A DNA stretch of 64,000 bases. Origin: Novosphingobium resinovorum (GTDB lineage: Bacteria > Pseudomonadota > Alphaproteobacteria > Sphingomonadales > Sphingomonadaceae). Shown piece after piece: positions 1-64,000 of this stretch (position 1 is the stretch's first letter; each line of letters starts with the position of its first letter). Where the stretch lies: the NCBI RefSeq assembly GCF_001742225.1, contig NZ_CP017076.1, forward strand, positions 496,001 through 560,000. Direction: 5' to 3'. The translations under genes and the position numbers were made by a program. The notes below the pieces were generated by a model. The model did not search any database. It saw nothing but the letters and a program-made list of their open reading frames with translations, and was not told the DNA's origin.

Positions 1-2
1 AG

Positions 3-452
3 GCGCACGGCATCATCGTCTACCGCTCGCGCCTGACCCGCGAGGCCGGGGTGCCCGACGGCGCCGTAGCGCTCGCGCGGCCGTGGCATCCGACAACGCG
101 CTTCGCCGACGGGCGCTATGCCGACCCTGCGGCCGTCGGACAGGCGATCTTCATCGACTGCTTCATGGACCGGCATATCCACCCGGACCACTGGACGACG
201 ATGAACGGCACCGCCCGCGACGGCACCATGACCGGGGTGTTCCGACCGCAGGACTCCCGCTTCTGGGAGACCGGCTCCCACGGCCCCGGCGCGAAGGCGC
301 GCGATATCGGTATGACCTGGCGCGAGACCACAGGCATCGACGCTATCCGGCGCGATATCCTTGCCGGGTGGAGCCTGCAGGACGAAGCGCGTCGAACCCG
401 CGCCGGAACGAAGGCGACCCGTGCACGGCCCCGCAGGACTATGGCAAAATAA
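3..452 (+). CDS. Pectinesterase family protein, C-terminal fragment (cut by left edge)
   Basis: The frame is open from base 3 to the TAA at 450-452, so the N-terminus lies outside the window. The visible 149 residues resemble the C-terminal part of bacterial pectinesterases (carbohydrate esterase family 8): an LARPWHPT stretch corresponding to the family LGRPW motif, then DGRYADP, HPDHWTTMNGTARDG and RPQDSRFWE. Pectinesterases de-esterify the methyl esters of homogalacturonan, normally outside the cytoplasm; a signal peptide cannot be judged here. The last ~25 residues are basic and low-complexity and may not be conserved. Nothing else in the window is clearly pectin-related, so its cluster probably lies to the left. 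Family assignment is confident; substrate is inferred. Confidence 0.8.
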   Translation, partial: AHGIIVYRSRLTREAGVPDGAVALARPWHPTTRFADGRYADPAAVGQAIFIDCFMDRHIHPDHWTTMNGTARDGTMTGVFRPQDSRFWETGSHGPGAKARDIGMTWRETTGIDAIRRDILAGWSLQDEARRTRAGTKATRARPRRTMAK

Positions 453-501
453 TTAACCATTGTCGGCCAGACTGACTCCCGGCTGACCGGGCTGGGAGCC
501 G

Positions 502-2319
502 ATGACCGAGTTACAGAATACGATCCTCGAGATGATCGCCAAAGGCGAGACACTGGCGGACACAGCCTTGCGGCTGTGCCTCGAAGTCGAGCGCCTCGTT
601 CCCGACGTAGTCTGTTCGGTCGTTACGGTGGACCAGCTGGGCCGCCTTCACACGCTCGCCGCCCCCAGTCTTCCGCAAAGCTTCTGCGCGGCCATCGAGG
701 GACTCGGCATCGGCCCCGAAGTCGGCACCTGCGGCACCGCGGCCCATCGCGGGCAGGAGATCACCACCGCCGACATCGCCAACGATCCACGCTGGGCGGA
801 CTTCAAGCACCTTGTCCTGCCGCTGGGCATCAAGGCCTGCTGGTCGCACCCGATATTCGACGCCCGCCGCCGCGCCGTCGCCACCTTCGCTTTCTACTAC
901 CGCGAGAAACGCGGCCCGTCGCAGCTCGAGCGCGAGATCGTCGAGCGCTGCGTCCACGTATGCGCGATCGCGCTCGACCGGCACCGGCGCGTGGTCGAAT
1001 ACGAGCGGCGCGCCAATACCGACGCGCTCACCGGCCTCGCCAATCGCGGAGCCTTCAATGCCGCCCTGCACCACCTCGATGCCGCCAGGCCGGGTAGCTG
1101 GGCGCTGTTCCTGCTCGACCTCGACAACCTCAAGTTCGTCAACGACACCTTCGGACACCGCGCGGGCGATCTCCTGCTCCGGCAAGTTGCCGACCGCCTG
1201 ACCATCGCCGCCTTCCCCGACCGCGCCTACCGCATCGGCGGAGACGAATTCGCGATCGTGGTAGAGAGCGAGGCGGCGCTGCGCGATCTCGAACGCACGG
1301 CGCAGACATATCTGGACGAAATCTCCTCGACCGCCAATTGCGGGGGCAACGTCGTGTCCCCGGGGGCCACGATTGGCCTCGCCGAGTGCTCGCTGGCCGA
1401 CACCACGGCCGAGCAGGTGCGCCAGAACGCCGACTTCGCACTCTATCACGCCAAGGAGACGGGGCGCGGCGGCTTCGTGCGCTACTGGCCGGGCATCGGA
1501 ACGCGGATGACCCGGCGTCTCACCGCGATCCGCGACGTTAACGCAGCCCTGCGCGAGAACCGGATAGAGGCGCACTACCAACCCGTCGTCGATATACGCA
1601 GCGGCGAGGTCGTCGGCCTCGAGGCGCTGTCCCGCATGCGCATCGGCGAACAGGCCGTGCCCGCCGCCTCGTTCCACGAAGCGACGACCGATTCCCACAT
1701 CGCACGCACTCTCACCCAGCGCATGATGGCATCGGTCGCGCGCGATATCCGTGAATGGCTTGCGGCGGGGATCGCTGTCCCGCAAGTCAGCATCAACGTC
1801 TCGTCCGCCGACTTCCACGGCGCCTCGATCTACGGTCTGCTGAGCAATACCTTCGAACGCGAAGGGGTGCCGCTGAGCCACGTCAGTCTGGAAGTGACCG
1901 AATCCGTCTACATGGACGAGGCGGGCGTCGTGCGGAAATCGGTGGAAGCCCTGCGCGCCAAGGGGCTGAAGGTGGCCCTCGACGATTTCGGCACCGGCTA
2001 CGCCTCGCTCACGCACCTGATGAGCGTGCCGGTGGACTACATCAAGATCGACAAGTCCTTCGTCGATCGCATCGTTTCGCATGCCCCCAGCCAGATCATC
2101 GTCGAGGGGATAATCGACATCGCGACGAAGCTCGGAATCCGTGTCATCGCCGAAGGGATCGAGACGGCCGGACAGGCACGCAAGCTGATGGCGCTTGGGT
2201 GTACGCTGGGTCAGGGTTTCTTCTATTCCCGTGCCGTACCGAGCGATGCGGCGGCGGTCCTGATGGCCGCGCATCCACGCGGGCGAGGAATCACACTGGC
2301 CGGCGGACGGTTACAATAG
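502..2319 (+). CDS. GAF-GGDEF-EAL c-di-GMP signalling protein
   Basis: A 605-residue soluble protein with three domains: GAF sensor (about 1-165), GGDEF (about 172-330) and EAL (about 345-595). The GGDEF motif is intact at residues 246-250 (RIGGDEF), so cyclase activity is possible, but the RxxD inhibitory site is missing: AFPD stands where RxxD is expected. The phosphodiesterase domain has its EAL signature at 374-376 and the later EVTES, DDFGTG, KIDKSF and AEGIE motifs, so it looks catalytically competent. No membrane segment is seen. The ATG at 502 is preceded by GGGAG. It stands directly upstream of a kinase/REC-GGDEF operon, so this locus both makes and degrades c-di-GMP. Whether cyclase or hydrolase activity dominates cannot be read from the sequence. 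Confidence 0.93.
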   Translation: MTELQNTILEMIAKGETLADTALRLCLEVERLVPDVVCSVVTVDQLGRLHTLAAPSLPQSFCAAIEGLGIGPEVGTCGTAAHRGQEITTADIANDPRWADFKHLVLPLGIKACWSHPIFDARRRAVATFAFYYREKRGPSQLEREIVERCVHVCAIALDRHRRVVEYERRANTDALTGLANRGAFNAALHHLDAARPGSWALFLLDLDNLKFVNDTFGHRAGDLLLRQVADRLTIAAFPDRAYRIGGDEFAIVVESEAALRDLERTAQTYLDEISSTANCGGNVVSPGATIGLAECSLADTTAEQVRQNADFALYHAKETGRGGFVRYWPGIGTRMTRRLTAIRDVNAALRENRIEAHYQPVVDIRSGEVVGLEALSRMRIGEQAVPAASFHEATTDSHIARTLTQRMMASVARDIREWLAAGIAVPQVSINVSSADFHGASIYGLLSNTFEREGVPLSHVSLEVTESVYMDEAGVVRKSVEALRAKGLKVALDDFGTGYASLTHLMSVPVDYIKIDKSFVDRIVSHAPSQIIVEGIIDIATKLGIRVIAEGIETAGQARKLMALGCTLGQGFFYSRAVPSDAAAVLMAAHPRGRGITLAGGRLQ

Positions 2320-2393
2320 TGAAATGTGCCGGATCGAACGGGAATCCTGCACCTCTTTAACCAAAAATAGCCATAGTCTCGTAGGCGGTGGGC

Positions 2394-2792
2394 ATGATTT
2401 CTTGGACAATACATCGTCGGGCGGAGTCGCGTGCTTGCGCGTCGCGGAAAGGCCCTTCCCCGCAAGGTGGCCTGCGCGACTTCTTACCCGCTGCCGGACT
2501 GCTCGCCGCGGGGCTCGTCGGACTGACGGCTGGCTGGCTGCTTTCGGGCACGCAGTCGGGCCAATACCTCGTGGTCATGGCGCCGACCTCCTCCTTGGTC
2601 GATAGCGTCAATCTCGTCACCCGGACCGGCGGCCGCCTCGCAGCCACCAGTTCGCTGCCCAATGTCGTGATAGCCGGGTCTTCCCAGGCCCACTTCGCCG
2701 CGTCGCTTCGCAAGGCGGGCGCGTGGCTCGCTGTTTCCGTTCCGGCCGTCGCGGGATGCGGCGCCCCTTCTTCGCAGGAGCAGACCTCTTGA
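2394..2792 (+). CDS. Small single-span membrane protein, first gene of kinase operon
   Basis: A 132-residue protein of unknown function. A basic N-terminus is followed by one hydrophobic segment ([20 protein letters not shown]), then a region rich in Ser, Thr and Ala that is likely periplasmic, ending in [12 protein letters not shown]. The stop codon TGA at 2790-2792 overlaps the TTG start of the histidine kinase gene at 2789, so the two are translationally coupled. ATG 2394 is preferred because GGCGG and GGTGGG lie just upstream; a GTG at 2388 is an in-frame alternative. Position suggests an accessory or ligand-sensing partner of the kinase, but that is inference from neighbourhood alone. 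I do not recognise the family. Confidence 0.65.
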
Positions 2793-5587
2793 ACGTCGAA
2801 CTCGACCAACTGCGCCGCAAGTCCGGGCGCCTGCTCCTCTGGCTATTCTGGGCGCACGTGCCCCTCTTCGCCGTGGTGGCGCTGCTGACGAGCCACAATG
2901 CGCTCGCCGCCGCGCTGGCCGGCACCCTGGTGGCGGGCAGCTACCACGTGATGTGGCTGCGGCACGGCATCGCGCCCGCGACGCGCTACCTCTCCGCCGT
3001 GGCGCTGATGGCGGAACCGGCGATCCTGCTCGTCCTGCTGCGCGGCCATCCGTGGCAGATGGACATGCACATGTACTTCTTCGCCATGCTGACGCTGACC
3101 ATCGGCTGGTGCGATCGCCGCGCCGTTCTGGTCGCCGCGACCGCCGTGGCGCTGCATCACCTGTTGCTGCTCTACCTGCTGCCCTCGGTCGTTTTCGCGG
3201 GCGGGGGCAACCTCGGCCGCGTGCTGCTCCATGCCGTCATCGTCACCTTCCAGGCGAGCGTGCTGGTGCTGCTGAGCGACCAGCTGGTGGAATCCTTCGC
3301 CCTGCGCGAACGCACCCGCGAAGCGGAAGAGGCGAGCCGCGCCAAGAGCATGTTCCTGGCCAACATGAGCCATGAAATCCGCACGCCGATGAACGCGATC
3401 CTCGGCTTCTGCCACCTGATCGGCCGAACCGACCTCGACCCCAAGCAGAAGGACTACGTCTCCAAGATCGGGCAGGCGGGCATGTCGCTGCTGCGCCTGA
3501 TCAACGACATCCTCGACTTCTCGAAGAACGAAGCTGGCAAGCTGACGCTGGAGGCCAACCCCTTCGACGTGCGCAACGCGGTCGCCAACCAGCTGCAGCT
3601 GGTCGCAGGGGATGCCGAGGCCAAGCGGGTCCGCGTGACGTCCGAGATTTCCCGCGCCCTGCCCCATCGCCTGATGGGCGACGAACTGCGCTTCAACCAG
3701 GTGCTGCTCAATCTCGTCAGCAATGCTGTCAAGTTCTCCGAAAACGGCAGCGTCACCGTCGGCCTCGACATCGTCGCGGAAGTCGACGACCAGTTCACCG
3801 TCGAACTGCAGGTACGCGATACCGGCATCGGCATGAACGCCGAGCAGCAGGCGGCGCTGTTCCAGTCCTTCTCGCAGGCGGACAGCTCGACCACCCGGCG
3901 CTTCGGCGGCACCGGCCTCGGCCTCGCGATCTGCCGCCAGATCGTGGAGCAGATGGGTGGCTCGATCCGCGTCGAGAGCGCGCCCGGACAAGGCAGCACC
4001 TTCGTTGCCCGCATGCAGATGGCGCGCGAGGATGAGACCGCCGCGCTTGAGCCGGCCGTGCCTCCGCAGATCCGCGCCCTGCGCGTGCTCGCTGCCGACG
4101 ACAACTCGGCATCGCGTCAGGTCCTTCAGGACATCTTCGCAGGCTGGGAAATCCCGCTCGATCTCGTCGCGTCGGGTGACGAAGCACTCAGCGCCATCCG
4201 CGGCGCGGACGAGGCCGGCCATGCCTACGACCTCGTTCTGCTGGACTGGAAGATGCCCGGCATGAACGGCCTCCAGACGGTCGAGGCGATGCAGGCGATG
4301 GATCATGCCGCGCCGCTGCCCCGCACCCTCATCGTCACCGCTTACGGCGCCGACAGCCTGCTGCCCGGCGGCACCCCCGCCCACGTCGCCGCGGTCCTGA
4401 CCAAGCCGATCGCACCCCGCGCGCTGCTGGAGACGATCATCGAGGTGGCCTCGCAAGATGCCGGACCGGCCGGCGATGCCACTCCGGAAGATGCACCAAG
4501 CGTGGCGGCCCAGTTCCAGGGCGCGCGCGTGCTGCTGGTCGAGGACAACGAGATCAACCGCGAAATCGCCATCGAACTGCTTACGCAGGCCGGTCTGGTG
4601 GTGGACCAGGCGGAAAACGGCCGCATCGGCTGCGACCGCGTGCAAGCCGCCAACGGAAACTACGCGGCCGTCCTCATGGACGTGCAGATGCCGGAAATGG
4701 ACGGCATTGCCGCAACCCGCCTGATCCGCGAGACATGGTCCGCAGACCGCCTGCCGATCATCGCCATGACCGCCCACGCGCACGAGGAAGAGCGCCAGCG
4801 CTGCCTCAACGCGGGGATGAACGATCATATCTCCAAGCCCGTCGATCCGGCCATGCTGATGCGCACGCTCGAGCGTTGGCTGAGGCCGGTCGCCACCGGA
4901 ATGCCGGTGGCGACACCCGCTCCGGTCGTCGTGGCGGCGCAAGCTCCCGTACAGGACGTCGTCCTGCCAGAGACCCTGCTGCCGTTCGACTTGCGCGCGG
5001 CCCTGCTGCGGGTGAACGGCAAGGCCTCGCTCCTGCGCAAGCTCATCATCACCTTCGGCGAGACTTATGCGAACGTCGGGCAGGACCTGCGCACCCATAT
5101 CGCTGGCGGCCTGCTCGCCGACGCGCGCCGCCTTGCGCACAGCCTCAAGGGCGTGGCAGGTTCGCTGGAACTGCCGGACATCCAACGCTCGGCGGCAGAG
5201 ATCGAGCGGATGCTCGCCGATGGGGATGCGCTGCAGGCGCAGTCCGCGATCGTCGACCTCGAGACGCTGCTGGCTCCGGCCGTCGCCGCCGCGCGCAGCC
5301 TCACTGCGAACCGCACGGCAGCCGCCCCGGCGACCGAGGGGGATCGCGACATGAGCGCAGCGGCGGCGGCACGCGACGAATTGCGTGGCCTGCTGCGTCG
5401 CCGCAGCCTCGGCGCGAGGGCCAGCTTCGGGCGCTACGCCGCCGCGATCGGCCTCAACGACGACGAGCGCGCGGCACACCCGGTAAATCGCGCCCTTGAG
5501 AAACTCGACTACGATACGGCAATCGACCTCCTCGACGCGGAAGAAGCCGCCGCCGAGACAGTCGACCAGGCAGGAGCAGCGGCATGA
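2789..5587 (+). CDS. Membrane hybrid histidine kinase (HisKA-HATPase-REC-REC-HPt)
   Basis: About 932 residues if translation starts at TTG 2789, which has AGGAG at 2776-2780 and overlaps the upstream stop. The N-terminus has roughly six hydrophobic segments, with an HMYFFA...HHLLL pattern like a membrane sensor region seen in some chemoreceptors. Then comes HisKA with the phospho-acceptor His195 ([11 protein letters not shown]) and HATPase ([21 protein letters not shown]). Receiver 1 has Asp486 (LLDWKMPG), receiver 2 has Asp631 ([10 protein letters not shown]), and a C-terminal HPt domain has His784 (LAHSLKG). All phosphorelay residues are present. The adjacent REC-GGDEF gene overlaps by 4 bases and is the obvious output, linking the relay to c-di-GMP. 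An upstream ATG at 2723 is open but lies inside the previous gene. Confidence 0.93.
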
Positions 5588-6513
5588 GCAGGGGCACGAT
5601 CCTCATCGTCGACGACGAGGTCTCGAATATCGAGATCATGAATGCGGTGCTGGAGGACGACTACGAAGTCCTGTTCTCCACTTCCGGCCAGCAGGCGCTG
5701 GATACGGCTCGGGCCACGCCGCCCGACCTCATCTTGCTCGACGTGCTGATGCCCGGGATCGACGGCTTCGAAGTATGTCGTCAGATTAAGGATGACCCAC
5801 AACTCGCTGATATTCCCGTGATCTTCACAACGGGACTTGGCGATACCGACCACGAGATGCGCGGCCTGTCGCTGGGCGCGATCGACTATGTGACAAAGCC
5901 GATCCAGCCCGCGATCCTGCGCGCCCGGGTCGGCAACCACATCGAACTCAAGCGCCTGCGTGACCAGTTGGCCAGCATGGCGGTGACCGATGCCCTCACC
6001 GGGCTCAGCAACCGCCGCCAGATGGAGCAGGCGCTCAAGTCCGAGGTGGGGCGCCTCGGCCGTACCGGCGACTGGCTGACGGTCATCATGATCGACATCG
6101 ATTTCTTCAAGCAGTTCAACGATACGTATGGTCACCCGGCCGGAGATCGCTGCATCGTTATGGTCGGCGCGGCGCTTACCCGTGCCGTCAAGCGCGCGTC
6201 CGACCTTCCCGCTCGCTACGGCGGCGAGGAGTTCGCCTGCATTCTCCCCGGTGCCGATCCCGAAGGCGCGGCGCTGGTGGCGCAGGAAATCAGCCTGCAT
6301 GTGCAGTCCCTCAACATCCCGCACGAACGTTCGCAGATCAGCCCGTTCATTACCGTCAGCATTGGCGTCGCCAGTGCCCGCTGCCTGCCGGACATGACCC
6401 CCGAGATGTGGATGAAGGAGGCGGACCGCCAACTCTACCTAAGCAAGCAGCAAGGCCGGAACCGCGTAACCTCGACCGAGTTCGGTGCGGTCGTGGACAA
6501 CCTGCAGGCCTGA
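5584..6513 (+). CDS. Response regulator with GGDEF output (REC-GGEEF diguanylate cyclase)
   Basis: A PleD-like 309-residue protein. The receiver domain (about 1-125) carries the acidic pair in IVDDE and the phospho-acceptor Asp53 (LLDVLMPG). The GGDEF domain carries an active GGEEF motif at 213-217 and the allosteric inhibitory site RASD at 204-207, exactly five residues upstream, so c-di-GMP product inhibition is expected. The ATG overlaps the kinase stop codon (ATGA), so kinase and regulator are co-translated. The likely pathway is kinase, HPt, this receiver, then c-di-GMP synthesis, opposed by the EAL protein at 502-2319. Confidence 0.94.
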
Positions 6514-6693
6514 ACAGCCACCCCCCGCGCTCGACATATTCACAGACAGGGGATTTCAAAACTGAATTGCATATAAAAACATGATTTTTCATATAGATAT
6601 GGTAAATTTATGCTAACATTTTGAGATATACGCTGCAATGCTATAAGCAACCTGACGTAATTATCTTATCATGTTGAAAATAAAGATATATAG
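6514..6693. other. AT-rich convergent intergenic gap
   Basis: The gap between two converging genes. From about 6535 to 6710 it is strikingly AT-rich, with runs such as CATATAAAAACATG and GATATATAGC, against a GC-rich background. No ORF, clear hairpin terminator or RNA gene was recognised. It marks the border between the signalling block and the catabolic island. Confidence 0.5.
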
Positions 6694-7920
6694 CTATATC
6701 ATAAGGAAAGGCTCGCTGCGGTCGTTCAACGGTTCGCAGCCGTCTTCGGTGATCAGCCACAAGTCCTCGAGGTGCACGTTCCCGGTGGCGTCGAGGTGCA
6801 GCACGGGGCAATCGACGCTGACGACCATGTTTGCCTCGACACGGTGGTCGCCCTTCTCGAAGTTGAGCGCACCGCCCTTGAACGCCTCGTCGGTATGGAA
6901 CAAGCCGACGCTGTGCGTGGCGCAGGAGACGGCCACATCGTAGCCGCCGCGTGCCACCGCATCATGCCCGATCCGGCGGATATCGGAGTAGTGAAGTCCG
7001 GGGCGCAGTTCACGGGCGATGGCATCGTTGGCGCAGACAGCCGCCTCCACCATCCGCATGACGATGGGATCGGGCGTGCCGACGAATACCGTCCGCCCGA
7101 AATCGCCGTGATATCCGGCGTAGTGGCTGACCGCATCGATCTGGAAGCTGCGTCCGTCCCTGATCACGCCGTCCCGTCGCCGCATGGCCATGCTGTCGGT
7201 CGAGACGAAGAGGGGTATGCCGCCGCGCCGCCCGGTCTCGGCGAAGAAGGCGAGCCGCAGCTCCTCGTACGTCGATCCCGCTCGCATCGACAGGATCGCC
7301 GCGCGGGCGGCTTCGGCATTGTTGGCGGCGGCATGGCGCATGAGCGCGATCTCGACCGGCGACTTGATCATGCGGATGCTGCGAAGCAGCGGCTCTGCGG
7401 GGAAGCACTTGCCGCTCAGCCCCAGAGCCGCCGCCGCATTCAATGTATCGACGGCAAAGCTCGTCCCATAAGCGGCCACCGCCGCTCTCAGGGCCGACGC
7501 GGCATCGGGATAGGCGGGCCTGCGCGAGAGCACGCCCAGTGTTGCAGTCCGGCTGATCATGTCCAGCGGATCGGCGCGCCCGCCCGGCGGTTCGTCGAGG
7601 AAAATCGGCGCTGCAGCGTCGCCCTCCAGTCCCTCGGGCGCGGTATAGAGGAAGATGTCGAGCGGGCCGTCCTCGGCCGGGTCTTCGACGTCGTGGAGAT
7701 AATGGATGAACTGGCTGGTGATCAGGATCACCGGCTGATCGGCCGCCGCCGGGACGACCGCCAGGACCGCGCCCGACTGGCCCATCAGCACCATCTGCGG
7801 CCAGAAGCCGGTCGCGTGGTAGATGTTCGTCGGGTCGGACAGAACCAGCGCCGACACGCCGCTCTCGGTGAGCACACGTTCGGCGACGGCACGGTTCATC
7901 AGGGGCGCAAGCGCGGGCAT
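6694..7920 (-). CDS. M24-family metallohydrolase (Xaa-Pro peptidase-like), copy A
   Basis: A 408-residue protein with the two-domain layout of prolidase, aminopeptidase P and creatinase: a creatinase-N-like domain (about 1-155) and a pita-bread catalytic domain. Visible metal ligands are Asp in FQIDAVSHY, Asp in GDFGRT, His in THSVGLFHTD and Glu in HLEDLW. The first of the two usual Glu ligands is Asp here (VVSVDCP), as also in copy B at 14012-15184. The gene follows the monooxygenase at 8002-9354 on the same strand and is probably co-transcribed. ATG 7920 has AAGGA about 12 bases upstream; ATG 7944 is an alternative that adds 8 residues. A substrate with a Pro-type or guanidino/amide C-N bond is possible; family membership is firm, substrate is not. 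Confidence 0.88.
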   Translation of the reverse strand: MPALAPLMNRAVAERVLTESGVSALVLSDPTNIYHATGFWPQMVLMGQSGAVLAVVPAAADQPVILITSQFIHYLHDVEDPAEDGPLDIFLYTAPEGLEGDAAAPIFLDEPPGGRADPLDMISRTATLGVLSRRPAYPDAASALRAAVAAYGTSFAVDTLNAAAALGLSGKCFPAEPLLRSIRMIKSPVEIALMRHAAANNAEAARAAILSMRAGSTYEELRLAFFAETGRRGGIPLFVSTDSMAMRRRDGVIRDGRSFQIDAVSHYAGYHGDFGRTVFVGTPDPIVMRMVEAAVCANDAIARELRPGLHYSDIRRIGHDAVARGGYDVAVSCATHSVGLFHTDEAFKGGALNFEKGDHRVEANMVVSVDCPVLHLDATGNVHLEDLWLITEDGCEPLNDRSEPFLMI

Positions 7921-8001
7921 GGGACAGTCGTTTCCTTGAGGCACGGATAAAGGCGCGGCGTCGTCAGCCGACGTGCCGCGCGCAGGACGGGGTTTTACGG
8001 C

Positions 8002-9354
8002 TCACCAGATTTCGGGACGGGACCTCAGGCCGGGATCGAGGTCGAAGGCATTGACGGGAACGGTGAGACCCAGGTTCTCGCGCAAGGTCGCGCCTTCGTA
8101 TTCCCTGCGGAAATGGCCACGATCCTGAAGGATCGGGACGACGTGATCGACGAAGTCCTCCAGCCCGCCCGGCAGGAACGGTGCGGAGATGACGAAGCCG
8201 TCGGCGGCGCCCTGCTTCTCCCACTCTATAAGCGTCCCGGCCACGTCCTCGGCGGTGCCGACGATGGTGTGCCCGGTCCGACCGGCCGCGACCCTGCGCG
8301 CCAGCTCGCGCACCGGCAGGCCCTCGCGCTCCGCCAGTTCGAGCACGCGGTCCCGCGTCGAGTTCTGGCCAGCCAGCGCCGTTTCCGGCAGCGGCGGCAG
8401 CGGACCGTCGGGGTCTGCCTGCGACAGGTCGATATTGCCGAGCAGCCCTTCGAGCTTGGAGATGGCGATCTCGGCCGGGATCAGGTCGTCCAGTTCGTGC
8501 TTGAGATCTTCGGCTTCGGCAAGGGTACGTCCTATGACCGGGGTGACCGCAGGCATGATCTTGAGACCGTCCGGCGTGCGGCCGAACCCGGCCAGTTGCG
8601 CGTGCATCGCGGAGCGGAAGGCCTTCGCCGTCTCGATCGTTGGGTGCGAGGTGAAGATGACTTCGGCGGTCGCTGCGGCGAAGCGCTGGCCGGTGGCCGA
8701 GGCCCCCGCCTGCACCAGGACCGGGTGACCCTGCGGCGGACGCGGTACGGTCAGCGGCCCGGCGACCCTGAAGTTCGTGCCCTCGTGATCGACGGCGCTG
8801 ATACGCGAAGGGTCGGTGTAGCGCCCGCTCGCCTTGTCGGCGACGACGGCGCCTTCCTGCCAGCTGTCCCACAGCTTGCGCGCAACCGCCACGAACTCCT
8901 CCGCGCGGGCGTAGCGATCGCCATGTGCGAGATGGCTGTCGAAACCATAGTTGTGCGCCTCGTTCTCCATGGTGGAGGTCACGATGTTCCAGCCCGCGCG
9001 GCCACGGCTCATGTGATCGAGCGAGGCGAAGCGGCGGGCCAGATCGTAGGGATGGTTGTACGTGGTAGACGCCGTGCCGATCAGGCCGAGGTGCCGTGTT
9101 TCCGCCGCGATCGTCGCCAGCACCACGAGCGGGTCCAGCTTGGGCGTCTCCAGCCCGGCGAAGACCGAAGCGCCCCGGACCGGATGATAGCCGAGGTAGT
9201 CGGCCAGGAAGACGCCGTCGAACAGCCCCTTCTCCGCAGTGCGGCCAAGTGCGCGAAAATAGTCGGCGTCGCACAGCGCATTGTCGGCGGCGCGGGAGTG
9301 ACGCCAACCGGCGATATGGCCACCGGTCTGCATCAGGAACGCAAGCAGTTTCAT
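8002..9354 (-). CDS. NtaA/SnaA/DszA-family FMN-dependent monooxygenase, copy A
   Basis: A 450-residue luciferase-like (LLM) flavin monooxygenase of the nitrilotriacetate/EDTA/dibenzothiophene-sulfone type. Such enzymes use FMNH2 from a separate reductase to cleave C-N or C-S bonds. Family signatures are visible: LIGTASTTYNHPYDLARRF, SLDHMSRGRAGWNIVTS, RPPQGHPVLVQAGAS and a C-terminal DGFVISAPFLPGG...FVDHVVPIL. The start MKLLAFLMQTGGHIAGWR was chosen by matching the N-terminus of its paralogue at 16516; longer upstream frames look non-coding. It heads a minus-strand pair with the M24 gene and is divergent from the TBDR operon. No flavin reductase is seen in the window. Substrate unknown. Confidence 0.9.
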   Translation of the reverse strand: MKLLAFLMQTGGHIAGWRHSRAADNALCDADYFRALGRTAEKGLFDGVFLADYLGYHPVRGASVFAGLETPKLDPLVVLATIAAETRHLGLIGTASTTYNHPYDLARRFASLDHMSRGRAGWNIVTSTMENEAHNYGFDSHLAHGDRYARAEEFVAVARKLWDSWQEGAVVADKASGRYTDPSRISAVDHEGTNFRVAGPLTVPRPPQGHPVLVQAGASATGQRFAAATAEVIFTSHPTIETAKAFRSAMHAQLAGFGRTPDGLKIMPAVTPVIGRTLAEAEDLKHELDDLIPAEIAISKLEGLLGNIDLSQADPDGPLPPLPETALAGQNSTRDRVLELAEREGLPVRELARRVAAGRTGHTIVGTAEDVAGTLIEWEKQGAADGFVISAPFLPGGLEDFVDHVVPILQDRGHFRREYEGATLRENLGLTVPVNAFDLDPGLRSRPEIW

Positions 9355-9681
9355 GACGTCTTTGGCGCCTCGCGTCGAAGAATTGAGCCTGTCGGGGATC
9401 ACCCTCGTCGGGAACGGCGGCCGAAGCCACCCTTGCCCCCTGACATGTGCGGATAACGAGCACGACTTGGCCGCCCACGCCAATCAGGATTCCTTGGAGG
9501 TGATAAGGGGTTCTGATTTCCGAAGCGGAAAAAACCGATGTTACCTTGCACTTATCAAGCGGCGATTTGATGACAGCAAGCCGTCCAGTGCTCGATGCAA
9601 TGCTTAATAAAGAAACACGATAAAAGTTTCACGCAGGAAGAACGATCTCAAAACTCAGACCAATAATGGTCAGGGATCGAA
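9355..9681. promoter_or_regulatory. Divergent promoter region of the first catabolic island
   Basis: A 327-base gap between the monooxygenase (minus) and the TBDR operon (plus). From about 9490 on it is AT-rich relative to the flanks. It contains an inverted repeat ATCAA (9554-9558) and TTGAT (9567-9571) with an 8-base spacer, a plausible but weak operator, perhaps for the LysR regulator at 18854-19762. AGGGA at 9672-9676 is the ribosome-binding site of the TBDR. No ORF with coding character was seen here. Confidence 0.4.
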
Positions 9682-12177
9682 ATGGGGAAAGCAATCATGA
9701 CCAGCACGTCGGCGCTGAATCGCGCCGTTCTTTTGTCCTGCACGTCGATGATCGTCGCGTTGGGCCTTTCGACCAACGCCAATGCGCAGGCATCCGGCGC
9801 CGATACGACTGCGAGTGCGCCCGGCGACATCGTCGTGACTGCCCGCAAGCGCGGCGAGGACATTCTCAAGACCCCGATCTCGGTCACCGCCCTGACGGGC
9901 GAGGACATGCAAAAGCGCGGCGTGCAGTCGGTCACCGACCTTGCCTCCTTCACGCCCAGCATGAAGATCGTGTCGAGCTCTTCGGGCCGCAACGACCGCT
10001 CGTTCCAGCAGGTCATCATCCGCGGCTTCACGCCCTCCAGCGCTTCGGTCCAGACCGCCTCGATGTTCATCGACGGCGTGCCGGTCTCGACCGCCACCGC
10101 GATCCAGACGATCTCCGATCCCGAGCGTATCGAAGTGCTGAAAGGCCCGCAGAGCGCCTACTTCGGCCGCCAGACTTTCGCCGGTGCCGTCAACGTCGTG
10201 ACCAAGTCCACGCCCGACCGCCTCGAAGGCAGCTTCTCGGGCATGGTCGGCACGCGCAACAACCATGACATCCAGGCCTCCATCGGCGCGCCGTTGATCG
10301 AGGGCCTCGTCGGCTTCCGCGCGACCGTGCAGGAAATGGCCAAGGGCGGTTCGTGGAAAAACCAGGGCGTGCCCGGCCAGACGCTCGGCGACCAGCGCAC
10401 CCGCGCCGCGACGCTGGCGATGGAGTTCACCCCTTCCTCGAACCTGAAGGCGAAGGCCTTCGCGATGATCTCGAAGAACAATGACGGTCCGAACGCGACC
10501 GGCCTGCTGGCGGCGCACGCCGTCACCAACCCTTCGAACGGCGCGTTGATCGTGCCGGATTCCTCGAACTGCGCCTTTGGCGCCAACCGCTACTTCTGTG
10601 GCACCCTGCCCGGCCTGCCCGCCGGCGCGCCTTCGATGAACACGGTGAACACGCCCTTCATCAAGGACTTCCTCGCCAACCCTAAGGGCCGCCTGATCAA
10701 CCCTGAGGACGGCGTGCAGGGCTATGGCCTGCGCAGCCGCTTCTATCACCTGCACTTCAACGTCGACTGGGAGGTCGGCAGCGGCATCACTCTGTCCTCG
10801 CTCACCGGCTACAACAACGAGCGCCGCAGCCAGTTGTCGGACCTCGACCTCTATTACAACACCACTGCGCCGAATTCGACCAACGCGGTCGGCACGGCGC
10901 CCGGAGCACCGAGCTACTTCGACTATCCCTACCTCGTCGAAGCCAAAAGCAAGGACTTCTCGCAGGAACTTCGTGCAAGTTATGATGATGGCGGGCCGTT
11001 CACCGCCACGCTCGGCGGCAGCTATCTGAACGCGACGTTCCAGGGCGGCGGCGGCGGCAACAACGGCGCGCTCGGCACCAGCCAGTTCAGCGTCGTCTCG
11101 GGCAAGACCCGCAACCGCACCTTCGGCGCCTTCTTCGGCCTCGGCTACAAGATCACGCCGGAACTGAGCATCAACTTCGACGGCCGCTACCAGATCGACA
11201 CGATGTATGCCTATGCCCGCCCGGGCGGCCAGACCATCGCCTCGGCCGCCTTCGCGACGCCGGGCTTCTACGAGGAAGGCTCGGTTCTCGCCAAGCAGAC
11301 CTACAAAAATTTCACCCCGCGCGTGATCGTCAACTACGACGTGACACCGGACATGATGGTCTATGCCTCGTACTCGAAGGGCGTGAACCCGGCGGCATTC
11401 AACACCGTGTTCCTCTCCAACCTGAGCCCGGCGGCACAGGTTCTGGCGGCGGACGCGGGCCTGCGCATCGCGGTGAAACCGGAAAAGCTCGACAATTTCG
11501 AGATCGGCGCCAAGGGCAAGGCGTTCAACAACCGCGTGCGCTACGCCGTTGCCGCCTACTACGGCATCTGGAAGGACCAGCTGAACGCCAACGTCATCAC
11601 CCTCGTCGATCCGACGACGAGCGTGGTTTACAACATCCAGGCCCAGCTCAACACCGGCAAGGTCAAGATGTACGGCCTCGAAGGCGACTTCTCCTTCGCG
11701 GCGACCGACCACCTGACCCTCTCGGCCAACGGTTCGTACAACGAAAGCGACATCCGCAAGCTGAGCGCGCCCACGGTGACCGCCCTTACCGGCATCACCG
11801 ACTTTAGCGGCAACCACAATCCGCTGGCGTCGCGCTGGTCGGGCTCGGTCTCGGCCAACTACACGATGCCGCTGCGCGGTGACGTGGAGGCCTTCGCCCG
11901 CGCCGACTTCACCTACAAGTCGGGGGTCTACACCAATGCTTCCAACCTGACGAAGACGCCGGACATGACGCAGGTGAACTTGCGCGCAGGCTTCGCGAAC
12001 GATCGCTTCACGTTCGAAGGTTTCGTGACCAACCTGTTCAACAACAAGGCTTATCCGGCTGCCATCGACTTCACCCTGCTGGAGCGCACCAACTCCTACC
12101 TTTCGCCGTTCTCGGGCGTCGCGGTGGCGCTGCGCGACCTGCGCACGTTCGGTGTGCGATCAACCGTGAAGTTCTGA
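9682..12177 (+). CDS. TonB-dependent receptor R1
   Basis: An 831-residue outer-membrane receptor. A signal peptide with a hydrophobic core (VLLSCTSMIVALGLS) ends near ANAQA. Then come a plug domain (DIVVTARKR, TPISVTALTGEDM, VLKGPQSAYFGRQTFAGAVNVVTK) and a 22-strand-type barrel ending in a C-terminal Phe (GVRSTVKF). ATG 9682 follows AGGGA; ATG 9697 is an alternative. It is first in a plus-strand run of six closely spaced genes (TBDR, amidohydrolase, M24, MFS, monooxygenase, hydrolase), so it probably imports the substrate of that set. No FecR/ECF sigma pair or N-terminal signalling extension is present. The ligand is not readable from sequence. Confidence 0.93.
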   Translation: MGKAIMTSTSALNRAVLLSCTSMIVALGLSTNANAQASGADTTASAPGDIVVTARKRGEDILKTPISVTALTGEDMQKRGVQSVTDLASFTPSMKIVSSSSGRNDRSFQQVIIRGFTPSSASVQTASMFIDGVPVSTATAIQTISDPERIEVLKGPQSAYFGRQTFAGAVNVVTKSTPDRLEGSFSGMVGTRNNHDIQASIGAPLIEGLVGFRATVQEMAKGGSWKNQGVPGQTLGDQRTRAATLAMEFTPSSNLKAKAFAMISKNNDGPNATGLLAAHAVTNPSNGALIVPDSSNCAFGANRYFCGTLPGLPAGAPSMNTVNTPFIKDFLANPKGRLINPEDGVQGYGLRSRFYHLHFNVDWEVGSGITLSSLTGYNNERRSQLSDLDLYYNTTAPNSTNAVGTAPGAPSYFDYPYLVEAKSKDFSQELRASYDDGGPFTATLGGSYLNATFQGGGGGNNGALGTSQFSVVSGKTRNRTFGAFFGLGYKITPELSINFDGRYQIDTMYAYARPGGQTIASAAFATPGFYEEGSVLAKQTYKNFTPRVIVNYDVTPDMMVYASYSKGVNPAAFNTVFLSNLSPAAQVLAADAGLRIAVKPEKLDNFEIGAKGKAFNNRVRYAVAAYYGIWKDQLNANVITLVDPTTSVVYNIQAQLNTGKVKMYGLEGDFSFAATDHLTLSANGSYNESDIRKLSAPTVTALTGITDFSGNHNPLASRWSGSVSANYTMPLRGDVEAFARADFTYKSGVYTNASNLTKTPDMTQVNLRAGFANDRFTFEGFVTNLFNNKAYPAAIDFTLLERTNSYLSPFSGVAVALRDLRTFGVRSTVKF

Positions 12178-12254
12178 CGAGTGCCGATGTGCGGCGAGGT
12201 GCTGCCTGCACCCCGCTGCACACGGTATTTCAACTCGAGCAGATGGATACGACG

Positions 12255-13988
12255 ATGAGCGAATACGATCTGGTCATTCGCGGCGGCACTGTCGCCGACG
12301 GCACCGGAGCCGATCTTTTCGAAGGCGACGTCGCGGTGCGCGGCGGCAAGATTGTCGCGACAGTGGCCATCTCCGGCTCCGGGCGCGAGGAGATCGACGC
12401 GCGCGGCAAGCTGGTCACGCCCGGCTTCGTCGACATCCACACCCATTACGACGCCCAGGTCACCTGGGACACGCAGTTCTCGCCATCGACCAATCACGGC
12501 GTGACGAGCGTGCTCATGGGTAACTGCGGCGTCGGCTTCGCCCCCTGCCGACCCGACATGCGCGAGCAGATGATCGACGTCATGGAAGGCGTCGAGGACA
12601 TTCCCGGCATCGTCATGGCCGAGGGCCTGCCGTGGAACTGGGAGAGCTTCCCGGAATACATGGACGCCATCGAGCAGCGCCCCATGGATGCCGACTTCGC
12701 CGTCGCCGTCCCGCACATTCCGGTGCGCGTCCACGTCATGGGCCAGCGCGCCATCGAGCGTGAACCCGCCACCGGCACCGACATGCAGGCCATGGCCGCC
12801 ATCGTCCGCGAAGGGCTGCAGGCAGGCGCCTTCGGGTTCTCCACCACCCGCGTCATCGGCCACCGCACCGCGAGCGGCGACCAGCTCCCGGTCACCACCG
12901 CGAGCGAGGACGAACTGCTCACCATCGCCATGGCCATGAAGCCATTTGGCCGCCACTTGTTCATGTCGGCTTCCGAATTCGACACCGGCAACGGCTTCTC
13001 GTCCGAATTCCGCATGCTCTCGCGCGTGGCGGAGGCTTCGGGCCAGACGGTGACCTTCCCGCTCCTGCAGTACAACGAAGCGCCCGATCGCTGGCGCGAG
13101 ATCGCCGACGCCTGCGCCGCGAGCCGGGCGCAGGGGATCGACATCTATGGACAGGTCGTCGGCCGCCCGGTCGGCGTCCTGTTCGGCCACCAGTTGTCGC
13201 TCAATCCCTTCCGGGGCTGCCCGACTTACGACGCCATCGAGCACCTGCCCCTCGTCGCCCGCGCGCTGGAAATGCGCAAGCCCGAGATAAAAGCCGCGAT
13301 CCTCTCGGAAATGGGCCTGCCGCTCGACCCAAAGACGTATCCCGCGTTCATGCGCGAAGTCTCCCAGTGTTATGCCATGGGCGAGAACCCCGACTATGCC
13401 CCGCCCGAAAGCGCCCGCTTCGACATTATCGCCGCCCAGCGCGGCTGCAGCGTCCACGAAGTCGCCTACGACGCCCTGCTGGAGGAGGATGGCCAGGCCA
13501 TCCTCTACTTCCCGGCGCGCAACTACACGCACTACAACCTCGACGTCGTCCACCACATGCTGCGGCGCGAGGACACCGTGCTCGGCCTCGGCGACGGCGG
13601 TGCGCATGTCGGTGCGATCTGCGACGGCAGCATGCAGACGTTCCTCCTCACTTACTGGACCCGCGACCGCGTGGGCGAGCGCTTGTCGATCCCCGAAGCG
13701 GTTCGCCTGATGACCGGCCACACCGCCCATGTCGGCGGTTTCGGCGATCGCGGGATCATCGCGCCGGGCTACAAGGCGGACCTCAACGTCATCGACTACG
13801 ACCGCCTGCGCCTCGCCCCGCCGCGCGCCAGCTTCGACCTTCCCGCCGGTGGCCGCCGCCTGACGCAAGGGGCGAGCGGCTACGCCGCGACGATCCTCTC
13901 CGGCGTCGTCACCGCCCGCGACGATACCCCCACGGGTGCCCTGCCCGGCCGCCTCGTGCGTGGCCGCCGCTCCGCGCCTGTCGCCTGA
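12255..13988 (+). CDS. N-acyl-D-amino-acid deacylase-type amidohydrolase
   Basis: A 577-residue metal-dependent amidohydrolase of the D-aminoacylase group, close to the family length. Markers are the N-terminal beta-sandwich start DLVIRGGTVADGTG, the metal site DIHTHYDAQ, MGNCGVGFAPC with the Cys ligand position, and LGDGGAHVGAICDGS with the catalytic Asp region, followed by GHTAHVGGFGDRGIIAPG. Family members hydrolyse N-acyl-D-amino acids or related amides and cyclic imides. The start is ambiguous between ATG 12243 and ATG 12255; both lack a strong ribosome-binding site. It sits between the TBDR and the M24 gene in one apparent operon, suggesting hydrolysis of an amide substrate after import. 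No signal peptide, so probably cytoplasmic. Confidence 0.9.
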   Translation: MSEYDLVIRGGTVADGTGADLFEGDVAVRGGKIVATVAISGSGREEIDARGKLVTPGFVDIHTHYDAQVTWDTQFSPSTNHGVTSVLMGNCGVGFAPCRPDMREQMIDVMEGVEDIPGIVMAEGLPWNWESFPEYMDAIEQRPMDADFAVAVPHIPVRVHVMGQRAIEREPATGTDMQAMAAIVREGLQAGAFGFSTTRVIGHRTASGDQLPVTTASEDELLTIAMAMKPFGRHLFMSASEFDTGNGFSSEFRMLSRVAEASGQTVTFPLLQYNEAPDRWREIADACAASRAQGIDIYGQVVGRPVGVLFGHQLSLNPFRGCPTYDAIEHLPLVARALEMRKPEIKAAILSEMGLPLDPKTYPAFMREVSQCYAMGENPDYAPPESARFDIIAAQRGCSVHEVAYDALLEEDGQAILYFPARNYTHYNLDVVHHMLRREDTVLGLGDGGAHVGAICDGSMQTFLLTYWTRDRVGERLSIPEAVRLMTGHTAHVGGFGDRGIIAPGYKADLNVIDYDRLRLAPPRASFDLPAGGRRLTQGASGYAATILSGVVTARDDTPTGALPGRLVRGRRSAPVA

Positions 13989-14011
13989 TACCTCCAGACG
14001 GAACTGACCTG

Positions 14012-15184
14012 ATGCTCATCAATCGAGACCGCGCCGACACCCTGATGGACTGCGAGGACATCGCGGTCGTCGTCGCCTCGACCCCGATCAATACCTACTA
14101 CCTCTCCAGCTGGGCGACCGACGCAAGTTGGGGCTTCGGCGATCTCGCGCTGGCGATCCTGCCGCGCGACCATGCGCTCGATGCCGCCGTGCTGACCCTC
14201 GAGGTCGACATGGGCCAGCCCCAGCAAGGGCAGGGCACGTGGATGGCGGTGCGCGGCTACGCCCGCAAGCCCGGCATCGGCGCGGGCGGCGTGCAGGCCG
14301 CGCTGACCGCTGAGGGCCTGCCGCAGAACCATCAGGAAGCGGTAGCGCAATACTTGCGCGAACTCGGCCTCGACCGCTCGCGCGTGGCGTTCGAGGATCG
14401 CGGCCTCGGCCTCGACGTCAACGAACTGCTCGGCGGCACCATCGACGTCGTCCCGGCGCGCGATCTCCTGCGCGACATGCGCATGGTCAAGACGCCCGCT
14501 GAGATGGCCAACATGCGCGCCGCCGCCCGCAAGACCGAACTGTCGCTCCAGCTCTCGGCCGAGGCGCTTGCCGCCGGGGCCACCTGCGCCGAGGCGGAGC
14601 GGGTGTTCTGGTCCGCCGCCGCGCTGGCGGGCGGCCGCCCGGTGTTCCTGCTCATCACGCCCTACCGCCCCGGCTTCGGGCGCTTGCCCAAGAATGCCGA
14701 ACTGCAGCAGGGCGACATGGTGACTTTCGATGCCACCGCCGAGTTCTCGCACTACACCAGCGACATCGGCCGCACCGCAGTCATCGGCGAGCCCTCGCCC
14801 GAACAGCTCAAGCGCTACAATGCTACGCGGCTTGGCTGGCAGGCGGCGCTGCCGGAGTTCCGCGCCGGTCGCCTCTCCAGCGACGTGGAGAAGGCCGTCG
14901 TCGCCTCGATCCAGGCCCACGGCAACCCCGAGTTCCGCGCCTGCGGCCTCCACTCGGTCGGGCTGGAGCACACCGATCACCCGCATCCGGGCGGAGGCAT
15001 GCACAGTTTCGAACTAGTAGACCGCATGGTCCTGAGCTGCGACCTGCCCTGGATCGGCCCGGAGATCGGCAAGTTCCACTTCGAGGACATCATCTACCTC
15101 GACGGCGACACGGTCGAGATCCTCAACGATGCCGACGGCCGCCTGATGGCCTGCATCGACGGGCGCACCGTTCGTGTCGACTGA
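14012..15184 (+). CDS. M24-family metallohydrolase (Xaa-Pro peptidase-like), copy B
   Basis: A 390-residue paralogue of the gene at 6694-7920. Visible ligands: Asp in TFDATAEFSHY, Asp in SDIGRT, His in LHSVGLEHTD and Glu in FHFEDI; the other Glu position is Asp (LSCDLP) in both paralogues. The HSVGLxHTD signature shared by the two copies sets them apart from housekeeping aminopeptidase P. ATG 14012 is chosen as the start of the conserved N-terminal domain (NRDRADTLMD); the frame is open much further upstream but overlaps the amidohydrolase and is not coding. The stop at 15182-15184 overlaps the GTG start of the MFS gene. It likely acts on a product of the amidohydrolase or on imported peptide-like material. 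Confidence 0.88.
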   Translation: MLINRDRADTLMDCEDIAVVVASTPINTYYLSSWATDASWGFGDLALAILPRDHALDAAVLTLEVDMGQPQQGQGTWMAVRGYARKPGIGAGGVQAALTAEGLPQNHQEAVAQYLRELGLDRSRVAFEDRGLGLDVNELLGGTIDVVPARDLLRDMRMVKTPAEMANMRAAARKTELSLQLSAEALAAGATCAEAERVFWSAAALAGGRPVFLLITPYRPGFGRLPKNAELQQGDMVTFDATAEFSHYTSDIGRTAVIGEPSPEQLKRYNATRLGWQAALPEFRAGRLSSDVEKAVVASIQAHGNPEFRACGLHSVGLEHTDHPHPGGGMHSFELVDRMVLSCDLPWIGPEIGKFHFEDIIYLDGDTVEILNDADGRLMACIDGRTVRVD

Positions 15185-16496
15185 CACCCCGGCGCCCTTC
15201 CCTCCGCTCCGCCAGACGCTCTGGCCGATGCTGCTGCTTTTCCTCGCGGCCAATTTCTATAGCATTGACAAGGCCATCGTCGGCGTGCTGGCCGAGCCGA
15301 TCAAGGCCGACCTCGGCATCGACGACATCCGCATGGGTCTGCTCATGGGCCTCGCCTATTCGCTGCTGAGCGGAGTGTGCGGGCTGTGGCTGGGCTCTCT
15401 GGTGGACCGACATGTACGCAAGCGCGTGCTGGGCGGCGCGATCATCGTCTGGAGTGTGTCCACCGCGCTCGGCGGCCTCGCGCCGAATTTCGAGACGTTC
15501 TTCGTGTTTCGGGCCCTCGTCGGCCTTGGCGAAGCGGCGGTCGCGCCTGCCGCCATGTCGCTGATCGCCGACATGTTCCCGCCCGACCGGCGCGGCCGGG
15601 CGCTGAGCGCCTACCTCATCGGCGCGACGATCGGCACCGCGCTGTCCTCGGTGATCCCGGGCGCGATCCTTGCAGCGCAGGTGCATATCGCGCTGCCGGG
15701 CTATGGCCTCGTCGTCCCGTGGCGCAGCGCGTTCCTGCTCTGCGGCATCGTCGGCCCGGCCGTGGGCCTCGCCTTCCTGACCATTCGCGAGCCCGTCCGG
15801 CGCGGCCTTACCGCTGAGGCAAAAGCGCCCGCGCGGGTGGGTGAGAAGCTGGCCTATCTCGGCCGCCAGCGGAAGCTGGTCGTGCCGCTGTTTGCGGGTT
15901 TCTGCCTCTATTACCTCGCCTTCGTCGGTGTGACCTCATGGACCGCGCCGCTGCTGATGCGCACTTATGGGCTGACGCTACCCCAGATCGCCAACCTGCT
16001 CGGCCTCGGCATGCTTATCGCTGGGGTCTCCGGCTACCTGCTCGGCGGCTTCGCGGCCGACACCCGCAAGGCCGGGCGCATCGGGCTGATGGCGGTGCTG
16101 CCGCTGGTCGCCCTGCCCACCGCGTTCGCGGGCTATGCGCCAGGCCTTGGCCTTGCCATTGCGGCGCTCGCCACGATCAGCCTGACCACGCCGATGCTCA
16201 ACGTCGCGATGAACGCGACCGTGCAGGAGATCGTGCCCAACGACATGCGCGGCTTCTCCTACGCCTTCCTCAGCGTCGTCGCGGCCTTGCCCGCAGGCGC
16301 CGGAGGGCCGTTCGCCATCGCCTTCGTCTCGGAGAAGGTGCTCGGCGATCCATCTCGCATCGCCGCCTCGTTCGTCCTCGTCGTCCTGCCCTGCCTCGTG
16401 CTGGCGGCGGCCTGTTTCGCGGCCGCCGCGCGCGCCTATCGCTCCGCCCCGGCGGATGGCGAACTGGCGCGCGTCATCGGCGCCAGCCACTTGTGA
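15174..16496 (+). CDS. MFS transporter, copy B
   Basis: A 440-residue major facilitator with about 12 hydrophobic segments and the loop 2-3 motif region (GLWLGSLVDRHVRKR). The N-terminus (LFLAANFYSIDKAIVGVL..PIKADLGI) is of the type found in sphingomonad catabolic clusters next to TBDRs. GTG 15174 overlaps the upstream M24 gene by 11 bases, showing tight coupling. It probably carries the substrate of the operon, or an intermediate, across the inner membrane after TBDR uptake; export cannot be excluded. A second MFS of the same kind lies at 20652-21974. Confidence 0.9.
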   Translation: MSTDTPAPFPPLRQTLWPMLLLFLAANFYSIDKAIVGVLAEPIKADLGIDDIRMGLLMGLAYSLLSGVCGLWLGSLVDRHVRKRVLGGAIIVWSVSTALGGLAPNFETFFVFRALVGLGEAAVAPAAMSLIADMFPPDRRGRALSAYLIGATIGTALSSVIPGAILAAQVHIALPGYGLVVPWRSAFLLCGIVGPAVGLAFLTIREPVRRGLTAEAKAPARVGEKLAYLGRQRKLVVPLFAGFCLYYLAFVGVTSWTAPLLMRTYGLTLPQIANLLGLGMLIAGVSGYLLGGFAADTRKAGRIGLMAVLPLVALPTAFAGYAPGLGLAIAALATISLTTPMLNVAMNATVQEIVPNDMRGFSYAFLSVVAALPAGAGGPFAIAFVSEKVLGDPSRIAASFVLVVLPCLVLAAACFAAAARAYRSAPADGELARVIGASHL

Positions 16497-16515
16497 TCTC
16501 TCCGGAGCCCGTACC

Positions 16516-17883
16516 ATGCCCGACCCCAACCAGATGATTTTGGCCACCTTCATCCACAACAGCGGCGCGCACCCCGGCGGATGGCGTTGGCCCGGCGCGC
16601 CTGCCGTAGACCAGCACGACTTCGCCCACTTCGCTCACCTCGCCCAGACGGCCGAGCGCGGGAAGATGCACTGCTACTTCTCAGGCGATTCCCAAGGCTT
16701 TCCGAGCATTTCCGGCAAGGACGCCTTCGCCGCTACCGATTACGCGGGCAAGCTGGAGCCGACCACGCTGCTCGCCGCGCTGGCCGTCGTCACGAAGCAC
16801 ATCGGCCTGATCGCCACCGCCTCGACCACGTACAACGAGCCTTACGCGATCGCCCGCCGCTTTGCCTCGCTCGACCATATCTCGAAGGGCCGCGCGGGCT
16901 GGAACGTCGTCACCTCCGCCAGCGACGGCGAAGCGCGCAACTTCGGGCGCGACCTGAACATGGACCACGACGCCCGCTACGCCCGCGCCGAGGAGTTCGT
17001 GGACGTAGCCAAGAACCTCTGGGACAGCTGGGAGGACGGCGCGATCCTGCGCGACCGCGACGCGGCGCGCTACTTCGACCCCGCCAAGGTCCACGAACTG
17101 GGTCACAAGGGCGAGCACTTCTCCGTCGCCGGTCCGCTCAATGTCGCCCGCCCGCCGCAAGGGCACCCGATCATCGTGCAGGCGGGCGGCTCCGGCCCCG
17201 GCCGCGCGCTGGCCGCGCGCACCGCGGACATGATCTTCACCGCCGCCAGTTCAGTGGAAGTCGCGAAGGAGTTCCGCGACGACATGCGCGCCCGCGCCGC
17301 CGCCTTCGGCCGCAACCCGGATCACGTGAAGATCATCCCCTCGGTCCAGTTGATGGTCCGCGCCAGCGAGGCGGAGGCCCGCCGAGCCGACGAGGAACTG
17401 CTTGACCTCGTGCCCGAGGCTCTGGCCCTTCGCACCCTCAGCCTGCAACTCGGCGTCGATCTCTCGCACCTCTCGGTCAATGATCGCTTGCCCGACCTGC
17501 CCGAGACCAACGGCGGCAAGTGGGTGCAGCAGTCGATCATCCGCATGGCCCGCGAGGAAGACCTGCCGATCGGGCTGCTTGCCCGGCGCGTCGTCGTCTC
17601 GCGCGCCAGCTTCTCCTATACCGGCACGCCCGAGCAGGTGGCGGACTTGTGCGAGAACTGGTTCCGCGCGGGCGCTGCGGACGGGTTCTCGCTCTCGCCC
17701 AACTACCAGCCCGGCGTGCTGGAGGATTTCGTCGACCAGGTCATCCCCATCCTTCAGAAGCGCGGCCTGTTCCGCGCCGAGTACGAAGGCGATACCCTGC
17801 GCGAGAACCTCGGCCTGCCGCGCCCGGAAAATGCCTTCGTCGCCAATCCCGCGCTGGGGTGCGAACCCCGCATGTGGGCCTGA
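16516..17883 (+). CDS. NtaA/SnaA/DszA-family FMN-dependent monooxygenase, copy B
   Basis: A 455-residue paralogue of the gene at 8002-9354, sharing IATASTTYNEPYAIARRF, SLDHISKGRAGWNVVTS, RPPQGHPIIVQAGGS and ENLGLPRPENAF. ATG 16516 is preceded by CCGGAG with an 8-base gap; the frame extends upstream but only into the MFS gene. Needs a separate FMN reductase, which is not in the window. Lying in the TBDR operon with an amidohydrolase and an M24 enzyme, it may oxidatively cleave an N-substituted intermediate, as NtaA does with nitrilotriacetate; this is analogy only. Confidence 0.91.
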   Translation: MPDPNQMILATFIHNSGAHPGGWRWPGAPAVDQHDFAHFAHLAQTAERGKMHCYFSGDSQGFPSISGKDAFAATDYAGKLEPTTLLAALAVVTKHIGLIATASTTYNEPYAIARRFASLDHISKGRAGWNVVTSASDGEARNFGRDLNMDHDARYARAEEFVDVAKNLWDSWEDGAILRDRDAARYFDPAKVHELGHKGEHFSVAGPLNVARPPQGHPIIVQAGGSGPGRALAARTADMIFTAASSVEVAKEFRDDMRARAAAFGRNPDHVKIIPSVQLMVRASEAEARRADEELLDLVPEALALRTLSLQLGVDLSHLSVNDRLPDLPETNGGKWVQQSIIRMAREEDLPIGLLARRVVVSRASFSYTGTPEQVADLCENWFRAGAADGFSLSPNYQPGVLEDFVDQVIPILQKRGLFRAEYEGDTLRENLGLPRPENAFVANPALGCEPRMWA

Positions 17884-17916
17884 CCGCTACAGCCACTTTC
17901 GAAGAGGAATAGGACC

Positions 17917-18846
17917 ATGTTGAGCCGTCGTGATGTTGCCCGGGGTATAGGTCTGGCCGGAGCAGTCAGCGCGTTTCCCGCCCTCGCCGCGCAGAAAGCT
18001 GCCAGCCTGCCGACGCCCCCGAAAGGCCAGTGGACCCGCTTCGGCGAACTGCGCCGTGCGGGCGGCGTGCTGCACTATGCCGTGATCGGAGAGCCGGTTG
18101 TAGGCAAGCTGCCGGTGGTGCTGCTGCACAAGCTGGGTGGCTGGCTGTCCGACTGGCGCCATGTCGCGCCGATGCTGGCCGAGGGGCGGCAGGTCTATGC
18201 CTTCGACCTTCCCGGTCACGGCGGCTCGCGCTGGGACGGCCCGGCGCCCTACATCCAGAGTCTTGGCGAGACGGCCGCGCTGCTGGTCGGTGCTTTCGAC
18301 GAACTCGGCTTCGACAAGGTGGACCTGATAGGCACCTCGCTCGGCGGCTGCCTCGCCGTGCCGCTCGCCGCATTCTGGCCGGAGCGGGTGGGCAAGCTCG
18401 CGCTCGTCTCCTGTGCTCTCGGCCATCGCCGCTCACTGGCCGAGATCAAGGTTGCGGTGGACGACAAGCAGGGCACCCTGTTCGACAAGAATGGCGACCC
18501 GGTTCCGACGCCGCCGGAACTGCTGTCAAAGACCTTCGGCATCATCAATACCGGCCCGATCAATGCCGAGGGCATCCTCAGCCGCAAGTCGGCGGGCAAG
18601 TGGATCCAGCCTTCCGAACGCGGTGTCGCGATCACCGAGATCGCCGGAACCATGAACCGGATCGAAGCCCCGACGCTGCTGGTCTACGGCCAGTTCGACA
18701 AGGCCTACCTCAAGTTCCGCAGCGCCGCGGAAGCCGAACTGAAGCGCGGCAAGACCATGATAGTCGAGAACTCGGGCGCCTTCGTGATGCAGGACAATCC
18801 GCCTGCCACGGCCCGTGTGCTGAAGGCCTTCCTCGACGAGACGTGA
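17917..18846 (+). CDS. Exported alpha/beta-hydrolase-fold protein lacking the catalytic His
   Basis: A 309-residue alpha/beta-hydrolase-fold protein with a Tat-like signal (SRRDVARGIGLAGAVSAFPALA), so probably periplasmic. It has the nucleophile elbow GTSLGG and the acid region VYGQFDKAY. The place where the catalytic His is expected near the C-terminus reads NSGAFVMQDNPP: GCC (Ala) stands where relatives have His in a GH motif. It may be inactive, use another His, or have a binding or non-hydrolytic role. Strong ribosome-binding site GAGGAATAGGA before ATG 17917. Last gene of the plus-strand operon; converges on lysR with a 7-base gap. Confidence 0.85.
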   Translation: MLSRRDVARGIGLAGAVSAFPALAAQKAASLPTPPKGQWTRFGELRRAGGVLHYAVIGEPVVGKLPVVLLHKLGGWLSDWRHVAPMLAEGRQVYAFDLPGHGGSRWDGPAPYIQSLGETAALLVGAFDELGFDKVDLIGTSLGGCLAVPLAAFWPERVGKLALVSCALGHRRSLAEIKVAVDDKQGTLFDKNGDPVPTPPELLSKTFGIINTGPINAEGILSRKSAGKWIQPSERGVAITEIAGTMNRIEAPTLLVYGQFDKAYLKFRSAAEAELKRGKTMIVENSGAFVMQDNPPATARVLKAFLDET

Positions 18847-18853
18847 CTGGCGC

Positions 18854-19762
18854 TCAGTTCGGCTTGCGAGCGCACCATTGCCGGATGGTCGCCTTGAGCA
18901 GCCGGACGGTGCGGGTCTCGTAGCGATCCTTGAGAGTAATGAAGCCGAAGGCGGGCGCCGGAATTTCCGAGCCCGCCAGACGCTTCAAAGTGCCGCTCGC
19001 CAGTTCGTCGGCGACAGCCTCGCACGCGACCATGCCGATCATGCCCGAGTGCAGGATCATGGCCTTCACGAAAGTCGTGGACGAGGCTTTCACCGACTTG
19101 CTCTGAGGTCCGTAGCCGAACCGGCGCAGCATGTTCACGACGTCGTCGTTGTCGATCGGATCGGCCGTCTCGTAGGCGCTGACATGCGCCCAGACGAAGT
19201 CGGTGCCCCTGGCGAAATCGTCCTCCGTCAGAGCGAAAACCGGGTGGTCCGGCGCGGCGACGACGGCATATTCGCGCTTGAACAGCGGCTCGAATTCCAG
19301 CGCATCGTCGGCGTAACCTTCAGGCAATCCGCAGAACGCGAAGTCGAGATCGCCTGATGACAGCAGGTCCAGCAGCTGCGTCGTGTAGCCTTCGCGCACC
19401 CACATATCCACGTGGCCCGCCTGCTCGACGAACTGGCGCATGGCGCGGCTCATAGTATCGTTCATGATGATCGGATGCACCCCCACCGCCACCTTGGGCA
19501 CGCGGTTGGCGGTCGCGAGGTCGTGGAGAATGCGCTGCTCCTCCATCAGCATGAGGCGCGCGCGCTGGACCAGCTTCTCGCACATCTCGGTCGGGCGCAC
19601 GCCGTTGGGGCCGCGCTCGAAGAGGCTGGTGTTGAACTCCTCCTCCAGCTGGCGGATGCTGAGCGTCAGTGCGGGCTGCGTGATGCCGACCATCTTCGAC
19701 GCCTTGCGCAGGCTCCCGCTCTCGTAGATCGCGATCATTCGCTTGAGCTGCACGAGGTTCAC
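18854..19762 (-). CDS. LysR-family transcriptional regulator
   Basis: A 302-residue LysR regulator: N-terminal winged helix-turn-helix (LRKASKMVGITQPALTLSIRQLEEEF, about residues 18-43) and a substrate-binding effector domain (about 90-295). It is the only regulator within 6694-21974 and is therefore the likely effector-responsive controller of both strands of this island; this is inference from location. It lies 68 bases downstream of the hydrolase gene at 19831, in the same direction, so it may be co-transcribed with the MFS-hydrolase pair. A possible binding site lies in 9355-9681. Confidence 0.93.
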   Translation of the reverse strand: MNLVQLKRMIAIYESGSLRKASKMVGITQPALTLSIRQLEEEFNTSLFERGPNGVRPTEMCEKLVQRARLMLMEEQRILHDLATANRVPKVAVGVHPIIMNDTMSRAMRQFVEQAGHVDMWVREGYTTQLLDLLSSGDLDFAFCGLPEGYADDALEFEPLFKREYAVVAAPDHPVFALTEDDFARGTDFVWAHVSAYETADPIDNDDVVNMLRRFGYGPQSKSVKASSTTFVKAMILHSGMIGMVACEAVADELASGTLKRLAGSEIPAPAFGFITLKDRYETRTVRLLKATIRQWCARKPN

Positions 19763-19830
19763 GGGTTTTCCTTTGCCTTGGCGACCTAATCGGCGGACAA
19801 TGTGGCATGTCCGCCGCCCGGCTCAAGTAA

Positions 19831-20649
19831 TCAGCTCAGGTGAGCGTCGATCTCGCCGACGACGCGCGCGTTTTCCAGCTTGAGCACGCCATGCTTCACC
19901 CCGAGGAGATCGACGCGGCGGGCGTTGGGATAGTGGTGCGAGTTGGCAAGCGTGGGCTCCCACAAGTCATCCTCGGGGTTCATCACCAGCACCGGCTGCG
20001 CCACTTCGGCCATCGCGCCGAGGAAGTCGAAGCGATAGACCGAGATATAGCCCCATGGCATCCGCCCGCCGAGGCGCAGGCACTCGGCCATGCTGATGTG
20101 ACGCTCTTCGTAAGAGATGCGCGGGTCGCTCAGTTCGCCGATGATCGCCCAGAGCTTTTCGACATGCGCCAAGTCCGGACCCGGGGGCGGGAACGCCGTG
20201 AGCAGGTTGGCGAGCTTGGCTTCGCGCTGCTCGGCCGGAAAGGCGGCAAGGCCGAAGACCACTGCGCGGCGAACCCGCTCCGGCAGACTGCGGGCAAGCT
20301 GCGTGGCGATGATCGAGCCGGTGTGAAAGCCCATGACGTCGAACTGACCGGCCTGGATCACGCCCCCGGCCGCGAGGTCGGTCATGAACTGCGCCATGAT
20401 TTCGGCGAAATCCTCGATGGTGACCGGCTCGGGCGGGGAATCGCTCATGCCGTAGCCCGGCGTATCGACGGCGATCACGGTGCGCTTGGCCGACAAGGGC
20501 TCCATCACCGGTAGCCAGTCGCCGCTGTTGCTAGGCGTCTGGTGGAGGCACAGCAGCGGCGGCAGGGCGTCAGGGGTGTCGCACTTTGCGATGCGATAGT
20601 GGAGTTGGCCGAAGCGGCTCGGCGCATAGCCGCGCAGGATTTTGGACAT
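19831..20649 (-). CDS. Alpha/beta-hydrolase-fold protein with His at the nucleophile elbow
   Basis: A 272-residue cytoplasmic alpha/beta-hydrolase-fold protein (LLCLHQTPSNSGDW oxyanion region, DTPGYGMSDSP). The usual G-x-S-x-G nucleophile elbow reads GFHTGS, putting His where Ser is expected; Ser follows two residues later. The acid region (NPEDDLW) and a C-terminal catalytic-type His (GVKHGVLKLEN) are present. A GxHTG variant is, as I recall, recurrent in a subset of bacterial alpha/beta hydrolases, so this may be a real subfamily rather than a mutation. Start ATG 20649, 2 bases after the MFS stop, so the two are co-translated. Confidence 0.87.
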   Translation of the reverse strand: MSKILRGYAPSRFGQLHYRIAKCDTPDALPPLLCLHQTPSNSGDWLPVMEPLSAKRTVIAVDTPGYGMSDSPPEPVTIEDFAEIMAQFMTDLAAGGVIQAGQFDVMGFHTGSIIATQLARSLPERVRRAVVFGLAAFPAEQREAKLANLLTAFPPPGPDLAHVEKLWAIIGELSDPRISYEERHISMAECLRLGGRMPWGYISVYRFDFLGAMAEVAQPVLVMNPEDDLWEPTLANSHHYPNARRVDLLGVKHGVLKLENARVVGEIDAHLS

Positions 20650-20651
20650 GG

Positions 20652-21974
20652 TCAGTTCCGTTGGTCGGAGGTGATGCGCGAAGCCGCGCGGAAAGCGAGC
20701 AGCGACGCCGCGATGAAGGCACAAAGCCCGACGATCGCCATGGATCGACCCACCGCCGCCGGGGAGGCGAACACGGACTCGGTCAGCCACGCCACGGCCA
20801 GCGGGCCGAGCGAGGCGCCGATGATCGTCATGACGAAGGCATAGAGCGCAACCGCGAAACCGCGCACCTTGGTGGGCGTGATCTCCGAGATCACCGACAG
20901 CATCGTGGTTCCGTAAATGGCGCTGACCAGCATGATCTCGCCCAGCATGACCATGGCCAGCGGAGCGCTGCCGGACAGCAGCGGCAGGCACGAAGGAATG
21001 CCGAGCAGCGACAGGGCTCCGGCAAGCCGCGTCCGCCCACGCGCTCCCGAGCGCGCGCCGACACGGTCGACGACGACGCTGGCGACGAGCGCTCCGGCGA
21101 CCGACCATGCGATCTGGCTGGTGCCGAGGCCCTTTCCGGCCGCGCCGACGTGATACCCGAAAGCGCGCGTGAGGAACACGGCGCCCCATCCCGTCGCCAC
21201 CGAACCGCCCATCGCATAAAGCGCCAGCGATCCGTAAAGCGGCAGGAACACCCCGCGCTGCGCCGCCAGCAGGCCGAGCCCCTCGGCGAAGGAGAGCTTC
21301 GGCTCCGACCCGGTGACGGCATCGCTGCGGCGTGCGGGTTCGCGCAGCAGGAACAGCAGAATCACGATCAGCAGGCCGGACGCTCCCACAAGCGCGAAGG
21401 CGATGCGCCACGGGGCGAGTTCACCGATGATCGGCAGGCCCGCGAACACGCCCTTGGGGGCCAGGTCCAGGATCACCCCGCTGACCAGCGAGCCGAGGCC
21501 GTAGGCGATCATGCTGCCGAAGACGTAAAGCGCCATGGGCCGTCCGCGCCGGTGAGGCGGAAACAGGTCACTGATCATCGTCACCGCGCAAGGCCCCAGC
21601 ACCGCCTCGCCGACGCCGATGAACAGACGCGAGGCGAACATCGATCCGAACCCCTGCGCAAAACCACCCGCGATCGTCGCCGCGCTCCAGATCACGATCC
21701 CGCCGATAAGCAGGCGGCGCCGGTTCACCACGTCCGCCACGGCGCCCAGCGGCAGTCCGACGGTGACGTAGAAGATGGAGAACGCGAACCCCTGCAGCAG
21801 CGCGAACTGCATCTCGCTGATCGAAAGATCGCGGCGAACCGGATCGATCACCAGAGCCAGCATCCCGCGATCGATGGTGGACACGATCTGCGCCAGAAAG
21901 AGCGTGCCGACGGTGACCCAGGCGACGGCGGGGCCGATGGCCCTGTCCGTTCCGGGCTGGTCAAGTCGCGTCAT
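20652..21974 (-). CDS. MFS transporter, copy A
   Basis: A 440-residue major facilitator with about 12 membrane segments, a DRGMLALVIDPVRRDLSIS start typical of the same group as the copy at 15174, and the loop motif LGAVADVVNRRR. ATG 21974 has GAGGAA five bases upstream. It is first in a minus-strand set MFS, alpha/beta hydrolase, lysR. Likely inner-membrane transport of the same or a related compound as the facing operon. A 7-bp inverted repeat lies just upstream (21987-21993 and 22009-22015), of uncertain meaning. Confidence 0.9.
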   Translation of the reverse strand: MTRLDQPGTDRAIGPAVAWVTVGTLFLAQIVSTIDRGMLALVIDPVRRDLSISEMQFALLQGFAFSIFYVTVGLPLGAVADVVNRRRLLIGGIVIWSAATIAGGFAQGFGSMFASRLFIGVGEAVLGPCAVTMISDLFPPHRRGRPMALYVFGSMIAYGLGSLVSGVILDLAPKGVFAGLPIIGELAPWRIAFALVGASGLLIVILLFLLREPARRSDAVTGSEPKLSFAEGLGLLAAQRGVFLPLYGSLALYAMGGSVATGWGAVFLTRAFGYHVGAAGKGLGTSQIAWSVAGALVASVVVDRVGARSGARGRTRLAGALSLLGIPSCLPLLSGSAPLAMVMLGEIMLVSAIYGTTMLSVISEITPTKVRGFAVALYAFVMTIIGASLGPLAVAWLTESVFASPAAVGRSMAIVGLCAFIAASLLAFRAASRITSDQRN

Positions 21975-22104
21975 GGTAGTTCCTCAGATGGGGGCGTACC
22001 GACCCTTACCCCATCGGAAGGCGAGATCACGAAAGCGACGGTGATTATCCACTGGACGGCAAACCGCCGGACAGTGAGGATTTATCTATCGGTGCAACAG
22101 TTGC

Positions 22105-22689
22105 TCATCCGGCCAGGCACAGGCGATCCTCATGGCCAAGTTCCTGCGCCACGACATGGGCATCCTTGCCGATCCCGCGCGTCAGCGAAGCGGGCATCTC
22201 GACCTTGAAACCGCGCGTGAGCAGACCCTCCACGGCCCAGCGCACGCAGAAGTCAGCGGCCACTCCCACCACAGTCACGCAGTCGATTCCTCGGCCGGCG
22301 AGATCGCGGAAGAACGCATCCCGCTCGAACTCCTCGCCCTGACCGGAGCGGATGCGCAGGTCCGCTTGCTGCCACATGTCGAACACACCCTTTTCCAGTG
22401 TGTACAACGGGATGGCAGAATCTATTGCGGCTACGTCGAGCACGCTTACCCAGCCTGCGGTGCCCTTCTGGCAATGAATGGGGAACTGTTCCGCCTCTGC
22501 AGAGCCAACATATTCCGCAACGACATGGGTATCGAACGTCATGAGCACGCCTGCCACCTCGCGCGGGTCGAGCGAGGCCAGCCAATCCTGCATCGGCGCG
22601 ACGATCGCCTCGGCATCGGGGACCGGAAGCGCCCCGGAACTCCGCACGAAATCATGCTGCATGTCCACGACAATCACGAAACCGCTCAT
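22105..22689 (-). CDS. pncA: Nicotinamidase / isochorismatase-like cysteine hydrolase
   Basis: A 194-residue cysteine hydrolase. The triad is visible: Asp9 (VVDMQHDF), Lys100 (TLEKGVF) and Cys148 (VAADFCVRWA); Asp53, His55 and His72 fit the metal site of nicotinamidases. It would convert nicotinamide to nicotinate, the substrate of PncB two genes away. ATG 22689 has GGAGG seven bases upstream; an ATG at 22740 lies inside the promoter palindrome and is rejected. Divergent from nrtR and pncB across a 45-bp palindrome. The symbol rests on this NAD-salvage context plus the triad; other isochorismatase-fold activities are possible from the sequence alone. Confidence 0.85.
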   Translation of the reverse strand: MSGFVIVVDMQHDFVRSSGALPVPDAEAIVAPMQDWLASLDPREVAGVLMTFDTHVVAEYVGSAEAEQFPIHCQKGTAGWVSVLDVAAIDSAIPLYTLEKGVFDMWQQADLRIRSGQGEEFERDAFFRDLAGRGIDCVTVVGVAADFCVRWAVEGLLTRGFKVEMPASLTRGIGKDAHVVAQELGHEDRLCLAG

Positions 22690-22709
22690 CGGACCCTCCG
22701 GGTACTGCT

Positions 22710-22754
22710 GATGCGCTTGACATATACTCACTGTGAACATAAGTAAAGCGCATC
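22710..22754. promoter_or_regulatory. 45-bp palindromic operator between pncA and nrtR-pncB
   Basis: Two nested inverted repeats share one centre at 22732: outer arms GATGCGCTT (22710-22718) and AAGCGCATC (22746-22754), inner arms TATACTCA (22723-22730) and TGAACATA (22734-22741). A perfect -35-like TTGACA lies at 22717-22722 on the plus strand, inside the structure. The site lies between divergent NAD-salvage genes, next to the gene of their predicted repressor NrtR, so an autoregulated NrtR operator is likely. Palindrome seen directly; the regulator link is inference. Confidence 0.65.
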
Positions 22755-22775
22755 TTGCGCATAAGGGTTCAGGAC

Positions 22776-23501
22776 GTGCTCCAGGATGAGGCCGAATTTC
22801 TGGCGGGTTACGATGCCCAAGGCTACGATCGCCCCTCGGTCGCCGTCGATCTCGTGCTCATGTCGATAGTCGATGGAGCCCCGGCGGCCCTGCTGGTCCG
22901 ACGCGATGAGCACCCTCATGCAGGCAGTTGGGCGCTGCCCGGCGGGTTCGTTTCGGTCGATGAGGATCTGGACTCGGCCGCGCGCCGGGTGCTCGCCGAC
23001 AAGGCGCACATGGACGGCGCCTATGTCGAGCAGCTCTACACTTTCGGAGCCCTCGAACGCGATCCGCGCATGCGGGTGATAAGCGTGGCCTATTTCGCCC
23101 TGCTTCCGGCGGATCGCTTCGCTGCCGCGCTGGAGGCCGATCCCGCGTTGTCGCTGGCGCGGATCACTATGCCGGGCGACGGCAAGGCGCAGGCTGCGGG
23201 CAAGCACGGCCGCCTGTCGCTGGCTTTCGACCACGCTGAAATCCTCGGCGTCGCGATGCAGCGGCTGCGGGGCAAGATCGACTACTCCTCCCTCGCCTTC
23301 GCGCTCCTGCCCGAGCGGTTCACCCTGCGCGCCCTGCAGGACGTGCATGAAGCGATCCTCGGCCAGTCGCTCAACAAGTCGGCCTTCCGCCGCCGCATGC
23401 TCGACCGGGGCTGGCTTGAGCCGACCGGCGAGCGCGAGACCGGGGCCTCGTTCCGCCCCGCCGAACTCTTCCGTTTCCGTCCGATCATCCCCAACGCCTG
23501 A
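22776..23501 (+). CDS. nrtR: NrtR-type Nudix-related regulator of NAD metabolism
   Basis: About 241 residues: a Nudix-fold domain ([26 protein letters not shown]) followed by a winged-helix-like C-terminal domain ([26 protein letters not shown]), the layout of NrtR. The Nudix box is degenerate: where REUxEExGU is expected the sequence reads RVLADKAHM, so pyrophosphatase activity is probably lost and the domain acts as an effector (ADP-ribose) sensor. GTG 22776 has AAGGG nine bases upstream; TTG 22755, adding 7 residues, is the alternative. It precedes pncB by 11 bases and is divergent from pncA. In the known family, NrtR represses NAD biosynthesis genes. Confidence 0.88.
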
Positions 23502-23512
23502 GCAGGTCCACC

Positions 23513-24817
23513 ATGGTTTTCACCGACATCGCCACGCGCACCTACAACCATAACTGGCGGCTCGACCCGATCGTGCGCAGCCTGCTCGACACCGATTTCT
23601 ACAAGCTGCTGATGCTCCAGATGATCCGGCAGCTTCACCCGCAAGTGAACGCGACCTTCGAACTGATCAACCGCACCCGCAGCGTGCGTCTCGCCGATAT
23701 CATCGACGAGGCGGAACTGCGCGCGCAACTGGACCATGCGCGCTCGCTGCGGTTCGGAAAGAAGGAACTGATCTGGCTGGCGGGCAACAGCTTCTACGGG
23801 CGCAGACAGATGTTCAGCCCGGAATTCATCGCGTGGCTGGGCGAGTTCCGCCTGCCGGAGTACGAGCTTCACCGGCGCGACGGCCAGTACGAACTGCGAT
23901 TCCACGGCCCCTGGACGCACACGATGATGTGGGAAATCCCGGCGCTCGCGATCATCAATGAACTGCGCTCGCGCGCGGGCATGAAAGGGCGCGGCCGGTT
24001 CGAACTGGATGTGCTCTATGCCCGTGCCAAGGCCAAGTTGTGGGAAAAGGTCGAGCGGCTCTCAGCCCTGCCCGACCTCGTCATCTCGGACTTCGGCACG
24101 CGGCGGCGCCACGGTTTCCTGTGGCAGCGCTGGTGCGTCGAGGCCCTGAAGGAAGGACTGGGCGAGCGCTTCATCGGCTCCTCCAACGTCCTGCTGGCAA
24201 TGGACGCGGACCTCGAGGCGATCGGCACCAACGCGCATGAACTGCCGATGGTCTACGCCGCCCTCGCCGACGGGGAAGAAGCGGTTGCCAGTGCCCCGTA
24301 CCGCGTGCTCGAGGACTGGCAGGCGCACTACGGTGGCAACCTGCTCATCGCCCTGCCGGATGCGTTCGGGACCGCGTCGTTCCTCCGCCATGCGCCCGAG
24401 TGGGTCGCGGACTGGACCGGTTTCCGCCCCGACAGTGCCCCGCCGATCGAAGGAGGCGAGCAGATCATCCGCTGGTGGCAGGACAAGGGCCGCGATCCCC
24501 GGACCAAGCTGCTGATCTTCTCCGACGGCATGGATATCGACAGCATCGAGGCGACCTATCGCCACTTCCACGGCCGAGTACGGATGAGCTTCGGCTGGGG
24601 CACCAACCTGACCAACGACTTCCGCGGCTGCGCGCCCTTCGCGACGGACGATCTCGATCCGATCTCGCTGGTCTGCAAGGTGGTGGAAGCCAACGGCCGT
24701 CCGGCCGTCAAGCTCTCCGACAATCCCGCCAAGGCGACCGGGACCCCGGCGGAGATCGAACGCTACTTGCGCATCTTCGGGGAAGCCGGGCGCCAGACCG
24801 CTGAAGTGCTGGTCTGA
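23513..24817 (+). CDS. pncB: Nicotinate phosphoribosyltransferase
   Basis: A 434-residue NAPRTase, the usual length of the PncB type. It converts nicotinate and PRPP to nicotinate mononucleotide in the Preiss-Handler pathway. Visible signatures: [15 protein letters not shown] at the N-terminus, [16 protein letters not shown] with the family FGTRRR motif, [11 protein letters not shown], and FSDGMDIDS plus [10 protein letters not shown] near the C-terminus. It starts 11 bases after nrtR and is probably in one transcript with it, so under its control; pncA on the other strand supplies nicotinate. Confidence 0.96.
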
Positions 24818-24872
24818 CCGCTGCTGCGCCGGCGTTCAGTCCAGCGTGAACGTGGCCGATTGAAACAATCAT

Positions 24873-24959
24873 CGTCATCCCCGCGAAGGCGGGGACCCAT
24901 CTGATGAGGGCGCAACAGGAAACCGCAGGAGATGGGTTCCCGCTGTCGCGCGAATGACG
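24873..24959. repeat. Imperfect palindromic intergenic repeat (CGTCATCCCCGCGAA type)
   Basis: The segment begins CGTCATCCCCGCGAAGGCGG and ends CGCGAATGACG, with GGGACCCATC and GATGGGTTCCCGC as further complementary arms. It lies between the converging pncB and GH76 genes. The sequence type is a common dispersed palindromic repeat in bacterial genomes and may act as a bidirectional terminator. Only one copy was noticed in the window. Confidence 0.6.
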
Positions 24960-24968
24960 GCGATAGAA

Positions 24969-26048
24969 TTAGCGATCCGCGCCCAGTTGCCTTGGCGGTG
25001 CTTCACGCTTTGCCCCCGATGCAGCAAGCAGCATCGCAAGGCCCGAGGTCTGCGCCGCCGCGTCCGTCGGGGACGATGCCTCCGACCAATCGCCTGCGAC
25101 GGCCCGGGTGCCGCCATCGCTCAGGGTCCAGACTACTTCGGCGTTGCGATCGGCCCAGGCGGCAAGTTCCGCGCGTTCAGGCTCATTCGTCATATCGTCA
25201 AGCAAGTGCCCAAGATGAAAGGCGAACACGCCCTTGAACATCCGCCCGTCCGCACCGATCGAGGGCACCGGCTCACGCAGGATGCCCCCGGGGTTGGACA
25301 GCTTGCGGGTCGCCGCGAGCGCCGTCCTGACCGCCAGCGCGCGATACTGTGCATCGCCGGTGATGCGGGTGAGGTCGCTCAGGCCACCCAGCAGCACGCC
25401 CTGATTATAGGTGAAGCGCGGCTGGCCATTGTTGTGGCAGGCGGCATCGAGGCCGTCGTTCACCAGCCCATCGCCGTCGATCATCGTCGATCCTTCGAAC
25501 CACGTCCATGTCCGCAAGGCCCAGTCGCGATAGCTCGCCTCGCCGGTCGCAAGGTAAAGCTGCGTCGAGGCGTAGAGCAGGAGTTCGTTGGTGATCGCGT
25601 TCTTGTACGTCCGCTTGCGGTCCCACCAGATACCTCCGCCGCAGCGATCGTCCCAATAGCTGGTGACGATGCGCCGATAGGTCGTGCTGGCATAGTCGAG
25701 CAATTCGGGATCGCGATCGACCTGCCAAGCGTGAACGTTGGCGATCACCGCCCACAAGTCGTCGTCGTTGAGATAGAGCCCGGAGCGATTACGCACTGCT
25801 GCAGAAACGCGCGCGTTCCAGCGATCGTCCCCGGTGCGGCGCGCATGGTCAAGCAGGGCATCGACGATCACGAAGCGTTGCCACGCCTCGCTCTGCGCCC
25901 AGCCGTCCGGCTTGCCCCACTGCCCGTCGAGATAGGACGCAGCCGCGCGGGCGCGCGGTGCCCATGCATCGTCCTGCGCACGCGCGCTTCCGGCACAGGC
26001 CAGCGCAAGCAGCCCCATCGACAGGCCCGCCGCCAACATCTTCTTCAA
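24969..26048 (-). CDS. Glycoside hydrolase family 76 protein (alpha-1,6-mannanase-like)
   Basis: A 359-residue secreted protein. TTG 26048 is chosen because GGGGAG lies eight bases upstream and the product begins MKKMLAAGLS followed by a signal peptide ending SARAQ; ATG 26039 is the alternative. The (alpha/alpha)6 barrel shows GH76 features: the acidic motif LNDDDLWAVI, where the catalytic Asp pair is expected, GGGIWWDRKRTYKNAITNELLL, and FTYNQGVLLGG. Family members cleave alpha-1,6-mannan. It is divergent from the dipeptidyl-peptidase gene with a 108-base gap. A mannan-type or other alpha-mannoside target is family knowledge, not shown by the context. Confidence 0.85.
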   Translation of the reverse strand: MKKMLAAGLSMGLLALACAGSARAQDDAWAPRARAAASYLDGQWGKPDGWAQSEAWQRFVIVDALLDHARRTGDDRWNARVSAAVRNRSGLYLNDDDLWAVIANVHAWQVDRDPELLDYASTTYRRIVTSYWDDRCGGGIWWDRKRTYKNAITNELLLYASTQLYLATGEASYRDWALRTWTWFEGSTMIDGDGLVNDGLDAACHNNGQPRFTYNQGVLLGGLSDLTRITGDAQYRALAVRTALAATRKLSNPGGILREPVPSIGADGRMFKGVFAFHLGHLLDDMTNEPERAELAAWADRNAEVVWTLSDGGTRAVAGDWSEASSPTDAAAQTSGLAMLLAASGAKREAPPRQLGADR

Positions 26049-26156
26049 ACTGTGGTCTCCCCGCCGACCGGTAAGCGCATGACGCTCCACATAAGAAATG
26101 CCAGGGGCAGCGCCAATGGCTTTCCCTTGCACGGACCTGTCATTAGGACATGGGAC

Positions 26157-28421
26157 ATGAACAGAGCCCGTCTGCTGAGCGCCTGCATCCTCGCCGCGCT
26201 GCCTTCTGCCGCCCTTCCCGCCTTCGCTGCCCCCGCCGAACGGAGCGCTTCCGCCATGCCCGAAACCGTACCAGACCTGACCTTCGACCGCGTCTTCGCC
26301 AGCCCCTCGCTGGATGGACCGCAGCCGCGCGCGGTCAAGGTCTCTCCGGACGGACGCTACATCACGCTGCTGCGCGGCCGCACCGAGGACAAGGACCGCT
26401 ACGACCTGTGGGCCTACGACCGCCGCAATGGCGAATGGCGCATGCTCGTCGATTCCCTCAAGCTCGGCTCCGGCCGCGCGCTGAGCGAGGCGGAGAAGAT
26501 GCAGCGCGAACGCCAGCGCGTCGGCAGTCTCAAGGGCATCATCTCCTACGAGTGGACCGAGGGCGGCGAAGCCGTGCTGGTCCCGCTCGACGGCGACCTC
26601 TACCTCGCCGGGATCGACGGGTCCGTGCGCCGCCTGACCGACTCTCCCGAAGACGAGCTGAACGCCGCGCTGAGTCCGAGGGGCGCCTACGTCTCGTTCG
26701 TGCGCGACGGGCGGCTCTACGTCGGCCCGCTCGGCGGGACCGAGCACAAGCCGATCACCCCGAAGGAAACCGCCGACACCGTCCACTGGGGCGAGGCCGA
26801 GTTCGTCGCGCAGGAAGAAATGGCGCGCATGGACGGCTACTGGTGGGCGCCCGACGACAGGCTCATCGCCGTCGAGCGCTATGACGAGGCGCCGGTCGGC
26901 GTGGTCACCCGCACCGCGATCGGCGCCGAGGGCACGCACACTTACCAGCAGCGCTACCCGGCGGCGGGCACGCCCAATGCCCTCGTCTCGCTCCATGTGA
27001 TGAAGCCGGACGGCAGCGGCCGTGTCGAAGTGGACCTCGGCCCCGACCGCGACATCTACCTCACCCGCGTCAACTGGGCGCGGGACGGGCGCACGCTCTA
27101 CGTCCAGCGCCAGAACCGCGAGCAGACCCGCCTCGACATGCTGGCGGTCGATCCCGCGACTGGGAAGAGCCGCGTCCTGTTCACCGAAGAGGCGGCCAAG
27201 GGCAGCTGGGTCAATCTGACCGACAACTATCGCTTCCTGAAGGATGGCAGCCTCGTCTGGTGGTCGGAGCGCGACGGCTACGGGCACCTCTACCATTTCC
27301 GGAACGGCAAGTGGCAGCAGCTGACTTCGGGCAAGTGGATGGTGACCAAGCTCGTCTCCGTGGACGAGGCGAAAGGCCGTGTGCTGTTCCTCGGCAACCG
27401 CGACGACGTGCTGGCACCGCAGCTGTATGCTATCGACCTCGCGAAGCCCGGCACGCCGAAGCAGTTGACCGAGGCAGGTTGGGCCAATGCCGCTTCAGGA
27501 AGCCGGGACGGATCGACGGTGCTCATAACCCGGTCTTCGACCACCCAGCCCTCGCAGACTTACATCGCGGACGAGAACGGCAAGCGCCTTGCCTGGGTGG
27601 AGGAGAACAAGCTGGATGCCACGCATCCCTATGGCCCCTACATGGCCAGCCATAGACCGACGACGTTCGGCACGATCAAGGCAGCGGACGGCTCCGACCT
27701 GCACTGGATGATGATCACCCCGCCGCTCAAGCCCGGCAAGCGCTACCCGGTGTTCTTCGAGCATTACGGCGGCCCGCACGTCCAGACGGTGACGCGCGGA
27801 TGGAAGGGCGCGCTGGCGCAGGCGATCGTCGACAAGGGCTACATCTACTTCGAGATCGACAACCGCGGCAGCGCCAATCGCGGTGTCGCATTCGAATCGC
27901 AGATCCATCAGGCCATGGGCACGGTGGAGGTGCAGGACCAGCGTGCCGGGGCCGAGTACCTTAAGACTCTGGACTTCGTGGACCCGGCCAAGATCGCGAC
28001 TTACGGCTGGTCCTACGGCGGCTACATGACGCTCAAGATGCTGGAGGCCGATCCGGGCCTCTACGCGGCGGGCATCTCCGGCGCGCCGGTGACGAAGTGG
28101 GAACTCTACGACACCCATTACACCGAGCGCTACATGGGCGATCCGCGCAAGGTCGCCGATGCCTATCGCAAGGCCGACACGCTGGACGATGCGGGCAAGA
28201 TCGCCGATCCGTTGCTGCTGATCCACGGCATGTCGGACGACAACGTGGTGTTCGAGAACAGCACCACCCTCATCGCGAAGATGCAGGGTGAGGCGACGCC
28301 GTTCGAGATGATGCTCTATCCTGGCCAGACCCACGCCGTGCGCGGCCCGCGCATCAGCGTGCACCTGTGGAACAGCATCTTCGGCTTCCTCGAACGCCAC
28401 GGGGTGAAGCCGGAGGAATAA
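26157..28421 (+). CDS. Dipeptidyl-peptidase IV-type S9 serine peptidase
   Basis: A 754-residue exported peptidase (signal peptide ending in LPAFAAPA). An N-terminal beta-propeller is followed by an alpha/beta-hydrolase domain with the triad Ser in GWSYGGY, Asp in MSDDNV and His in GQTHAVRG. The EE motif that binds the substrate N-terminus is visible in VAQEEMARMDGYWW, typical of S9B enzymes that release Xaa-Pro or Xaa-Ala dipeptides. ATG 26157 has AGGA at 26145-26148; the frame is open far upstream through the antisense of GH76, which is not coding. Likely periplasmic peptide scavenging. Confidence 0.93.
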   Translation: MNRARLLSACILAALPSAALPAFAAPAERSASAMPETVPDLTFDRVFASPSLDGPQPRAVKVSPDGRYITLLRGRTEDKDRYDLWAYDRRNGEWRMLVDSLKLGSGRALSEAEKMQRERQRVGSLKGIISYEWTEGGEAVLVPLDGDLYLAGIDGSVRRLTDSPEDELNAALSPRGAYVSFVRDGRLYVGPLGGTEHKPITPKETADTVHWGEAEFVAQEEMARMDGYWWAPDDRLIAVERYDEAPVGVVTRTAIGAEGTHTYQQRYPAAGTPNALVSLHVMKPDGSGRVEVDLGPDRDIYLTRVNWARDGRTLYVQRQNREQTRLDMLAVDPATGKSRVLFTEEAAKGSWVNLTDNYRFLKDGSLVWWSERDGYGHLYHFRNGKWQQLTSGKWMVTKLVSVDEAKGRVLFLGNRDDVLAPQLYAIDLAKPGTPKQLTEAGWANAASGSRDGSTVLITRSSTTQPSQTYIADENGKRLAWVEENKLDATHPYGPYMASHRPTTFGTIKAADGSDLHWMMITPPLKPGKRYPVFFEHYGGPHVQTVTRGWKGALAQAIVDKGYIYFEIDNRGSANRGVAFESQIHQAMGTVEVQDQRAGAEYLKTLDFVDPAKIATYGWSYGGYMTLKMLEADPGLYAAGISGAPVTKWELYDTHYTERYMGDPRKVADAYRKADTLDDAGKIADPLLLIHGMSDDNVVFENSTTLIAKMQGEATPFEMMLYPGQTHAVRGPRISVHLWNSIFGFLERHGVKPEE

Positions 28422-28433
28422 CTCCGGACCATC

Positions 28434-28517
28434 ACCTCGTCATTGCGAGCGTAGCGAAGCAATCCAGAGCCGCGTAAACCGCCCTGGATTGCTCCGCTAC
28501 GCTCGCAATGACGAGGT
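28434..28517. repeat. Long-hairpin intergenic repeat, copy 1
   Basis: Arms 28441-28467 (beginning CATTGCGAGCGTAGCGAAGC) and 28484-28510 are complementary over 27 bases with one mismatch, and the outer flanks ACCTCGT and ACGAGGT extend the stem. It lies between the converging peptidase and map genes. Homologous copies lie at 47492-47570 and 53476-53550. It may act as a bidirectional terminator or be a non-autonomous palindromic element. Confidence 0.85.
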
Positions 28518-28528
28518 TGGTGAAAAGT

Positions 28529-29314
28529 TCAGGCGGCCTTCCTGCGCCGCACCATCTCGCGCTCGTCCGAGCGTAGCGTCAGCACCGATACGCCGGTGGC
28601 GGTGACGGCGACGGTATGTTCGAACTGGGCGGACAGCGAGCCGTCCTTCGTCCGCACCGTCCAGCCGTCGTCTTCCGTCCAGACGCTGCGGCGTCCGCGA
28701 TTGAGCATCGGCTCGATGGTGAAGACCATACCCTCGCGCAGCATCATCCCGGTGTTCGGCCTGCCGAAGTGGAGGATCTGCGGGTCCTCGTGCATCTCGC
28801 GGCCGATGCCGTGGCCGCAGTATTCGCGCACGATCGAATAGCCGTGGCGCTTGGCGTGCTTCTCGATCGCCGCGCCGATATCGCCCAGCCTTGCGCCCGG
28901 ACGGACGGTGCGGATGCCTATCCACAGGGCCTCGTAAGTGACCTGGACCAGCCTGCGCGCTGCCGGATCGACATTGCCAACCATGTAGGTCTTGCTGGAA
29001 TCGGCGATGAAACCGTCCTTCTCCAGCGTGATGTCGAAATTGACGATGTCTCCGTCGCGCAGCACGTCCGACGACGACGGCACACCATGGCAGACGACGT
29101 CGTTGACCGAGGAATTGAGCACGAAGCCGTAACCGTACTGCCCCTTGCTGGCAGGGCGCGACTTGAGATCATCGACGATGAACCGCTCGACGAGGGTATC
29201 TATATCGAGCGTCGACTTGCCGATGAGCGGCACGGTGTCGAGCATCTCGAAAACCGAGGCCAGCAGCCGCCCCGCCTGCGCCATCAGCGCCAGTTCTTCG
29301 GGAGTCTTGGTCAC
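28529..29314 (-). CDS. map: Type I methionine aminopeptidase (paired with ParD-like gene)
   Basis: A 261-residue MetAP-I. Metal ligands can be read in order: Asp in VNFDITLEKD, Asp in IADSSKTY, His in GREMHEDP, Glu in FTIEPML and Glu in AQFEHTV; the substrate His is in VCHGVPSS. The start is GTG 29314, which overlaps the stop of the ParD-like gene (GTGA), with GAGG just upstream, so the two are translationally coupled. A housekeeping map usually has another context, so this may be a second, accessory copy. It removes N-terminal Met from nascent proteins; any special role with the antitoxin-like partner is unknown. Confidence 0.93.
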   Translation of the reverse strand: MTKTPEELALMAQAGRLLASVFEMLDTVPLIGKSTLDIDTLVERFIVDDLKSRPASKGQYGYGFVLNSSVNDVVCHGVPSSSDVLRDGDIVNFDITLEKDGFIADSSKTYMVGNVDPAARRLVQVTYEALWIGIRTVRPGARLGDIGAAIEKHAKRHGYSIVREYCGHGIGREMHEDPQILHFGRPNTGMMLREGMVFTIEPMLNRGRRSVWTEDDGWTVRTKDGSLSAQFEHTVAVTATGVSVLTLRSDEREMVRRRKAA

Positions 29315-29541
29315 GCCGCCTCAATCCTCAACGGTGAAGATTGGGCCAGCGTCGGCGGCAGGACCCCGGCCGAGCTGAGTTCCCGCTCCATGATCTGGGC
29401 GAAGCTGAGGCCGGGATTGGTCTCGCACAGCATGCCGACCTTGATCCAGTACGCGGCCTGCGCGTTGATCGAGCGGCAGGAAACCTTGCTCGCGCGGCGG
29501 ACCTGCTCGTGCAGGTCGTCATCGATGCTCACGATGCCCAT
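29311..29541 (-). CDS. ParD-like antitoxin-family protein
   Basis: A 76-residue protein beginning MGIVSIDDDLHEQVRRASKV. It has a short strand followed by helices (INAQAAYWIKVGMLCETNP, LSFAQIMEREL), the pattern of the ParD-like family with a ribbon-helix-helix-type DNA-binding fold. ATG 29541 is used; an upstream ATG at 29601 would place the phased repeat inside the coding region. No ParE-type toxin follows; the downstream gene, overlapping by 4 bases, is a methionine aminopeptidase. Likely a DNA-binding autoregulator; whether it neutralises anything is open. Confidence 0.78.
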   Translation of the reverse strand: MGIVSIDDDLHEQVRRASKVSCRSINAQAAYWIKVGMLCETNPGLSFAQIMERELSSAGVLPPTLAQSSPLRIEAA

Positions 29542-29552
29542 CGGGAAGTTCC

Positions 29553-29580
29553 ATATATGATTCGTATATGAACCATATAT
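29553..29580 (-). promoter_or_regulatory. Three 11-bp-phased TATAT cores before the ParD-like gene
   Basis: TATAT occurs at 29554-29558, 29565-29569 and 29576-29580, exactly 11 bp apart, beginning about 13 bases upstream of the start codon. The first two are flanked by imperfect arms GTTCC-ATATA and TATATGAAC. Tandem helically phased half-sites are typical of ribbon-helix-helix operators, so autoregulation by the ParD-like protein is a reasonable inference. Confidence 0.5.
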
Positions 29581-29643
29581 CGCAGGCTTCGCGCATCGCA
29601 AGAGTGCCCCGCCGCGATCGACTCGCGGCGGGGCGGTTAGGCA

Positions 29644-31731
29644 TCAGCGCGCCGGGCCGCCGAAGCGGAAGCTGGCTTCCACGCCCAGCGTGCGCGGGCG
29701 CAGGCGGTTCGAGGTGATGTCGAAGCTCGTCGGACCGATCTGCTGCACCTGACGGAAGCTGGTGGCGCCGTTCTCGTCGGTCAGGTTGTCGGCGAACAGG
29801 GCGATGGTCAGCTGCGCGAACTCGACGCCAATCCGCGCGTCCACGCGGTCGATCGTGTCGCCCGGCAGGAACGCGGCGTAGGACGAATTGCGGCGCGGCG
29901 AGCTGTGCTGCCAGCCCACCCGGCCGAACGCCTGCACGGTGTCGGTGATCGCAGCCGCATAGTCGATCGAGGCGTTGGCGGTGAACTTCGCCACGTCGTC
30001 CACGGCCGAACCCTTGACGATGGCCGTGCCCGCTACCGCGTCGGTGTACTCGGCATCGACGTATGCGCCGCCCGCCGAGAGCGTCAGGCCCGAGACCGGC
30101 TGCGCGACGAGGCTCAGTTCGGCGCCCTTGGTGTGGGTGCCGTTGGAATTGACCAGTCCGTTGAAGGACGTTCCCGGGATCGGGATGCGGACCGCCACGT
30201 CCTTCCAGTCGCTGTAGAATACCGCAGCCTCAATCGAGAGCTTGCGCTCCCACAGCTCGGCCTTGGCGCCCACTTCATAGGTCCAGATCGAATCCTGGCT
30301 CAGTGCCGCGGGCAGTTCGACGCCGTAGATCGGACCGAGGATCAGCGGCACCGTCGGCTGCAACTGGCCCGAGCGGAAGCCCTTGGCGGCGCTGGCATAG
30401 ATCGTGGTGTTCTCCACCGGATGCCAAGCCACCGAGAAACGCGGGTTCCACGACTTGTAGGTGTCACCCGGCTGGTCGGTAACGACGCCGGAATTCGCCT
30501 CGAAGCCGCGCAGTCGGTCCTCGAAGTAGCGCAGGCCGGCGGTCAGATCGACGGGCACGCCGGGCAGCGTGTAAGTCGCCTCGCCGAACAGGGCGCGGGC
30601 GCGCGAGTTGATCTGCGCGTCGTTGTCGATGCCGCGTGCGGGGAACTTGACGGTGTCGTTGCGCTGGGAATCGCGCGCATAGGCGCCCACGGTCCACTTG
30701 AGCGGGCCGTCGCCGGTCGAGGCAAGGCGCAGTTCGTGAGCGTCGAGTGCGATGTCGATGTTCGTCTCGATGCTGCCGATCGAGGACATGCCGCTCTGCG
30801 GCACCCCGAAGTCGCTGTGCGTGTAGGAGTAGAACAGCTCCGCCCCGCCGAGATCATAACGGGCGGTGGCGCCATAAAGCTCCATCCGGCTCTTGCTGTA
30901 GGGCACCGTGCCGCGCGTCTGCTGATCGTCGTCGCGTGCGCTCGATCCGCCCGCCGGGAAGTCCGACTTCGACCACCAGTAGCTGCCGGTGATCGACAGG
31001 CGGTCGACGGGATCGAAGCGCAGCCTCGCACGGAAGGTGTCGTAGGTCTGGTCGTTGACGTTGGTTGCGCCGGTGCTGCTGTTGTCCACCCAGCCCTGGT
31101 AGCGTTCATGGGTGCCTGCGACGCGAACGGCGAGCACTCCGGGCACGATAGGTGCATTGAAGGCACCCTTAGCCCCCCCGTTGGTGCCGCCTCCGCGCGT
31201 GTCCGAGACCATACCCAGACCCTTGGCTTCCCACTGGTCGAGGTCAGCGCCGCGCGTCAGGATGCGCACGGTGCCGCCCATCGAACCCTCGCCAAACAGC
31301 GTCCCCTGCGGCCCGCGCAGGATTTCGACGCGGTCGAGATCCCAGGCGCGCACGTCCGGGCTGAGCGGCACGGTGACGCCGGTGAACGGCAGGTCATCGA
31401 GGTAGTATCCGTTCTCGTTGGCACCCAGCGAGGTCGAGATGCCGCGGATCGTGATCTTGGTGCCCAGCGCCGAACCACCGTCATAGATGCCGACACCGGG
31501 TGCTTCCTGCAGGAAGTCCGCCAGATTGGCCGCGCCGCGCTTCTCCAGCGCCGCGCCGCTGACCGCGGTGACCGCGATTGGCACATCGACCGCGCGTTCC
31601 TCGCGCTTGCGGGCGGTGACGATGATGTCGCCATCGGCATCCGCCGCACCGGGAGCCTGCTCTTGCGCCATGACCGGCGTGCTCATGACAGCCGCACAGA
31701 CCAGCGCAACGTGACTGACCATACGAACCAT
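29644..31731 (-). CDS. TonB-dependent receptor R2
   Basis: A 695-residue outer-membrane receptor. ATG 31731 is preferred: GGGGGAAG lies six bases upstream and the product starts with a signal peptide (MVRMVSHVALVCAAVMS..PVMAQ). Plug motifs are DIIVTARKREE, VPIAVTAVSG, IRGISTSLGANENGYYLDD and ILRGPQGTLFGEGSMGGTVRI. The barrel ends in FRFGGPAR, unlike the usual C-terminal aromatic residue, though the last aromatic is close. It is divergent from two SnoaL-like genes across a gap with an 18-bp palindrome. The ligand is unknown. Confidence 0.93.
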   Translation of the reverse strand: MVRMVSHVALVCAAVMSTPVMAQEQAPGAADADGDIIVTARKREERAVDVPIAVTAVSGAALEKRGAANLADFLQEAPGVGIYDGGSALGTKITIRGISTSLGANENGYYLDDLPFTGVTVPLSPDVRAWDLDRVEILRGPQGTLFGEGSMGGTVRILTRGADLDQWEAKGLGMVSDTRGGGTNGGAKGAFNAPIVPGVLAVRVAGTHERYQGWVDNSSTGATNVNDQTYDTFRARLRFDPVDRLSITGSYWWSKSDFPAGGSSARDDDQQTRGTVPYSKSRMELYGATARYDLGGAELFYSYTHSDFGVPQSGMSSIGSIETNIDIALDAHELRLASTGDGPLKWTVGAYARDSQRNDTVKFPARGIDNDAQINSRARALFGEATYTLPGVPVDLTAGLRYFEDRLRGFEANSGVVTDQPGDTYKSWNPRFSVAWHPVENTTIYASAAKGFRSGQLQPTVPLILGPIYGVELPAALSQDSIWTYEVGAKAELWERKLSIEAAVFYSDWKDVAVRIPIPGTSFNGLVNSNGTHTKGAELSLVAQPVSGLTLSAGGAYVDAEYTDAVAGTAIVKGSAVDDVAKFTANASIDYAAAITDTVQAFGRVGWQHSSPRRNSSYAAFLPGDTIDRVDARIGVEFAQLTIALFADNLTDENGATSFRQVQQIGPTSFDITSNRLRPRTLGVEASFRFGGPAR

Positions 31732-31862
31732 AGAAATCTTCCCCCTGAGTCCCGAGACACGCACAAGCGGCCTCCCATCCAGAGGCGCGACTAGGCGATA
31801 TTCCATAATCTATGGTTAAGATCGGGCTTACATTCCGCCGGGCCTTGGTTGCCGGCCATGCA

Positions 31863-31887
31863 ATTATATAAACAATCACGATTGTTT
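31863..31887. promoter_or_regulatory. 18-bp palindrome next to a TATAAT box
   Basis: AAACAATC (31870-31877) and GATTGTTT (31880-31887) form a perfect inverted repeat with a 2-base spacer. On the minus strand a consensus TATAAT occupies 31868-31863, immediately downstream, so a protein bound to the palindrome would cover the -10/-35 spacer of the receptor R2 promoter. It also lies about 80 bases upstream of the SnoaL-like operon. No regulator gene is adjacent. Confidence 0.55.
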
Positions 31888-31964
31888 TATTTTATCGAAA
31901 CCTTATCCTCGACCACATGGATCGGCGTCCAAAGCATGCTGCCGACCACTATAGGAGAGGCCCT

Positions 31965-32543
31965 ATGGTCACCGATGCCGAGATTGAGGATCTCGTCGCG
32001 CGACGCGACATTTATGCCGTTCTCACCCGCTATTCCCGCGCACTGGACCGCTGCGACGTGGACCTCATGCGCAGCGTCTATTGGCCCGACGGCACCGACA
32101 GCCACGGCGTCTTCGACGGCAATGCGGCCGACTTCGCGGACTTCATCGTGCGCGAAATCCAGGAGTGGTTCGAGGTCACCATGCACGGCCTCATGAACGT
32201 GCACATGGAGATCGCGGGTGACCGCGCCGCGACCGAAACCTATCTCTTCGCCTATCACAAGGTACGGGAAAGCAAGGCGCAGGAAATCTTCGGTTCGCGC
32301 TACATGCGAATGTTCGCGGGGCAAGGTCTCGATCCGGCGCACCACACCTTCTACTTCGGTGGGCGCTATCTTGACCAGTTCGAGCGGCGCGCGGGAGAAT
32401 GGCGCATCCTGCACCGCAAGGTCGTGATGGACTGGAACGACAACCACCCCTCCAACGAGATTCTTGATCAGGGCATGTTCGCCACCCTGCGCCCCCTCGG
32501 CGAACGCGGCCCGGGCGACCCGGTCTGGGCCAACCGCCCGTGA
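31965..32543 (+). CDS. SnoaL-like (NTF2-fold) protein, tandem copy 1
   Basis: A 192-residue NTF2-fold protein of the SnoaL-like group. It starts MVTDAEIEDLVARRDIYAVL and has TRYSRALDRCDVDLMRSVYWPDG, GGRYLDQFERR and EWRILHRKVVMDWND, the layout seen in ring-hydroxylating dioxygenase small subunits, scytalone-dehydratase-like and ketosteroid-isomerase-like enzymes. ATG 31965 follows AGGAGAGG. It overlaps the next, paralogous gene by 4 bases (GTGA). Catalytic role unknown; a small hydratase, isomerase or subunit role linked to the material taken up by receptor R2 is possible. Confidence 0.85.
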   Translation: MVTDAEIEDLVARRDIYAVLTRYSRALDRCDVDLMRSVYWPDGTDSHGVFDGNAADFADFIVREIQEWFEVTMHGLMNVHMEIAGDRAATETYLFAYHKVRESKAQEIFGSRYMRMFAGQGLDPAHHTFYFGGRYLDQFERRAGEWRILHRKVVMDWNDNHPSNEILDQGMFATLRPLGERGPGDPVWANRP

Positions 32544-33142
32544 GCCCCGCCCTCTCCGCCCGCGAACGGCTTGCCGAACTCGTCGCGGCGCGCGACGTGG
32601 AAGCCGTTCTGACGCGCTACTGCCGCGCCCTCGACCGCGCCGACCTCGCCCTCATGAAGACCGTGTACTGGCCCGATGGCGAGGACATCCACGGCATCTA
32701 TGTAGGCCGTGCCAGCGAGTTCGTGCCCTTCATCATCGGCGAGATCACGCAGTACTTCGCCATGGGCACGCATTGCCTGCTCAACATCCACATCGAGGTG
32801 TCCGGCGATTTCGCCGTTGCCGAGAGCTATCTCTATTCCGCCTGCCGGGTTCGGGCCGGGATGATCGAGGCCCTGCTCGGAAGCCGCTACTTAGGCCGCC
32901 TTGCCGGTCATGGACTGGACCCGGACAACGCGATGTTCGTAATGGCCGGCCGCTATCTCGACCGCCTCGAGCGTCGCGAAGGAGAGTGGCGCATCCTGCG
33001 CCGGCAGGTCATCACTGACTGGAACGACCCCCGGCCTTCGAACGAAATCCGCGACGAAGGGATGCATGCCAGCCTGAGGCCCATCGGCGAATGGGGCAGG
33101 AGCGACCCGGTTTACGCCAACAGCCGGTTCGCGGCGGATTAA
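32540..33142 (+). CDS. SnoaL-like (NTF2-fold) protein, tandem copy 2
   Basis: A 200-residue paralogue of the preceding gene, sharing LVAARDVEAVLTRYCRALDR, YWPDGEDIHGIY, AGRYLDRLERREGEWRILRR and DWNDPRPSNEI. Start GTG 32540 overlaps the previous stop, so the pair is co-translated. A hetero-oligomer of the two is plausible because NTF2-fold proteins often pair, but this is inference. No dehydrogenase or oxygenase lies in the same transcript. Confidence 0.85.
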   Translation: MSPALSARERLAELVAARDVEAVLTRYCRALDRADLALMKTVYWPDGEDIHGIYVGRASEFVPFIIGEITQYFAMGTHCLLNIHIEVSGDFAVAESYLYSACRVRAGMIEALLGSRYLGRLAGHGLDPDNAMFVMAGRYLDRLERREGEWRILRRQVITDWNDPRPSNEIRDEGMHASLRPIGEWGRSDPVYANSRFAAD

Positions 33143-33239
33143 TTCGTCCGGCGCGGCGGCAGGCCCTTGACGCTGCCCTGCGGGCGAGGGCACGAGCGTG
33201 GGCCGCGTCCCTCTCCCATCATCGGGCCATGCAACGACC

Positions 33240-34541
33240 ATGAACCTCGCTCGCAAGCGCATTGGCGCGGGCATCGATTTCGGCACCACCAACAGCGTCG
33301 CCGCCCTTTCCCTCGATGCCGAGCCGCAGCCGCGCCTCGTCGCGCTGGACGGCCCCGAGGGCAGCGGCGAGGTGTTCCGCTCCGCCTTGTGCTTCTGGCA
33401 GGAGGAAGGCGTGCCCGGCGGGCTCGCGGTGGAGGCGGGGCCGCACGCCATCCACGAATACCTCGAATACCCCAGCGACAGCCGCTTCCTGCAGTCCTTC
33501 AAGTCGGTCGCCGCCAGTCCCGCGTTCGACAGCGCTTCGGTCTTCACCAAGCGCTACCGGTTCGAGGACCTCGGCCGTATGTTCCTGCAGAAGTTCGCTG
33601 CCCACGCCGGCGGCGAACTCGACCGGCTCGATCGTGCGGTCATCGGGCGTCCCGTCCATTACGCCGGTGCGCGCGCCGACGAGGGGCTGGCCCGGCAGCG
33701 CTACGACGCGATGTTCGGAGGCTTCGCTAGCGAAATCCACTACGTCTACGAACCGCTTGCCGCCGCGTTCAGCTATGCCTCCCGACTGGACGAGGCGGCT
33801 ACCCTGCTGGTCGCCGACTTCGGCGGCGGCACCAGCGACTTCTCGGTCGTGCAGGTCCGCGAGCCAGGCGCCGCCCAGCGCTGCGTGCCGCTGGGCCATG
33901 CGGGCGTCGGCATCGCGGGCGACCGTTTCGACCAGCGCATCGTCGACCGGCTCGTCCTGCCGCAACTGGGCAAGGGCGGGCAGTATCGCTCGTTCGACAA
34001 GGTGCTGGACATTCCCGGCGGCTACTTCGCCGACTTTGCCGACTGGTCCAAGCTCGCCTTGATGCGCAACCGGCGCACGCTGGACGAACTCGATCGCCTG
34101 CGCCGCAGCGCGGTGGACCCGGCCGCGATCGGCCGGATGATCGCGATGATCGAGAACGAACTGGGCTTTCCCCTCTACGATGCCGTCGGCTGCCTCAAGC
34201 GCGCGCTCTCCAGCGAGGACCGCGCCGAATTCCGGTTCTCCGGCGCAGGCGTGGAAGTGCAGGCCAGCGTCACCCGTGCCGAGTTCGAGGACTGGATCGC
34301 CGAAGACGTCGCGCGGATGGCCGGGGCAGTGGATCAGGCTCTCGAAACGGCAGGCTTGGGCGAGAGCGACATCGACCGCGTGTTTCTGACCGGCGGCACT
34401 TCGCTGGTTCCGGCTGTGCGGTCGGTGTTCTCCAGCCGGTTCGGCGAGGGCAAGCTGATGTCGGGCGGGGAACTGACCTCGATCGCCCACGGCCTCGCCC
34501 TCGTCGCGAGGGAGGACGATCCTTCCGCGTGGGCGGCATAA
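33240..34541 (+). CDS. Hsp70-family (YegD-like) protein
   Basis: A 433-residue protein that is essentially the actin-like ATPase domain of Hsp70: phosphate loops GIDFGTTNS and VADFGGGTSDFS, and the C-terminal LTGGTSLVPAV. It lacks the DnaK substrate-binding domain, as in the YegD group. ATG 33240 is chosen because GIDFGTTNS then lies near the N-terminus; an in-frame GTG at 33198 would add 14 residues. It is followed within 38 bases by the dGTPase gene on the same strand. Specific function unknown. Confidence 0.88.
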   Translation: MNLARKRIGAGIDFGTTNSVAALSLDAEPQPRLVALDGPEGSGEVFRSALCFWQEEGVPGGLAVEAGPHAIHEYLEYPSDSRFLQSFKSVAASPAFDSASVFTKRYRFEDLGRMFLQKFAAHAGGELDRLDRAVIGRPVHYAGARADEGLARQRYDAMFGGFASEIHYVYEPLAAAFSYASRLDEAATLLVADFGGGTSDFSVVQVREPGAAQRCVPLGHAGVGIAGDRFDQRIVDRLVLPQLGKGGQYRSFDKVLDIPGGYFADFADWSKLALMRNRRTLDELDRLRRSAVDPAAIGRMIAMIENELGFPLYDAVGCLKRALSSEDRAEFRFSGAGVEVQASVTRAEFEDWIAEDVARMAGAVDQALETAGLGESDIDRVFLTGGTSLVPAVRSVFSSRFGEGKLMSGGELTSIAHGLALVAREDDPSAWAA

Positions 34542-34579
34542 CCCTTGCCGATCCCTGCCCCAGCTGGAATAGCTTGCCC

Positions 34580-35917
34580 ATGAGCTGGCACGCCCGACGC
34601 GAGAACTGGAACCCGCAGGCCGAAGACGCCCGGGAAGATGGCGATATCGACTATGCGCGGGTCATTCACTCCGCCTCGTTCCGGCGGCTGCAGGGCAAGA
34701 CGCAGATCCTCAACCTCGGGGACAGCGACTTCTACCGGACCCGCCTGACCCATTCGCTCGAGGTCGCGCAGATCGCCGGGGGGCTTGCACGGCAACTGGC
34801 CAAGTCCTTCCCTGACCACGTCGCCACCGGCCTCCTGCCCGACCGCAGCCTGATCCATGCGATCGGCTGCACCCACGATTTCGGCCACCCCCCGTTCGGC
34901 CACGGCGGCGAGGTAGCGCTCAACTACTGCATGCGCGATGCGGGCGGCTTCGAGGGCAACGGGCAGACCCTGCGCATTCTCGCGCGGCTCGAATCCTTCT
35001 CCGCCAACGCTGGCGCCAACTTGTGCCGACGCACGATGCTGGGCGTGCTCAAGTATCCGGTGGCATGGTCGGCGGCCCGCAATCCGGCGCTCGTTCCCTC
35101 GCTGCTCGCCGGAACCACCACCATCCGGGTTCTCGACGCGCGTTCGTGCAAGCCGCCCAAGTGCCATTTCGACAGCGAACAGGACGTCGTCGACTGGATC
35201 CTCGCACCCGTTTCCGCCTCCGATCGGGACAAGTTCCAGGCGCTGGAACGCCCCGAAGGCAAGCATGCGCGCACCCTTCACAAGTCGCTCGATTGCACGA
35301 TCATGGATGTCGCCGACGACATCGCCTATGGGGTCCACGACCTCGAGGATGCGATCTCGATCGGCCTGGTCACCAAGGACGCCTTTGCCGCCGCGATCGA
35401 CGGCAAGTGCGCCTCGTTCCTCGACGCTCTCAAGGCGAAATACCCGGGCGAAAGCGAAAACGACGTATTCTCGCGCATGGTCGATGACCTGTTCGGCGAC
35501 GCGAATACGCGCAAGCGCTATATCAGCCGCCTTGTGCACCATTTCCTGACCGGCGCACAATACCTCGAGGTCAAGGGTTTCCGCGAACCGCTGCTGCGCT
35601 GGCGCGTGGCACTGAAGGGGCCGCGCCGCGCGTTTCTCGATGCCCTGCAGAACTTCGTGGTGCGCGAGGTGATCACCAGCCCCGAAGTGCAGCAGCTCGA
35701 ATTCAAGGGACAGGCCATGGTCGTCGCCGTGTTCGAGGCGCTGAGCGCCGATCCGGCCCGGCTGCTACCACGCGATGCACTCGGCCGTCTGGATGCTGCG
35801 GGAGGCGATGCACGCGTCATCTGCGATCATGTCGCGGCGATGACGGACACGCACCTGCTCAAGACCTACGAGCGCCTGTTCAGTCCGCGCATGGGATCGG
35901 TGTTCGACCGGCTCTAG
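34580..35917 (+). CDS. dgt: dGTP triphosphohydrolase (HD-domain dNTPase)
   Basis: A 445-residue HD-domain protein of the deoxyguanosinetriphosphate triphosphohydrolase family. Signature stretches: HSASFRRLQGKTQI, RTRLTHSLEVAQIA (first His), GCTHDFGHPPFGHGGE (HD pair) and a further CTIMDVADDIAYGVHDLED. It converts dNTPs to nucleosides and triphosphate, affecting nucleotide pools. ATG 34580 is used; the frame upstream to 34529 enters the Hsp70-like gene. Converges on the OYE gene across a 75-base gap with no clear terminator. Confidence 0.92.
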   Translation: MSWHARRENWNPQAEDAREDGDIDYARVIHSASFRRLQGKTQILNLGDSDFYRTRLTHSLEVAQIAGGLARQLAKSFPDHVATGLLPDRSLIHAIGCTHDFGHPPFGHGGEVALNYCMRDAGGFEGNGQTLRILARLESFSANAGANLCRRTMLGVLKYPVAWSAARNPALVPSLLAGTTTIRVLDARSCKPPKCHFDSEQDVVDWILAPVSASDRDKFQALERPEGKHARTLHKSLDCTIMDVADDIAYGVHDLEDAISIGLVTKDAFAAAIDGKCASFLDALKAKYPGESENDVFSRMVDDLFGDANTRKRYISRLVHHFLTGAQYLEVKGFREPLLRWRVALKGPRRAFLDALQNFVVREVITSPEVQQLEFKGQAMVVAVFEALSADPARLLPRDALGRLDAAGGDARVICDHVAAMTDTHLLKTYERLFSPRMGSVFDRL

Positions 35918-35992
35918 GCGTGATTGCACGCATCCGCGCAAGCGACCGTGATATCGTCGAGCCCGACAGGCCACATATCTCCGGGCAGTTGC

Positions 35993-37123
35993 TCAATCCA
36001 GCGCAGCCAATTGCTCACGCCGAAACGAGCGCAGCTTGTGCGTTTCGCGGCTGCGTACCAGCGCCGCCCAGTCGGGGTTGGCGATCATGGCTCGACCGAC
36101 CGCGATCATGTCGAACTCTCCTCGCTCGATGAAGGATGCGACCGCCTCAACATCGCGCGTCCTCGGCGCGCTTTCGGCTATGCCGCCGGTCGCCTCGCTC
36201 CGGTCATGCTTGAAGTCGTTTTCCAGCGTGACCGAGCCAACGGCAATCGTCGGCGATCCGGTGATCTTGCGCATCCAGCCCGCCAAAGTCAGGTCGCTTT
36301 CGGCAAACGCAGGCTCCCAGAAGCGCCGGGTCGAACAGTGGAAGGCGTCGACTCCCGCTTCGGCGATCGGCAGGAAAATGGCCTCGAGCTGCGACGGTGT
36401 TTCAGCAAGCCGCGCCGCGTAATCGAAACTCTTCCATTGCGACATGCGCAGCACGATAGGGAAGTCAGGCCCGGCAGCGGCCTTGCAAGCACGGATCAGT
36501 TCTACCACGAAACGCGTTCGCTCCCGTGCATCGCCGCCGTATCCATCACGGCGCCGGTTGGTGCGAGACCAGAGGAACTGATCCGGCAGGTAGCCATGCG
36601 CGCCGTGAATCTCGATGCCGTCGAAACCGATTTCCCGCGCTGCCTGCGCCGCACGCGCAAAATCGGCGATGGTATCGGCGATGCCTCGCTCATCAAGGAC
36701 TTCGCCGCCGACCTCTCCGGTTCCCAGCAGGCCCGAAGGACCGACACGGGGCGGGCGCTGCTTCACGGTCTGCGGGTTCACCTCGGTCGGAGAATCCTGA
36801 ACGCCGACGTGCCAAAGCTGCGGCATGATGCGCGCACCGGCGCGGTGGACACCATCGACGATCGCGCGGCAGGCGGCGAGCGTCTGCGGCTGATAGAAAA
36901 GCGGGATGGGTCCGTCATGCGCTCCGGCCGCATTGACCGCCATGCCCTCCGTGATGATCAGGCCGCACCCGCCTGCGGCCCGGCGCGCATAGTATGCCGC
37001 AACGTCAGGACCGGGAACGCCTCCGTGCGAAAACTCGCGCGTCATCGGCGCCATCGCGATTCGGTTGGGAATCTCCAGACCGCCGATGCGACCGGGCGAG
37101 AACAGGACGTCGACGGCGCTCAT
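35993..37123 (-). CDS. Old Yellow Enzyme-family NADH:flavin oxidoreductase
   Basis: A 376-residue FMN-binding TIM barrel of the OYE family. Signatures: NRIAMAPMTREFS at the N-terminus, IMPQLWHVG, GFDGIEIHGAHGYLPDQFLW with the two active-site His positions, and TNRRRDGYGG. Such enzymes reduce activated C=C bonds of enones. The ATG overlaps the SDR stop codon (ATGA), so the SDR and this gene form one operon, divergent from a TetR gene. SDR plus ene-reductase chemistry fits alcohol/enone interconversion on a terpenoid- or steroid-like ring; that is inference. Confidence 0.92.
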   Translation of the reverse strand: MSAVDVLFSPGRIGGLEIPNRIAMAPMTREFSHGGVPGPDVAAYYARRAAGGCGLIITEGMAVNAAGAHDGPIPLFYQPQTLAACRAIVDGVHRAGARIMPQLWHVGVQDSPTEVNPQTVKQRPPRVGPSGLLGTGEVGGEVLDERGIADTIADFARAAQAAREIGFDGIEIHGAHGYLPDQFLWSRTNRRRDGYGGDARERTRFVVELIRACKAAAGPDFPIVLRMSQWKSFDYAARLAETPSQLEAIFLPIAEAGVDAFHCSTRRFWEPAFAESDLTLAGWMRKITGSPTIAVGSVTLENDFKHDRSEATGGIAESAPRTRDVEAVASFIERGEFDMIAVGRAMIANPDWAALVRSRETHKLRSFRREQLAALD

Positions 37124-37938
37124 GTCGCGGCCCCGTCAGCCGTGCGAGTGGTCGTCACGGTGGGCGGCAGACGCGTCGTCCCGCCGTCCGCCAGCCATCC
37201 GCCATCGGCGACGAGTTCGATGCCGGTCACGAAACTCGCGTCATCGCTCGCAAGGAAGGCAACGCAGGCGGCCATTTCCTCGGCGGTCCCCATCCTGCCG
37301 ACGGGCTGCAACGCATCCATTGCCGCGCGCGCCACGTCCCGGTCCGGGGCGGACGAGAGGCGCCGCTCATGGATCGGCGTGTCGATGGCGCCGGGATGCA
37401 GGGAATTGCAGCGGATGTTGCGATATTCGCCGGCACAGCGTACCGCGACCGACTTCGTCAGCAGCCTGACTCCGCCCTTCGTGGCATTATATCCGGCCGA
37501 CTGCGCCAACCCGACAAATCCCGCCATCGACGATATGTTGACGATCGATCCGCGCGGTCCACCGGGATTCTCGCGCATGGCCCGGATGGCATGCTTGCAT
37601 CCCAGCATCGTCCCCGTGAGGTTCACCGCCAGGATGTTCTCCCAGTTTTCCAGAGAAACGTCCTCGATCGGCTCGGTGCTGGTTATGCCGGCATTATTGA
37701 CGAGGATATCAAGCCGCCCGAAGCGCTGGATCGTAGTCCCGACTACATCAATCCATTGGTCTTCCGTCCTGACGTCATGGACCAGATGCAGCGCGGCGAT
37801 ATGGTCGCCCCCGGTTGGAAGCTGCAAGTCGGTCGAGACGACAAGCGCGCCCTCCTCAGTCAGCCGGTTTACGCATGCGAGGCCGATACCGGACGCCCCT
37901 CCCGTCACGATCGCCACGCGCCCTTCGAGCCTGCGCAC
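37120..37938 (-). CDS. Short-chain dehydrogenase/reductase
   Basis: A 272-residue classical SDR: cofactor motif TGGASGIG (about 12-19), NNAG, catalytic Ser in NISSMAG and YNATK carrying the Tyr and Lys. Asp in STDLQ after the second strand suggests NAD(H) preference. Start is GTG 37938 with AAGGAGA seven bases upstream. The C-terminus has an extra Thr-rich tail (TRLPPTVTTTRTADG). First gene of an SDR-OYE operon with a 16-bp palindrome (37992-38007) about 54 bases upstream and a TetR gene divergent from it. Confidence 0.92.
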   Translation of the reverse strand: MRRLEGRVAIVTGGASGIGLACVNRLTEEGALVVSTDLQLPTGGDHIAALHLVHDVRTEDQWIDVVGTTIQRFGRLDILVNNAGITSTEPIEDVSLENWENILAVNLTGTMLGCKHAIRAMRENPGGPRGSIVNISSMAGFVGLAQSAGYNATKGGVRLLTKSVAVRCAGEYRNIRCNSLHPGAIDTPIHERRLSSAPDRDVARAAMDALQPVGRMGTAEEMAACVAFLASDDASFVTGIELVADGGWLADGGTTRLPPTVTTTRTADGAAT

Positions 37939-37991
37939 AATCCGTCTCCTTGTATCCTTCTCCTGAAACGAGCTTATTCATCGCATTTAAT

Positions 37992-38007
37992 TAAGGCAAT
38001 CGCCTTA
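37992..38007. promoter_or_regulatory. Palindrome TAAGGC-N4-GCCTTA upstream of SDR-OYE operon
   Basis: An inverted repeat with 6-bp arms in the 290-base gap between the divergent SDR and TetR genes. A 14-bp core AAGGCAATCGCCTT matches 12 of 14 positions of a palindrome upstream of receptor R4 (47723-47736). This makes it a candidate TetR operator. The rest of the gap (37939-38228) holds AT-rich sequence near 37975-38025 and no convincing gene. Confidence 0.55.
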
Positions 38008-38228
38008 TTGAATTTTTCGAAAGGAGTACCAAGTTCGGCCATATTCCGGCTCTGATCGCACCCCGAAGATACCTTGAAACGCTTTATCGCGACCTATCAT
38101 TAATCCCCCTTGCTTATTTCGACAGAACCATGAACTTCATCACTGCCGGGACGAGGGAAAACCTTCGACCGGTCGATCAAGGCCGCACAAGAACGGCCAC
38201 TGACTCTGGGCGAGGAAGCTGAACGGCC

Positions 38229-38885
38229 ATGTCTTTGACGATTGATCCCCGTGACCCTTTGACCGTCTGGAATGCCTCGCTTCCCGCGTGGGTCATTCAT
38301 CGGCCGGAACCCTCACGCGCGGAGCGTGCGGTGATGCGCCAGGAGATCGCCGAGGCGGCGATCCGCCTCGTCTGCGACTCCGGGCTGGAAGGCCTTTCAT
38401 TGCGCCGTCTGGCCAGTGCTATGAATTGCAGCACCACGACCATCAACCATCACTTCGCCGATCGCCGCGAACTGTGGATCGCGGTCTATCGGACCACCAT
38501 CCTGCGAACGCAGGCCCGCATCCGCCGCGCCTACGAAAGCAGCGGCGGGAGCCCCCTCGCCTGCGCGCTGGCGCAGATGCCGATTGATCGCGAAAGCCGG
38601 GAAGACTGGCACATCTACCTCGCCCAATATCACGTCGCGTGCACCGACGACGAACTGGCACGCGAAGAACGCGAACAGGTCCGGATCGCCTCGCGCGACT
38701 TCGCCGAACTGCTGCATCGAGAGCACGGAATGGCAAGGGACCGCGCCCGAAAGGCGAGCCGCCAGATCATCACGCTGCTTGTCGGAGTAGCCACGCAGGC
38801 TCTGTTCGAACCGCGCAGCTGGTCGCCCCGGCGGCAAAAGCGATTTCTTGAAGAGCAGTTCGCCCTGCTCGGCGTTCCGGCCTAA
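38229..38885 (+). CDS. TetR-family regulator
   Basis: A 218-residue TetR-type regulator with a 30-residue N-terminal extension, then the helix-turn-helix (EGLSLRRLASAMNCSTTTINHHFADRREL). The C-terminal ligand domain resembles the BetI-like group (EDWHIYLAQYHVACTDDELARE). Divergent from the SDR-OYE operon and 380 bases before receptor R3 on the same strand, so it may repress either or both. ATG 38229 has AGGAAG upstream. The palindromes at 37992-38007 and 47723-47736 are candidate binding sites. Confidence 0.9.
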   Translation: MSLTIDPRDPLTVWNASLPAWVIHRPEPSRAERAVMRQEIAEAAIRLVCDSGLEGLSLRRLASAMNCSTTTINHHFADRRELWIAVYRTTILRTQARIRRAYESSGGSPLACALAQMPIDRESREDWHIYLAQYHVACTDDELAREEREQVRIASRDFAELLHREHGMARDRARKASRQIITLLVGVATQALFEPRSWSPRRQKRFLEEQFALLGVPA

Positions 38886-39265
38886 AAATTACCGATATCA
38901 GTTATCACCAAAGCAATACGAACCCTGCAACGATCAATTCGCCCTCATATGCACGAAAAAGACATCTGTTTTATCGATTATTTTCACGGATATTAACATT
39001 TCATTTTTGATACTATCGATAAAGACGTGAATTATTTTCAACATAATCAAAATCATTTCAATACATAATTAGATATATTCGTTAAAAAATCGAACTCATC
39101 GGATCGCCCTTTAAATGCAGCGTTGATCTGAACTTTCTTCGCCCCCTACCTTCAGCCCGCATCCAGTCACCGCACCGGATTGCGACGACACGCAAGGCGA
39201 GCGTCGCACAGCGCAGGAAAACAGCCGCGTCTGGCAGGGAAAGAGGAAACTGGGGGAGAGGCCGG
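38886..39265. promoter_or_regulatory. AT-rich promoter region of receptor R3
   Basis: A 380-base gap. From about 38885 to 39110 it is very AT-rich and contains two TATCGAT-type dyads, TTTATCGAT (38970-38978) and ATCGATAAA (39015-39023), which are exact inverse copies 36 bases apart. The remainder (39120-39250) is GC-rich without an obvious gene. GGGGGAGAGG at 39252-39261 is the ribosome-binding site of R3. No tRNA or small RNA was recognised. Confidence 0.4.
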
Positions 39266-41647
39266 ATGAACCGAGGTCACGATTGGAAATGGAGTTGCGC
39301 CCTGCCGCTGGTGCTGGGCATTGCCGCCACGGCGCCGACTGAAGCGGTCGCGCAGGAGCAAGGCGGATCGAAGATCGCCGCAGAAGGCGACATCATCGTC
39401 ACCGCCCGTCGCCGCGAGGAGACGCTTCTCGACGTGCCCGTCGCCATCTCGGCGGTGAGCGCGGTGCAGCTGGAGCGCAGCGGTGCGACCGACCTGCAGA
39501 AGATCGGCCAGATGATCCCGCAAGTCATCCTCGCCAAGACCGGTGGCGGCGGCGCCGGCGCCAGCTTCACGATCCGCGGCCTTGGCTCCTCGGCGCTCGA
39601 TGCGGGCATCGACCAGACCGTCTCGCTCAACATCGACGGCATCCAGATCAGCCGTGGCCGCCTCGTCGCCCAGAGCTTCTTCGACATCCAGCAGGTCGAA
39701 GTGCTGAAAGGGCCTCAGGCGTTGTTCTTCGGCAAGAACAGCCCAGGCGGCGTCGTCTCACTCCGCACCAAAGGTGCGACGCCGACGCTTGAGGGCTATG
39801 GCCGTGCAGGCTACGAGTTCCGCGCACGCGAGCGCTTCGTCGAAGGCGGCATCTCCGGCCCCATCACCGACACCCTGGGCTTCCGCATTGCCGCACGCGG
39901 CAGCAAGATGGATGGCTACATCAGGAACGTTGCGGGACCGCTCGCCGTACCCAGCGCGCCCGACTTCCCCGGTGTCGGCGCAGCGCATGGCCGCGATCCC
40001 GGCACTCGCGAGGTGCTTGGCCGCCTGACCCTCGAATGGAAGCCGACCAACGACTTCGACGCCACGTTCAAGCTGTTCGGCGACCGTATGCGCGACAACG
40101 GCGAGACCGCCGGCACGGAACTGCTCTGCAACGGCAATTCACGCACGCTCGACGTGTTGAGCGGCACTTACGTGCAGGACCCGTACAGCGACTGCAAACT
40201 GAACGGCAAGCGCACGTTGGGCGCGATGAACCCGGAAATCGCCGCAGGCTATCCCAAGTCCAACGGCGGCGTGCCGCGCACCAAGTACGAATCGGTGCTC
40301 AGCTCGCTGACGATGAATTACCGTACCGATACCCTGGCCTTCGCCTCGGTCACGGGCTTCTGGCGCTACTCGAACGACACCTTCGACAATTTCTCGTTCG
40401 ATTCCTCGCCCGTAGTGTGGGGGGCGAACAAGGACGCCTCACAGGCCTTCACACAGGAACTGCGCGTCAATTCCAGCTTCGACGGTGCACTCAACTTCGC
40501 GGCCGGCGTGTTCTTCGAAAGCTCCAAGCGGGATACGCGCGGCAACGGGATGCTCGCCAATGTCGGGCCGGATCCGCGCAACGGCCAGTACAACAACTGG
40601 CAGTTCCTGACCTTCAACAAGGGCAAGACCTATTCCGCCTTCGCCCAGCTCATCTGGGACGTGACCGATACCGTCGAACTGGCCGGCGGCGCCCGCTGGA
40701 CGCGCGAGACGAAGCGCACCACGCAGGGCAACGGCTTCGTGAACCAGAACTTCGTCCCGCTGGGCATCACCGCCACCGAAGGCGTGTTCACCAGCGGCCG
40801 CTTCGCCGACGAGCAGATTTCGCCCGAAGCCACACTGACCTGGCGGCCAAGCCCGAACACGACGCTCTACGGCGCCTACAAGACCGGCTACAAGTCGGGC
40901 GGCTTCTCCAACCCCTCGATCCTGTCGGCCGGGCAGACCGTCGCCGACCTCGACTTCGCGCCGGAGAAGGCGAACGGCGGCGAGGTGGGATTCAAGGGCG
41001 AACTGCTGGGTCGCCGCCTGCTGCTGAACCTCACCGCCTATCGCTATACCTTCAAGGGCCTGCAACTCACCTCGTTCAACCCCTCGCCGCCTTCGTTCAC
41101 CATCCGCAACGCCGCCTCGGCGCGGACCAGCGGTGTGGAGGCCGACGCCTCTTTCGCGGTGACGCCCGACTTCACCCTGCGGGGCGCAGTGGGCTACAAC
41201 GACGCGAAGTATCTGAACTTCGATGCCGCCCCCTGCTACGCGGGCCAGACTGCCGCGCAAGGCTGCGACGGGACCATCCAGGACCTTTCGGGCACGCACC
41301 TCGTCCGCGCGCCGTCGTGGAACCTGACCGGCGGCGTGGCTTACGACCTGCCGCTTGGCGATGCGCTGGGCCTCGGACTGATGGCAGACGCACGCTACAC
41401 CAGCGGATACTGGCTGCTCGAGAACCAGAACCCCGTCGGATACCAGAAGGGCTTCGCGACGCTCAACGCCACCGCCCGCCTCCACGCCGCCGACGACAGC
41501 TGGGAACTGGCGCTCATCGGCCGCAACCTGACCGACAAATACTACGGCGTCGCGGGCGCCGAGAAGCCCTTCGGCACGCCGGACGCCGTGTGGGTCAGTA
41601 TCGGCCGCCCGCGTGAAGTGCTGCTGCAGGGCACGGTCCGCTTTTAA
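39266..41647 (+). CDS. TonB-dependent receptor R3
   Basis: A 793-residue outer-membrane receptor with signal peptide (WSCALPLVLGIAATAPTEAVAQ), plug motifs DIIVTARRREE, VPVAISAVSAVQLE, IRGLGSSALDAGIDQTVSLN and VLKGPQALFFGKNSPGGVVSL, and a barrel ending LLQGTVRF with a C-terminal Phe. It resembles R4 more than R1 or R2, including a two-Cys motif APCYAGQTAAQGC. It is followed by aldehyde dehydrogenase and PQQ dehydrogenase genes with gaps of 26 and 2 bases, so it likely imports the substrate of that pathway. Confidence 0.94.
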   Translation: MNRGHDWKWSCALPLVLGIAATAPTEAVAQEQGGSKIAAEGDIIVTARRREETLLDVPVAISAVSAVQLERSGATDLQKIGQMIPQVILAKTGGGGAGASFTIRGLGSSALDAGIDQTVSLNIDGIQISRGRLVAQSFFDIQQVEVLKGPQALFFGKNSPGGVVSLRTKGATPTLEGYGRAGYEFRARERFVEGGISGPITDTLGFRIAARGSKMDGYIRNVAGPLAVPSAPDFPGVGAAHGRDPGTREVLGRLTLEWKPTNDFDATFKLFGDRMRDNGETAGTELLCNGNSRTLDVLSGTYVQDPYSDCKLNGKRTLGAMNPEIAAGYPKSNGGVPRTKYESVLSSLTMNYRTDTLAFASVTGFWRYSNDTFDNFSFDSSPVVWGANKDASQAFTQELRVNSSFDGALNFAAGVFFESSKRDTRGNGMLANVGPDPRNGQYNNWQFLTFNKGKTYSAFAQLIWDVTDTVELAGGARWTRETKRTTQGNGFVNQNFVPLGITATEGVFTSGRFADEQISPEATLTWRPSPNTTLYGAYKTGYKSGGFSNPSILSAGQTVADLDFAPEKANGGEVGFKGELLGRRLLLNLTAYRYTFKGLQLTSFNPSPPSFTIRNAASARTSGVEADASFAVTPDFTLRGAVGYNDAKYLNFDAAPCYAGQTAAQGCDGTIQDLSGTHLVRAPSWNLTGGVAYDLPLGDALGLGLMADARYTSGYWLLENQNPVGYQKGFATLNATARLHAADDSWELALIGRNLTDKYYGVAGAEKPFGTPDAVWVSIGRPREVLLQGTVRF

Positions 41648-41673
41648 ACTCAAAGACTTACGGGAGAACAGTC

Positions 41674-43167
<1,494 letters not shown>

Positions 43168-43169
43168 AC

Positions 43170-45296
43170 GTGACGATCGGGATCGCAGCATCGCGCCGCA
43201 ACGTCGGCGCACTGGTCTTGTGTGCCCTCGCGTTGGCATCCTGCCGGGCCGAGCGCGAGGACGTGAACAAGAGCGACGCGCGCCTGCTGGCGGCCGCCTC
43301 CAAGGCTGAGGACGCCAACTGGCTGAGCCACGGGCGCACGTATGACGAAACGCGCTTTTCGCCCCTGACCCAGATCGACGGAGTGAATGCGGGCAAGCTC
43401 GGCCTTGCGTGGTACGCCGACCTCGACACCTTCCGGGGGCAGGAAGGCACTCCGCTGGTGGTCGACGGCGTGATGTATGCGACGACGGCATGGAGCAAGG
43501 TGGTTGCGCTAGATGCCGAAACGGGCAGGCAGCTTTGGGAGTTCGACCCAAAAGTCCCGGGCACCACTGCGATCCACGCCTGCTGCGACGTGGTCAATCG
43601 CGGCGCTGCGTACAGCGACGGGCGCCTGTTCTTCGGCACCGTCGACGGCCGCCTGATCGCGCTCGACGCGAACACCGGCAGGCAGCTCTGGCGCGTGCAG
43701 ACGACCGATCCGAAGAAGCCCATGGCGATCTCCGGGGCGCCGCGCGTGGCGCGCGGCAAGGTCTTCATCGGCTTCGGCGGCGCGGACCAGGGCATGCGCG
43801 GCTATATCTCGGCCTACGACGAGAAGACCGGCCGCCTCGCGTGGCGTTTCTACACCGTGCCGGGCAAGCCGGGCGAGAAGGACGGCGCTGCCTCCGACGA
43901 CGCGCTCGAACGCCTCGCCCTGCCGACCTGGGCGGGAGACTGGTGGAAGATCGGCGGCGGCGGTACGGCTTGGGACTCGATCGTCTACGACGAGAAGATG
44001 AACCGCCTTTACGTCGGGGTCGGCAATGGCGGGCCGTGGAACCGGGGCATCCGCTCCGCCGGCAAGGGCGACAACCTGTTCATCGGCTCCATCCTAGCCC
44101 TCGATCCCGATACCGGGCGCTACCTCTGGCACTATCAGGAGACGCCGGGGGATCAGTGGGACTTCACTTCCACCCAGCAGATGACGCTCGCAGACCTCAC
44201 CATCGGCGGTCGCGCGCGCAAGGTGATCCTCCACGCTCCGAAGAACGGCTTCTTCTACGTGATCGACCGGGAGACCGGAAAGCCGCTCTCCGCCGACAAG
44301 TTCGTGCCGGTGAACTGGGCCGATCGCGTGGACCTGAAGACCGGCCGTCCGGTGATCGATCCCAAGGCCCGATATGACAAATCCGGCAGCTTCATCGCCA
44401 CCTCAGGGCCATGGGGGGCGCACAACTGGCATCCGATGGCGTTCTCGCCCCGGACAGGTCTCGTCTACATTCCGGCGCAGCAGATTCCCTCGATCTACAC
44501 TCCTGACGGCGCGTTCAAGTATCGCCCCGGCCTGCTCAACATGGGCCTCGCGGAACCAGGCAAGCTGCCGCAGGAAAAGGCCGCGATCGAGGCGATGCTT
44601 CAGTCCTTCGAGGGCCGCCTGATCGCCTGGGACCCGGTTGCACGCAAGGAAATGTGGCGTGTGCCTTACAAGGGGCCATGGAACGGCGGCGTGCTGGCGA
44701 CGGGCGGCGACCTCGTGTTCCAGGGCGACGCTGAGGGCCTGTTCCACGCCTACGACGCACGGAGCGGCGAGCAGCGGTGGCAGTTCGACGCGCAGCAACC
44801 GATCATGGCGGGGCCGTTGTCCTACGCGGTCAACGGCAGGCAGTATGTCGCCGTCATGTCCGGCAAGGGGGGGGCCTACAACCTTGCCATGCCGAGCTAC
44901 GCGGCGCCTCAGCAGCGCCTTCCGGGACGCATCCTCACTTTTCGGATCGATGGCAATGCCCGCCTGCCTGCCCGAGACAAGGCGCCTCCTGCGCCCTTCG
45001 CCCCTTCAGCCGAACGCTTCGCGCCGCAGCAGGTGGCTAGCGGGGCGAGCCTGTTCGGCAGCACTTGCGCGGTATGTCACGGCTCGGAAGGGCTGTCCTC
45101 GGGCGTGCTTCCCGACTTGCGACGGTCCGGCGCCATCGCCGATGCGGGCGTGTTCCGCCAGGTCGTGATCGACGGTGTGCTCGCGGATCAGGGCATGGTC
45201 TCGTTCCGCCAGTACCTGACGCCTACGGATGCGGAAGCGATCCGCGCCTACATCAACGACCGGGCCAGCTCAGCAAAAGCCAAGGGCGAGCCGTGA
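43170..45296 (+). CDS. PQQ-dependent quinohemoprotein alcohol dehydrogenase, predicted lipoprotein
   Basis: A 708-residue protein: a PQQ beta-propeller with tryptophan-docking repeats and a C-terminal cytochrome c domain. The vicinal disulfide pair is Cys138-Cys139 (HACCDVVNRG), a catalytic-type Asp is in GDNLFIGSILALDPDTG, and the heme site CAVCH is Cys633, Cys636 and His637. This is a type II (quinohemoprotein) layout. The signal ends in a lipobox LASC, so it is probably anchored to a membrane facing the periplasm. Start GTG 43170, 2 bases after the ALDH stop. It oxidises an alcohol to an aldehyde or ketone, feeding the aldehyde dehydrogenase. Confidence 0.93.
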   Translation: MTIGIAASRRNVGALVLCALALASCRAEREDVNKSDARLLAAASKAEDANWLSHGRTYDETRFSPLTQIDGVNAGKLGLAWYADLDTFRGQEGTPLVVDGVMYATTAWSKVVALDAETGRQLWEFDPKVPGTTAIHACCDVVNRGAAYSDGRLFFGTVDGRLIALDANTGRQLWRVQTTDPKKPMAISGAPRVARGKVFIGFGGADQGMRGYISAYDEKTGRLAWRFYTVPGKPGEKDGAASDDALERLALPTWAGDWWKIGGGGTAWDSIVYDEKMNRLYVGVGNGGPWNRGIRSAGKGDNLFIGSILALDPDTGRYLWHYQETPGDQWDFTSTQQMTLADLTIGGRARKVILHAPKNGFFYVIDRETGKPLSADKFVPVNWADRVDLKTGRPVIDPKARYDKSGSFIATSGPWGAHNWHPMAFSPRTGLVYIPAQQIPSIYTPDGAFKYRPGLLNMGLAEPGKLPQEKAAIEAMLQSFEGRLIAWDPVARKEMWRVPYKGPWNGGVLATGGDLVFQGDAEGLFHAYDARSGEQRWQFDAQQPIMAGPLSYAVNGRQYVAVMSGKGGAYNLAMPSYAAPQQRLPGRILTFRIDGNARLPARDKAPPAPFAPSAERFAPQQVASGASLFGSTCAVCHGSEGLSSGVLPDLRRSGAIADAGVFRQVVIDGVLADQGMVSFRQYLTPTDAEAIRAYINDRASSAKAKGEP

Positions 45297-45304
45297 AGGC
45301 ACCC

Positions 45305-45340
45305 AGATCATTTGCTCTTTATTTTTAAGTCATATGATCT
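45305..45340. promoter_or_regulatory. AT-rich inverted repeat before the P450 gene
   Basis: AGATCAT (45305-45311) and ATGATCT (45334-45340) are exact 7-bp arms 22 bases apart in the 78-base gap between the PQQ dehydrogenase and the P450. Its AT-rich content suggests a promoter or operator rather than a terminator. GGAGAG at 45363-45368 is the P450 ribosome-binding site. Confidence 0.35.
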
Positions 45341-45374
45341 AATATTGCAAAAACGATAATTTGGAGAGATTCTG

Positions 45375-46634
45375 ATGGCCGATCTTGGCGCGGCGGAGCT
45401 GCTTGAGGGATTCAGCCTGCTTGATCCGATGACGCAGAGCGATCCCTTTGCGATGTACGAGGCGATGCAGGACGCGCCGGGGATCTACCGGATGCCGGAG
45501 ACGGGGTTCTATATCGTCTCGCGCTATGCCGATCTGCGGGCCGTGCTGACCGATCCGGTGACGTTTTCCAACAAGGTGGACCGCGCTTCGTTGCAAGGAC
45601 CGGAGAATGCCGAAAGGCTGCGCGCCTATATGGAGAGCAAGGGCTGGCCGCATATTTCCACCCTGCAACGCACCGATGCGCCGGACCATGGGCGCTACCG
45701 CAAGCTGGTGGACCGTGTGTTCACCGTCGGGCGCGTGCGGGAGATGACGCCGCACATTGAGGAGGTCGCGCATGGCCTGATCGACACCTTCGCAGCGCGC
45801 GGTGAGTGCGAATTCATCAGCGAATACGCGATGTTGCTGCCCGGCACGATTCTCGCCGAGGAGATGGGCCTGCCTTCCGATCAAGTCACGACGTTCAAGA
45901 AGTGGGCCGATGCCATGCTCGCCCCGGCATCCTACGTGATGAGCGAGGAGCAATTGCTGCGCAACGCCGACATCGAACTGGAGGCGCAGCACCACCTTGC
46001 CACGCTGTTCGAGGAGCGCCGGGCGCGGCCAACCGGGGACTGGATTTCCGCGCTCGCCACCGCCCATGCGGATACCGAGGAGCCGTTGTCGATGGCGGAG
46101 CTGCAGAGCGTGATGAGCCAGCTCATCGGCGGCGGCTTTGAATCGACGATGACTGCCATCGGGCACGCCATGATGCAATTGCTCAACCACCCCGACCAGA
46201 TGGCGCGGCTGCGCGAAGATCCCAAGCGGATCAAGAACTTCGTCGAGGAAGTCATCCGCTTCGAGAGCCCCACGCAGGGCCTGCGCCGCCGCACCACGCG
46301 TGACGTGGAACTGAGCGGCACGGTGATCCCGAAGGACTCGGTGGTGATCGTCCGCTACGGCGCCGCCAACCGCGATGCCGCCAAGTTCGCCTGCCCGCAC
46401 ATGTTCGACATGGAGCGCAGCAACGCCGGCACGCACCTGGCGTTCGGCGCGGGCACGCACTTCTGCGTCGGCGCCGTGCTGGCACGGCAGGAGATCGCCA
46501 TCGGCGTCACCGCCATCCTCGAACGGCTGGACGACATCGAACTGGCGCGCCCGCTGACCGAGCCGATCCACCGCGCCAACTTCCTGACGCTGCCCTTGCG
46601 CGAACTGCCGATCCGGTTCCGCGCGCGCCGATGA
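45375..46634 (+). CDS. Cytochrome P450 monooxygenase (bacterial class I type)
   Basis: A 419-residue soluble P450. Heme-binding loop FGAGTHFCVGAVLAR with Cys364, K-helix ExxR in VEEVIRFESP, and the I-helix region LIGGGFESTMTAI, where the usual acid-Thr pair reads Glu-Ser-Thr. The first 10 residues and lack of a membrane anchor fit ferredoxin-dependent bacterial P450s, but no ferredoxin or reductase is in the window. It overlaps the ThuA-like gene by 4 bases. Likely hydroxylates the substrate imported by R3 or R4, before oxidation by the dehydrogenases. Confidence 0.94.
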   Translation: MADLGAAELLEGFSLLDPMTQSDPFAMYEAMQDAPGIYRMPETGFYIVSRYADLRAVLTDPVTFSNKVDRASLQGPENAERLRAYMESKGWPHISTLQRTDAPDHGRYRKLVDRVFTVGRVREMTPHIEEVAHGLIDTFAARGECEFISEYAMLLPGTILAEEMGLPSDQVTTFKKWADAMLAPASYVMSEEQLLRNADIELEAQHHLATLFEERRARPTGDWISALATAHADTEEPLSMAELQSVMSQLIGGGFESTMTAIGHAMMQLLNHPDQMARLREDPKRIKNFVEEVIRFESPTQGLRRRTTRDVELSGTVIPKDSVVIVRYGAANRDAAKFACPHMFDMERSNAGTHLAFGAGTHFCVGAVLARQEIAIGVTAILERLDDIELARPLTEPIHRANFLTLPLRELPIRFRARR

Positions 46635-47476
46635 CCCGCAAGCAAGACCGCATCGAACTGTTCGTCGTCGTGAAGGGCCATGCCTTCTCGCGCGATGGGC
46701 TGGAGGCGATGCTGCGCGCCATCGGCTGCGAGCCGACTTTCGTGGACCAGCCCGCCGCCGCCGTGCTGCTCAATCCCGAGCAGATGCGGCGCTACGACGC
46801 GCTGTTGTTCTACGACATGCCGGGTCTGGACTTTCGCGCCCCGGCAGCAGAGCGGCCCGGATTCATCGCACCCCCTGCGCATTTTATACAGGGTTTCGAG
46901 GGACTTATGGCCGAAGGCAAAGGCATGGTCGTGCTCCATCACGCCATTGCCGGGTGGCCCGCCTGGCCGCGCTATGCCGAGGCGATCGGGGGGCAGTTCC
47001 TCTATCGCCACGCCGTGATCGACGGCGCGCCGCGTGCCGATTCCGGCTACCTCGGCGACGTGGCCTATGCCGCGAGGATCGCCGATCCGGAGCACCCGGT
47101 CACGGCCGGATTGCCGGGGCGGATCGATCTTGTCGACGAGTTGTACCTCCAGCAGGTCTTCGACGATCCGGCGATCCACCCCCTGCTCTACCTCGACGAC
47201 GAAGTGGCGCCCGAGCGGTTCCATTCGGCGCGCCGCGCCGTCCAGCGGCTTGGTGACGGCGAAGGGGAACCGTGGCGTCCCGCGCCGCTCAATCCGCTGC
47301 TGGCATGGGCAAAGCCGGCGGGAAATTCGCCGCTCGTCTATATCCAGCCAGGGGACAGCGCGCAGACTTACGAGAACCCGCATTACCGGCAACTGGTCGG
47401 CAATGCGGTGCAGTGGGTGGCGAGCGACGAGGGCCGCGAATGGGCGCGGCAACGCTCGGCCCAACACACGACCTGA
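46631..47476 (+). CDS. ThuA-like domain protein
   Basis: A 281-residue protein of the ThuA (trehalose utilisation)-like family with a class I glutamine-amidotransferase-like fold: ELFVVVKGHAFSRDGLEAML, RYDALLFYDMPG, GKGMVVLHHAIAGWPAWP, IADPEHPVTAGLP and DELYLQQ. The final part (SPLVYIQPGDSAQTYENPHYRQLVGNAVQWV) is typical. The ATG overlaps the P450 stop (ATGA), an unusual partnership that argues for a role in the same pathway. Biochemical function of such proteins outside sugar metabolism is largely unknown. Confidence 0.87.
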   Translation: MTRKQDRIELFVVVKGHAFSRDGLEAMLRAIGCEPTFVDQPAAAVLLNPEQMRRYDALLFYDMPGLDFRAPAAERPGFIAPPAHFIQGFEGLMAEGKGMVVLHHAIAGWPAWPRYAEAIGGQFLYRHAVIDGAPRADSGYLGDVAYAARIADPEHPVTAGLPGRIDLVDELYLQQVFDDPAIHPLLYLDDEVAPERFHSARRAVQRLGDGEGEPWRPAPLNPLLAWAKPAGNSPLVYIQPGDSAQTYENPHYRQLVGNAVQWVASDEGREWARQRSAQHTT

Positions 47477-47491
47477 CCGGAAAAACCACCT

Positions 47492-47570
47492 CGCCATTGC
47501 GAGCGTCGCGAAGCCATCCGGAGCGGTGCAAACGACCCTGGATGGCTTTGCTACGCTCGTAATGACGGCG
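47492..47570. repeat. Long-hairpin intergenic repeat, copy 2
   Basis: Homologous to the repeats at 28434 and 53476. Its arms (starting CGCCATTGCGAGCGTCGCGA and ending CTCGTAATGACGGCG) have more mismatches, but AAGCCATCC pairs with GGATGGCTT, where the other copies have AAGCAATCC with GGATTGCTT: a paired change. It lies downstream of the ThuA-like gene. Confidence 0.8.
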
Positions 47571-47843
47571 GCTAGGGAGAGGCACCCAAACGGTACTTAA
47601 CGGCACCTAGCGATACCCTAACGCCGCCCCAGTGGCATCCCGCGAGCACGTAAGCCGCGCTTGGACAGCCTCTATCGCAGGCACCAAAACCCGTACCTGC
47701 TGCAAAATTCGCATGATTTAAAAAGGCAGTTGCCTTAATTTCAAACCACGATAAGTTAAGTCCGTCGCACCAAATTTAACGATACAACTGCGGCTCGAAC
47801 CACGCGCAAACGCGAAAACAAGCATGGTCGAGGGGAACCTGAA
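47571..47843. promoter_or_regulatory. Upstream region of receptor R4
   Basis: The rest of a 367-base gap. The part up to about 47700 shows nothing recognisable. From 47700 to 47790 the sequence is AT-rich and contains the palindrome AAGGCA-GT-TGCCTT. GAGGGGAA just before ATG 47844 is the ribosome-binding site. Confidence 0.4.
47723..47736. promoter_or_regulatory. Palindrome AAGGCA-GT-TGCCTT upstream of receptor R4
   Basis: A perfect inverted repeat with 6-bp arms and a 2-base spacer, about 108 bases before the R4 start. It matches the core upstream of the SDR-OYE operon (37993-38006) at 12 of 14 positions, suggesting one regulator, perhaps the TetR protein at 38229, binds both. Confidence 0.55.
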
Positions 47844-50366
47844 ATGATCGAATCGATGAACCAAAAGTCGTGCCGTGGCGCCTTGCTGGCGGGCACCGCG
47901 CTGCTGTGCATCACCGGCGGGGCACAGACCGCGCTAGCGCAGGATACCGCCCAAAACGCCGCGCAGGATGCTTCGGCGCCGCAGAGCGAGACCGCGCCCA
48001 CCGCGATGAACGATATCGTCGTCACCGCCCGCCGCCGTGCGGAATCGGCGCAGGAGGTGCCGGTGGCCGTCACCGTCATCTCGGCACAGGATATCGCGCG
48101 CCGCGACCTCACCAGCCTGGAACGCATCGCCGCCGCCACGCCGCAGCTGGTAATCGGGCGCAATGTCTCGGGCTCCGGCGCGCAGCTGACCTTGCGCGGC
48201 ATCGGCTCCAACTCGCTGTCGATCGGCGTCGAGCAGTCGGTCGCGGTCATCGTCGACGGCGTCTATTACGGCCAGGGCCGCACCATCAACGAGGGGTTCT
48301 TCGATCTCGCCTCGATGGAAATCCTCAAAGGCCCCCAATCGCTGTTCTTCGGCAAGAACGCGACGGCAGGCGTGATCTCGATCACCACCGCCAACCCGAC
48401 CGACCACTTCACGGCGCAGATGCGCACCGGCTACGAATTCAACGCGCAGAAGGTCTACGCCGAAGGCTTCGTCTCCGGCCCGATCGGCGATACGGCGGGC
48501 TTCCGCCTTGCCGTACGCGGATCGAAGGACTTCGGATCGCTGTTCGACAACCGCGCCGGGCCGATCACCTACAACACCCGCGACACGCCGACCGCAACCA
48601 CGGTGGCCCCCAACACCGCGCACACCGCCCTGCCCAGCAAGGCCGGCCCGCGCGAGCGCGACATCCTGGTCCGCGGCACCCTGCGCTGGGAGCCCACCGA
48701 TGACCTGACCGCCACGGTCAAGGCCAACTACGGCTGGAACAGGACTTACGGCGGCGCGTGGAACTACAACGTGTTCGCCTGCGACGGCGGCACCAGCACG
48801 ACGACGCCCGGCGTCGCCTGCACGCCCGGCTTCTACAACCGCATGAACGATCTGCCCAAGGACATCGCGGACCAGACCGCGCTGGTGAAGGACCACAACT
48901 TCAACGACTACCGTTCGTGGGGCGTCACCGGCAACATCGACTACCAGCTAGGCGACCTCGCGGTAACCTCGGTCACCAACTACAATTTCAACCGCAACCA
49001 CTGGACCGCGGACATCGATTACCAGTCGTCGCCCACGGTCAACATCTGGGGCGGCGAAGTCAGCCGGTGGAAGGCGTTCAGCCAGGAATTGCGCGTGCTT
49101 TCGCAGTTCGACGGCCCGCTCAACTTCCTCGTCGGTGGCTATTACCAGAACACGAAGCGCACCTTCGACCAGGTCGTCATCAACGCCAATGCCGAGAACA
49201 GCGCCGCGCCCGAGGGCTATCGCTACGTCCAGTATGCCAAGGAATCGACGACCGACGGCGAAACCCTGTCGGGCTACGGCCAGCTGATCTGGAAGGTCAT
49301 CCCCGAGATCGAGGTGACCGGCGGCGTGCGCTACATCCACGAGACCAAGGACAGCACGTTCTTCCAGCCTTACGCCAATCCGCGCTTCGCGGGCGTCAAC
49401 TACGACGTGACCCGGCGCCTCGCGGCCAACCAGACGTTCACCAACTGGTCGCCCGAAGCGACGGTGGCGTGGAAGGTGACGCCGGACATCAACGTCTACG
49501 GTGCCTTCAAGACGGCCTACAAGTCGGGCGGCTTCTCCAACAGCTCGATCCTGACGCCGCGCACCGAGGCGGACTTCTTCACCTTCGATCCGGAGAAGGG
49601 CAAGGGCTTCGAGGCAGGCATCAAGACGATGCTGTTCGACCGCCAGCTGCGCTTCAACGTCAGCCTCTATACCTTCAGGTACACCGACCTTCAGGTGACC
49701 TATCTGGACTCGGCGGCGCTCAGCTACAACTCGGTCAACGCCGGTTCGGCACGCACGCGCGGCGTCGAGGTGGAGTTCGACTATGCGCCGCGCGGTCTTC
49801 GCGGGTTCGGGCTGAACGGATCGATCAACTACAACAAGGCGAATTACGGGGACGGCATCGCGCCGTGCTACGGCGGCCAGTCGCTGGCGAACGGCTGCAC
49901 GCCCGGCCTGCTGGTGCCACCGGTGCCCGCGACCGGCACGACTCCGGCGCGGCCGGGCACGCCAGGCCAGAACCTCGACGGCGTGTCCACTTTCGCCGCG
50001 CCGCGCTGGACCGCGACGCTGGGGATGAAGTACGACACCGACATCAGCGACGGGCTGACCGCCGGGTTTGGGGTCGATAGCCGCTACAGCTCCAGCTATC
50101 TGACCTCGGCCTTCGGCTCGCCGCTGTCGCGCCAGGGATCGTACATCAACCTCGACGCGCAGATCCACATCCGCACCGCCGACGAGCGTTGGGAACTGGC
50201 GCTGCTGGGCAAGAACCTGACCAACCGCTTCGTCGTCACCGGCGTCACCGACGCCTCCGGCTCGGGGCTCGGCACCGGGACCAACGCCAACCGCATCGCC
50301 GACCAGGCCGGGTTCGGCGCCATGCCGCGCACGATCGCGCTGCAGCTGACCTGGCGCATGCCCTGA
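47844..50366 (+). CDS. TonB-dependent receptor R4
   Basis: An 840-residue outer-membrane receptor: signal peptide (LLAGTALLCITGGAQTALAQ), plug motifs DIVVTARRRAE, VPVAVTVISAQDI, LRGIGSNSLSIGVEQSVAVI and ILKGPQSLFFGKNATAGVISI, and a barrel ending IALQLTWRMP. It is a paralogue of R3 and shares the two-Cys motif (APCYGGQSLANGC). It begins a run with an acyl-CoA synthetase and an MFS transporter (gaps of 31 bases and a 4-base overlap). Probably imports a compound related to the R3 ligand. Confidence 0.94.
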   Translation: MIESMNQKSCRGALLAGTALLCITGGAQTALAQDTAQNAAQDASAPQSETAPTAMNDIVVTARRRAESAQEVPVAVTVISAQDIARRDLTSLERIAAATPQLVIGRNVSGSGAQLTLRGIGSNSLSIGVEQSVAVIVDGVYYGQGRTINEGFFDLASMEILKGPQSLFFGKNATAGVISITTANPTDHFTAQMRTGYEFNAQKVYAEGFVSGPIGDTAGFRLAVRGSKDFGSLFDNRAGPITYNTRDTPTATTVAPNTAHTALPSKAGPRERDILVRGTLRWEPTDDLTATVKANYGWNRTYGGAWNYNVFACDGGTSTTTPGVACTPGFYNRMNDLPKDIADQTALVKDHNFNDYRSWGVTGNIDYQLGDLAVTSVTNYNFNRNHWTADIDYQSSPTVNIWGGEVSRWKAFSQELRVLSQFDGPLNFLVGGYYQNTKRTFDQVVINANAENSAAPEGYRYVQYAKESTTDGETLSGYGQLIWKVIPEIEVTGGVRYIHETKDSTFFQPYANPRFAGVNYDVTRRLAANQTFTNWSPEATVAWKVTPDINVYGAFKTAYKSGGFSNSSILTPRTEADFFTFDPEKGKGFEAGIKTMLFDRQLRFNVSLYTFRYTDLQVTYLDSAALSYNSVNAGSARTRGVEVEFDYAPRGLRGFGLNGSINYNKANYGDGIAPCYGGQSLANGCTPGLLVPPVPATGTTPARPGTPGQNLDGVSTFAAPRWTATLGMKYDTDISDGLTAGFGVDSRYSSSYLTSAFGSPLSRQGSYINLDAQIHIRTADERWELALLGKNLTNRFVVTGVTDASGSGLGTGTNANRIADQAGFGAMPRTIALQLTWRMP

Positions 50367-50397
50367 GCGGCGGCCGATCATATTCACGGAGACAGCC

Positions 50398-52071
50398 TTG
50401 CCCCAACCCGACCTTCTCGATCTTCACGGTTCTTCGGCGCTGCAGGCGCTGACGGTCGGCGGCACGCTTGCCCGTGCCGCCGACCGGTTCGCCGACCGTC
50501 CCGCGCTTGTCTACGACGGGCGGGAGGCGACTTATGCCGAACTCTTCGCGCAAGTCGTCGAGCGGGCGCGGTCGTTGGTCGGGCTGGGGGTGAAGCCGGG
50601 GGACCATGTCGGCGTGCTGGCGCCCAACTGCTGGGACTACTTGGTCCTGTACTATGCGATCGAGATGGTGGGCGGCTGCGCGGTGCTGCTCAATGCGCGG
50701 TATCGGGCGGACGACCTCGCCTACGTCATCCCCAAGTCGCAGATCAGCCTGCTGTTCGTGGGCGGCCATGCCTGGCGGCACTGCGACTACCGGCCGATGC
50801 TGGGGGAGGTCTTTCCCGAGCTGGCCGGATGGAGCGGGGGCGAACTGTCGGTCGCAGCCGCACCGGCGCTGCGCGGCGTGATCGAACTGGGTGACGAGCG
50901 CCCCGGCAACTGGCCCGGCCTCGCCATGCTGGAAGCCGCCGCCGAGGGCGTCGGCGCCGACGCCGTGATGGAGCGGGCGGAGGCGGTCGAGCCTGACGAC
51001 GTGGGCCTCATCATCTTCAGTTCGGGCACCACCTCGCGCCCCAAGGCCTGCATGCTCACGCACGGGTCGCTCAGCCGGATGGGCACCGCGATGGCGGGGC
51101 GTTTCCGGCTGACGGAGCAGGACCGGGTCTGGGACCCGCTGCCGCTGTTCCACATGTCGACGATCCTGCCGATGGCCGGGTGCCGGGCGACGGGCGCCTG
51201 CTTCATCGGCATGGGGCACTTCTCCGCCGACGAGGCGATGGACCTGCTGATCGAGCGGCGGCCGACCGTGCAGTACGCGGGCTTCCCGACGATCATCTCG
51301 GCGCTGGTGACGCATCCGCAGTTCGACCGCTACGACCAGTCCGATCTGCGGATCAACCACGTGGTCGGCCCGGTCGACCTCATGCGCCGCTACGGAACGC
51401 TGTTTCCGGGCGCGAAGTACGTCAACAGCTACGGCCTGACCGAAGGCACCGGCGTCCCCTGCTACAGCGAGATCGACGACCCCGACGACGTCCTGTTCGA
51501 AACCTCCGGCCCAATCTGCGAAGGCATGGAACTGGCGATCTTCGGCGCGGACGACCGGATCGTCCCCGACGGCGAGCCCGGAGAGATCCGCATGCGCGGC
51601 TTCGGCGTCTTCGCGGGCTACTTCGACGACGCCGAGGCCACCGCCGCCGCCGTCGACGCCGGGGGCTGGCTCCATACCGGCGACCTTGGCCGGATCGGCG
51701 CGATGGGGCGCGTGGTCTACGAGGGACGCCTGAAAGACATGCTCAAGATCGGCGGCGAGAACGTGGCCGCCGTCGAACTGGAGAGCTTCCTCGCTACGCA
51801 CCCGGCGATCCGCATGGCGCAAGTCGTCGGCGTGCCGGACGAACGGTTGATGGAAGTCGCCGCCGCCTTCATCGAACTCAACCCCGGCGAAGCCTTGAGC
51901 GAAGAGGACGTCGCGCGCCACTGCGCAGGCCGGATCGCCAGCTACAAGATCCCGCGCTACGTCCGGTTCGTCGAAAGCTGGCCGATGAGCGCCACCAAGG
52001 TCCAGAAATTCGAACTGCTGCGCGGCTTCACGCCGGAACGCAAGATCGACCCGGCCGGCCTCGCAAAGTGA
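50398..52071 (+). CDS. AMP-dependent acyl-CoA synthetase (ANL superfamily)
   Basis: A 557-residue adenylate-forming enzyme: P-loop-like SSGTTSRPKACMLTH, YGLTEG, TGDLGRIG, GRLKDMLKIGGENV and the C-terminal Lys region SATKVQKFEL. It activates a carboxylic acid to its CoA thioester. Start is TTG 50398, with CGGAGA about six bases upstream. The stop overlaps the GTG start of the MFS gene. In context it would activate the acid produced by P450, alcohol and aldehyde dehydrogenase steps, before beta-oxidation elsewhere. Confidence 0.93.
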   Translation: MPQPDLLDLHGSSALQALTVGGTLARAADRFADRPALVYDGREATYAELFAQVVERARSLVGLGVKPGDHVGVLAPNCWDYLVLYYAIEMVGGCAVLLNARYRADDLAYVIPKSQISLLFVGGHAWRHCDYRPMLGEVFPELAGWSGGELSVAAAPALRGVIELGDERPGNWPGLAMLEAAAEGVGADAVMERAEAVEPDDVGLIIFSSGTTSRPKACMLTHGSLSRMGTAMAGRFRLTEQDRVWDPLPLFHMSTILPMAGCRATGACFIGMGHFSADEAMDLLIERRPTVQYAGFPTIISALVTHPQFDRYDQSDLRINHVVGPVDLMRRYGTLFPGAKYVNSYGLTEGTGVPCYSEIDDPDDVLFETSGPICEGMELAIFGADDRIVPDGEPGEIRMRGFGVFAGYFDDAEATAAAVDAGGWLHTGDLGRIGAMGRVVYEGRLKDMLKIGGENVAAVELESFLATHPAIRMAQVVGVPDERLMEVAAAFIELNPGEALSEEDVARHCAGRIASYKIPRYVRFVESWPMSATKVQKFELLRGFTPERKIDPAGLAK

Positions 52072-53429
52072 CGGTCGTGACGCCCATCCGCGAAGCCGGC
52101 GCCGATTACCCGGAGGCCGCCCCCGAACCGCAGGGGGGATCGCGGGCGGGCTGGTATCTGATCTTCGTCCTCACCCTGGCCTACACCGCCAGTTTCATCG
52201 ACCGGCAGGTTCTCAACCTGCTGGTCGGCCCGATCAAGGCCGAGTTCGGGCTCGACGATACCCGCCTCAGCCTGCTGCAGGGCCTCGCCTTCACATCGGC
52301 CTACGTCGTCATGAGCCCGGTGTTCGGACGCATCGCCGATGTCGGCAGTCGCAAGGGCGTGCTGATGTTCGGCATCGCCTTGTGGAGTATCGGCACCAGC
52401 GCCTGCGGACTTGCGCACAGCTACTGGCAGCTGTTCCTCGCCCGCTTCGGCGTCGGCGGAGCGGAAGCCTGCCTGACCCCGGCCGCATGGTCGATCATCG
52501 CCGACGCCTTCCCGCCGCGCCTGATCCCGCGCGCGTTCAGCGTCTACATGATGGGGCCGTATCTTGGCGGGGGACTCGCGCTGATCTTCGGCGGATTGCT
52601 GCTGCAGGGCGCGGAAGGCTGGGACTTGTCTGCGATCCCGCTGCTGGGCGCGATGAAGCCGTGGCAGCTGGTCTTCTTCTGCGCGGGCCTGCCCGGCGTG
52701 CTGATCGCGCTGCTGCTGGTCTTCGTGAAGGAACCCGCCCGCCGCGCCTCTACCGCAAGTGCCGAGGTACAGACGATGTCGTCGGCAGAAATCTGGGCGA
52801 CGTTCCGGCGCTGGCGCGGGTTCTACGGCAATTTCTACCTGGGCATGCCGCTGTTCATCATCCCGCTCTACGCCTTCCCCGCGTGGATGCCGACGGTGCT
52901 GATCCGCAAGTTCGGCGTCTCCGCCGCGCAAGTGGGTGTGCAGTACGGCATTGCCGTGCTCATCACCGGATCGCTCAGCGTGCTGGTCAGCCCCTGGGTG
53001 GCCCGCGCGGTGGAGCGCATGGGACGGCGCGACAACCTGCTTCTGGTCGCGCTGGGCGCCTCGGTCGCGATGGTGCCGCTCAGCCTCGCGCTCATGGCCG
53101 CCACCGATTACTGGACCGCCTTTGCCATCGCGACGGCGGCGAGCGTGCTCTACAGCTTGCCGCAGGCGCTTTCGTCCTCCGCGCTGCAGCTGGTGACGCC
53201 CAACCGGATGCGCGGCATCGCCTCGTCCATCTACGTCTTCGTCGTCAGCGTGGCCGGGCTGGCGCTGGCACCTACGTTCGTCGCGCTCATCACCGACCAT
53301 GTCTTCGGCGACGAGGGCCGCGTGGGCGACTCTCTCGCCATCACCTGCGCCGTCGCGGCGGCAGCATCGACGGTGTTCATCGCCCGCGCCCTGCCCACGT
53401 ATCGCCGGATGCTGGACGAGGCGGCGTAA
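52068..53429 (+). CDS. MFS transporter
   Basis: A 453-residue major facilitator with about 12 membrane segments (FVLTLAYTASFIDRQVLNLLVGPIK at the N-terminus, loop motif FGRIADVGSRKG). GTG 52068 overlaps the acyl-CoA synthetase stop (GTGA), so the two are coupled. The group is common beside TBDRs in sphingomonads and likely moves the aromatic- or terpenoid-type acid across the inner membrane. Followed by hairpin repeat copy 3, a probable terminator. Confidence 0.91.
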   Translation: MTVVTPIREAGADYPEAAPEPQGGSRAGWYLIFVLTLAYTASFIDRQVLNLLVGPIKAEFGLDDTRLSLLQGLAFTSAYVVMSPVFGRIADVGSRKGVLMFGIALWSIGTSACGLAHSYWQLFLARFGVGGAEACLTPAAWSIIADAFPPRLIPRAFSVYMMGPYLGGGLALIFGGLLLQGAEGWDLSAIPLLGAMKPWQLVFFCAGLPGVLIALLLVFVKEPARRASTASAEVQTMSSAEIWATFRRWRGFYGNFYLGMPLFIIPLYAFPAWMPTVLIRKFGVSAAQVGVQYGIAVLITGSLSVLVSPWVARAVERMGRRDNLLLVALGASVAMVPLSLALMAATDYWTAFAIATAASVLYSLPQALSSSALQLVTPNRMRGIASSIYVFVVSVAGLALAPTFVALITDHVFGDEGRVGDSLAITCAVAAAASTVFIARALPTYRRMLDEAA

Positions 53430-53475
53430 GACCGGATGGCTTCAAACCTCCTTGGCAGCACGTCACCTTTCATCC

Positions 53476-53550
53476 TCATTGCGAGCGCAGCGAAGCAATC
53501 CAGGGCAGCTTTACACCGCCCTGGATTGCTTCGCTGCGCTCGCAATGACG
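53476..53550. repeat. Long-hairpin intergenic repeat, copy 3 (perfect 30-bp stem)
   Basis: Arms 53477-53506 and 53518-53547 are perfectly complementary over 30 bases with an 11-base loop. It lies between the converging MFS and TetR genes. The stem carries GCGCAGCG where copy 1 has GCGTAGCG, and the opposite arm carries the matching change. Likely a bidirectional terminator and/or a palindromic mobile element. Confidence 0.87.
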
Positions 53551-53587
53551 GACATGAGGAGGCGGGCTCAACGGACGAACGTGAAGG

Positions 53588-54340
53588 TCAGTCGGCCTTG
53601 ATCATGTCGGCGAACAGCGGCGCATGACGATGGTTGTAAGGCGCGGTCAGCGCGACGGTCATCTGCACCATGGTATCGTCCACCAGCGCATCGAGCGTGA
53701 TGCCCTGATCGAAGTGCGGAAAGCCGCTGTCCCGCCGCATCAGCATGTTGAGGAACATCAGCTTGCACAGCCCCACGCGCAAACGCAGCTCCACCGGCGG
53801 CACGTAGTTCACGCGCTCGACGATCAGCCGGCGCACCCGGCGCAGCGCGGGCACAGGAACCTCAGGATCGTCGTAAGGGTGCGGAATGCCTTCCGCACGG
53901 GTGCGGGTGAGGTACTGGGCGAGGAAGGCGGAGTACGGATGCCGCCCGTTCTCGTCGCTGATCGTCAGGTGCGGCAGGCACATGATCTCCAGCAGCGTGC
54001 GCGCATCGCCGAGCAGCCCCGCTTCCTCGGCGCGGTCGAGCATGGCGGCGCGCAGCGGCTCGAACATCTCGGTGCGGTAGTCGAAGATCGCGTAGACCAG
54101 CGCTTCCTTGGTGCCGAAGTGGTACTGGACGGCGGTATTGTTGCCCTGCCCTGCCGCCGCCGCGATCTCGCGCAGGGCGACGCCGTCGATCCCGCGATCG
54201 GCGAAGAGCTTCTCGGCGGCCTCGATGATCTTGATCCGCGTCGCGGCGGAAGTGACGTGGCGGCGACGCCCGCGCTCCGGCGCAGTTCCGGTCTCGCTGG
54301 CTGCGGTGTCATTGGGATCGGATCGGATGGTGTCGTGCAT
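53588..54340 (-). CDS. TetR-family regulator
   Basis: A 250-residue TetR regulator. ATG 54340 has GGAGGG seven bases upstream. Residues about 24-70 form the helix-turn-helix domain (TRIKIIEAAEKLFADRG, VALREIAAAAGQGNNTAVQYHFGTKEAL). The C-terminal ligand domain is long and of unknown specificity. It is divergent from an SDR gene across 157 bases and converges on the MFS gene. It probably controls the SDR and perhaps the R4 operon. Confidence 0.91.
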   Translation of the reverse strand: MHDTIRSDPNDTAASETGTAPERGRRRHVTSAATRIKIIEAAEKLFADRGIDGVALREIAAAAGQGNNTAVQYHFGTKEALVYAIFDYRTEMFEPLRAAMLDRAEEAGLLGDARTLLEIMCLPHLTISDENGRHPYSAFLAQYLTRTRAEGIPHPYDDPEVPVPALRRVRRLIVERVNYVPPVELRLRVGLCKLMFLNMLMRRDSGFPHFDQGITLDALVDDTMVQMTVALTAPYNHRHAPLFADMIKAD

Positions 54341-54497
54341 GGCGTTACCCTCCTGTCCCGGCCGCGCTGCTTCGGCAAGGCCCCATGGCCCGCCGCGCCG
54401 ATCATGACCATCTTGCTGCCCCCGGCGCAAGCCCTTGCAGTGCAGCATCGCCACTATCACGCGGGTCAGGCCCGCGATTTTCCCGGGAGAGCATGAC

Positions 54498-55232
54498 ATG
54501 AATGAAGCCAGGGTCGCCGTTGTCACCGGCGCCGCGCAAGGCATAGGCCGCGCCGTCGCCGAGAGGCTGGCGCAAACGGGGCACCGGCTGGCGCTGCTCG
54601 ACGTCAAGGGCCTCGATGCCGTCGCCGATGCCCTGCCCGGCAGCCTCGCCCTGCGCTGCGACGTGGCCGACCCGGCCAGCGTCGAGGACTGCGTGGGGCG
54701 CATCGCCGCCGAGTGGGGCCATGTCGACGTGTTGGTCAACAATGCCGGGATCAGTCCCAGTCACGGCGGCCGCTCGCTGCCTGTCGAGGAGACCGATATC
54801 GACGAATGGCACCGCGTGATCGCGGTCAATCTCACCGGCACTTTCCTGATGTGCCGGGCCGTGCTGCCGGTGATGAAGCCGCGCGGATGGGGCCGTATCG
54901 TCAACTTCTCCTCGCAAGGCGGCCGCATGCGCTCGCGCCTGTCGGGCGCGCACTACGGCGCGACCAAGGCAGGCGTGATCGGCTTTACCCGCGTACTCGC
55001 CGGGCAGGTCGGCGCCCACGGCATCACCGCAAACTGCATCGCGCCGGGCCGCATCGTCACCCCGCAAAGCGAAGGCTTCGGCGACAAGGGCACATACACC
55101 GACGACATCCCCGTCGGCCGTCTGGGCGAGACCGACGACATCGTCGCGGGCGTGGAGTACCTGATCTCCGAGCGTGCCGCCTTCGTCACGGGGACGGTGC
55201 TGGACGTCAACGGCGGGTTCTTCATGCCGTAA
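54498..55232 (+). CDS. Short-chain dehydrogenase/reductase
   Basis: A 244-residue SDR: TGAAQGIG, NNAGIS, NFSSQGG and YGATK catalytic motifs, and the C-terminal TGTVLDVNGGFFMP typical of FabG-like members. Asp in LLDVKG after the second strand fits NAD(H). Start ATG 54498 with GGGAGAG upstream. Divergent from the TetR gene. It may oxidise a hydroxyl group in the same pathway as the P450 and acyl-CoA synthetase; substrate unknown. Confidence 0.92.
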   Translation: MNEARVAVVTGAAQGIGRAVAERLAQTGHRLALLDVKGLDAVADALPGSLALRCDVADPASVEDCVGRIAAEWGHVDVLVNNAGISPSHGGRSLPVEETDIDEWHRVIAVNLTGTFLMCRAVLPVMKPRGWGRIVNFSSQGGRMRSRLSGAHYGATKAGVIGFTRVLAGQVGAHGITANCIAPGRIVTPQSEGFGDKGTYTDDIPVGRLGETDDIVAGVEYLISERAAFVTGTVLDVNGGFFMP

Positions 55233-55356
55233 TTCTCCAAAAAACAATCCCGTGACAAATATTTAACCTGACCAAAGACGCACTTGTGTAATACCGCCTC
55301 TACAATGGCTTAGGGCGTGGTTGCGACTGCCACGCTCTTCGAACGGGGGACTACTG

Positions 55357-56820
55357 GTGCGATCGAACAAGACGTGGACGGCATGCGCGTGCGTGCTGGC
55401 TCTGCTGGTGACTTCATGTGGCGGCGGCGGAAGCGGCGGGAGCGAAGGCGGTTCCACGCCGACGCCAACGCCGACCCCTGCCCCCACTTCGACACCCACG
55501 CCGGTGGCCGGGTGCTCGCTGCGCGAACGGCAGGACTGGGCGGAAGCGCAGCTGCGCGAATGGTATCTCTTCCCCGAGACCCTGCCCGCGAATGCCAATC
55601 CCGCAGCCTACACCACGCTCGACGACTACATCGATTCGCTGACCGCCAATGCCCGCGCCCAGAACCGGGACCGCTTCTTCACCTATCGCACCTCGATCGC
55701 GGAAGAGAACGCCTATTACGAGCAGGGCTCCTCGGCCGGGCTCGGCGTCCGCCTGGGCGTCAATTCCGCCGCCCGCCGCCTGTTCGTGATCGAGGCGTTC
55801 GAAACCGGTCCGGGGGCGACTGCCGGGATGCGGCGCGGCACCGAAATCCTCGCCATCGGCACCAGTTCGGGCAACCTGCAGACCGTGCAGTCGCTTTGGG
55901 TGGCAGGCGGCGTCAACGCGGTCGCCGATGCGCTCGGCCCGGACGAGGCGGGCGTTACCCGCGTGCTCCAGATCAGCGACGCCAGCGGAACGCGCAACAT
56001 CACCGTCGCCAAGCGCGACTTCGCGCTGCAGCCGGTGTCCAGCACTTACGGCTACAAGGTCATCGACCAGGGCGGGCGCAAGGTCGGCTATCTCAACTTG
56101 CGCACCTTCATCTCCACCGCCGAGCCGCAGATGCGCACCGCTTTCGCCGCCTTCCGTGCGGCGGGCGTGACGCAGCTGGTGGTGGACTTGCGCTACAACG
56201 GCGGCGGGCTGATCTCCGTGGCCGAGCTGATGGGCAACCTGATGGGCGCCAACCGCACCGCGTCGGACGTCTTCTCCCACACCGTCTTCCGGCCGGAAAA
56301 GTCCGCCGAAAACACCACGGCCTACTTCGCGGCGCAGGCCGAATCGGTCGCGCCGACGAAGATCGCCTTCATCACCTCGGGCGGCACCGCCTCGGCGAGT
56401 GAGCTGGTGATCAACAGCTTCCTTCCCTACCTCAATGCCGACGTGGCGCTGATCGGCGCGAATACCTACGGCAAGCCGGTGGGACAGATCGCGATCGACC
56501 GGCCCTCATGCGACGACCGCCTGCGCATCGTGGCGCTCAAGACGCAGAACAGCGCGGGCGAAGGCGACTATTTCAACGGTCTGGCCGACCGCATGAAGAG
56601 CACCTGCACCAGCAACGACGACATCAGCTACGACATGGGCGACCCGCGCGAGGATTCGACCCGCGTGGCGCTACAGTTCCTGTCCGGCCAGAGCTGCACG
56701 CCGATCATCGGCCAGAGCATGGCACGCATGGCGGTGACGCCGGACACGTCCGAAAAGCGGGACATCCTCGCCCCGGCGCGGCCCAGCACCCCGCAGCGCG
56801 AGGTGCCGGGTCTGTTCTAG
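55357..56820 (+). CDS. S41-family C-terminal processing-type peptidase, lipoprotein
   Basis: A 487-residue predicted lipoprotein: signal with lipobox LVTSC, then a Gly/Ser run and a Thr-Pro repeat linker (about residues 35-50), a PDZ-like region (about 130-230) and the S41 catalytic core. The Ser/Lys pair is Ser348 (GTASASELV) and Lys373 (TYGKPVG), 25 residues apart as in CtpA-type enzymes. GTG 55357 is chosen because GGGGGA lies seven bases upstream and the lipoprotein signal then starts directly; TTG 55321 is an alternative. Acts on periplasmic proteins, target unknown. Confidence 0.88.
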   Translation: MRSNKTWTACACVLALLVTSCGGGGSGGSEGGSTPTPTPTPAPTSTPTPVAGCSLRERQDWAEAQLREWYLFPETLPANANPAAYTTLDDYIDSLTANARAQNRDRFFTYRTSIAEENAYYEQGSSAGLGVRLGVNSAARRLFVIEAFETGPGATAGMRRGTEILAIGTSSGNLQTVQSLWVAGGVNAVADALGPDEAGVTRVLQISDASGTRNITVAKRDFALQPVSSTYGYKVIDQGGRKVGYLNLRTFISTAEPQMRTAFAAFRAAGVTQLVVDLRYNGGGLISVAELMGNLMGANRTASDVFSHTVFRPEKSAENTTAYFAAQAESVAPTKIAFITSGGTASASELVINSFLPYLNADVALIGANTYGKPVGQIAIDRPSCDDRLRIVALKTQNSAGEGDYFNGLADRMKSTCTSNDDISYDMGDPREDSTRVALQFLSGQSCTPIIGQSMARMAVTPDTSEKRDILAPARPSTPQREVPGLF

Positions 56821-56842
56821 TTCTGGCCCGACCTCCCCTTTT

Positions 56843-56860
56843 GCCCGGTTGCGGCCGGGC
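56843..56860 (+). terminator. Possible stem-loop after the S41 peptidase gene
   Basis: GCCCGG (56843-56848) and CCGGGC (56855-56860) form a 6-bp GC stem with a 6-base loop, 22 bases after the stop codon. No T-run follows, so an intrinsic terminator is only possible. Confidence 0.3.
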
Positions 56861-56918
56861 GGGGACTCCTCGACCCTGTGGTTGCCGGTCTACGGCACCA
56901 CGGGAAAGAGGAGAGGCC

Positions 56919-57476
56919 ATGAAGCGCGCATTGTTCCAGCAAGCCTGGTTCGTGAACAGCATCGACGAGGCCGCGCAGAAGTGGTCCGACGCCTTCGGCG
57001 CCGGGCCGTTCTGCATGGTCCGCCACCACCACTGCGACGAGTTCACTTATCGCGGCACCACCGAGGAAGCGGACGTTTCCTATGCCTTCGGCTATCTCGG
57101 CGACATGATGATCCAGTTCATCGAGCAGCACGACGACAAGCCCTCGATCTACCGCGACATGTTCGCGAAAGGCGAGGAAGGCTTCCACCACATCGCCTAC
57201 CTGGTCTCGGACTTCGCGGGCGAACGGCAGCGCTGGATCGACATGGGCTATCCGCTGGCCACCGAACTATGGGCGGACGAGGTCAACGCGGCCTACTTCG
57301 ATACCCGTGCGCTGAACGGCGGCTTCACCGAGATCCACGGCGACCCGCCGCACATCATGGGCCTCTTCGCGCACTGGAAACGGCTCCACGACGCGCGCAC
57401 GGCGGACACCCCGGCGGCCTACGAAATGCAGGACCTCGCGTTCTACCGGCGCGCGCCGCTGTTGGAGACGGCCTGA
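56919..57476 (+). CDS. VOC-family (glyoxalase-like) protein
   Basis: A 185-residue single VOC-unit protein (AWFVNSIDEAAQKWSDAFGAGPF, IQFIEQHDDKPSIYRDMF, GFHHIAYLVSDF, GGFTEIHG), resembling methylmalonyl-CoA epimerase-like members in layout. His in FHHIAY and Glu in FTEIHG are candidate metal ligands. ATG 56919 with GAGGAGAGG upstream; the frame extends upstream into the peptidase gene but is not coding there. Reaction unknown; could be an isomerase or dioxygenase-like step. Confidence 0.85.
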   Translation: MKRALFQQAWFVNSIDEAAQKWSDAFGAGPFCMVRHHHCDEFTYRGTTEEADVSYAFGYLGDMMIQFIEQHDDKPSIYRDMFAKGEEGFHHIAYLVSDFAGERQRWIDMGYPLATELWADEVNAAYFDTRALNGGFTEIHGDPPHIMGLFAHWKRLHDARTADTPAAYEMQDLAFYRRAPLLETA

Positions 57477-57483
57477 CCCCGGA

Positions 57484-58119
57484 TTACGCGCGGCTCTCCA
57501 TCTCCGCCCACGCCCGTGCGAAGGCCCGGGCGTTCGCGGCGATCTCGGCGGTGCTCATGCCAACCTTGTAGAGCGCCGAGCCAAGGCCGAAGCCGTCCGC
57601 GCCCGCCTGGCGCCAGGGCTCCATATTGGTCGGCGAGATGCCGCCCACCGCCAGCAGCGGCACGTCCTTGGGGAGCACGGCACGCTGGGCCTTGACCACC
57701 GCGGGGCTGGCGGCCTCGGCCGGAAACAGCTTGAGGCCGCTTGCCCCCGCCGCGAGCGCCGCGAACGCCTCGCTCGGCGTGAAGTAGCCCGGCAGCGAGA
57801 CGAGGCCGCGACGGGCGCTCTCGGCGATCACGGCGACGTCGGTATTGGGCGAGACGATCATCGCGCCGCCCGCGTCCTGCACCTCGGCGACCTGCCCGAC
57901 CGTCAGCACCGTGCCCGCGCCGACGATCGCCCGGTCGCCGACGCGCCGCGCCAGCTTCTCGATGGTGACGAGCGGATCGGGCGAATTGAGCGGCACTTCG
58001 ATCAGGCGGAAGCCCGCCTCGACCAGAACGTCGGCGGCGGCCTCGATTTCGTCGGAGCGAATGCCGCGCAGGATCGCGACGAGGGGAAGCTGCGCAAGCG
58101 CGGTGGCAAGGTCGATCAT
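57484..58119 (-). CDS. dgoA: 2-dehydro-3-deoxy-6-phosphogalactonate aldolase
   Basis: A 211-residue class I aldolase of the KDPG/KDPGal family: PLVAILRGIRSDE, GFRLIEVPLNSP, GAGTVLT and the Schiff-base Lys in GLKLFPAE, then AVGGISPTN. KDPGal rather than KDPG aldolase is favoured by the adjacent, overlapping dgoK. It cleaves 2-dehydro-3-deoxy-6-phosphogalactonate to pyruvate and glyceraldehyde 3-phosphate. ATG 58119 overlaps the dgoK stop. Confidence 0.9.
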   Translation of the reverse strand: MIDLATALAQLPLVAILRGIRSDEIEAAADVLVEAGFRLIEVPLNSPDPLVTIEKLARRVGDRAIVGAGTVLTVGQVAEVQDAGGAMIVSPNTDVAVIAESARRGLVSLPGYFTPSEAFAALAAGASGLKLFPAEAASPAVVKAQRAVLPKDVPLLAVGGISPTNMEPWRQAGADGFGLGSALYKVGMSTAEIAANARAFARAWAEMESRA

Positions 58120-58982
58120 GGAGTCATATCCCGGATGCGGGTGATGCCGGCGATGAAGGCAGCGTGACTGTCGACGACGACTGCCTCTCCCCCGGCGATT
58201 GAAATGGCGGCGGAATAGAGCCGCGCGAGCAGCCCATCCGCGAGGAGGTAGACGGTCTCCCCCGGCTTGATCCGGGCGCGGCAGTCGGTGCCGAGCAGCA
58301 GGCCGCTGACATAGGCCGCCGCCGTGCCGGGAGCCCGCGCACCCAGTACCGAGGCCGCGCGCACGCCGAACAGCGCAGCGAGCAGGTCACCGTCGGCGCT
58401 GGCCTCGACGCCCTTGCGGAACTCCGCGTCGGCATCGACTTCTCCGGTCATCTCGCTGCCGATCAGCGAATGGGCCTTGAGCATGGCGAACATCTCGCCC
58501 GTCATGGCGGTGGTGAAGTCGGCCAGCGCGCCGCCCCGCATGACCGCCCATTTGGCGTGGGTTCCGGGCTGGCACAGCAGAGCCTCGGCAGGCGCCAGCC
58601 CTGCCGCAACGGCGCCGAGAAGCTGAACTTCCTCGCCGCGCATCACGTCCTGTCGGCCATTCCTGTCGCGGCAGACGCCGGGGACTATGGCGACGCCCTC
58701 GACCGGCGAGACAAGCCCCGCCGCAAGCTCGGCGATTCCGGCAGGCGCGGCGACGTAGCCCGCGTCATGCCAGCCACGGTTGGAGCCGACCATGCCCGCC
58801 AGCAGCATCGGCAACCCGCCGTGCCGTGCGCGCAAGTCCGCGACGGCAGCAGGAAAACCACCCTCCGGGACCGAGAGTATGCCCTTGTCGTCCCGCTCGG
58901 CGGCGACGATCTCACCCCCCTCGATCACATAGGCGCGGCGATTGGTCGTGCCCCAGTCCACGGCGATGAAGGCGCTTGTCAC
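58116..58982 (-). CDS. dgoK: 2-dehydro-3-deoxygalactonokinase
   Basis: A 288-residue kinase: ATP-phosphate motif FIAVDWGTTNRRAY at the N-terminus, LLAGMVGSNRGWHDAGY, GEEVQLLGA, CQPGTHAKWAVMR, FTTAMTGEMFAML, and a C-terminal PGETVYLLADG. GTG 58982 is used so that the conserved VDWGTTN falls near residue 10; the longer upstream frame looks non-coding. Phosphorylates 2-dehydro-3-deoxygalactonate in the De Ley-Doudoroff galactonate pathway, and overlaps dgoA by 4 bases. The dehydratase and galactose/galactonate dehydrogenase steps are not in the window. Confidence 0.9.
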   Translation of the reverse strand: MTSAFIAVDWGTTNRRAYVIEGGEIVAAERDDKGILSVPEGGFPAAVADLRARHGGLPMLLAGMVGSNRGWHDAGYVAAPAGIAELAAGLVSPVEGVAIVPGVCRDRNGRQDVMRGEEVQLLGAVAAGLAPAEALLCQPGTHAKWAVMRGGALADFTTAMTGEMFAMLKAHSLIGSEMTGEVDADAEFRKGVEASADGDLLAALFGVRAASVLGARAPGTAAAYVSGLLLGTDCRARIKPGETVYLLADGLLARLYSAAISIAGGEAVVVDSHAAFIAGITRIRDMTP

Positions 58983-59165
58983 CAGATCACCGCGCAAATC
59001 ACGCAAGGCACCAGAACCACGGCAATCGCTCCTGCATTGGAACGGGTAGACGTCGCATAGCGCCCGTCTTCCGTCGAGATCGTATCCTTGCCGGGCCTCT
59101 TCATGGGCAACTGCATAAGAGAACGTATTTATAATATCAATCGTCACAATGACGCCGCAGCACTG

Positions 59166-60131
59166 TCAGCCCCCGTGGCTGAAGAATTCGACGATCGCGC
59201 CTTCGGGAGAGCGGACCGCGAACAGCGTGACGGTTCCGTAAGGCGCGATCACGAACGCCGCTGGCTCGATATGGAGTGACCCGCCCCGGCCGGCGATCGC
59301 GGCGGCATAGGCATGGGCATCGTCCACCTCAAAGCGCAGGCACAGGATGCCGACATTGGGCGCCGCGCAGTCGGCGTCGCAGCGGCGGCCGTACATCGCG
59401 GCGTTGTGGATCAACTCGACTCCGCCTACCGACGGGCCCGGCGGGTTGAAGATCACCACCCGGCGCTGCGCCCCGATCGCGGCGGGCAGCGGCAGGCCGA
59501 GCACATCGGCACCCGGCTCGGCCACGCCCTCGACCATGAAGTCGAGGTCCTTGTGCCAGCCCAACACGTCCACGTAGAACGCGATGGCGCCTTCGATATC
59601 CGCCACCATCTGCGTCGAATTGAACACCGGCGAAAGCCTGCCCGAAGGATCGAGCCCCGGCACTTCGGGCGAATAGCGCTGGATTACCGCGAGGTTCAAT
59701 CCGTCCGGGCCGATCGCCACGACCTGCCGGACCGAGAAGTGCGCCTCGCTGTAGTCCACCGGCTCACCGAACGCCGTCCAGCCGTGGCGTTGCAGCCCGC
59801 GATAGACCTTATCGACGTCGGCCGAGAACATATCGACGTCGAAGATGCCGCCGGTGTCCCAGGTCCGCTGGCTGGAACGCATGACCTTCTGCTCCACCCC
59901 GTGGAAGCGCACCAGCCTGAGCGCGCCGCGCCCGGATACGGTGTTCTGCGGCACGAACAGCGCCTGCTCGATCCGCGTGCACTGTTGCGGAACATGCCAT
60001 GCCGCGAACTGGGAAGGCGGAGCATCGGGCAAGTCGACGCGGTCATAGCCGCACACCTGCATTAAAGGCGCCGCCAGGCGTTCGATGTCGAAGGTGCTGA
60101 CGACGGCTTCCTGAATGGGCTGGATGATCAT
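59166..60131 (-). CDS. Two-domain VOC-family protein (extradiol/HPPD-like fold)
   Basis: A 321-residue protein with two VOC modules: an N-terminal half (LRLVRFHG, GGIFDVDMFSADVDKVYRGL) and a C-terminal half starting FNSTQMVADIEGAIAFYVDVLGW and ending TLFAVRSPEGAIVEFFSHGG, where Glu of VEFF is a candidate metal ligand. Could be a lyase, isomerase or dioxygenase; the first half appears to lack clear metal ligands. ATG 60131 is chosen; a GTG at 60170 is possible, and neither has a strong ribosome-binding site. 74 bases downstream of the next minus-strand gene. Confidence 0.78.
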   Translation of the reverse strand: MIIQPIQEAVVSTFDIERLAAPLMQVCGYDRVDLPDAPPSQFAAWHVPQQCTRIEQALFVPQNTVSGRGALRLVRFHGVEQKVMRSSQRTWDTGGIFDVDMFSADVDKVYRGLQRHGWTAFGEPVDYSEAHFSVRQVVAIGPDGLNLAVIQRYSPEVPGLDPSGRLSPVFNSTQMVADIEGAIAFYVDVLGWHKDLDFMVEGVAEPGADVLGLPLPAAIGAQRRVVIFNPPGPSVGGVELIHNAAMYGRRCDADCAAPNVGILCLRFEVDDAHAYAAAIAGRGGSLHIEPAAFVIAPYGTVTLFAVRSPEGAIVEFFSHGG

Positions 60132-60205
60132 GACCGGAAGATTGATCGCGGCTTGAGGCCCATGTCCCACGAGTAGCGCGCCAGTGTCCGACTGGCGAAG
60201 AAACC

Positions 60206-61003
60206 TCAGCGCTTCGAAGCGACCTCGGGGATGTCACTGGCGACCATCTCGCTGCGGTCGCGGGCAATCGACCAGAGCCGGCGCTTCGCCTTCGGATCCC
60301 AGTCGATCGCCTGCCCCGGCGTGGCGATGGCGAAGGTCTCTACCAGTTCGAGGCGCGAGCCGGCTTCCGGCAGGCGCAAGGCGTAGAGCTCGGGGCGATC
60401 GTGGCCGGTCACGTAGATCAGCCCGTCCGCGCCCCAGCTCATGCCGGAGCAGCTCTTGGGCGCCATGCGGGCGAGAACCTCCTCCGGGAAGGCCCAGGTC
60501 TGCTCGATGCGGAACTGTTCGTCCATCCGCGCCAGCACGGTGTAGCGATAGTCGCGCCCCGGCTCGCCACCCTTGCCCTCGTAGTTCGCGAAGACCGCCC
60601 ACCACTTGCCGTCGTGCCGGTCGATCACGGTCAGCGATCCCGGGCCGAAACCGAGGCTGATGGTGCCGGAATGGCGCAGCGGGCGGGTGTCGAAGATCTC
60701 GATCGCGCTGGTCTGCGGCACCGCCGGGTAGTTGGAGGCGGCGCAGTAGAGCTTCGTCTGAACGACCGTGCAGCTGTTCATGTGGGGGAACAGGCGGCGC
60801 TCGCCCTGCCACTGGTCCACCTTTTTTTCGTCCGAGAGGCGGTATTTGCCGATGCGGTCGTTGTCGATCGCGTAGACGAACGTGCCGTCCGATGCGGCGC
60901 CCTGATGCGCCTCGGGCGCGGCCATCCGCATCGCCACGGGTGCCGCATCGGCGAGTACCGCCGCCGAGGCAAAAAGGGGAAGGACAGACAGCAGACGGAT
61001 CAT
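60206..61003 (-). CDS. Exported protein of unknown function (beta-propeller-like)
   Basis: A 265-residue protein with a signal peptide (MIRLLSVLPLFASAAVLADA), so likely periplasmic. Repeated blade-like segments (GTFVYAIDNDRIGKYRL, SAIEIFDTRPL, RYTVLARMDEQFRIE, GLIYVTGHDRPELYAL) suggest a beta-propeller resembling SMP-30/lactonase-like or PQQ-like folds. Cys pair in MNSCTVVQTKLYC. ATG 61003 has GAAGG nine bases upstream. No catalytic motif identified; divergent from the TetR gene. Confidence 0.7.
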   Translation of the reverse strand: MIRLLSVLPLFASAAVLADAAPVAMRMAAPEAHQGAASDGTFVYAIDNDRIGKYRLSDEKKVDQWQGERRLFPHMNSCTVVQTKLYCAASNYPAVPQTSAIEIFDTRPLRHSGTISLGFGPGSLTVIDRHDGKWWAVFANYEGKGGEPGRDYRYTVLARMDEQFRIEQTWAFPEEVLARMAPKSCSGMSWGADGLIYVTGHDRPELYALRLPEAGSRLELVETFAIATPGQAIDWDPKAKRRLWSIARDRSEMVASDIPEVASKR

Positions 61004-61177
61004 GGATGCGCACCTTCGAATGGGTCGCCGAGCGCTTACGACGGTCATGCTACGCTACCATGTCGCAGCGCATTTGCATGAAATCGCATGCGGGTTTGCA
61101 TCTTTCCTGTTGCCCGATCCATCCCGGACAAGGCAGGAGGAGCGCAATCTCTTCGCAATTGCACACGGAAAATCAGT

Positions 61178-61828
61178 TTGGCCGCCAGCCCCGCCCGCAA
61201 GCGCCCCGAGCGCGCCCCAGTCCGCAAGACCGCCGAAAGCGCGCCCACCCGCCAGTCGATCAAGAGCGCGCAGACGCGCGGACGGCTGATCGAGGCGACG
61301 ATCCAGTGCCTCGTCAAGGTCGGCTATTCCGGGACGACAACGCCGCTGGTCGCGGTGGAAGCCGGACTGTCGCGCGGGGCGATGCTCCACCATTTCGAGA
61401 ACAGCGCGACGCTGATCCGCGCCACCATCGTCGAACTCCATGAGCGACGCCTGCGGGCCTTCCGCCGCTCGTCCGAAATCACCGAGCATGAACCCGCGAC
61501 GATGGTGACGGCGTACTGGAAGCAGGTTCAGAAGCCCGCCTTCGTCGCCTTCCAGGAACTGGCGATGGCCGCGCGCACCGATGCCGATCTTGCCCAGATC
61601 ATGCGCCCGCTGCAGGTCGAATACCGCGAGCGTTTCAATGCCGAGGCGATCGCCCTCTTCCCCGAATGGCAGTCCGAGCCCGAGCATTTCGCGCAGGCCA
61701 TGGCCCTGTCGCAGACGCTCATCGAGGGTATGGCGACCGGCCTGATGACCGGCGCGCTCGCCGAGGCGATGGTGCCGCACATGCTCAAGATGCTGGAAGA
61801 TCAGGTCCGCACCCTGCGGCCCGCCTGA
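61178..61828 (+). CDS. TetR-family regulator
   Basis: A TetR-type regulator of about 216 residues from TTG 61178; ATG 61088, with no ribosome-binding site, would add 30. A basic tail precedes the helix-turn-helix (TRGRLIEATIQCLVKVGYSGTTTPLVAVEAGLSRGAMLHHFEN). The C-terminal region is of the common TetR ligand type. Divergent from the exported protein and convergent on the EthD gene; likely controls the surrounding minus-strand catabolic genes. The start is the least certain part. Confidence 0.85.
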   Translation: MAASPARKRPERAPVRKTAESAPTRQSIKSAQTRGRLIEATIQCLVKVGYSGTTTPLVAVEAGLSRGAMLHHFENSATLIRATIVELHERRLRAFRRSSEITEHEPATMVTAYWKQVQKPAFVAFQELAMAARTDADLAQIMRPLQVEYRERFNAEAIALFPEWQSEPEHFAQAMALSQTLIEGMATGLMTGALAEAMVPHMLKMLEDQVRTLRPA

Positions 61829-61846
61829 CGGCCCGCCCCTACCGAG

Positions 61847-62206
61847 CTACCCGACCGGCGGCATCACCGATGCACTCTCGGTCACGGTGAAGGCGCGGAC
61901 ACGGCTGCGGTCGAACAGGTTTTCCTCGTCCTCGGCGATCATCGCGGCGACCTGCGGATCGCCCAGCGCAGCAAAGCAGGCATCGCGCGTCGCCGCGTCG
62001 GGGAAGTCGATTTCCATCACCACGTCGTGATCGAACGGCTGGTCCGTCCCGTCCATCGGCGAAAGAAACCGGCGCACGTAGCGCGTGGCGTAGCCCGCCA
62101 GCACCTGCTCGCCGATCACGCGGTGGCTGCTTTCGTAGTAGGCGCGGAAGTCCTCGACGCTCATGCCTTCGCGGCGCTTGAGGAGCGTGATCACGGTCAC
62201 CGTCAT
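61847..62206 (-). CDS. EthD-domain protein
   Basis: A 119-residue dimeric alpha/beta-barrel-type protein of the EthD group (VTVITLLKRREGMSVEDFRAYYESSHR, MEIDFPDAATRDACFAAL). EthD family members are small catabolic proteins of varied function. ATG 62206 overlaps the upstream isomerase stop (ATGA), so the two are co-translated. Role unknown, perhaps a decarboxylase, cyclase or accessory step in the same pathway. Confidence 0.86.
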   Translation of the reverse strand: MTVTVITLLKRREGMSVEDFRAYYESSHRVIGEQVLAGYATRYVRRFLSPMDGTDQPFDHDVVMEIDFPDAATRDACFAALGDPQVAAMIAEDEENLFDRSRVRAFTVTESASVMPPVG

Positions 62207-62991
62207 GCCAGCACGCCCATCCACTCGCGCATCCCGTCAAGCACCGCCTTCGCCCGCAGCGCCGGGTGCGAGAACGCCTCGCGTAGCGCAGCCGAGCGCA
62301 GTTCCAGCGACAGCGGAATGCCTTGCGGCAAGGCCTGCAGCATCGCCGCCAGCGGCAACGCGCCCTCGCCCGGCTGTTCGCGGAGATCGATGGCATCGGT
62401 GATGACCGCGTCGAAGTTCGCCGGATCGGGCCGTTCGGCCCGCGCGTCGCAGAACTGGGCGTAAGGCAGCAGCGCCGGATCGATGGCAGCGATCTGCCCG
62501 ACCGTCGTGCCGGAGCGGTCGACGTGGATCGGATCGACCAGCACCGCGCGCAAGGGATGCCCCACCCGGTCGAGAATGCCGAGCGCCTGGCTCAGGGTCT
62601 TCACCTCGGTGAATATGCCGAATTCCAGCGCCACGCGCATTCCCGATCCCTCGGCATGGCGGCACAGGGCGGAGAGGCGCTCGATCGTCTCGCCCTCCTC
62701 GTGCGAGGATACGCAAAGCACGTTCGCCGCGCCGAGCTGCGCGCCAACCTCCAGCACCTTGCGGTGATCGTCGAGCGTGGTGTCGGGGCGGATCCACACG
62801 ACCTCGACGTCGAGCACCGGCAGGCCGGTGCGCTGCAATGCTGCGCGCGCATCGCGGGTATGCTGCGCGGTCCATTCCAGCGGATCGACCCAGAGGCCGA
62901 CCGCGTCGAACCCGGCAGCGGCACCTGCCTCGATCACGTCCACGGCGCCGAATTCGGGCAGGACGCCGGAGGCGAGGGATAGTTTATGCAT
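62203..62991 (-). CDS. Sugar phosphate isomerase/epimerase-like TIM-barrel protein
   Basis: A 262-residue xylose-isomerase-like TIM barrel (AP endonuclease 2 superfamily). Possible metal ligands are Glu in VALEFGIF, Asp in VLVDPIHVD, the following His, and Glu in LSLELRS. ATG 62991 has GGGAGAG six bases upstream. Substrate unknown: dehydroshikimate dehydratase-, hydroxypyruvate isomerase- and sugar epimerase-type functions share this fold. Overlaps the EthD gene; lies 138 bases after the Rieske oxygenase gene on the same strand. Confidence 0.85.
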   Translation of the reverse strand: MHKLSLASGVLPEFGAVDVIEAGAAAGFDAVGLWVDPLEWTAQHTRDARAALQRTGLPVLDVEVVWIRPDTTLDDHRKVLEVGAQLGAANVLCVSSHEEGETIERLSALCRHAEGSGMRVALEFGIFTEVKTLSQALGILDRVGHPLRAVLVDPIHVDRSGTTVGQIAAIDPALLPYAQFCDARAERPDPANFDAVITDAIDLREQPGEGALPLAAMLQALPQGIPLSLELRSAALREAFSHPALRAKAVLDGMREWMGVLA

Positions 62992-63050
62992 TGTTTTCTC
63001 TCCCAAACCCACCCCGTCCGGCTAGTTCGCTGCGCTCTCAAGCCTCCCGG

Positions 63051-63112
63051 CCCTCCCGCGAGCGGGAGGGCTAGGCGCAGGTCTATCATCCCCCTCCCGC
63101 TTGCGGGAGGGG
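63051..63112. repeat. Paired GC hairpins (CCCTCCCGC type) between oxygenase and isomerase genes
   Basis: Two strong hairpins: CCCTCCCGCG-AGCGGGAGGG (63051-63070) and CCCCTCCCGCTTGCGGGAGGGG (63091-63112). This type of short palindromic unit is dispersed in many bacterial genomes. The pair could attenuate transcription between the Rieske gene and the isomerase-EthD pair. Confidence 0.6.
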
Positions 63113-63129
63113 ACAGGGGTGGGCGCGTA

Positions 63130-64000
63130 TCACATCACCGGTTCGGGCAAGGAGGCATCATCCGCCAGATACCAGTTCAGCCACTCATGGAAGTACTGGT
63201 TCCCCCGTTCGTTCTTGCCAAACGTCAGGTCGTCATGCGCGCCCGATTCGAGGCCCTTCTGGATCTCAAGGCCGATCACATAGTCTTCCTCATACGTAAC
63301 ATCGCGGAAGAAGTTCATCGCCGCTTCCACCGCCTCGCGGTCCGCCTCATCCTTGACCGGATTGCGACGCAGGTAGTTCAGCACGGTGCGGTTCTCGGCG
63401 GGCGTCGGTCCGGGGAACAGCTGCGCGACTTGCGTGATCTCCGGCGCGATGAAGATCGAGACGTTGGGGAAGAAGATGCGCACGAAATCGTAGCCGTAGT
63501 TCTCGCGGTTGCCCCATTCCTCGCGGGGCACGTCCCTGAGCTGCTCGGCGATCGAATGCTGCGGGAAGCCGATGCGGATGTTCGGCCCGAAGCCCTCGTA
63601 ATGCGTGCAGTTCGACGGCGTGCGCGGGAAAATCGTCTCGGGGTGCAGCGACTTGAAGTGGTAGCCCTCCAGATAGCCGTCGAAGGCGATCTTCCAGTTC
63701 GCCCCGTGGATCGTGCGATTGCCGAGGTACGTCCAGTTCGCGAAGTCGAGCGCGTCGAAATCCTCGAGGAAGTCCTTGAAATAGTGATCGAGGTCCATCG
63801 GCGCGTTGGGCGTCAGGCACACGAAGATCATGCCGCCGCGTTCCTCGCACGGCAGTTCGCGCAGGCCCATCGCGCCCTTGTCCACCTCGCCAAAGGTGCC
63901 CGGCTCAGAAATGCCGATCAGCTTGCCGTCGGCGCCATAGGTCCAGGAGTGGTACTTGCAGGTGAAGCGCGAGCAGTTGCCCTTGCCGTCCGGCGCGACC
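63130..64000 (-). CDS. Rieske non-heme iron ring-hydroxylating oxygenase alpha subunit, partial (cut by right edge)
   Basis: The frame is open from 64000 to the stop at 63130, giving about 290 residues of the C-terminal part. It includes the second half of the Rieske cluster motif (FTCKYHSWTYG) and the catalytic domain with the mononuclear iron ligands: EGYHFKSLH giving two His, and Asp in TYEEDYVIGLEIQKGLESG. The first Rieske half (CxH) lies beyond the window. Such enzymes hydroxylate aromatic rings or demethylate using a reductase and ferredoxin partner. It precedes an isomerase-like/EthD pair, so an aromatic catabolic cluster likely continues to the right. Confidence 0.9.
   Translation of the reverse strand, partial: VAPDGKGNCSRFTCKYHSWTYGADGKLIGISEPGTFGEVDKGAMGLRELPCEERGGMIFVCLTPNAPMDLDHYFKDFLEDFDALDFANWTYLGNRTIHGANWKIAFDGYLEGYHFKSLHPETIFPRTPSNCTHYEGFGPNIRIGFPQHSIAEQLRDVPREEWGNRENYGYDFVRIFFPNVSIFIAPEITQVAQLFPGPTPAENRTVLNYLRRNPVKDEADREAVEAAMNFFRDVTYEEDYVIGLEIQKGLESGAHDDLTFGKNERGNQYFHEWLNWYLADDASLPEPVM

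Follow-up and report, generated by a model that had tools for sequence, protein, structure and literature searches.

A catabolic island of Novosphingobium resinovorum, apparently the entry stage of a wider pathway for a nitrogen-containing ring compound

We analysed a 64,000-nucleotide stretch of the Novosphingobium resinovorum genome (the window) and found an eleven-gene catabolic island between positions 6694 and 21974. Judged from gene content and genome comparison, the island appears to form the entry stage of a wider, undescribed pathway that degrades a nitrogen-containing ring compound. We put the probability at about 0.5 that, as an upper module, it imports this compound, opens the ring and passes the products to a shared lower pathway that hydrolyses amides or imides. 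The titles and abstract openings of the open-access literature searched held no description of such a cluster, nor of a bacterial imide, dimethylmaleate or bilin pathway of this kind.

Gene content and organization of the island

The genome comprises 6.9 Mb in five contigs, and the window is part of contig C2 (1.76 Mb). All eleven genes were found at the positions given by a first-pass annotation, with some starts refined, and family scans confirmed the gene set. Curated Pfam cut-offs were reached by all ten island proteins scanned with Pfam. MFS_R was scanned with NCBIfam only, where it matched transporter models, all below cut-off. The features are as follows:

6694..7920, minus strand: M24_L, M24 (pita-bread) fold metallohydrolase of a Glu-to-Asp ligand subgroup (Pfam M24, 84 bits; motif check)
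8002..9354, minus strand: LLM_L, NtaA/DmoA-family flavin-dependent monooxygenase (TIGR03860, 533 bits, cut-off 279.7)
9355..9681, no strand: divergent promoter region between the left and central units (gap from LLM_L start to TBDR start)
9682..12177, plus strand: TBDR, TonB-dependent outer-membrane receptor (Pfam Plug and TonB_dep_Rec_b-barrel)
12255..13988, plus strand: amidohydrolase with D-aminoacylase fold, lacking His after beta5 and beta6 and optional in the cluster
14012..15184, plus strand: M24_C, second M24-fold metallohydrolase (Pfam M24, 82 bits)
15174..16496, plus strand: MFS_C, major facilitator transporter (Pfam)
16516..17883, plus strand: LLM_C, second NtaA/DmoA-family monooxygenase (TIGR03860, 526 bits)
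17917..18846, plus strand: ABH_C, alpha/beta-hydrolase with a twin-arginine-like signal at the N-terminus, a GTSLGG elbow and no His at the usual catalytic position
18854..19762, minus strand: LysR-type regulator (Pfam)
19831..20649, minus strand: ABH_R, alpha/beta-hydrolase with His for the nucleophile Ser (G-x-H-T-G)
20652..21974, minus strand: MFS_R, second major facilitator transporter (NCBIfam; alignment to MFS_C)

The intergenic gaps suggest three transcription units: LLM_L followed by M24_L; TBDR, amidohydrolase, M24_C, MFS_C, LLM_C and ABH_C; and MFS_R, ABH_R and LysR. A search for LysR sites in the two promoter regions returned weak palindromes and one shared 11-mer, and no regulator site was established. 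Reading the translations by eye suggested that a hybrid sensor kinase gene and, after it, one for a GGDEF-like response regulator lie to the left of the island (2723-6513), and an NAD-salvage-like set (nicotinamidase, Nudix-type regulator and nicotinate phosphoribosyltransferase) to its right (22105-24817).

Age of the paired genes and distribution of the island

The first-pass annotation had described four duplicated parts. This holds at the level of protein families; recent duplication of the pairs was ruled out by low identities together with trees. In BLAST comparisons, LLM_L and LLM_C were 48% identical, MFS_C and MFS_R 33% (over 413 aa), M24_L and M24_C 30% (over 246 aa), and ABH_C and ABH_R 29% (over 142 aa). 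Trees were built for the LLM, MFS and M24 pairs, and the hydrolase pair was compared by BLAST alone. In the LLM tree (24 rows), LLM_L and LLM_C fell in separate groups (support 94/100 and 100/98, respectively) with the same nine genomes in each. The MFS tree (20 rows) likewise separated MFS_C and MFS_R, again with the same nine genomes in each group; two genomes, G460 and G329, contributed one extra row each to the LLM_C and MFS_R groups. Branching was compatible within the paired LLM groups and within the paired MFS groups. The M24_L and M24_C types also fell apart in the M24 tree (27 rows), with fewer rows of the M24_L type. These groupings indicate that the LLM, MFS and M24 pairs split before the cluster spread and that both members were retained. 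By these sequence comparisons, the apparent duplicates are old paralogues.

We observed M24_C orthologues (at least 67% identity) in 13 of 195 Novosphingobium genomes, among the matches scored. One further genome (G359) was left out of this count because its M24_C matches were only 31% identical. In a family-wide sample of 298 genomes, M24_C was found in the own genome and in one other (59% identity). A protein search in which the best 8,000 candidates by shared words were scored gave at least 85 relatives of M24_C at E 1e-40 or better, those with a named source coming from Novosphingobium, Sphingomonas and Nitrospirillum. On this sampling the island is rare in the genus, and M24_C is its best marker. 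The amidohydrolase of N. resinovorum VKM B-1172 was 98% identical to that of the island.

All genes except the amidohydrolase gene occurred together, ten in number, in seven genomes (own, L008, G323, G362, G386, G352 and G351). Gene order differed in G386 and G352, and again in G351, where the receptor was only 46% identical to the island TBDR and may therefore be another receptor. At four loci (L010-L013: N. sediminicola, two further strains and N. ovatum), an operon of LLM_L, amidohydrolase, M24_C, MFS_C and LLM_C had ABH_R and MFS_R on the opposite strand. The receptor at these loci was at most 45% identical to the island TBDR, M24_L was present only as a 38-43% relative elsewhere, and no LysR match was found there; ABH_C lay further away in the three of the four that were covered that far (all except G370). 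G460 and G329 retained only M24_C, LLM_C and ABH_R-like genes at >45% identity. The gene set thus recurs in several Novosphingobium genomes and in several orders. A lack of co-conservation of the pairs was sought and not found. These data support the view that the island is a real, co-inherited catabolic gene set in which the pairs are conserved together.

Active-site features of the island enzymes

Both M24 proteins scored above the Pfam M24 cut-off (84.3 and 82.4 bits; cut-off 23). They failed every NCBIfam peptidase-type cut-off widely (best 44.9 and 65.2 bits, both against 487) among models covering M24 Xaa-Pro peptidases, methionyl aminopeptidase, ectoine hydrolase and DddP. The classical M24 site has five ligands: Asp, Asp, His, Glu and Glu. 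When 28 M24 proteins of these clusters were aligned, all 28 had Asp at the fourth position, and the other four positions (D, D, H, E) looked intact. The island proteins therefore share the M24 domain and four recognisable ligands with prolidase, aminopeptidase P, ectoine hydrolase and DddP, and differ from them in having Asp where the fourth ligand is classically Glu. The earlier reading of these enzymes as Xaa-Pro peptidases loses its footing on both counts.

We examined the amidohydrolase against the D-aminoacylase family. The D-aminoacylase fold was present, the HxH histidines (H64 and H66) and the catalytic Asp (D449) had a frequency of 1.00 in 82 aligned rows and were invariant in a second alignment (A1), and Cys93 was kept. 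We take His222 and His252 of OngB to be placed after beta5 and beta6. In the amidohydrolase, predicted strand beta5 ends LFMSA-SEF and beta6 TVTFPL-LQYNE, with no His after either, and no His was conserved (>93%) between residues 205 and 453 in the 82 aligned proteins. His222 and His252 are among the zinc ligands reported for OngB (PMC12017989). Compared with D-aminoacylase and OngB (subtype V amidohydrolases), the island protein has the same fold, HxH, Cys and catalytic Asp and differs in that neither of these histidines appears to have a counterpart, so that two of the three D-aminoacylase beta-site zinc ligands (Cys, His, His) would be missing. When the profile was aligned to solved structures, only its two ends matched well, and alignment of the middle to same-genome paralogues likewise yielded end segments only; the ligand equivalence is thus based on strand prediction and not on structural coordinates. 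D-aminoacylase function was rejected as a candidate, the fold fitting and the zinc ligands not.

Moreover, six of the 13 M24_C genomes had a cluster without the amidohydrolase gene. Four of these six had no amidohydrolase match at E 1e-50, and two had only 41-48% paralogues. Its optional presence, together with the two apparently missing ligands, weakens the N-acyl reading and, with it, the proposal that a D-aminoacylase defines the pathway. The labels "D-aminoacylase" and "Xaa-Pro peptidase", likely to be attached to these proteins, are probably wrong. A 39% amidohydrolase paralogue lies elsewhere in the same genome (C3:672578; L007:9581), and tblastn gave no match to any other island gene within the surrounding 20 kb.

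LLM_L and LLM_C passed the NtaA/DmoA model TIGR03860 (533.3 and 525.6 bits; cut-off 279.7). Among solved relatives, LLM_C was closest to YtnJ (341 bits) and DszA (333 bits), scores that allow no assignment to a subgroup within the NtaA/DmoA/DszA/YtnJ group.

The position of the nucleophile in ABH_R was His in all 30 rows of alignment A2 (ABH_R plus 29 chosen from 120 listed relatives), and 22 of 24 cluster proteins had His at this position. A profile alignment over nearly the whole length of ABH_R placed its elbow His at the nucleophile elbow of 3kxp. The fold matched esterases, an enol-lactonase and RutD. ABH_R therefore has its fold in common with the E2AMS hydrolase of vitamin B6 breakdown, RutD and enol-lactonase and differs from them in the elbow His instead of Ser. 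In the ABH_C alignment, all 10 proteins had Ala or Ser where the catalytic His usually stands; another His could serve in its place. The Asp-ligand M24 family and the His-for-Ser hydrolase offer specific starting points in a search for new chemistry.

Link to a candidate lower pathway and rival readings

The same genome carries a second catabolic island of ~60 kb (C2:1,088,001-1,148,000; L151, L152 and L160, each 1-20000). It contains relatives of window genes, namely TBDR (45%), LLM (38%), M24 (35-38%), LysR (40%), ABH_R-like and MFS genes, and also an IS1634 transposase. Its candidate lower genes encode a C-N hydrolase, hydantoinase A/B, an isochorismatase, LeuCD-type subunits, a PrpB-like lyase and, by comparison, a PuuE-like protein, names that mostly rest on scores below curated cut-offs. 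The LeuC-type subunit passed the LeuC cut-off (657.8 vs 560.25 bits) and the LeuD-type subunit narrowly missed its own (160 vs 167 bits). The lyase (250 vs 354 bits) and the isochorismatase (44-47 vs 195-378 bits; weak RutB match of 45 bits, cut-off 378) were below cut-off, as was the match of hydantoinase A/B to its closest NCBIfam model, caprolactamase. Distant clusters in G304 and G356/G392 combined M24, LLM and His-type hydrolases with isochorismatase, PuuE-like/polysaccharide-deacetylase-type, Amdase/maleate-isomerase-like and FAD monooxygenase genes. The G304 cluster also carried a PrpB-like lyase, and that of G356 LeuC-type, CoA-transferase and HMG-CoA-lyase-like genes. The PuuE-like protein of G304 scored 139 bits, under the PuuE allantoinase cut-off of 424.6. 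In G362, the lower cluster contained a hydrolase 73% identical to the ABH_R of that genome.

Co-occurrence was scored among matches per genome (e.g. best 9 of 31 for the own genome in the wider M24 search), so that absences are not absolute. The counts take no account of phylogeny or genome size, and the P values assume an independence that the genomes do not have. On these terms, the PuuE-like amidohydrolase gene was present in 13/13 M24_C genomes vs 28/182 others (P = 2.8e-10, Fisher). For the PrpB-like lyase, counted at E 1e-100 or better, the figures were 13/13 vs 36/182 (P = 4e-9). Seven genomes with lyase matches only near E 1e-50 were left out of this strict count; including them gave 13/13 vs 43/182. 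Isochorismatase, scored at a looser E 1e-25, was found in 13/13 vs 87/182 and therefore carries little weight. The control family PF00775 (catabolic, ring-cleaving dioxygenases) was found in 10/13 vs 70/182 (P = 0.008). When the wider M24 family was used (seven-row profile A3, E 1e-60; 31 of 195 genomes, among matches scored), the PuuE-like gene was present in 31/31 genomes with the family vs 10/164 without (P = 1e-27), and the control in 21/31 vs 59/164.

Physical linkage is stronger support than these P values. An M24 gene lay within 60 kb of the PuuE-like gene in 25 of the 31 wider-family genomes. In five of the 13 M24_C genomes, the distance between the PuuE-like gene and M24_C was 50-54 kb; by similarity of their loci these five fall into two groups (G356/G392/G370 and G460/G329). 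The PuuE-like gene was on the same contig at 221-633 kb in 3 of 13 (632 kb in the own genome) and on another contig in 5 of 13. One pathway is indicated, with clear marker genes, and is marked by the PuuE-like gene in 41 of 195 Novosphingobium genomes, 28 of them without M24_C and 10 without the wider M24 family. The PuuE-like protein (L153:7928-8854 and relatives) was 88-100% identical across these 41 genomes and ~90% identical in the Sphingobium genome G304; most of the neighbouring genes were less conserved.

From the observed gene content, the co-inheritance of the pairs and the co-occurrence and partial linkage with the lower set, we infer the following substrates, reaction order and enzyme roles, with LysR as putative regulator. 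Uptake through the outer membrane would be the task of the TonB receptor. In the periplasm the compound may be acted on by ABH_C, which is probably exported, and MFS_C and MFS_R would move the compound or its fragments into the cytoplasm. There, two reduced-flavin-dependent monooxygenases would oxygenate and open the nitrogen-containing ring, and M24_L, M24_C and ABH_R would cleave the ring-opening products, with the two members of a pair possibly handling different steps or different halves of the substrate. What they form would be passed on to a lower pathway that is separate and shared. Its enzymes would be a PuuE-like one (allantoinase or cyclic-imide-hydrolase type), an isochorismatase-type amidase, hydantoinase A/B, a LeuCD-type hydratase and a PrpB-type lyase, and its end products ammonia and small acids. 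The simplest account appears to be a hydrolytic lower pathway serving several upper modules, of which the island is one. The lower genes fit cyclic amide or imide opening, ammonia removal and branched-dicarboxylate cleavage. The first-pass proposal of amide or C-N bond cleavage in an imide-type compound survives in part, as hydrolysis of amides, imides or lactams, on the strength of the linked gene set and not of the amidohydrolase. The Rut pathway for uracil uses a flavin monooxygenase, an isochorismatase-type amidase and an alpha/beta-hydrolase on an N-heterocycle. The island and its candidate lower pathway together resemble it in these three enzyme kinds and differ in monooxygenase subfamily, M24 enzymes, TonB import and LeuCD/PrpB-type genes.

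Other readings were weighed against the same evidence. The island could instead degrade a carbocyclic or sulfur compound by Baeyer-Villiger or DszA-like desulfurisation chemistry, its link to the amide set arising only from catabolically rich genomes. DszA and dimethyl-sulfide monooxygenase do belong to the NtaA family, LLM_C scores DszA nearly like YtnJ, and the control family was enriched too; the PuuE-like association is nevertheless much above that control and is backed by physical linkage, and we regard this reading as unlikely. The first-pass annotation had favoured scavenging of N-acylated D-amino acids or small peptides, in which the amidohydrolase deacylates and the M24 enzymes cut Xaa-Pro-like bonds. 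Such a route needs no pair of flavin monooxygenases, and it is further opposed by the dispensable amidohydrolase gene, the histidines missing from its strand model and family alignment, and the low peptidase scores of the M24 proteins, which make it very unlikely. That the genes are a loose aggregate serving no single pathway would suit the variable gene order and an amidohydrolase that comes and goes, but ten genes found together in seven genomes and paralogue pairs with compatible branching leave this highly improbable.

Within the preferred reading of an upper module with a shared lower pathway, a more specific version is speculative and, in our estimate, distinctly unlikely to hold in full. 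Here several upper modules, the island among them, would be interchangeable in an undescribed aerobic pathway for the mineralisation of a natural N-heterocyclic pigment or cofactor (e.g. a bilin-type tetrapyrrole or a flavin) that yields substituted maleimides or lactams. The Asp-ligand M24 enzymes, cleaving amides derived from the ring, and the His-for-Ser alpha/beta-hydrolase would then be two new enzyme types. Bilin-like and flavin-like substrates are guesses, put forward because of the LeuCD, PrpB-type lyase, imidase-like and half-amidase-like genes.

In a related cluster (G031), none of the ten further genes scanned was a lower-pathway gene; they included transporters, esterases, a gluconolactonase-type protein and a methyltransferase pair. 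A methyltransferase of ~360-465 aa with a long N-terminal part recurred in several related clusters (L148:1292-2718, L092:1889-3414 and L152:6328-7885). Its frequent partner was a small protein (104-133 aa) that had no family match where scanned.
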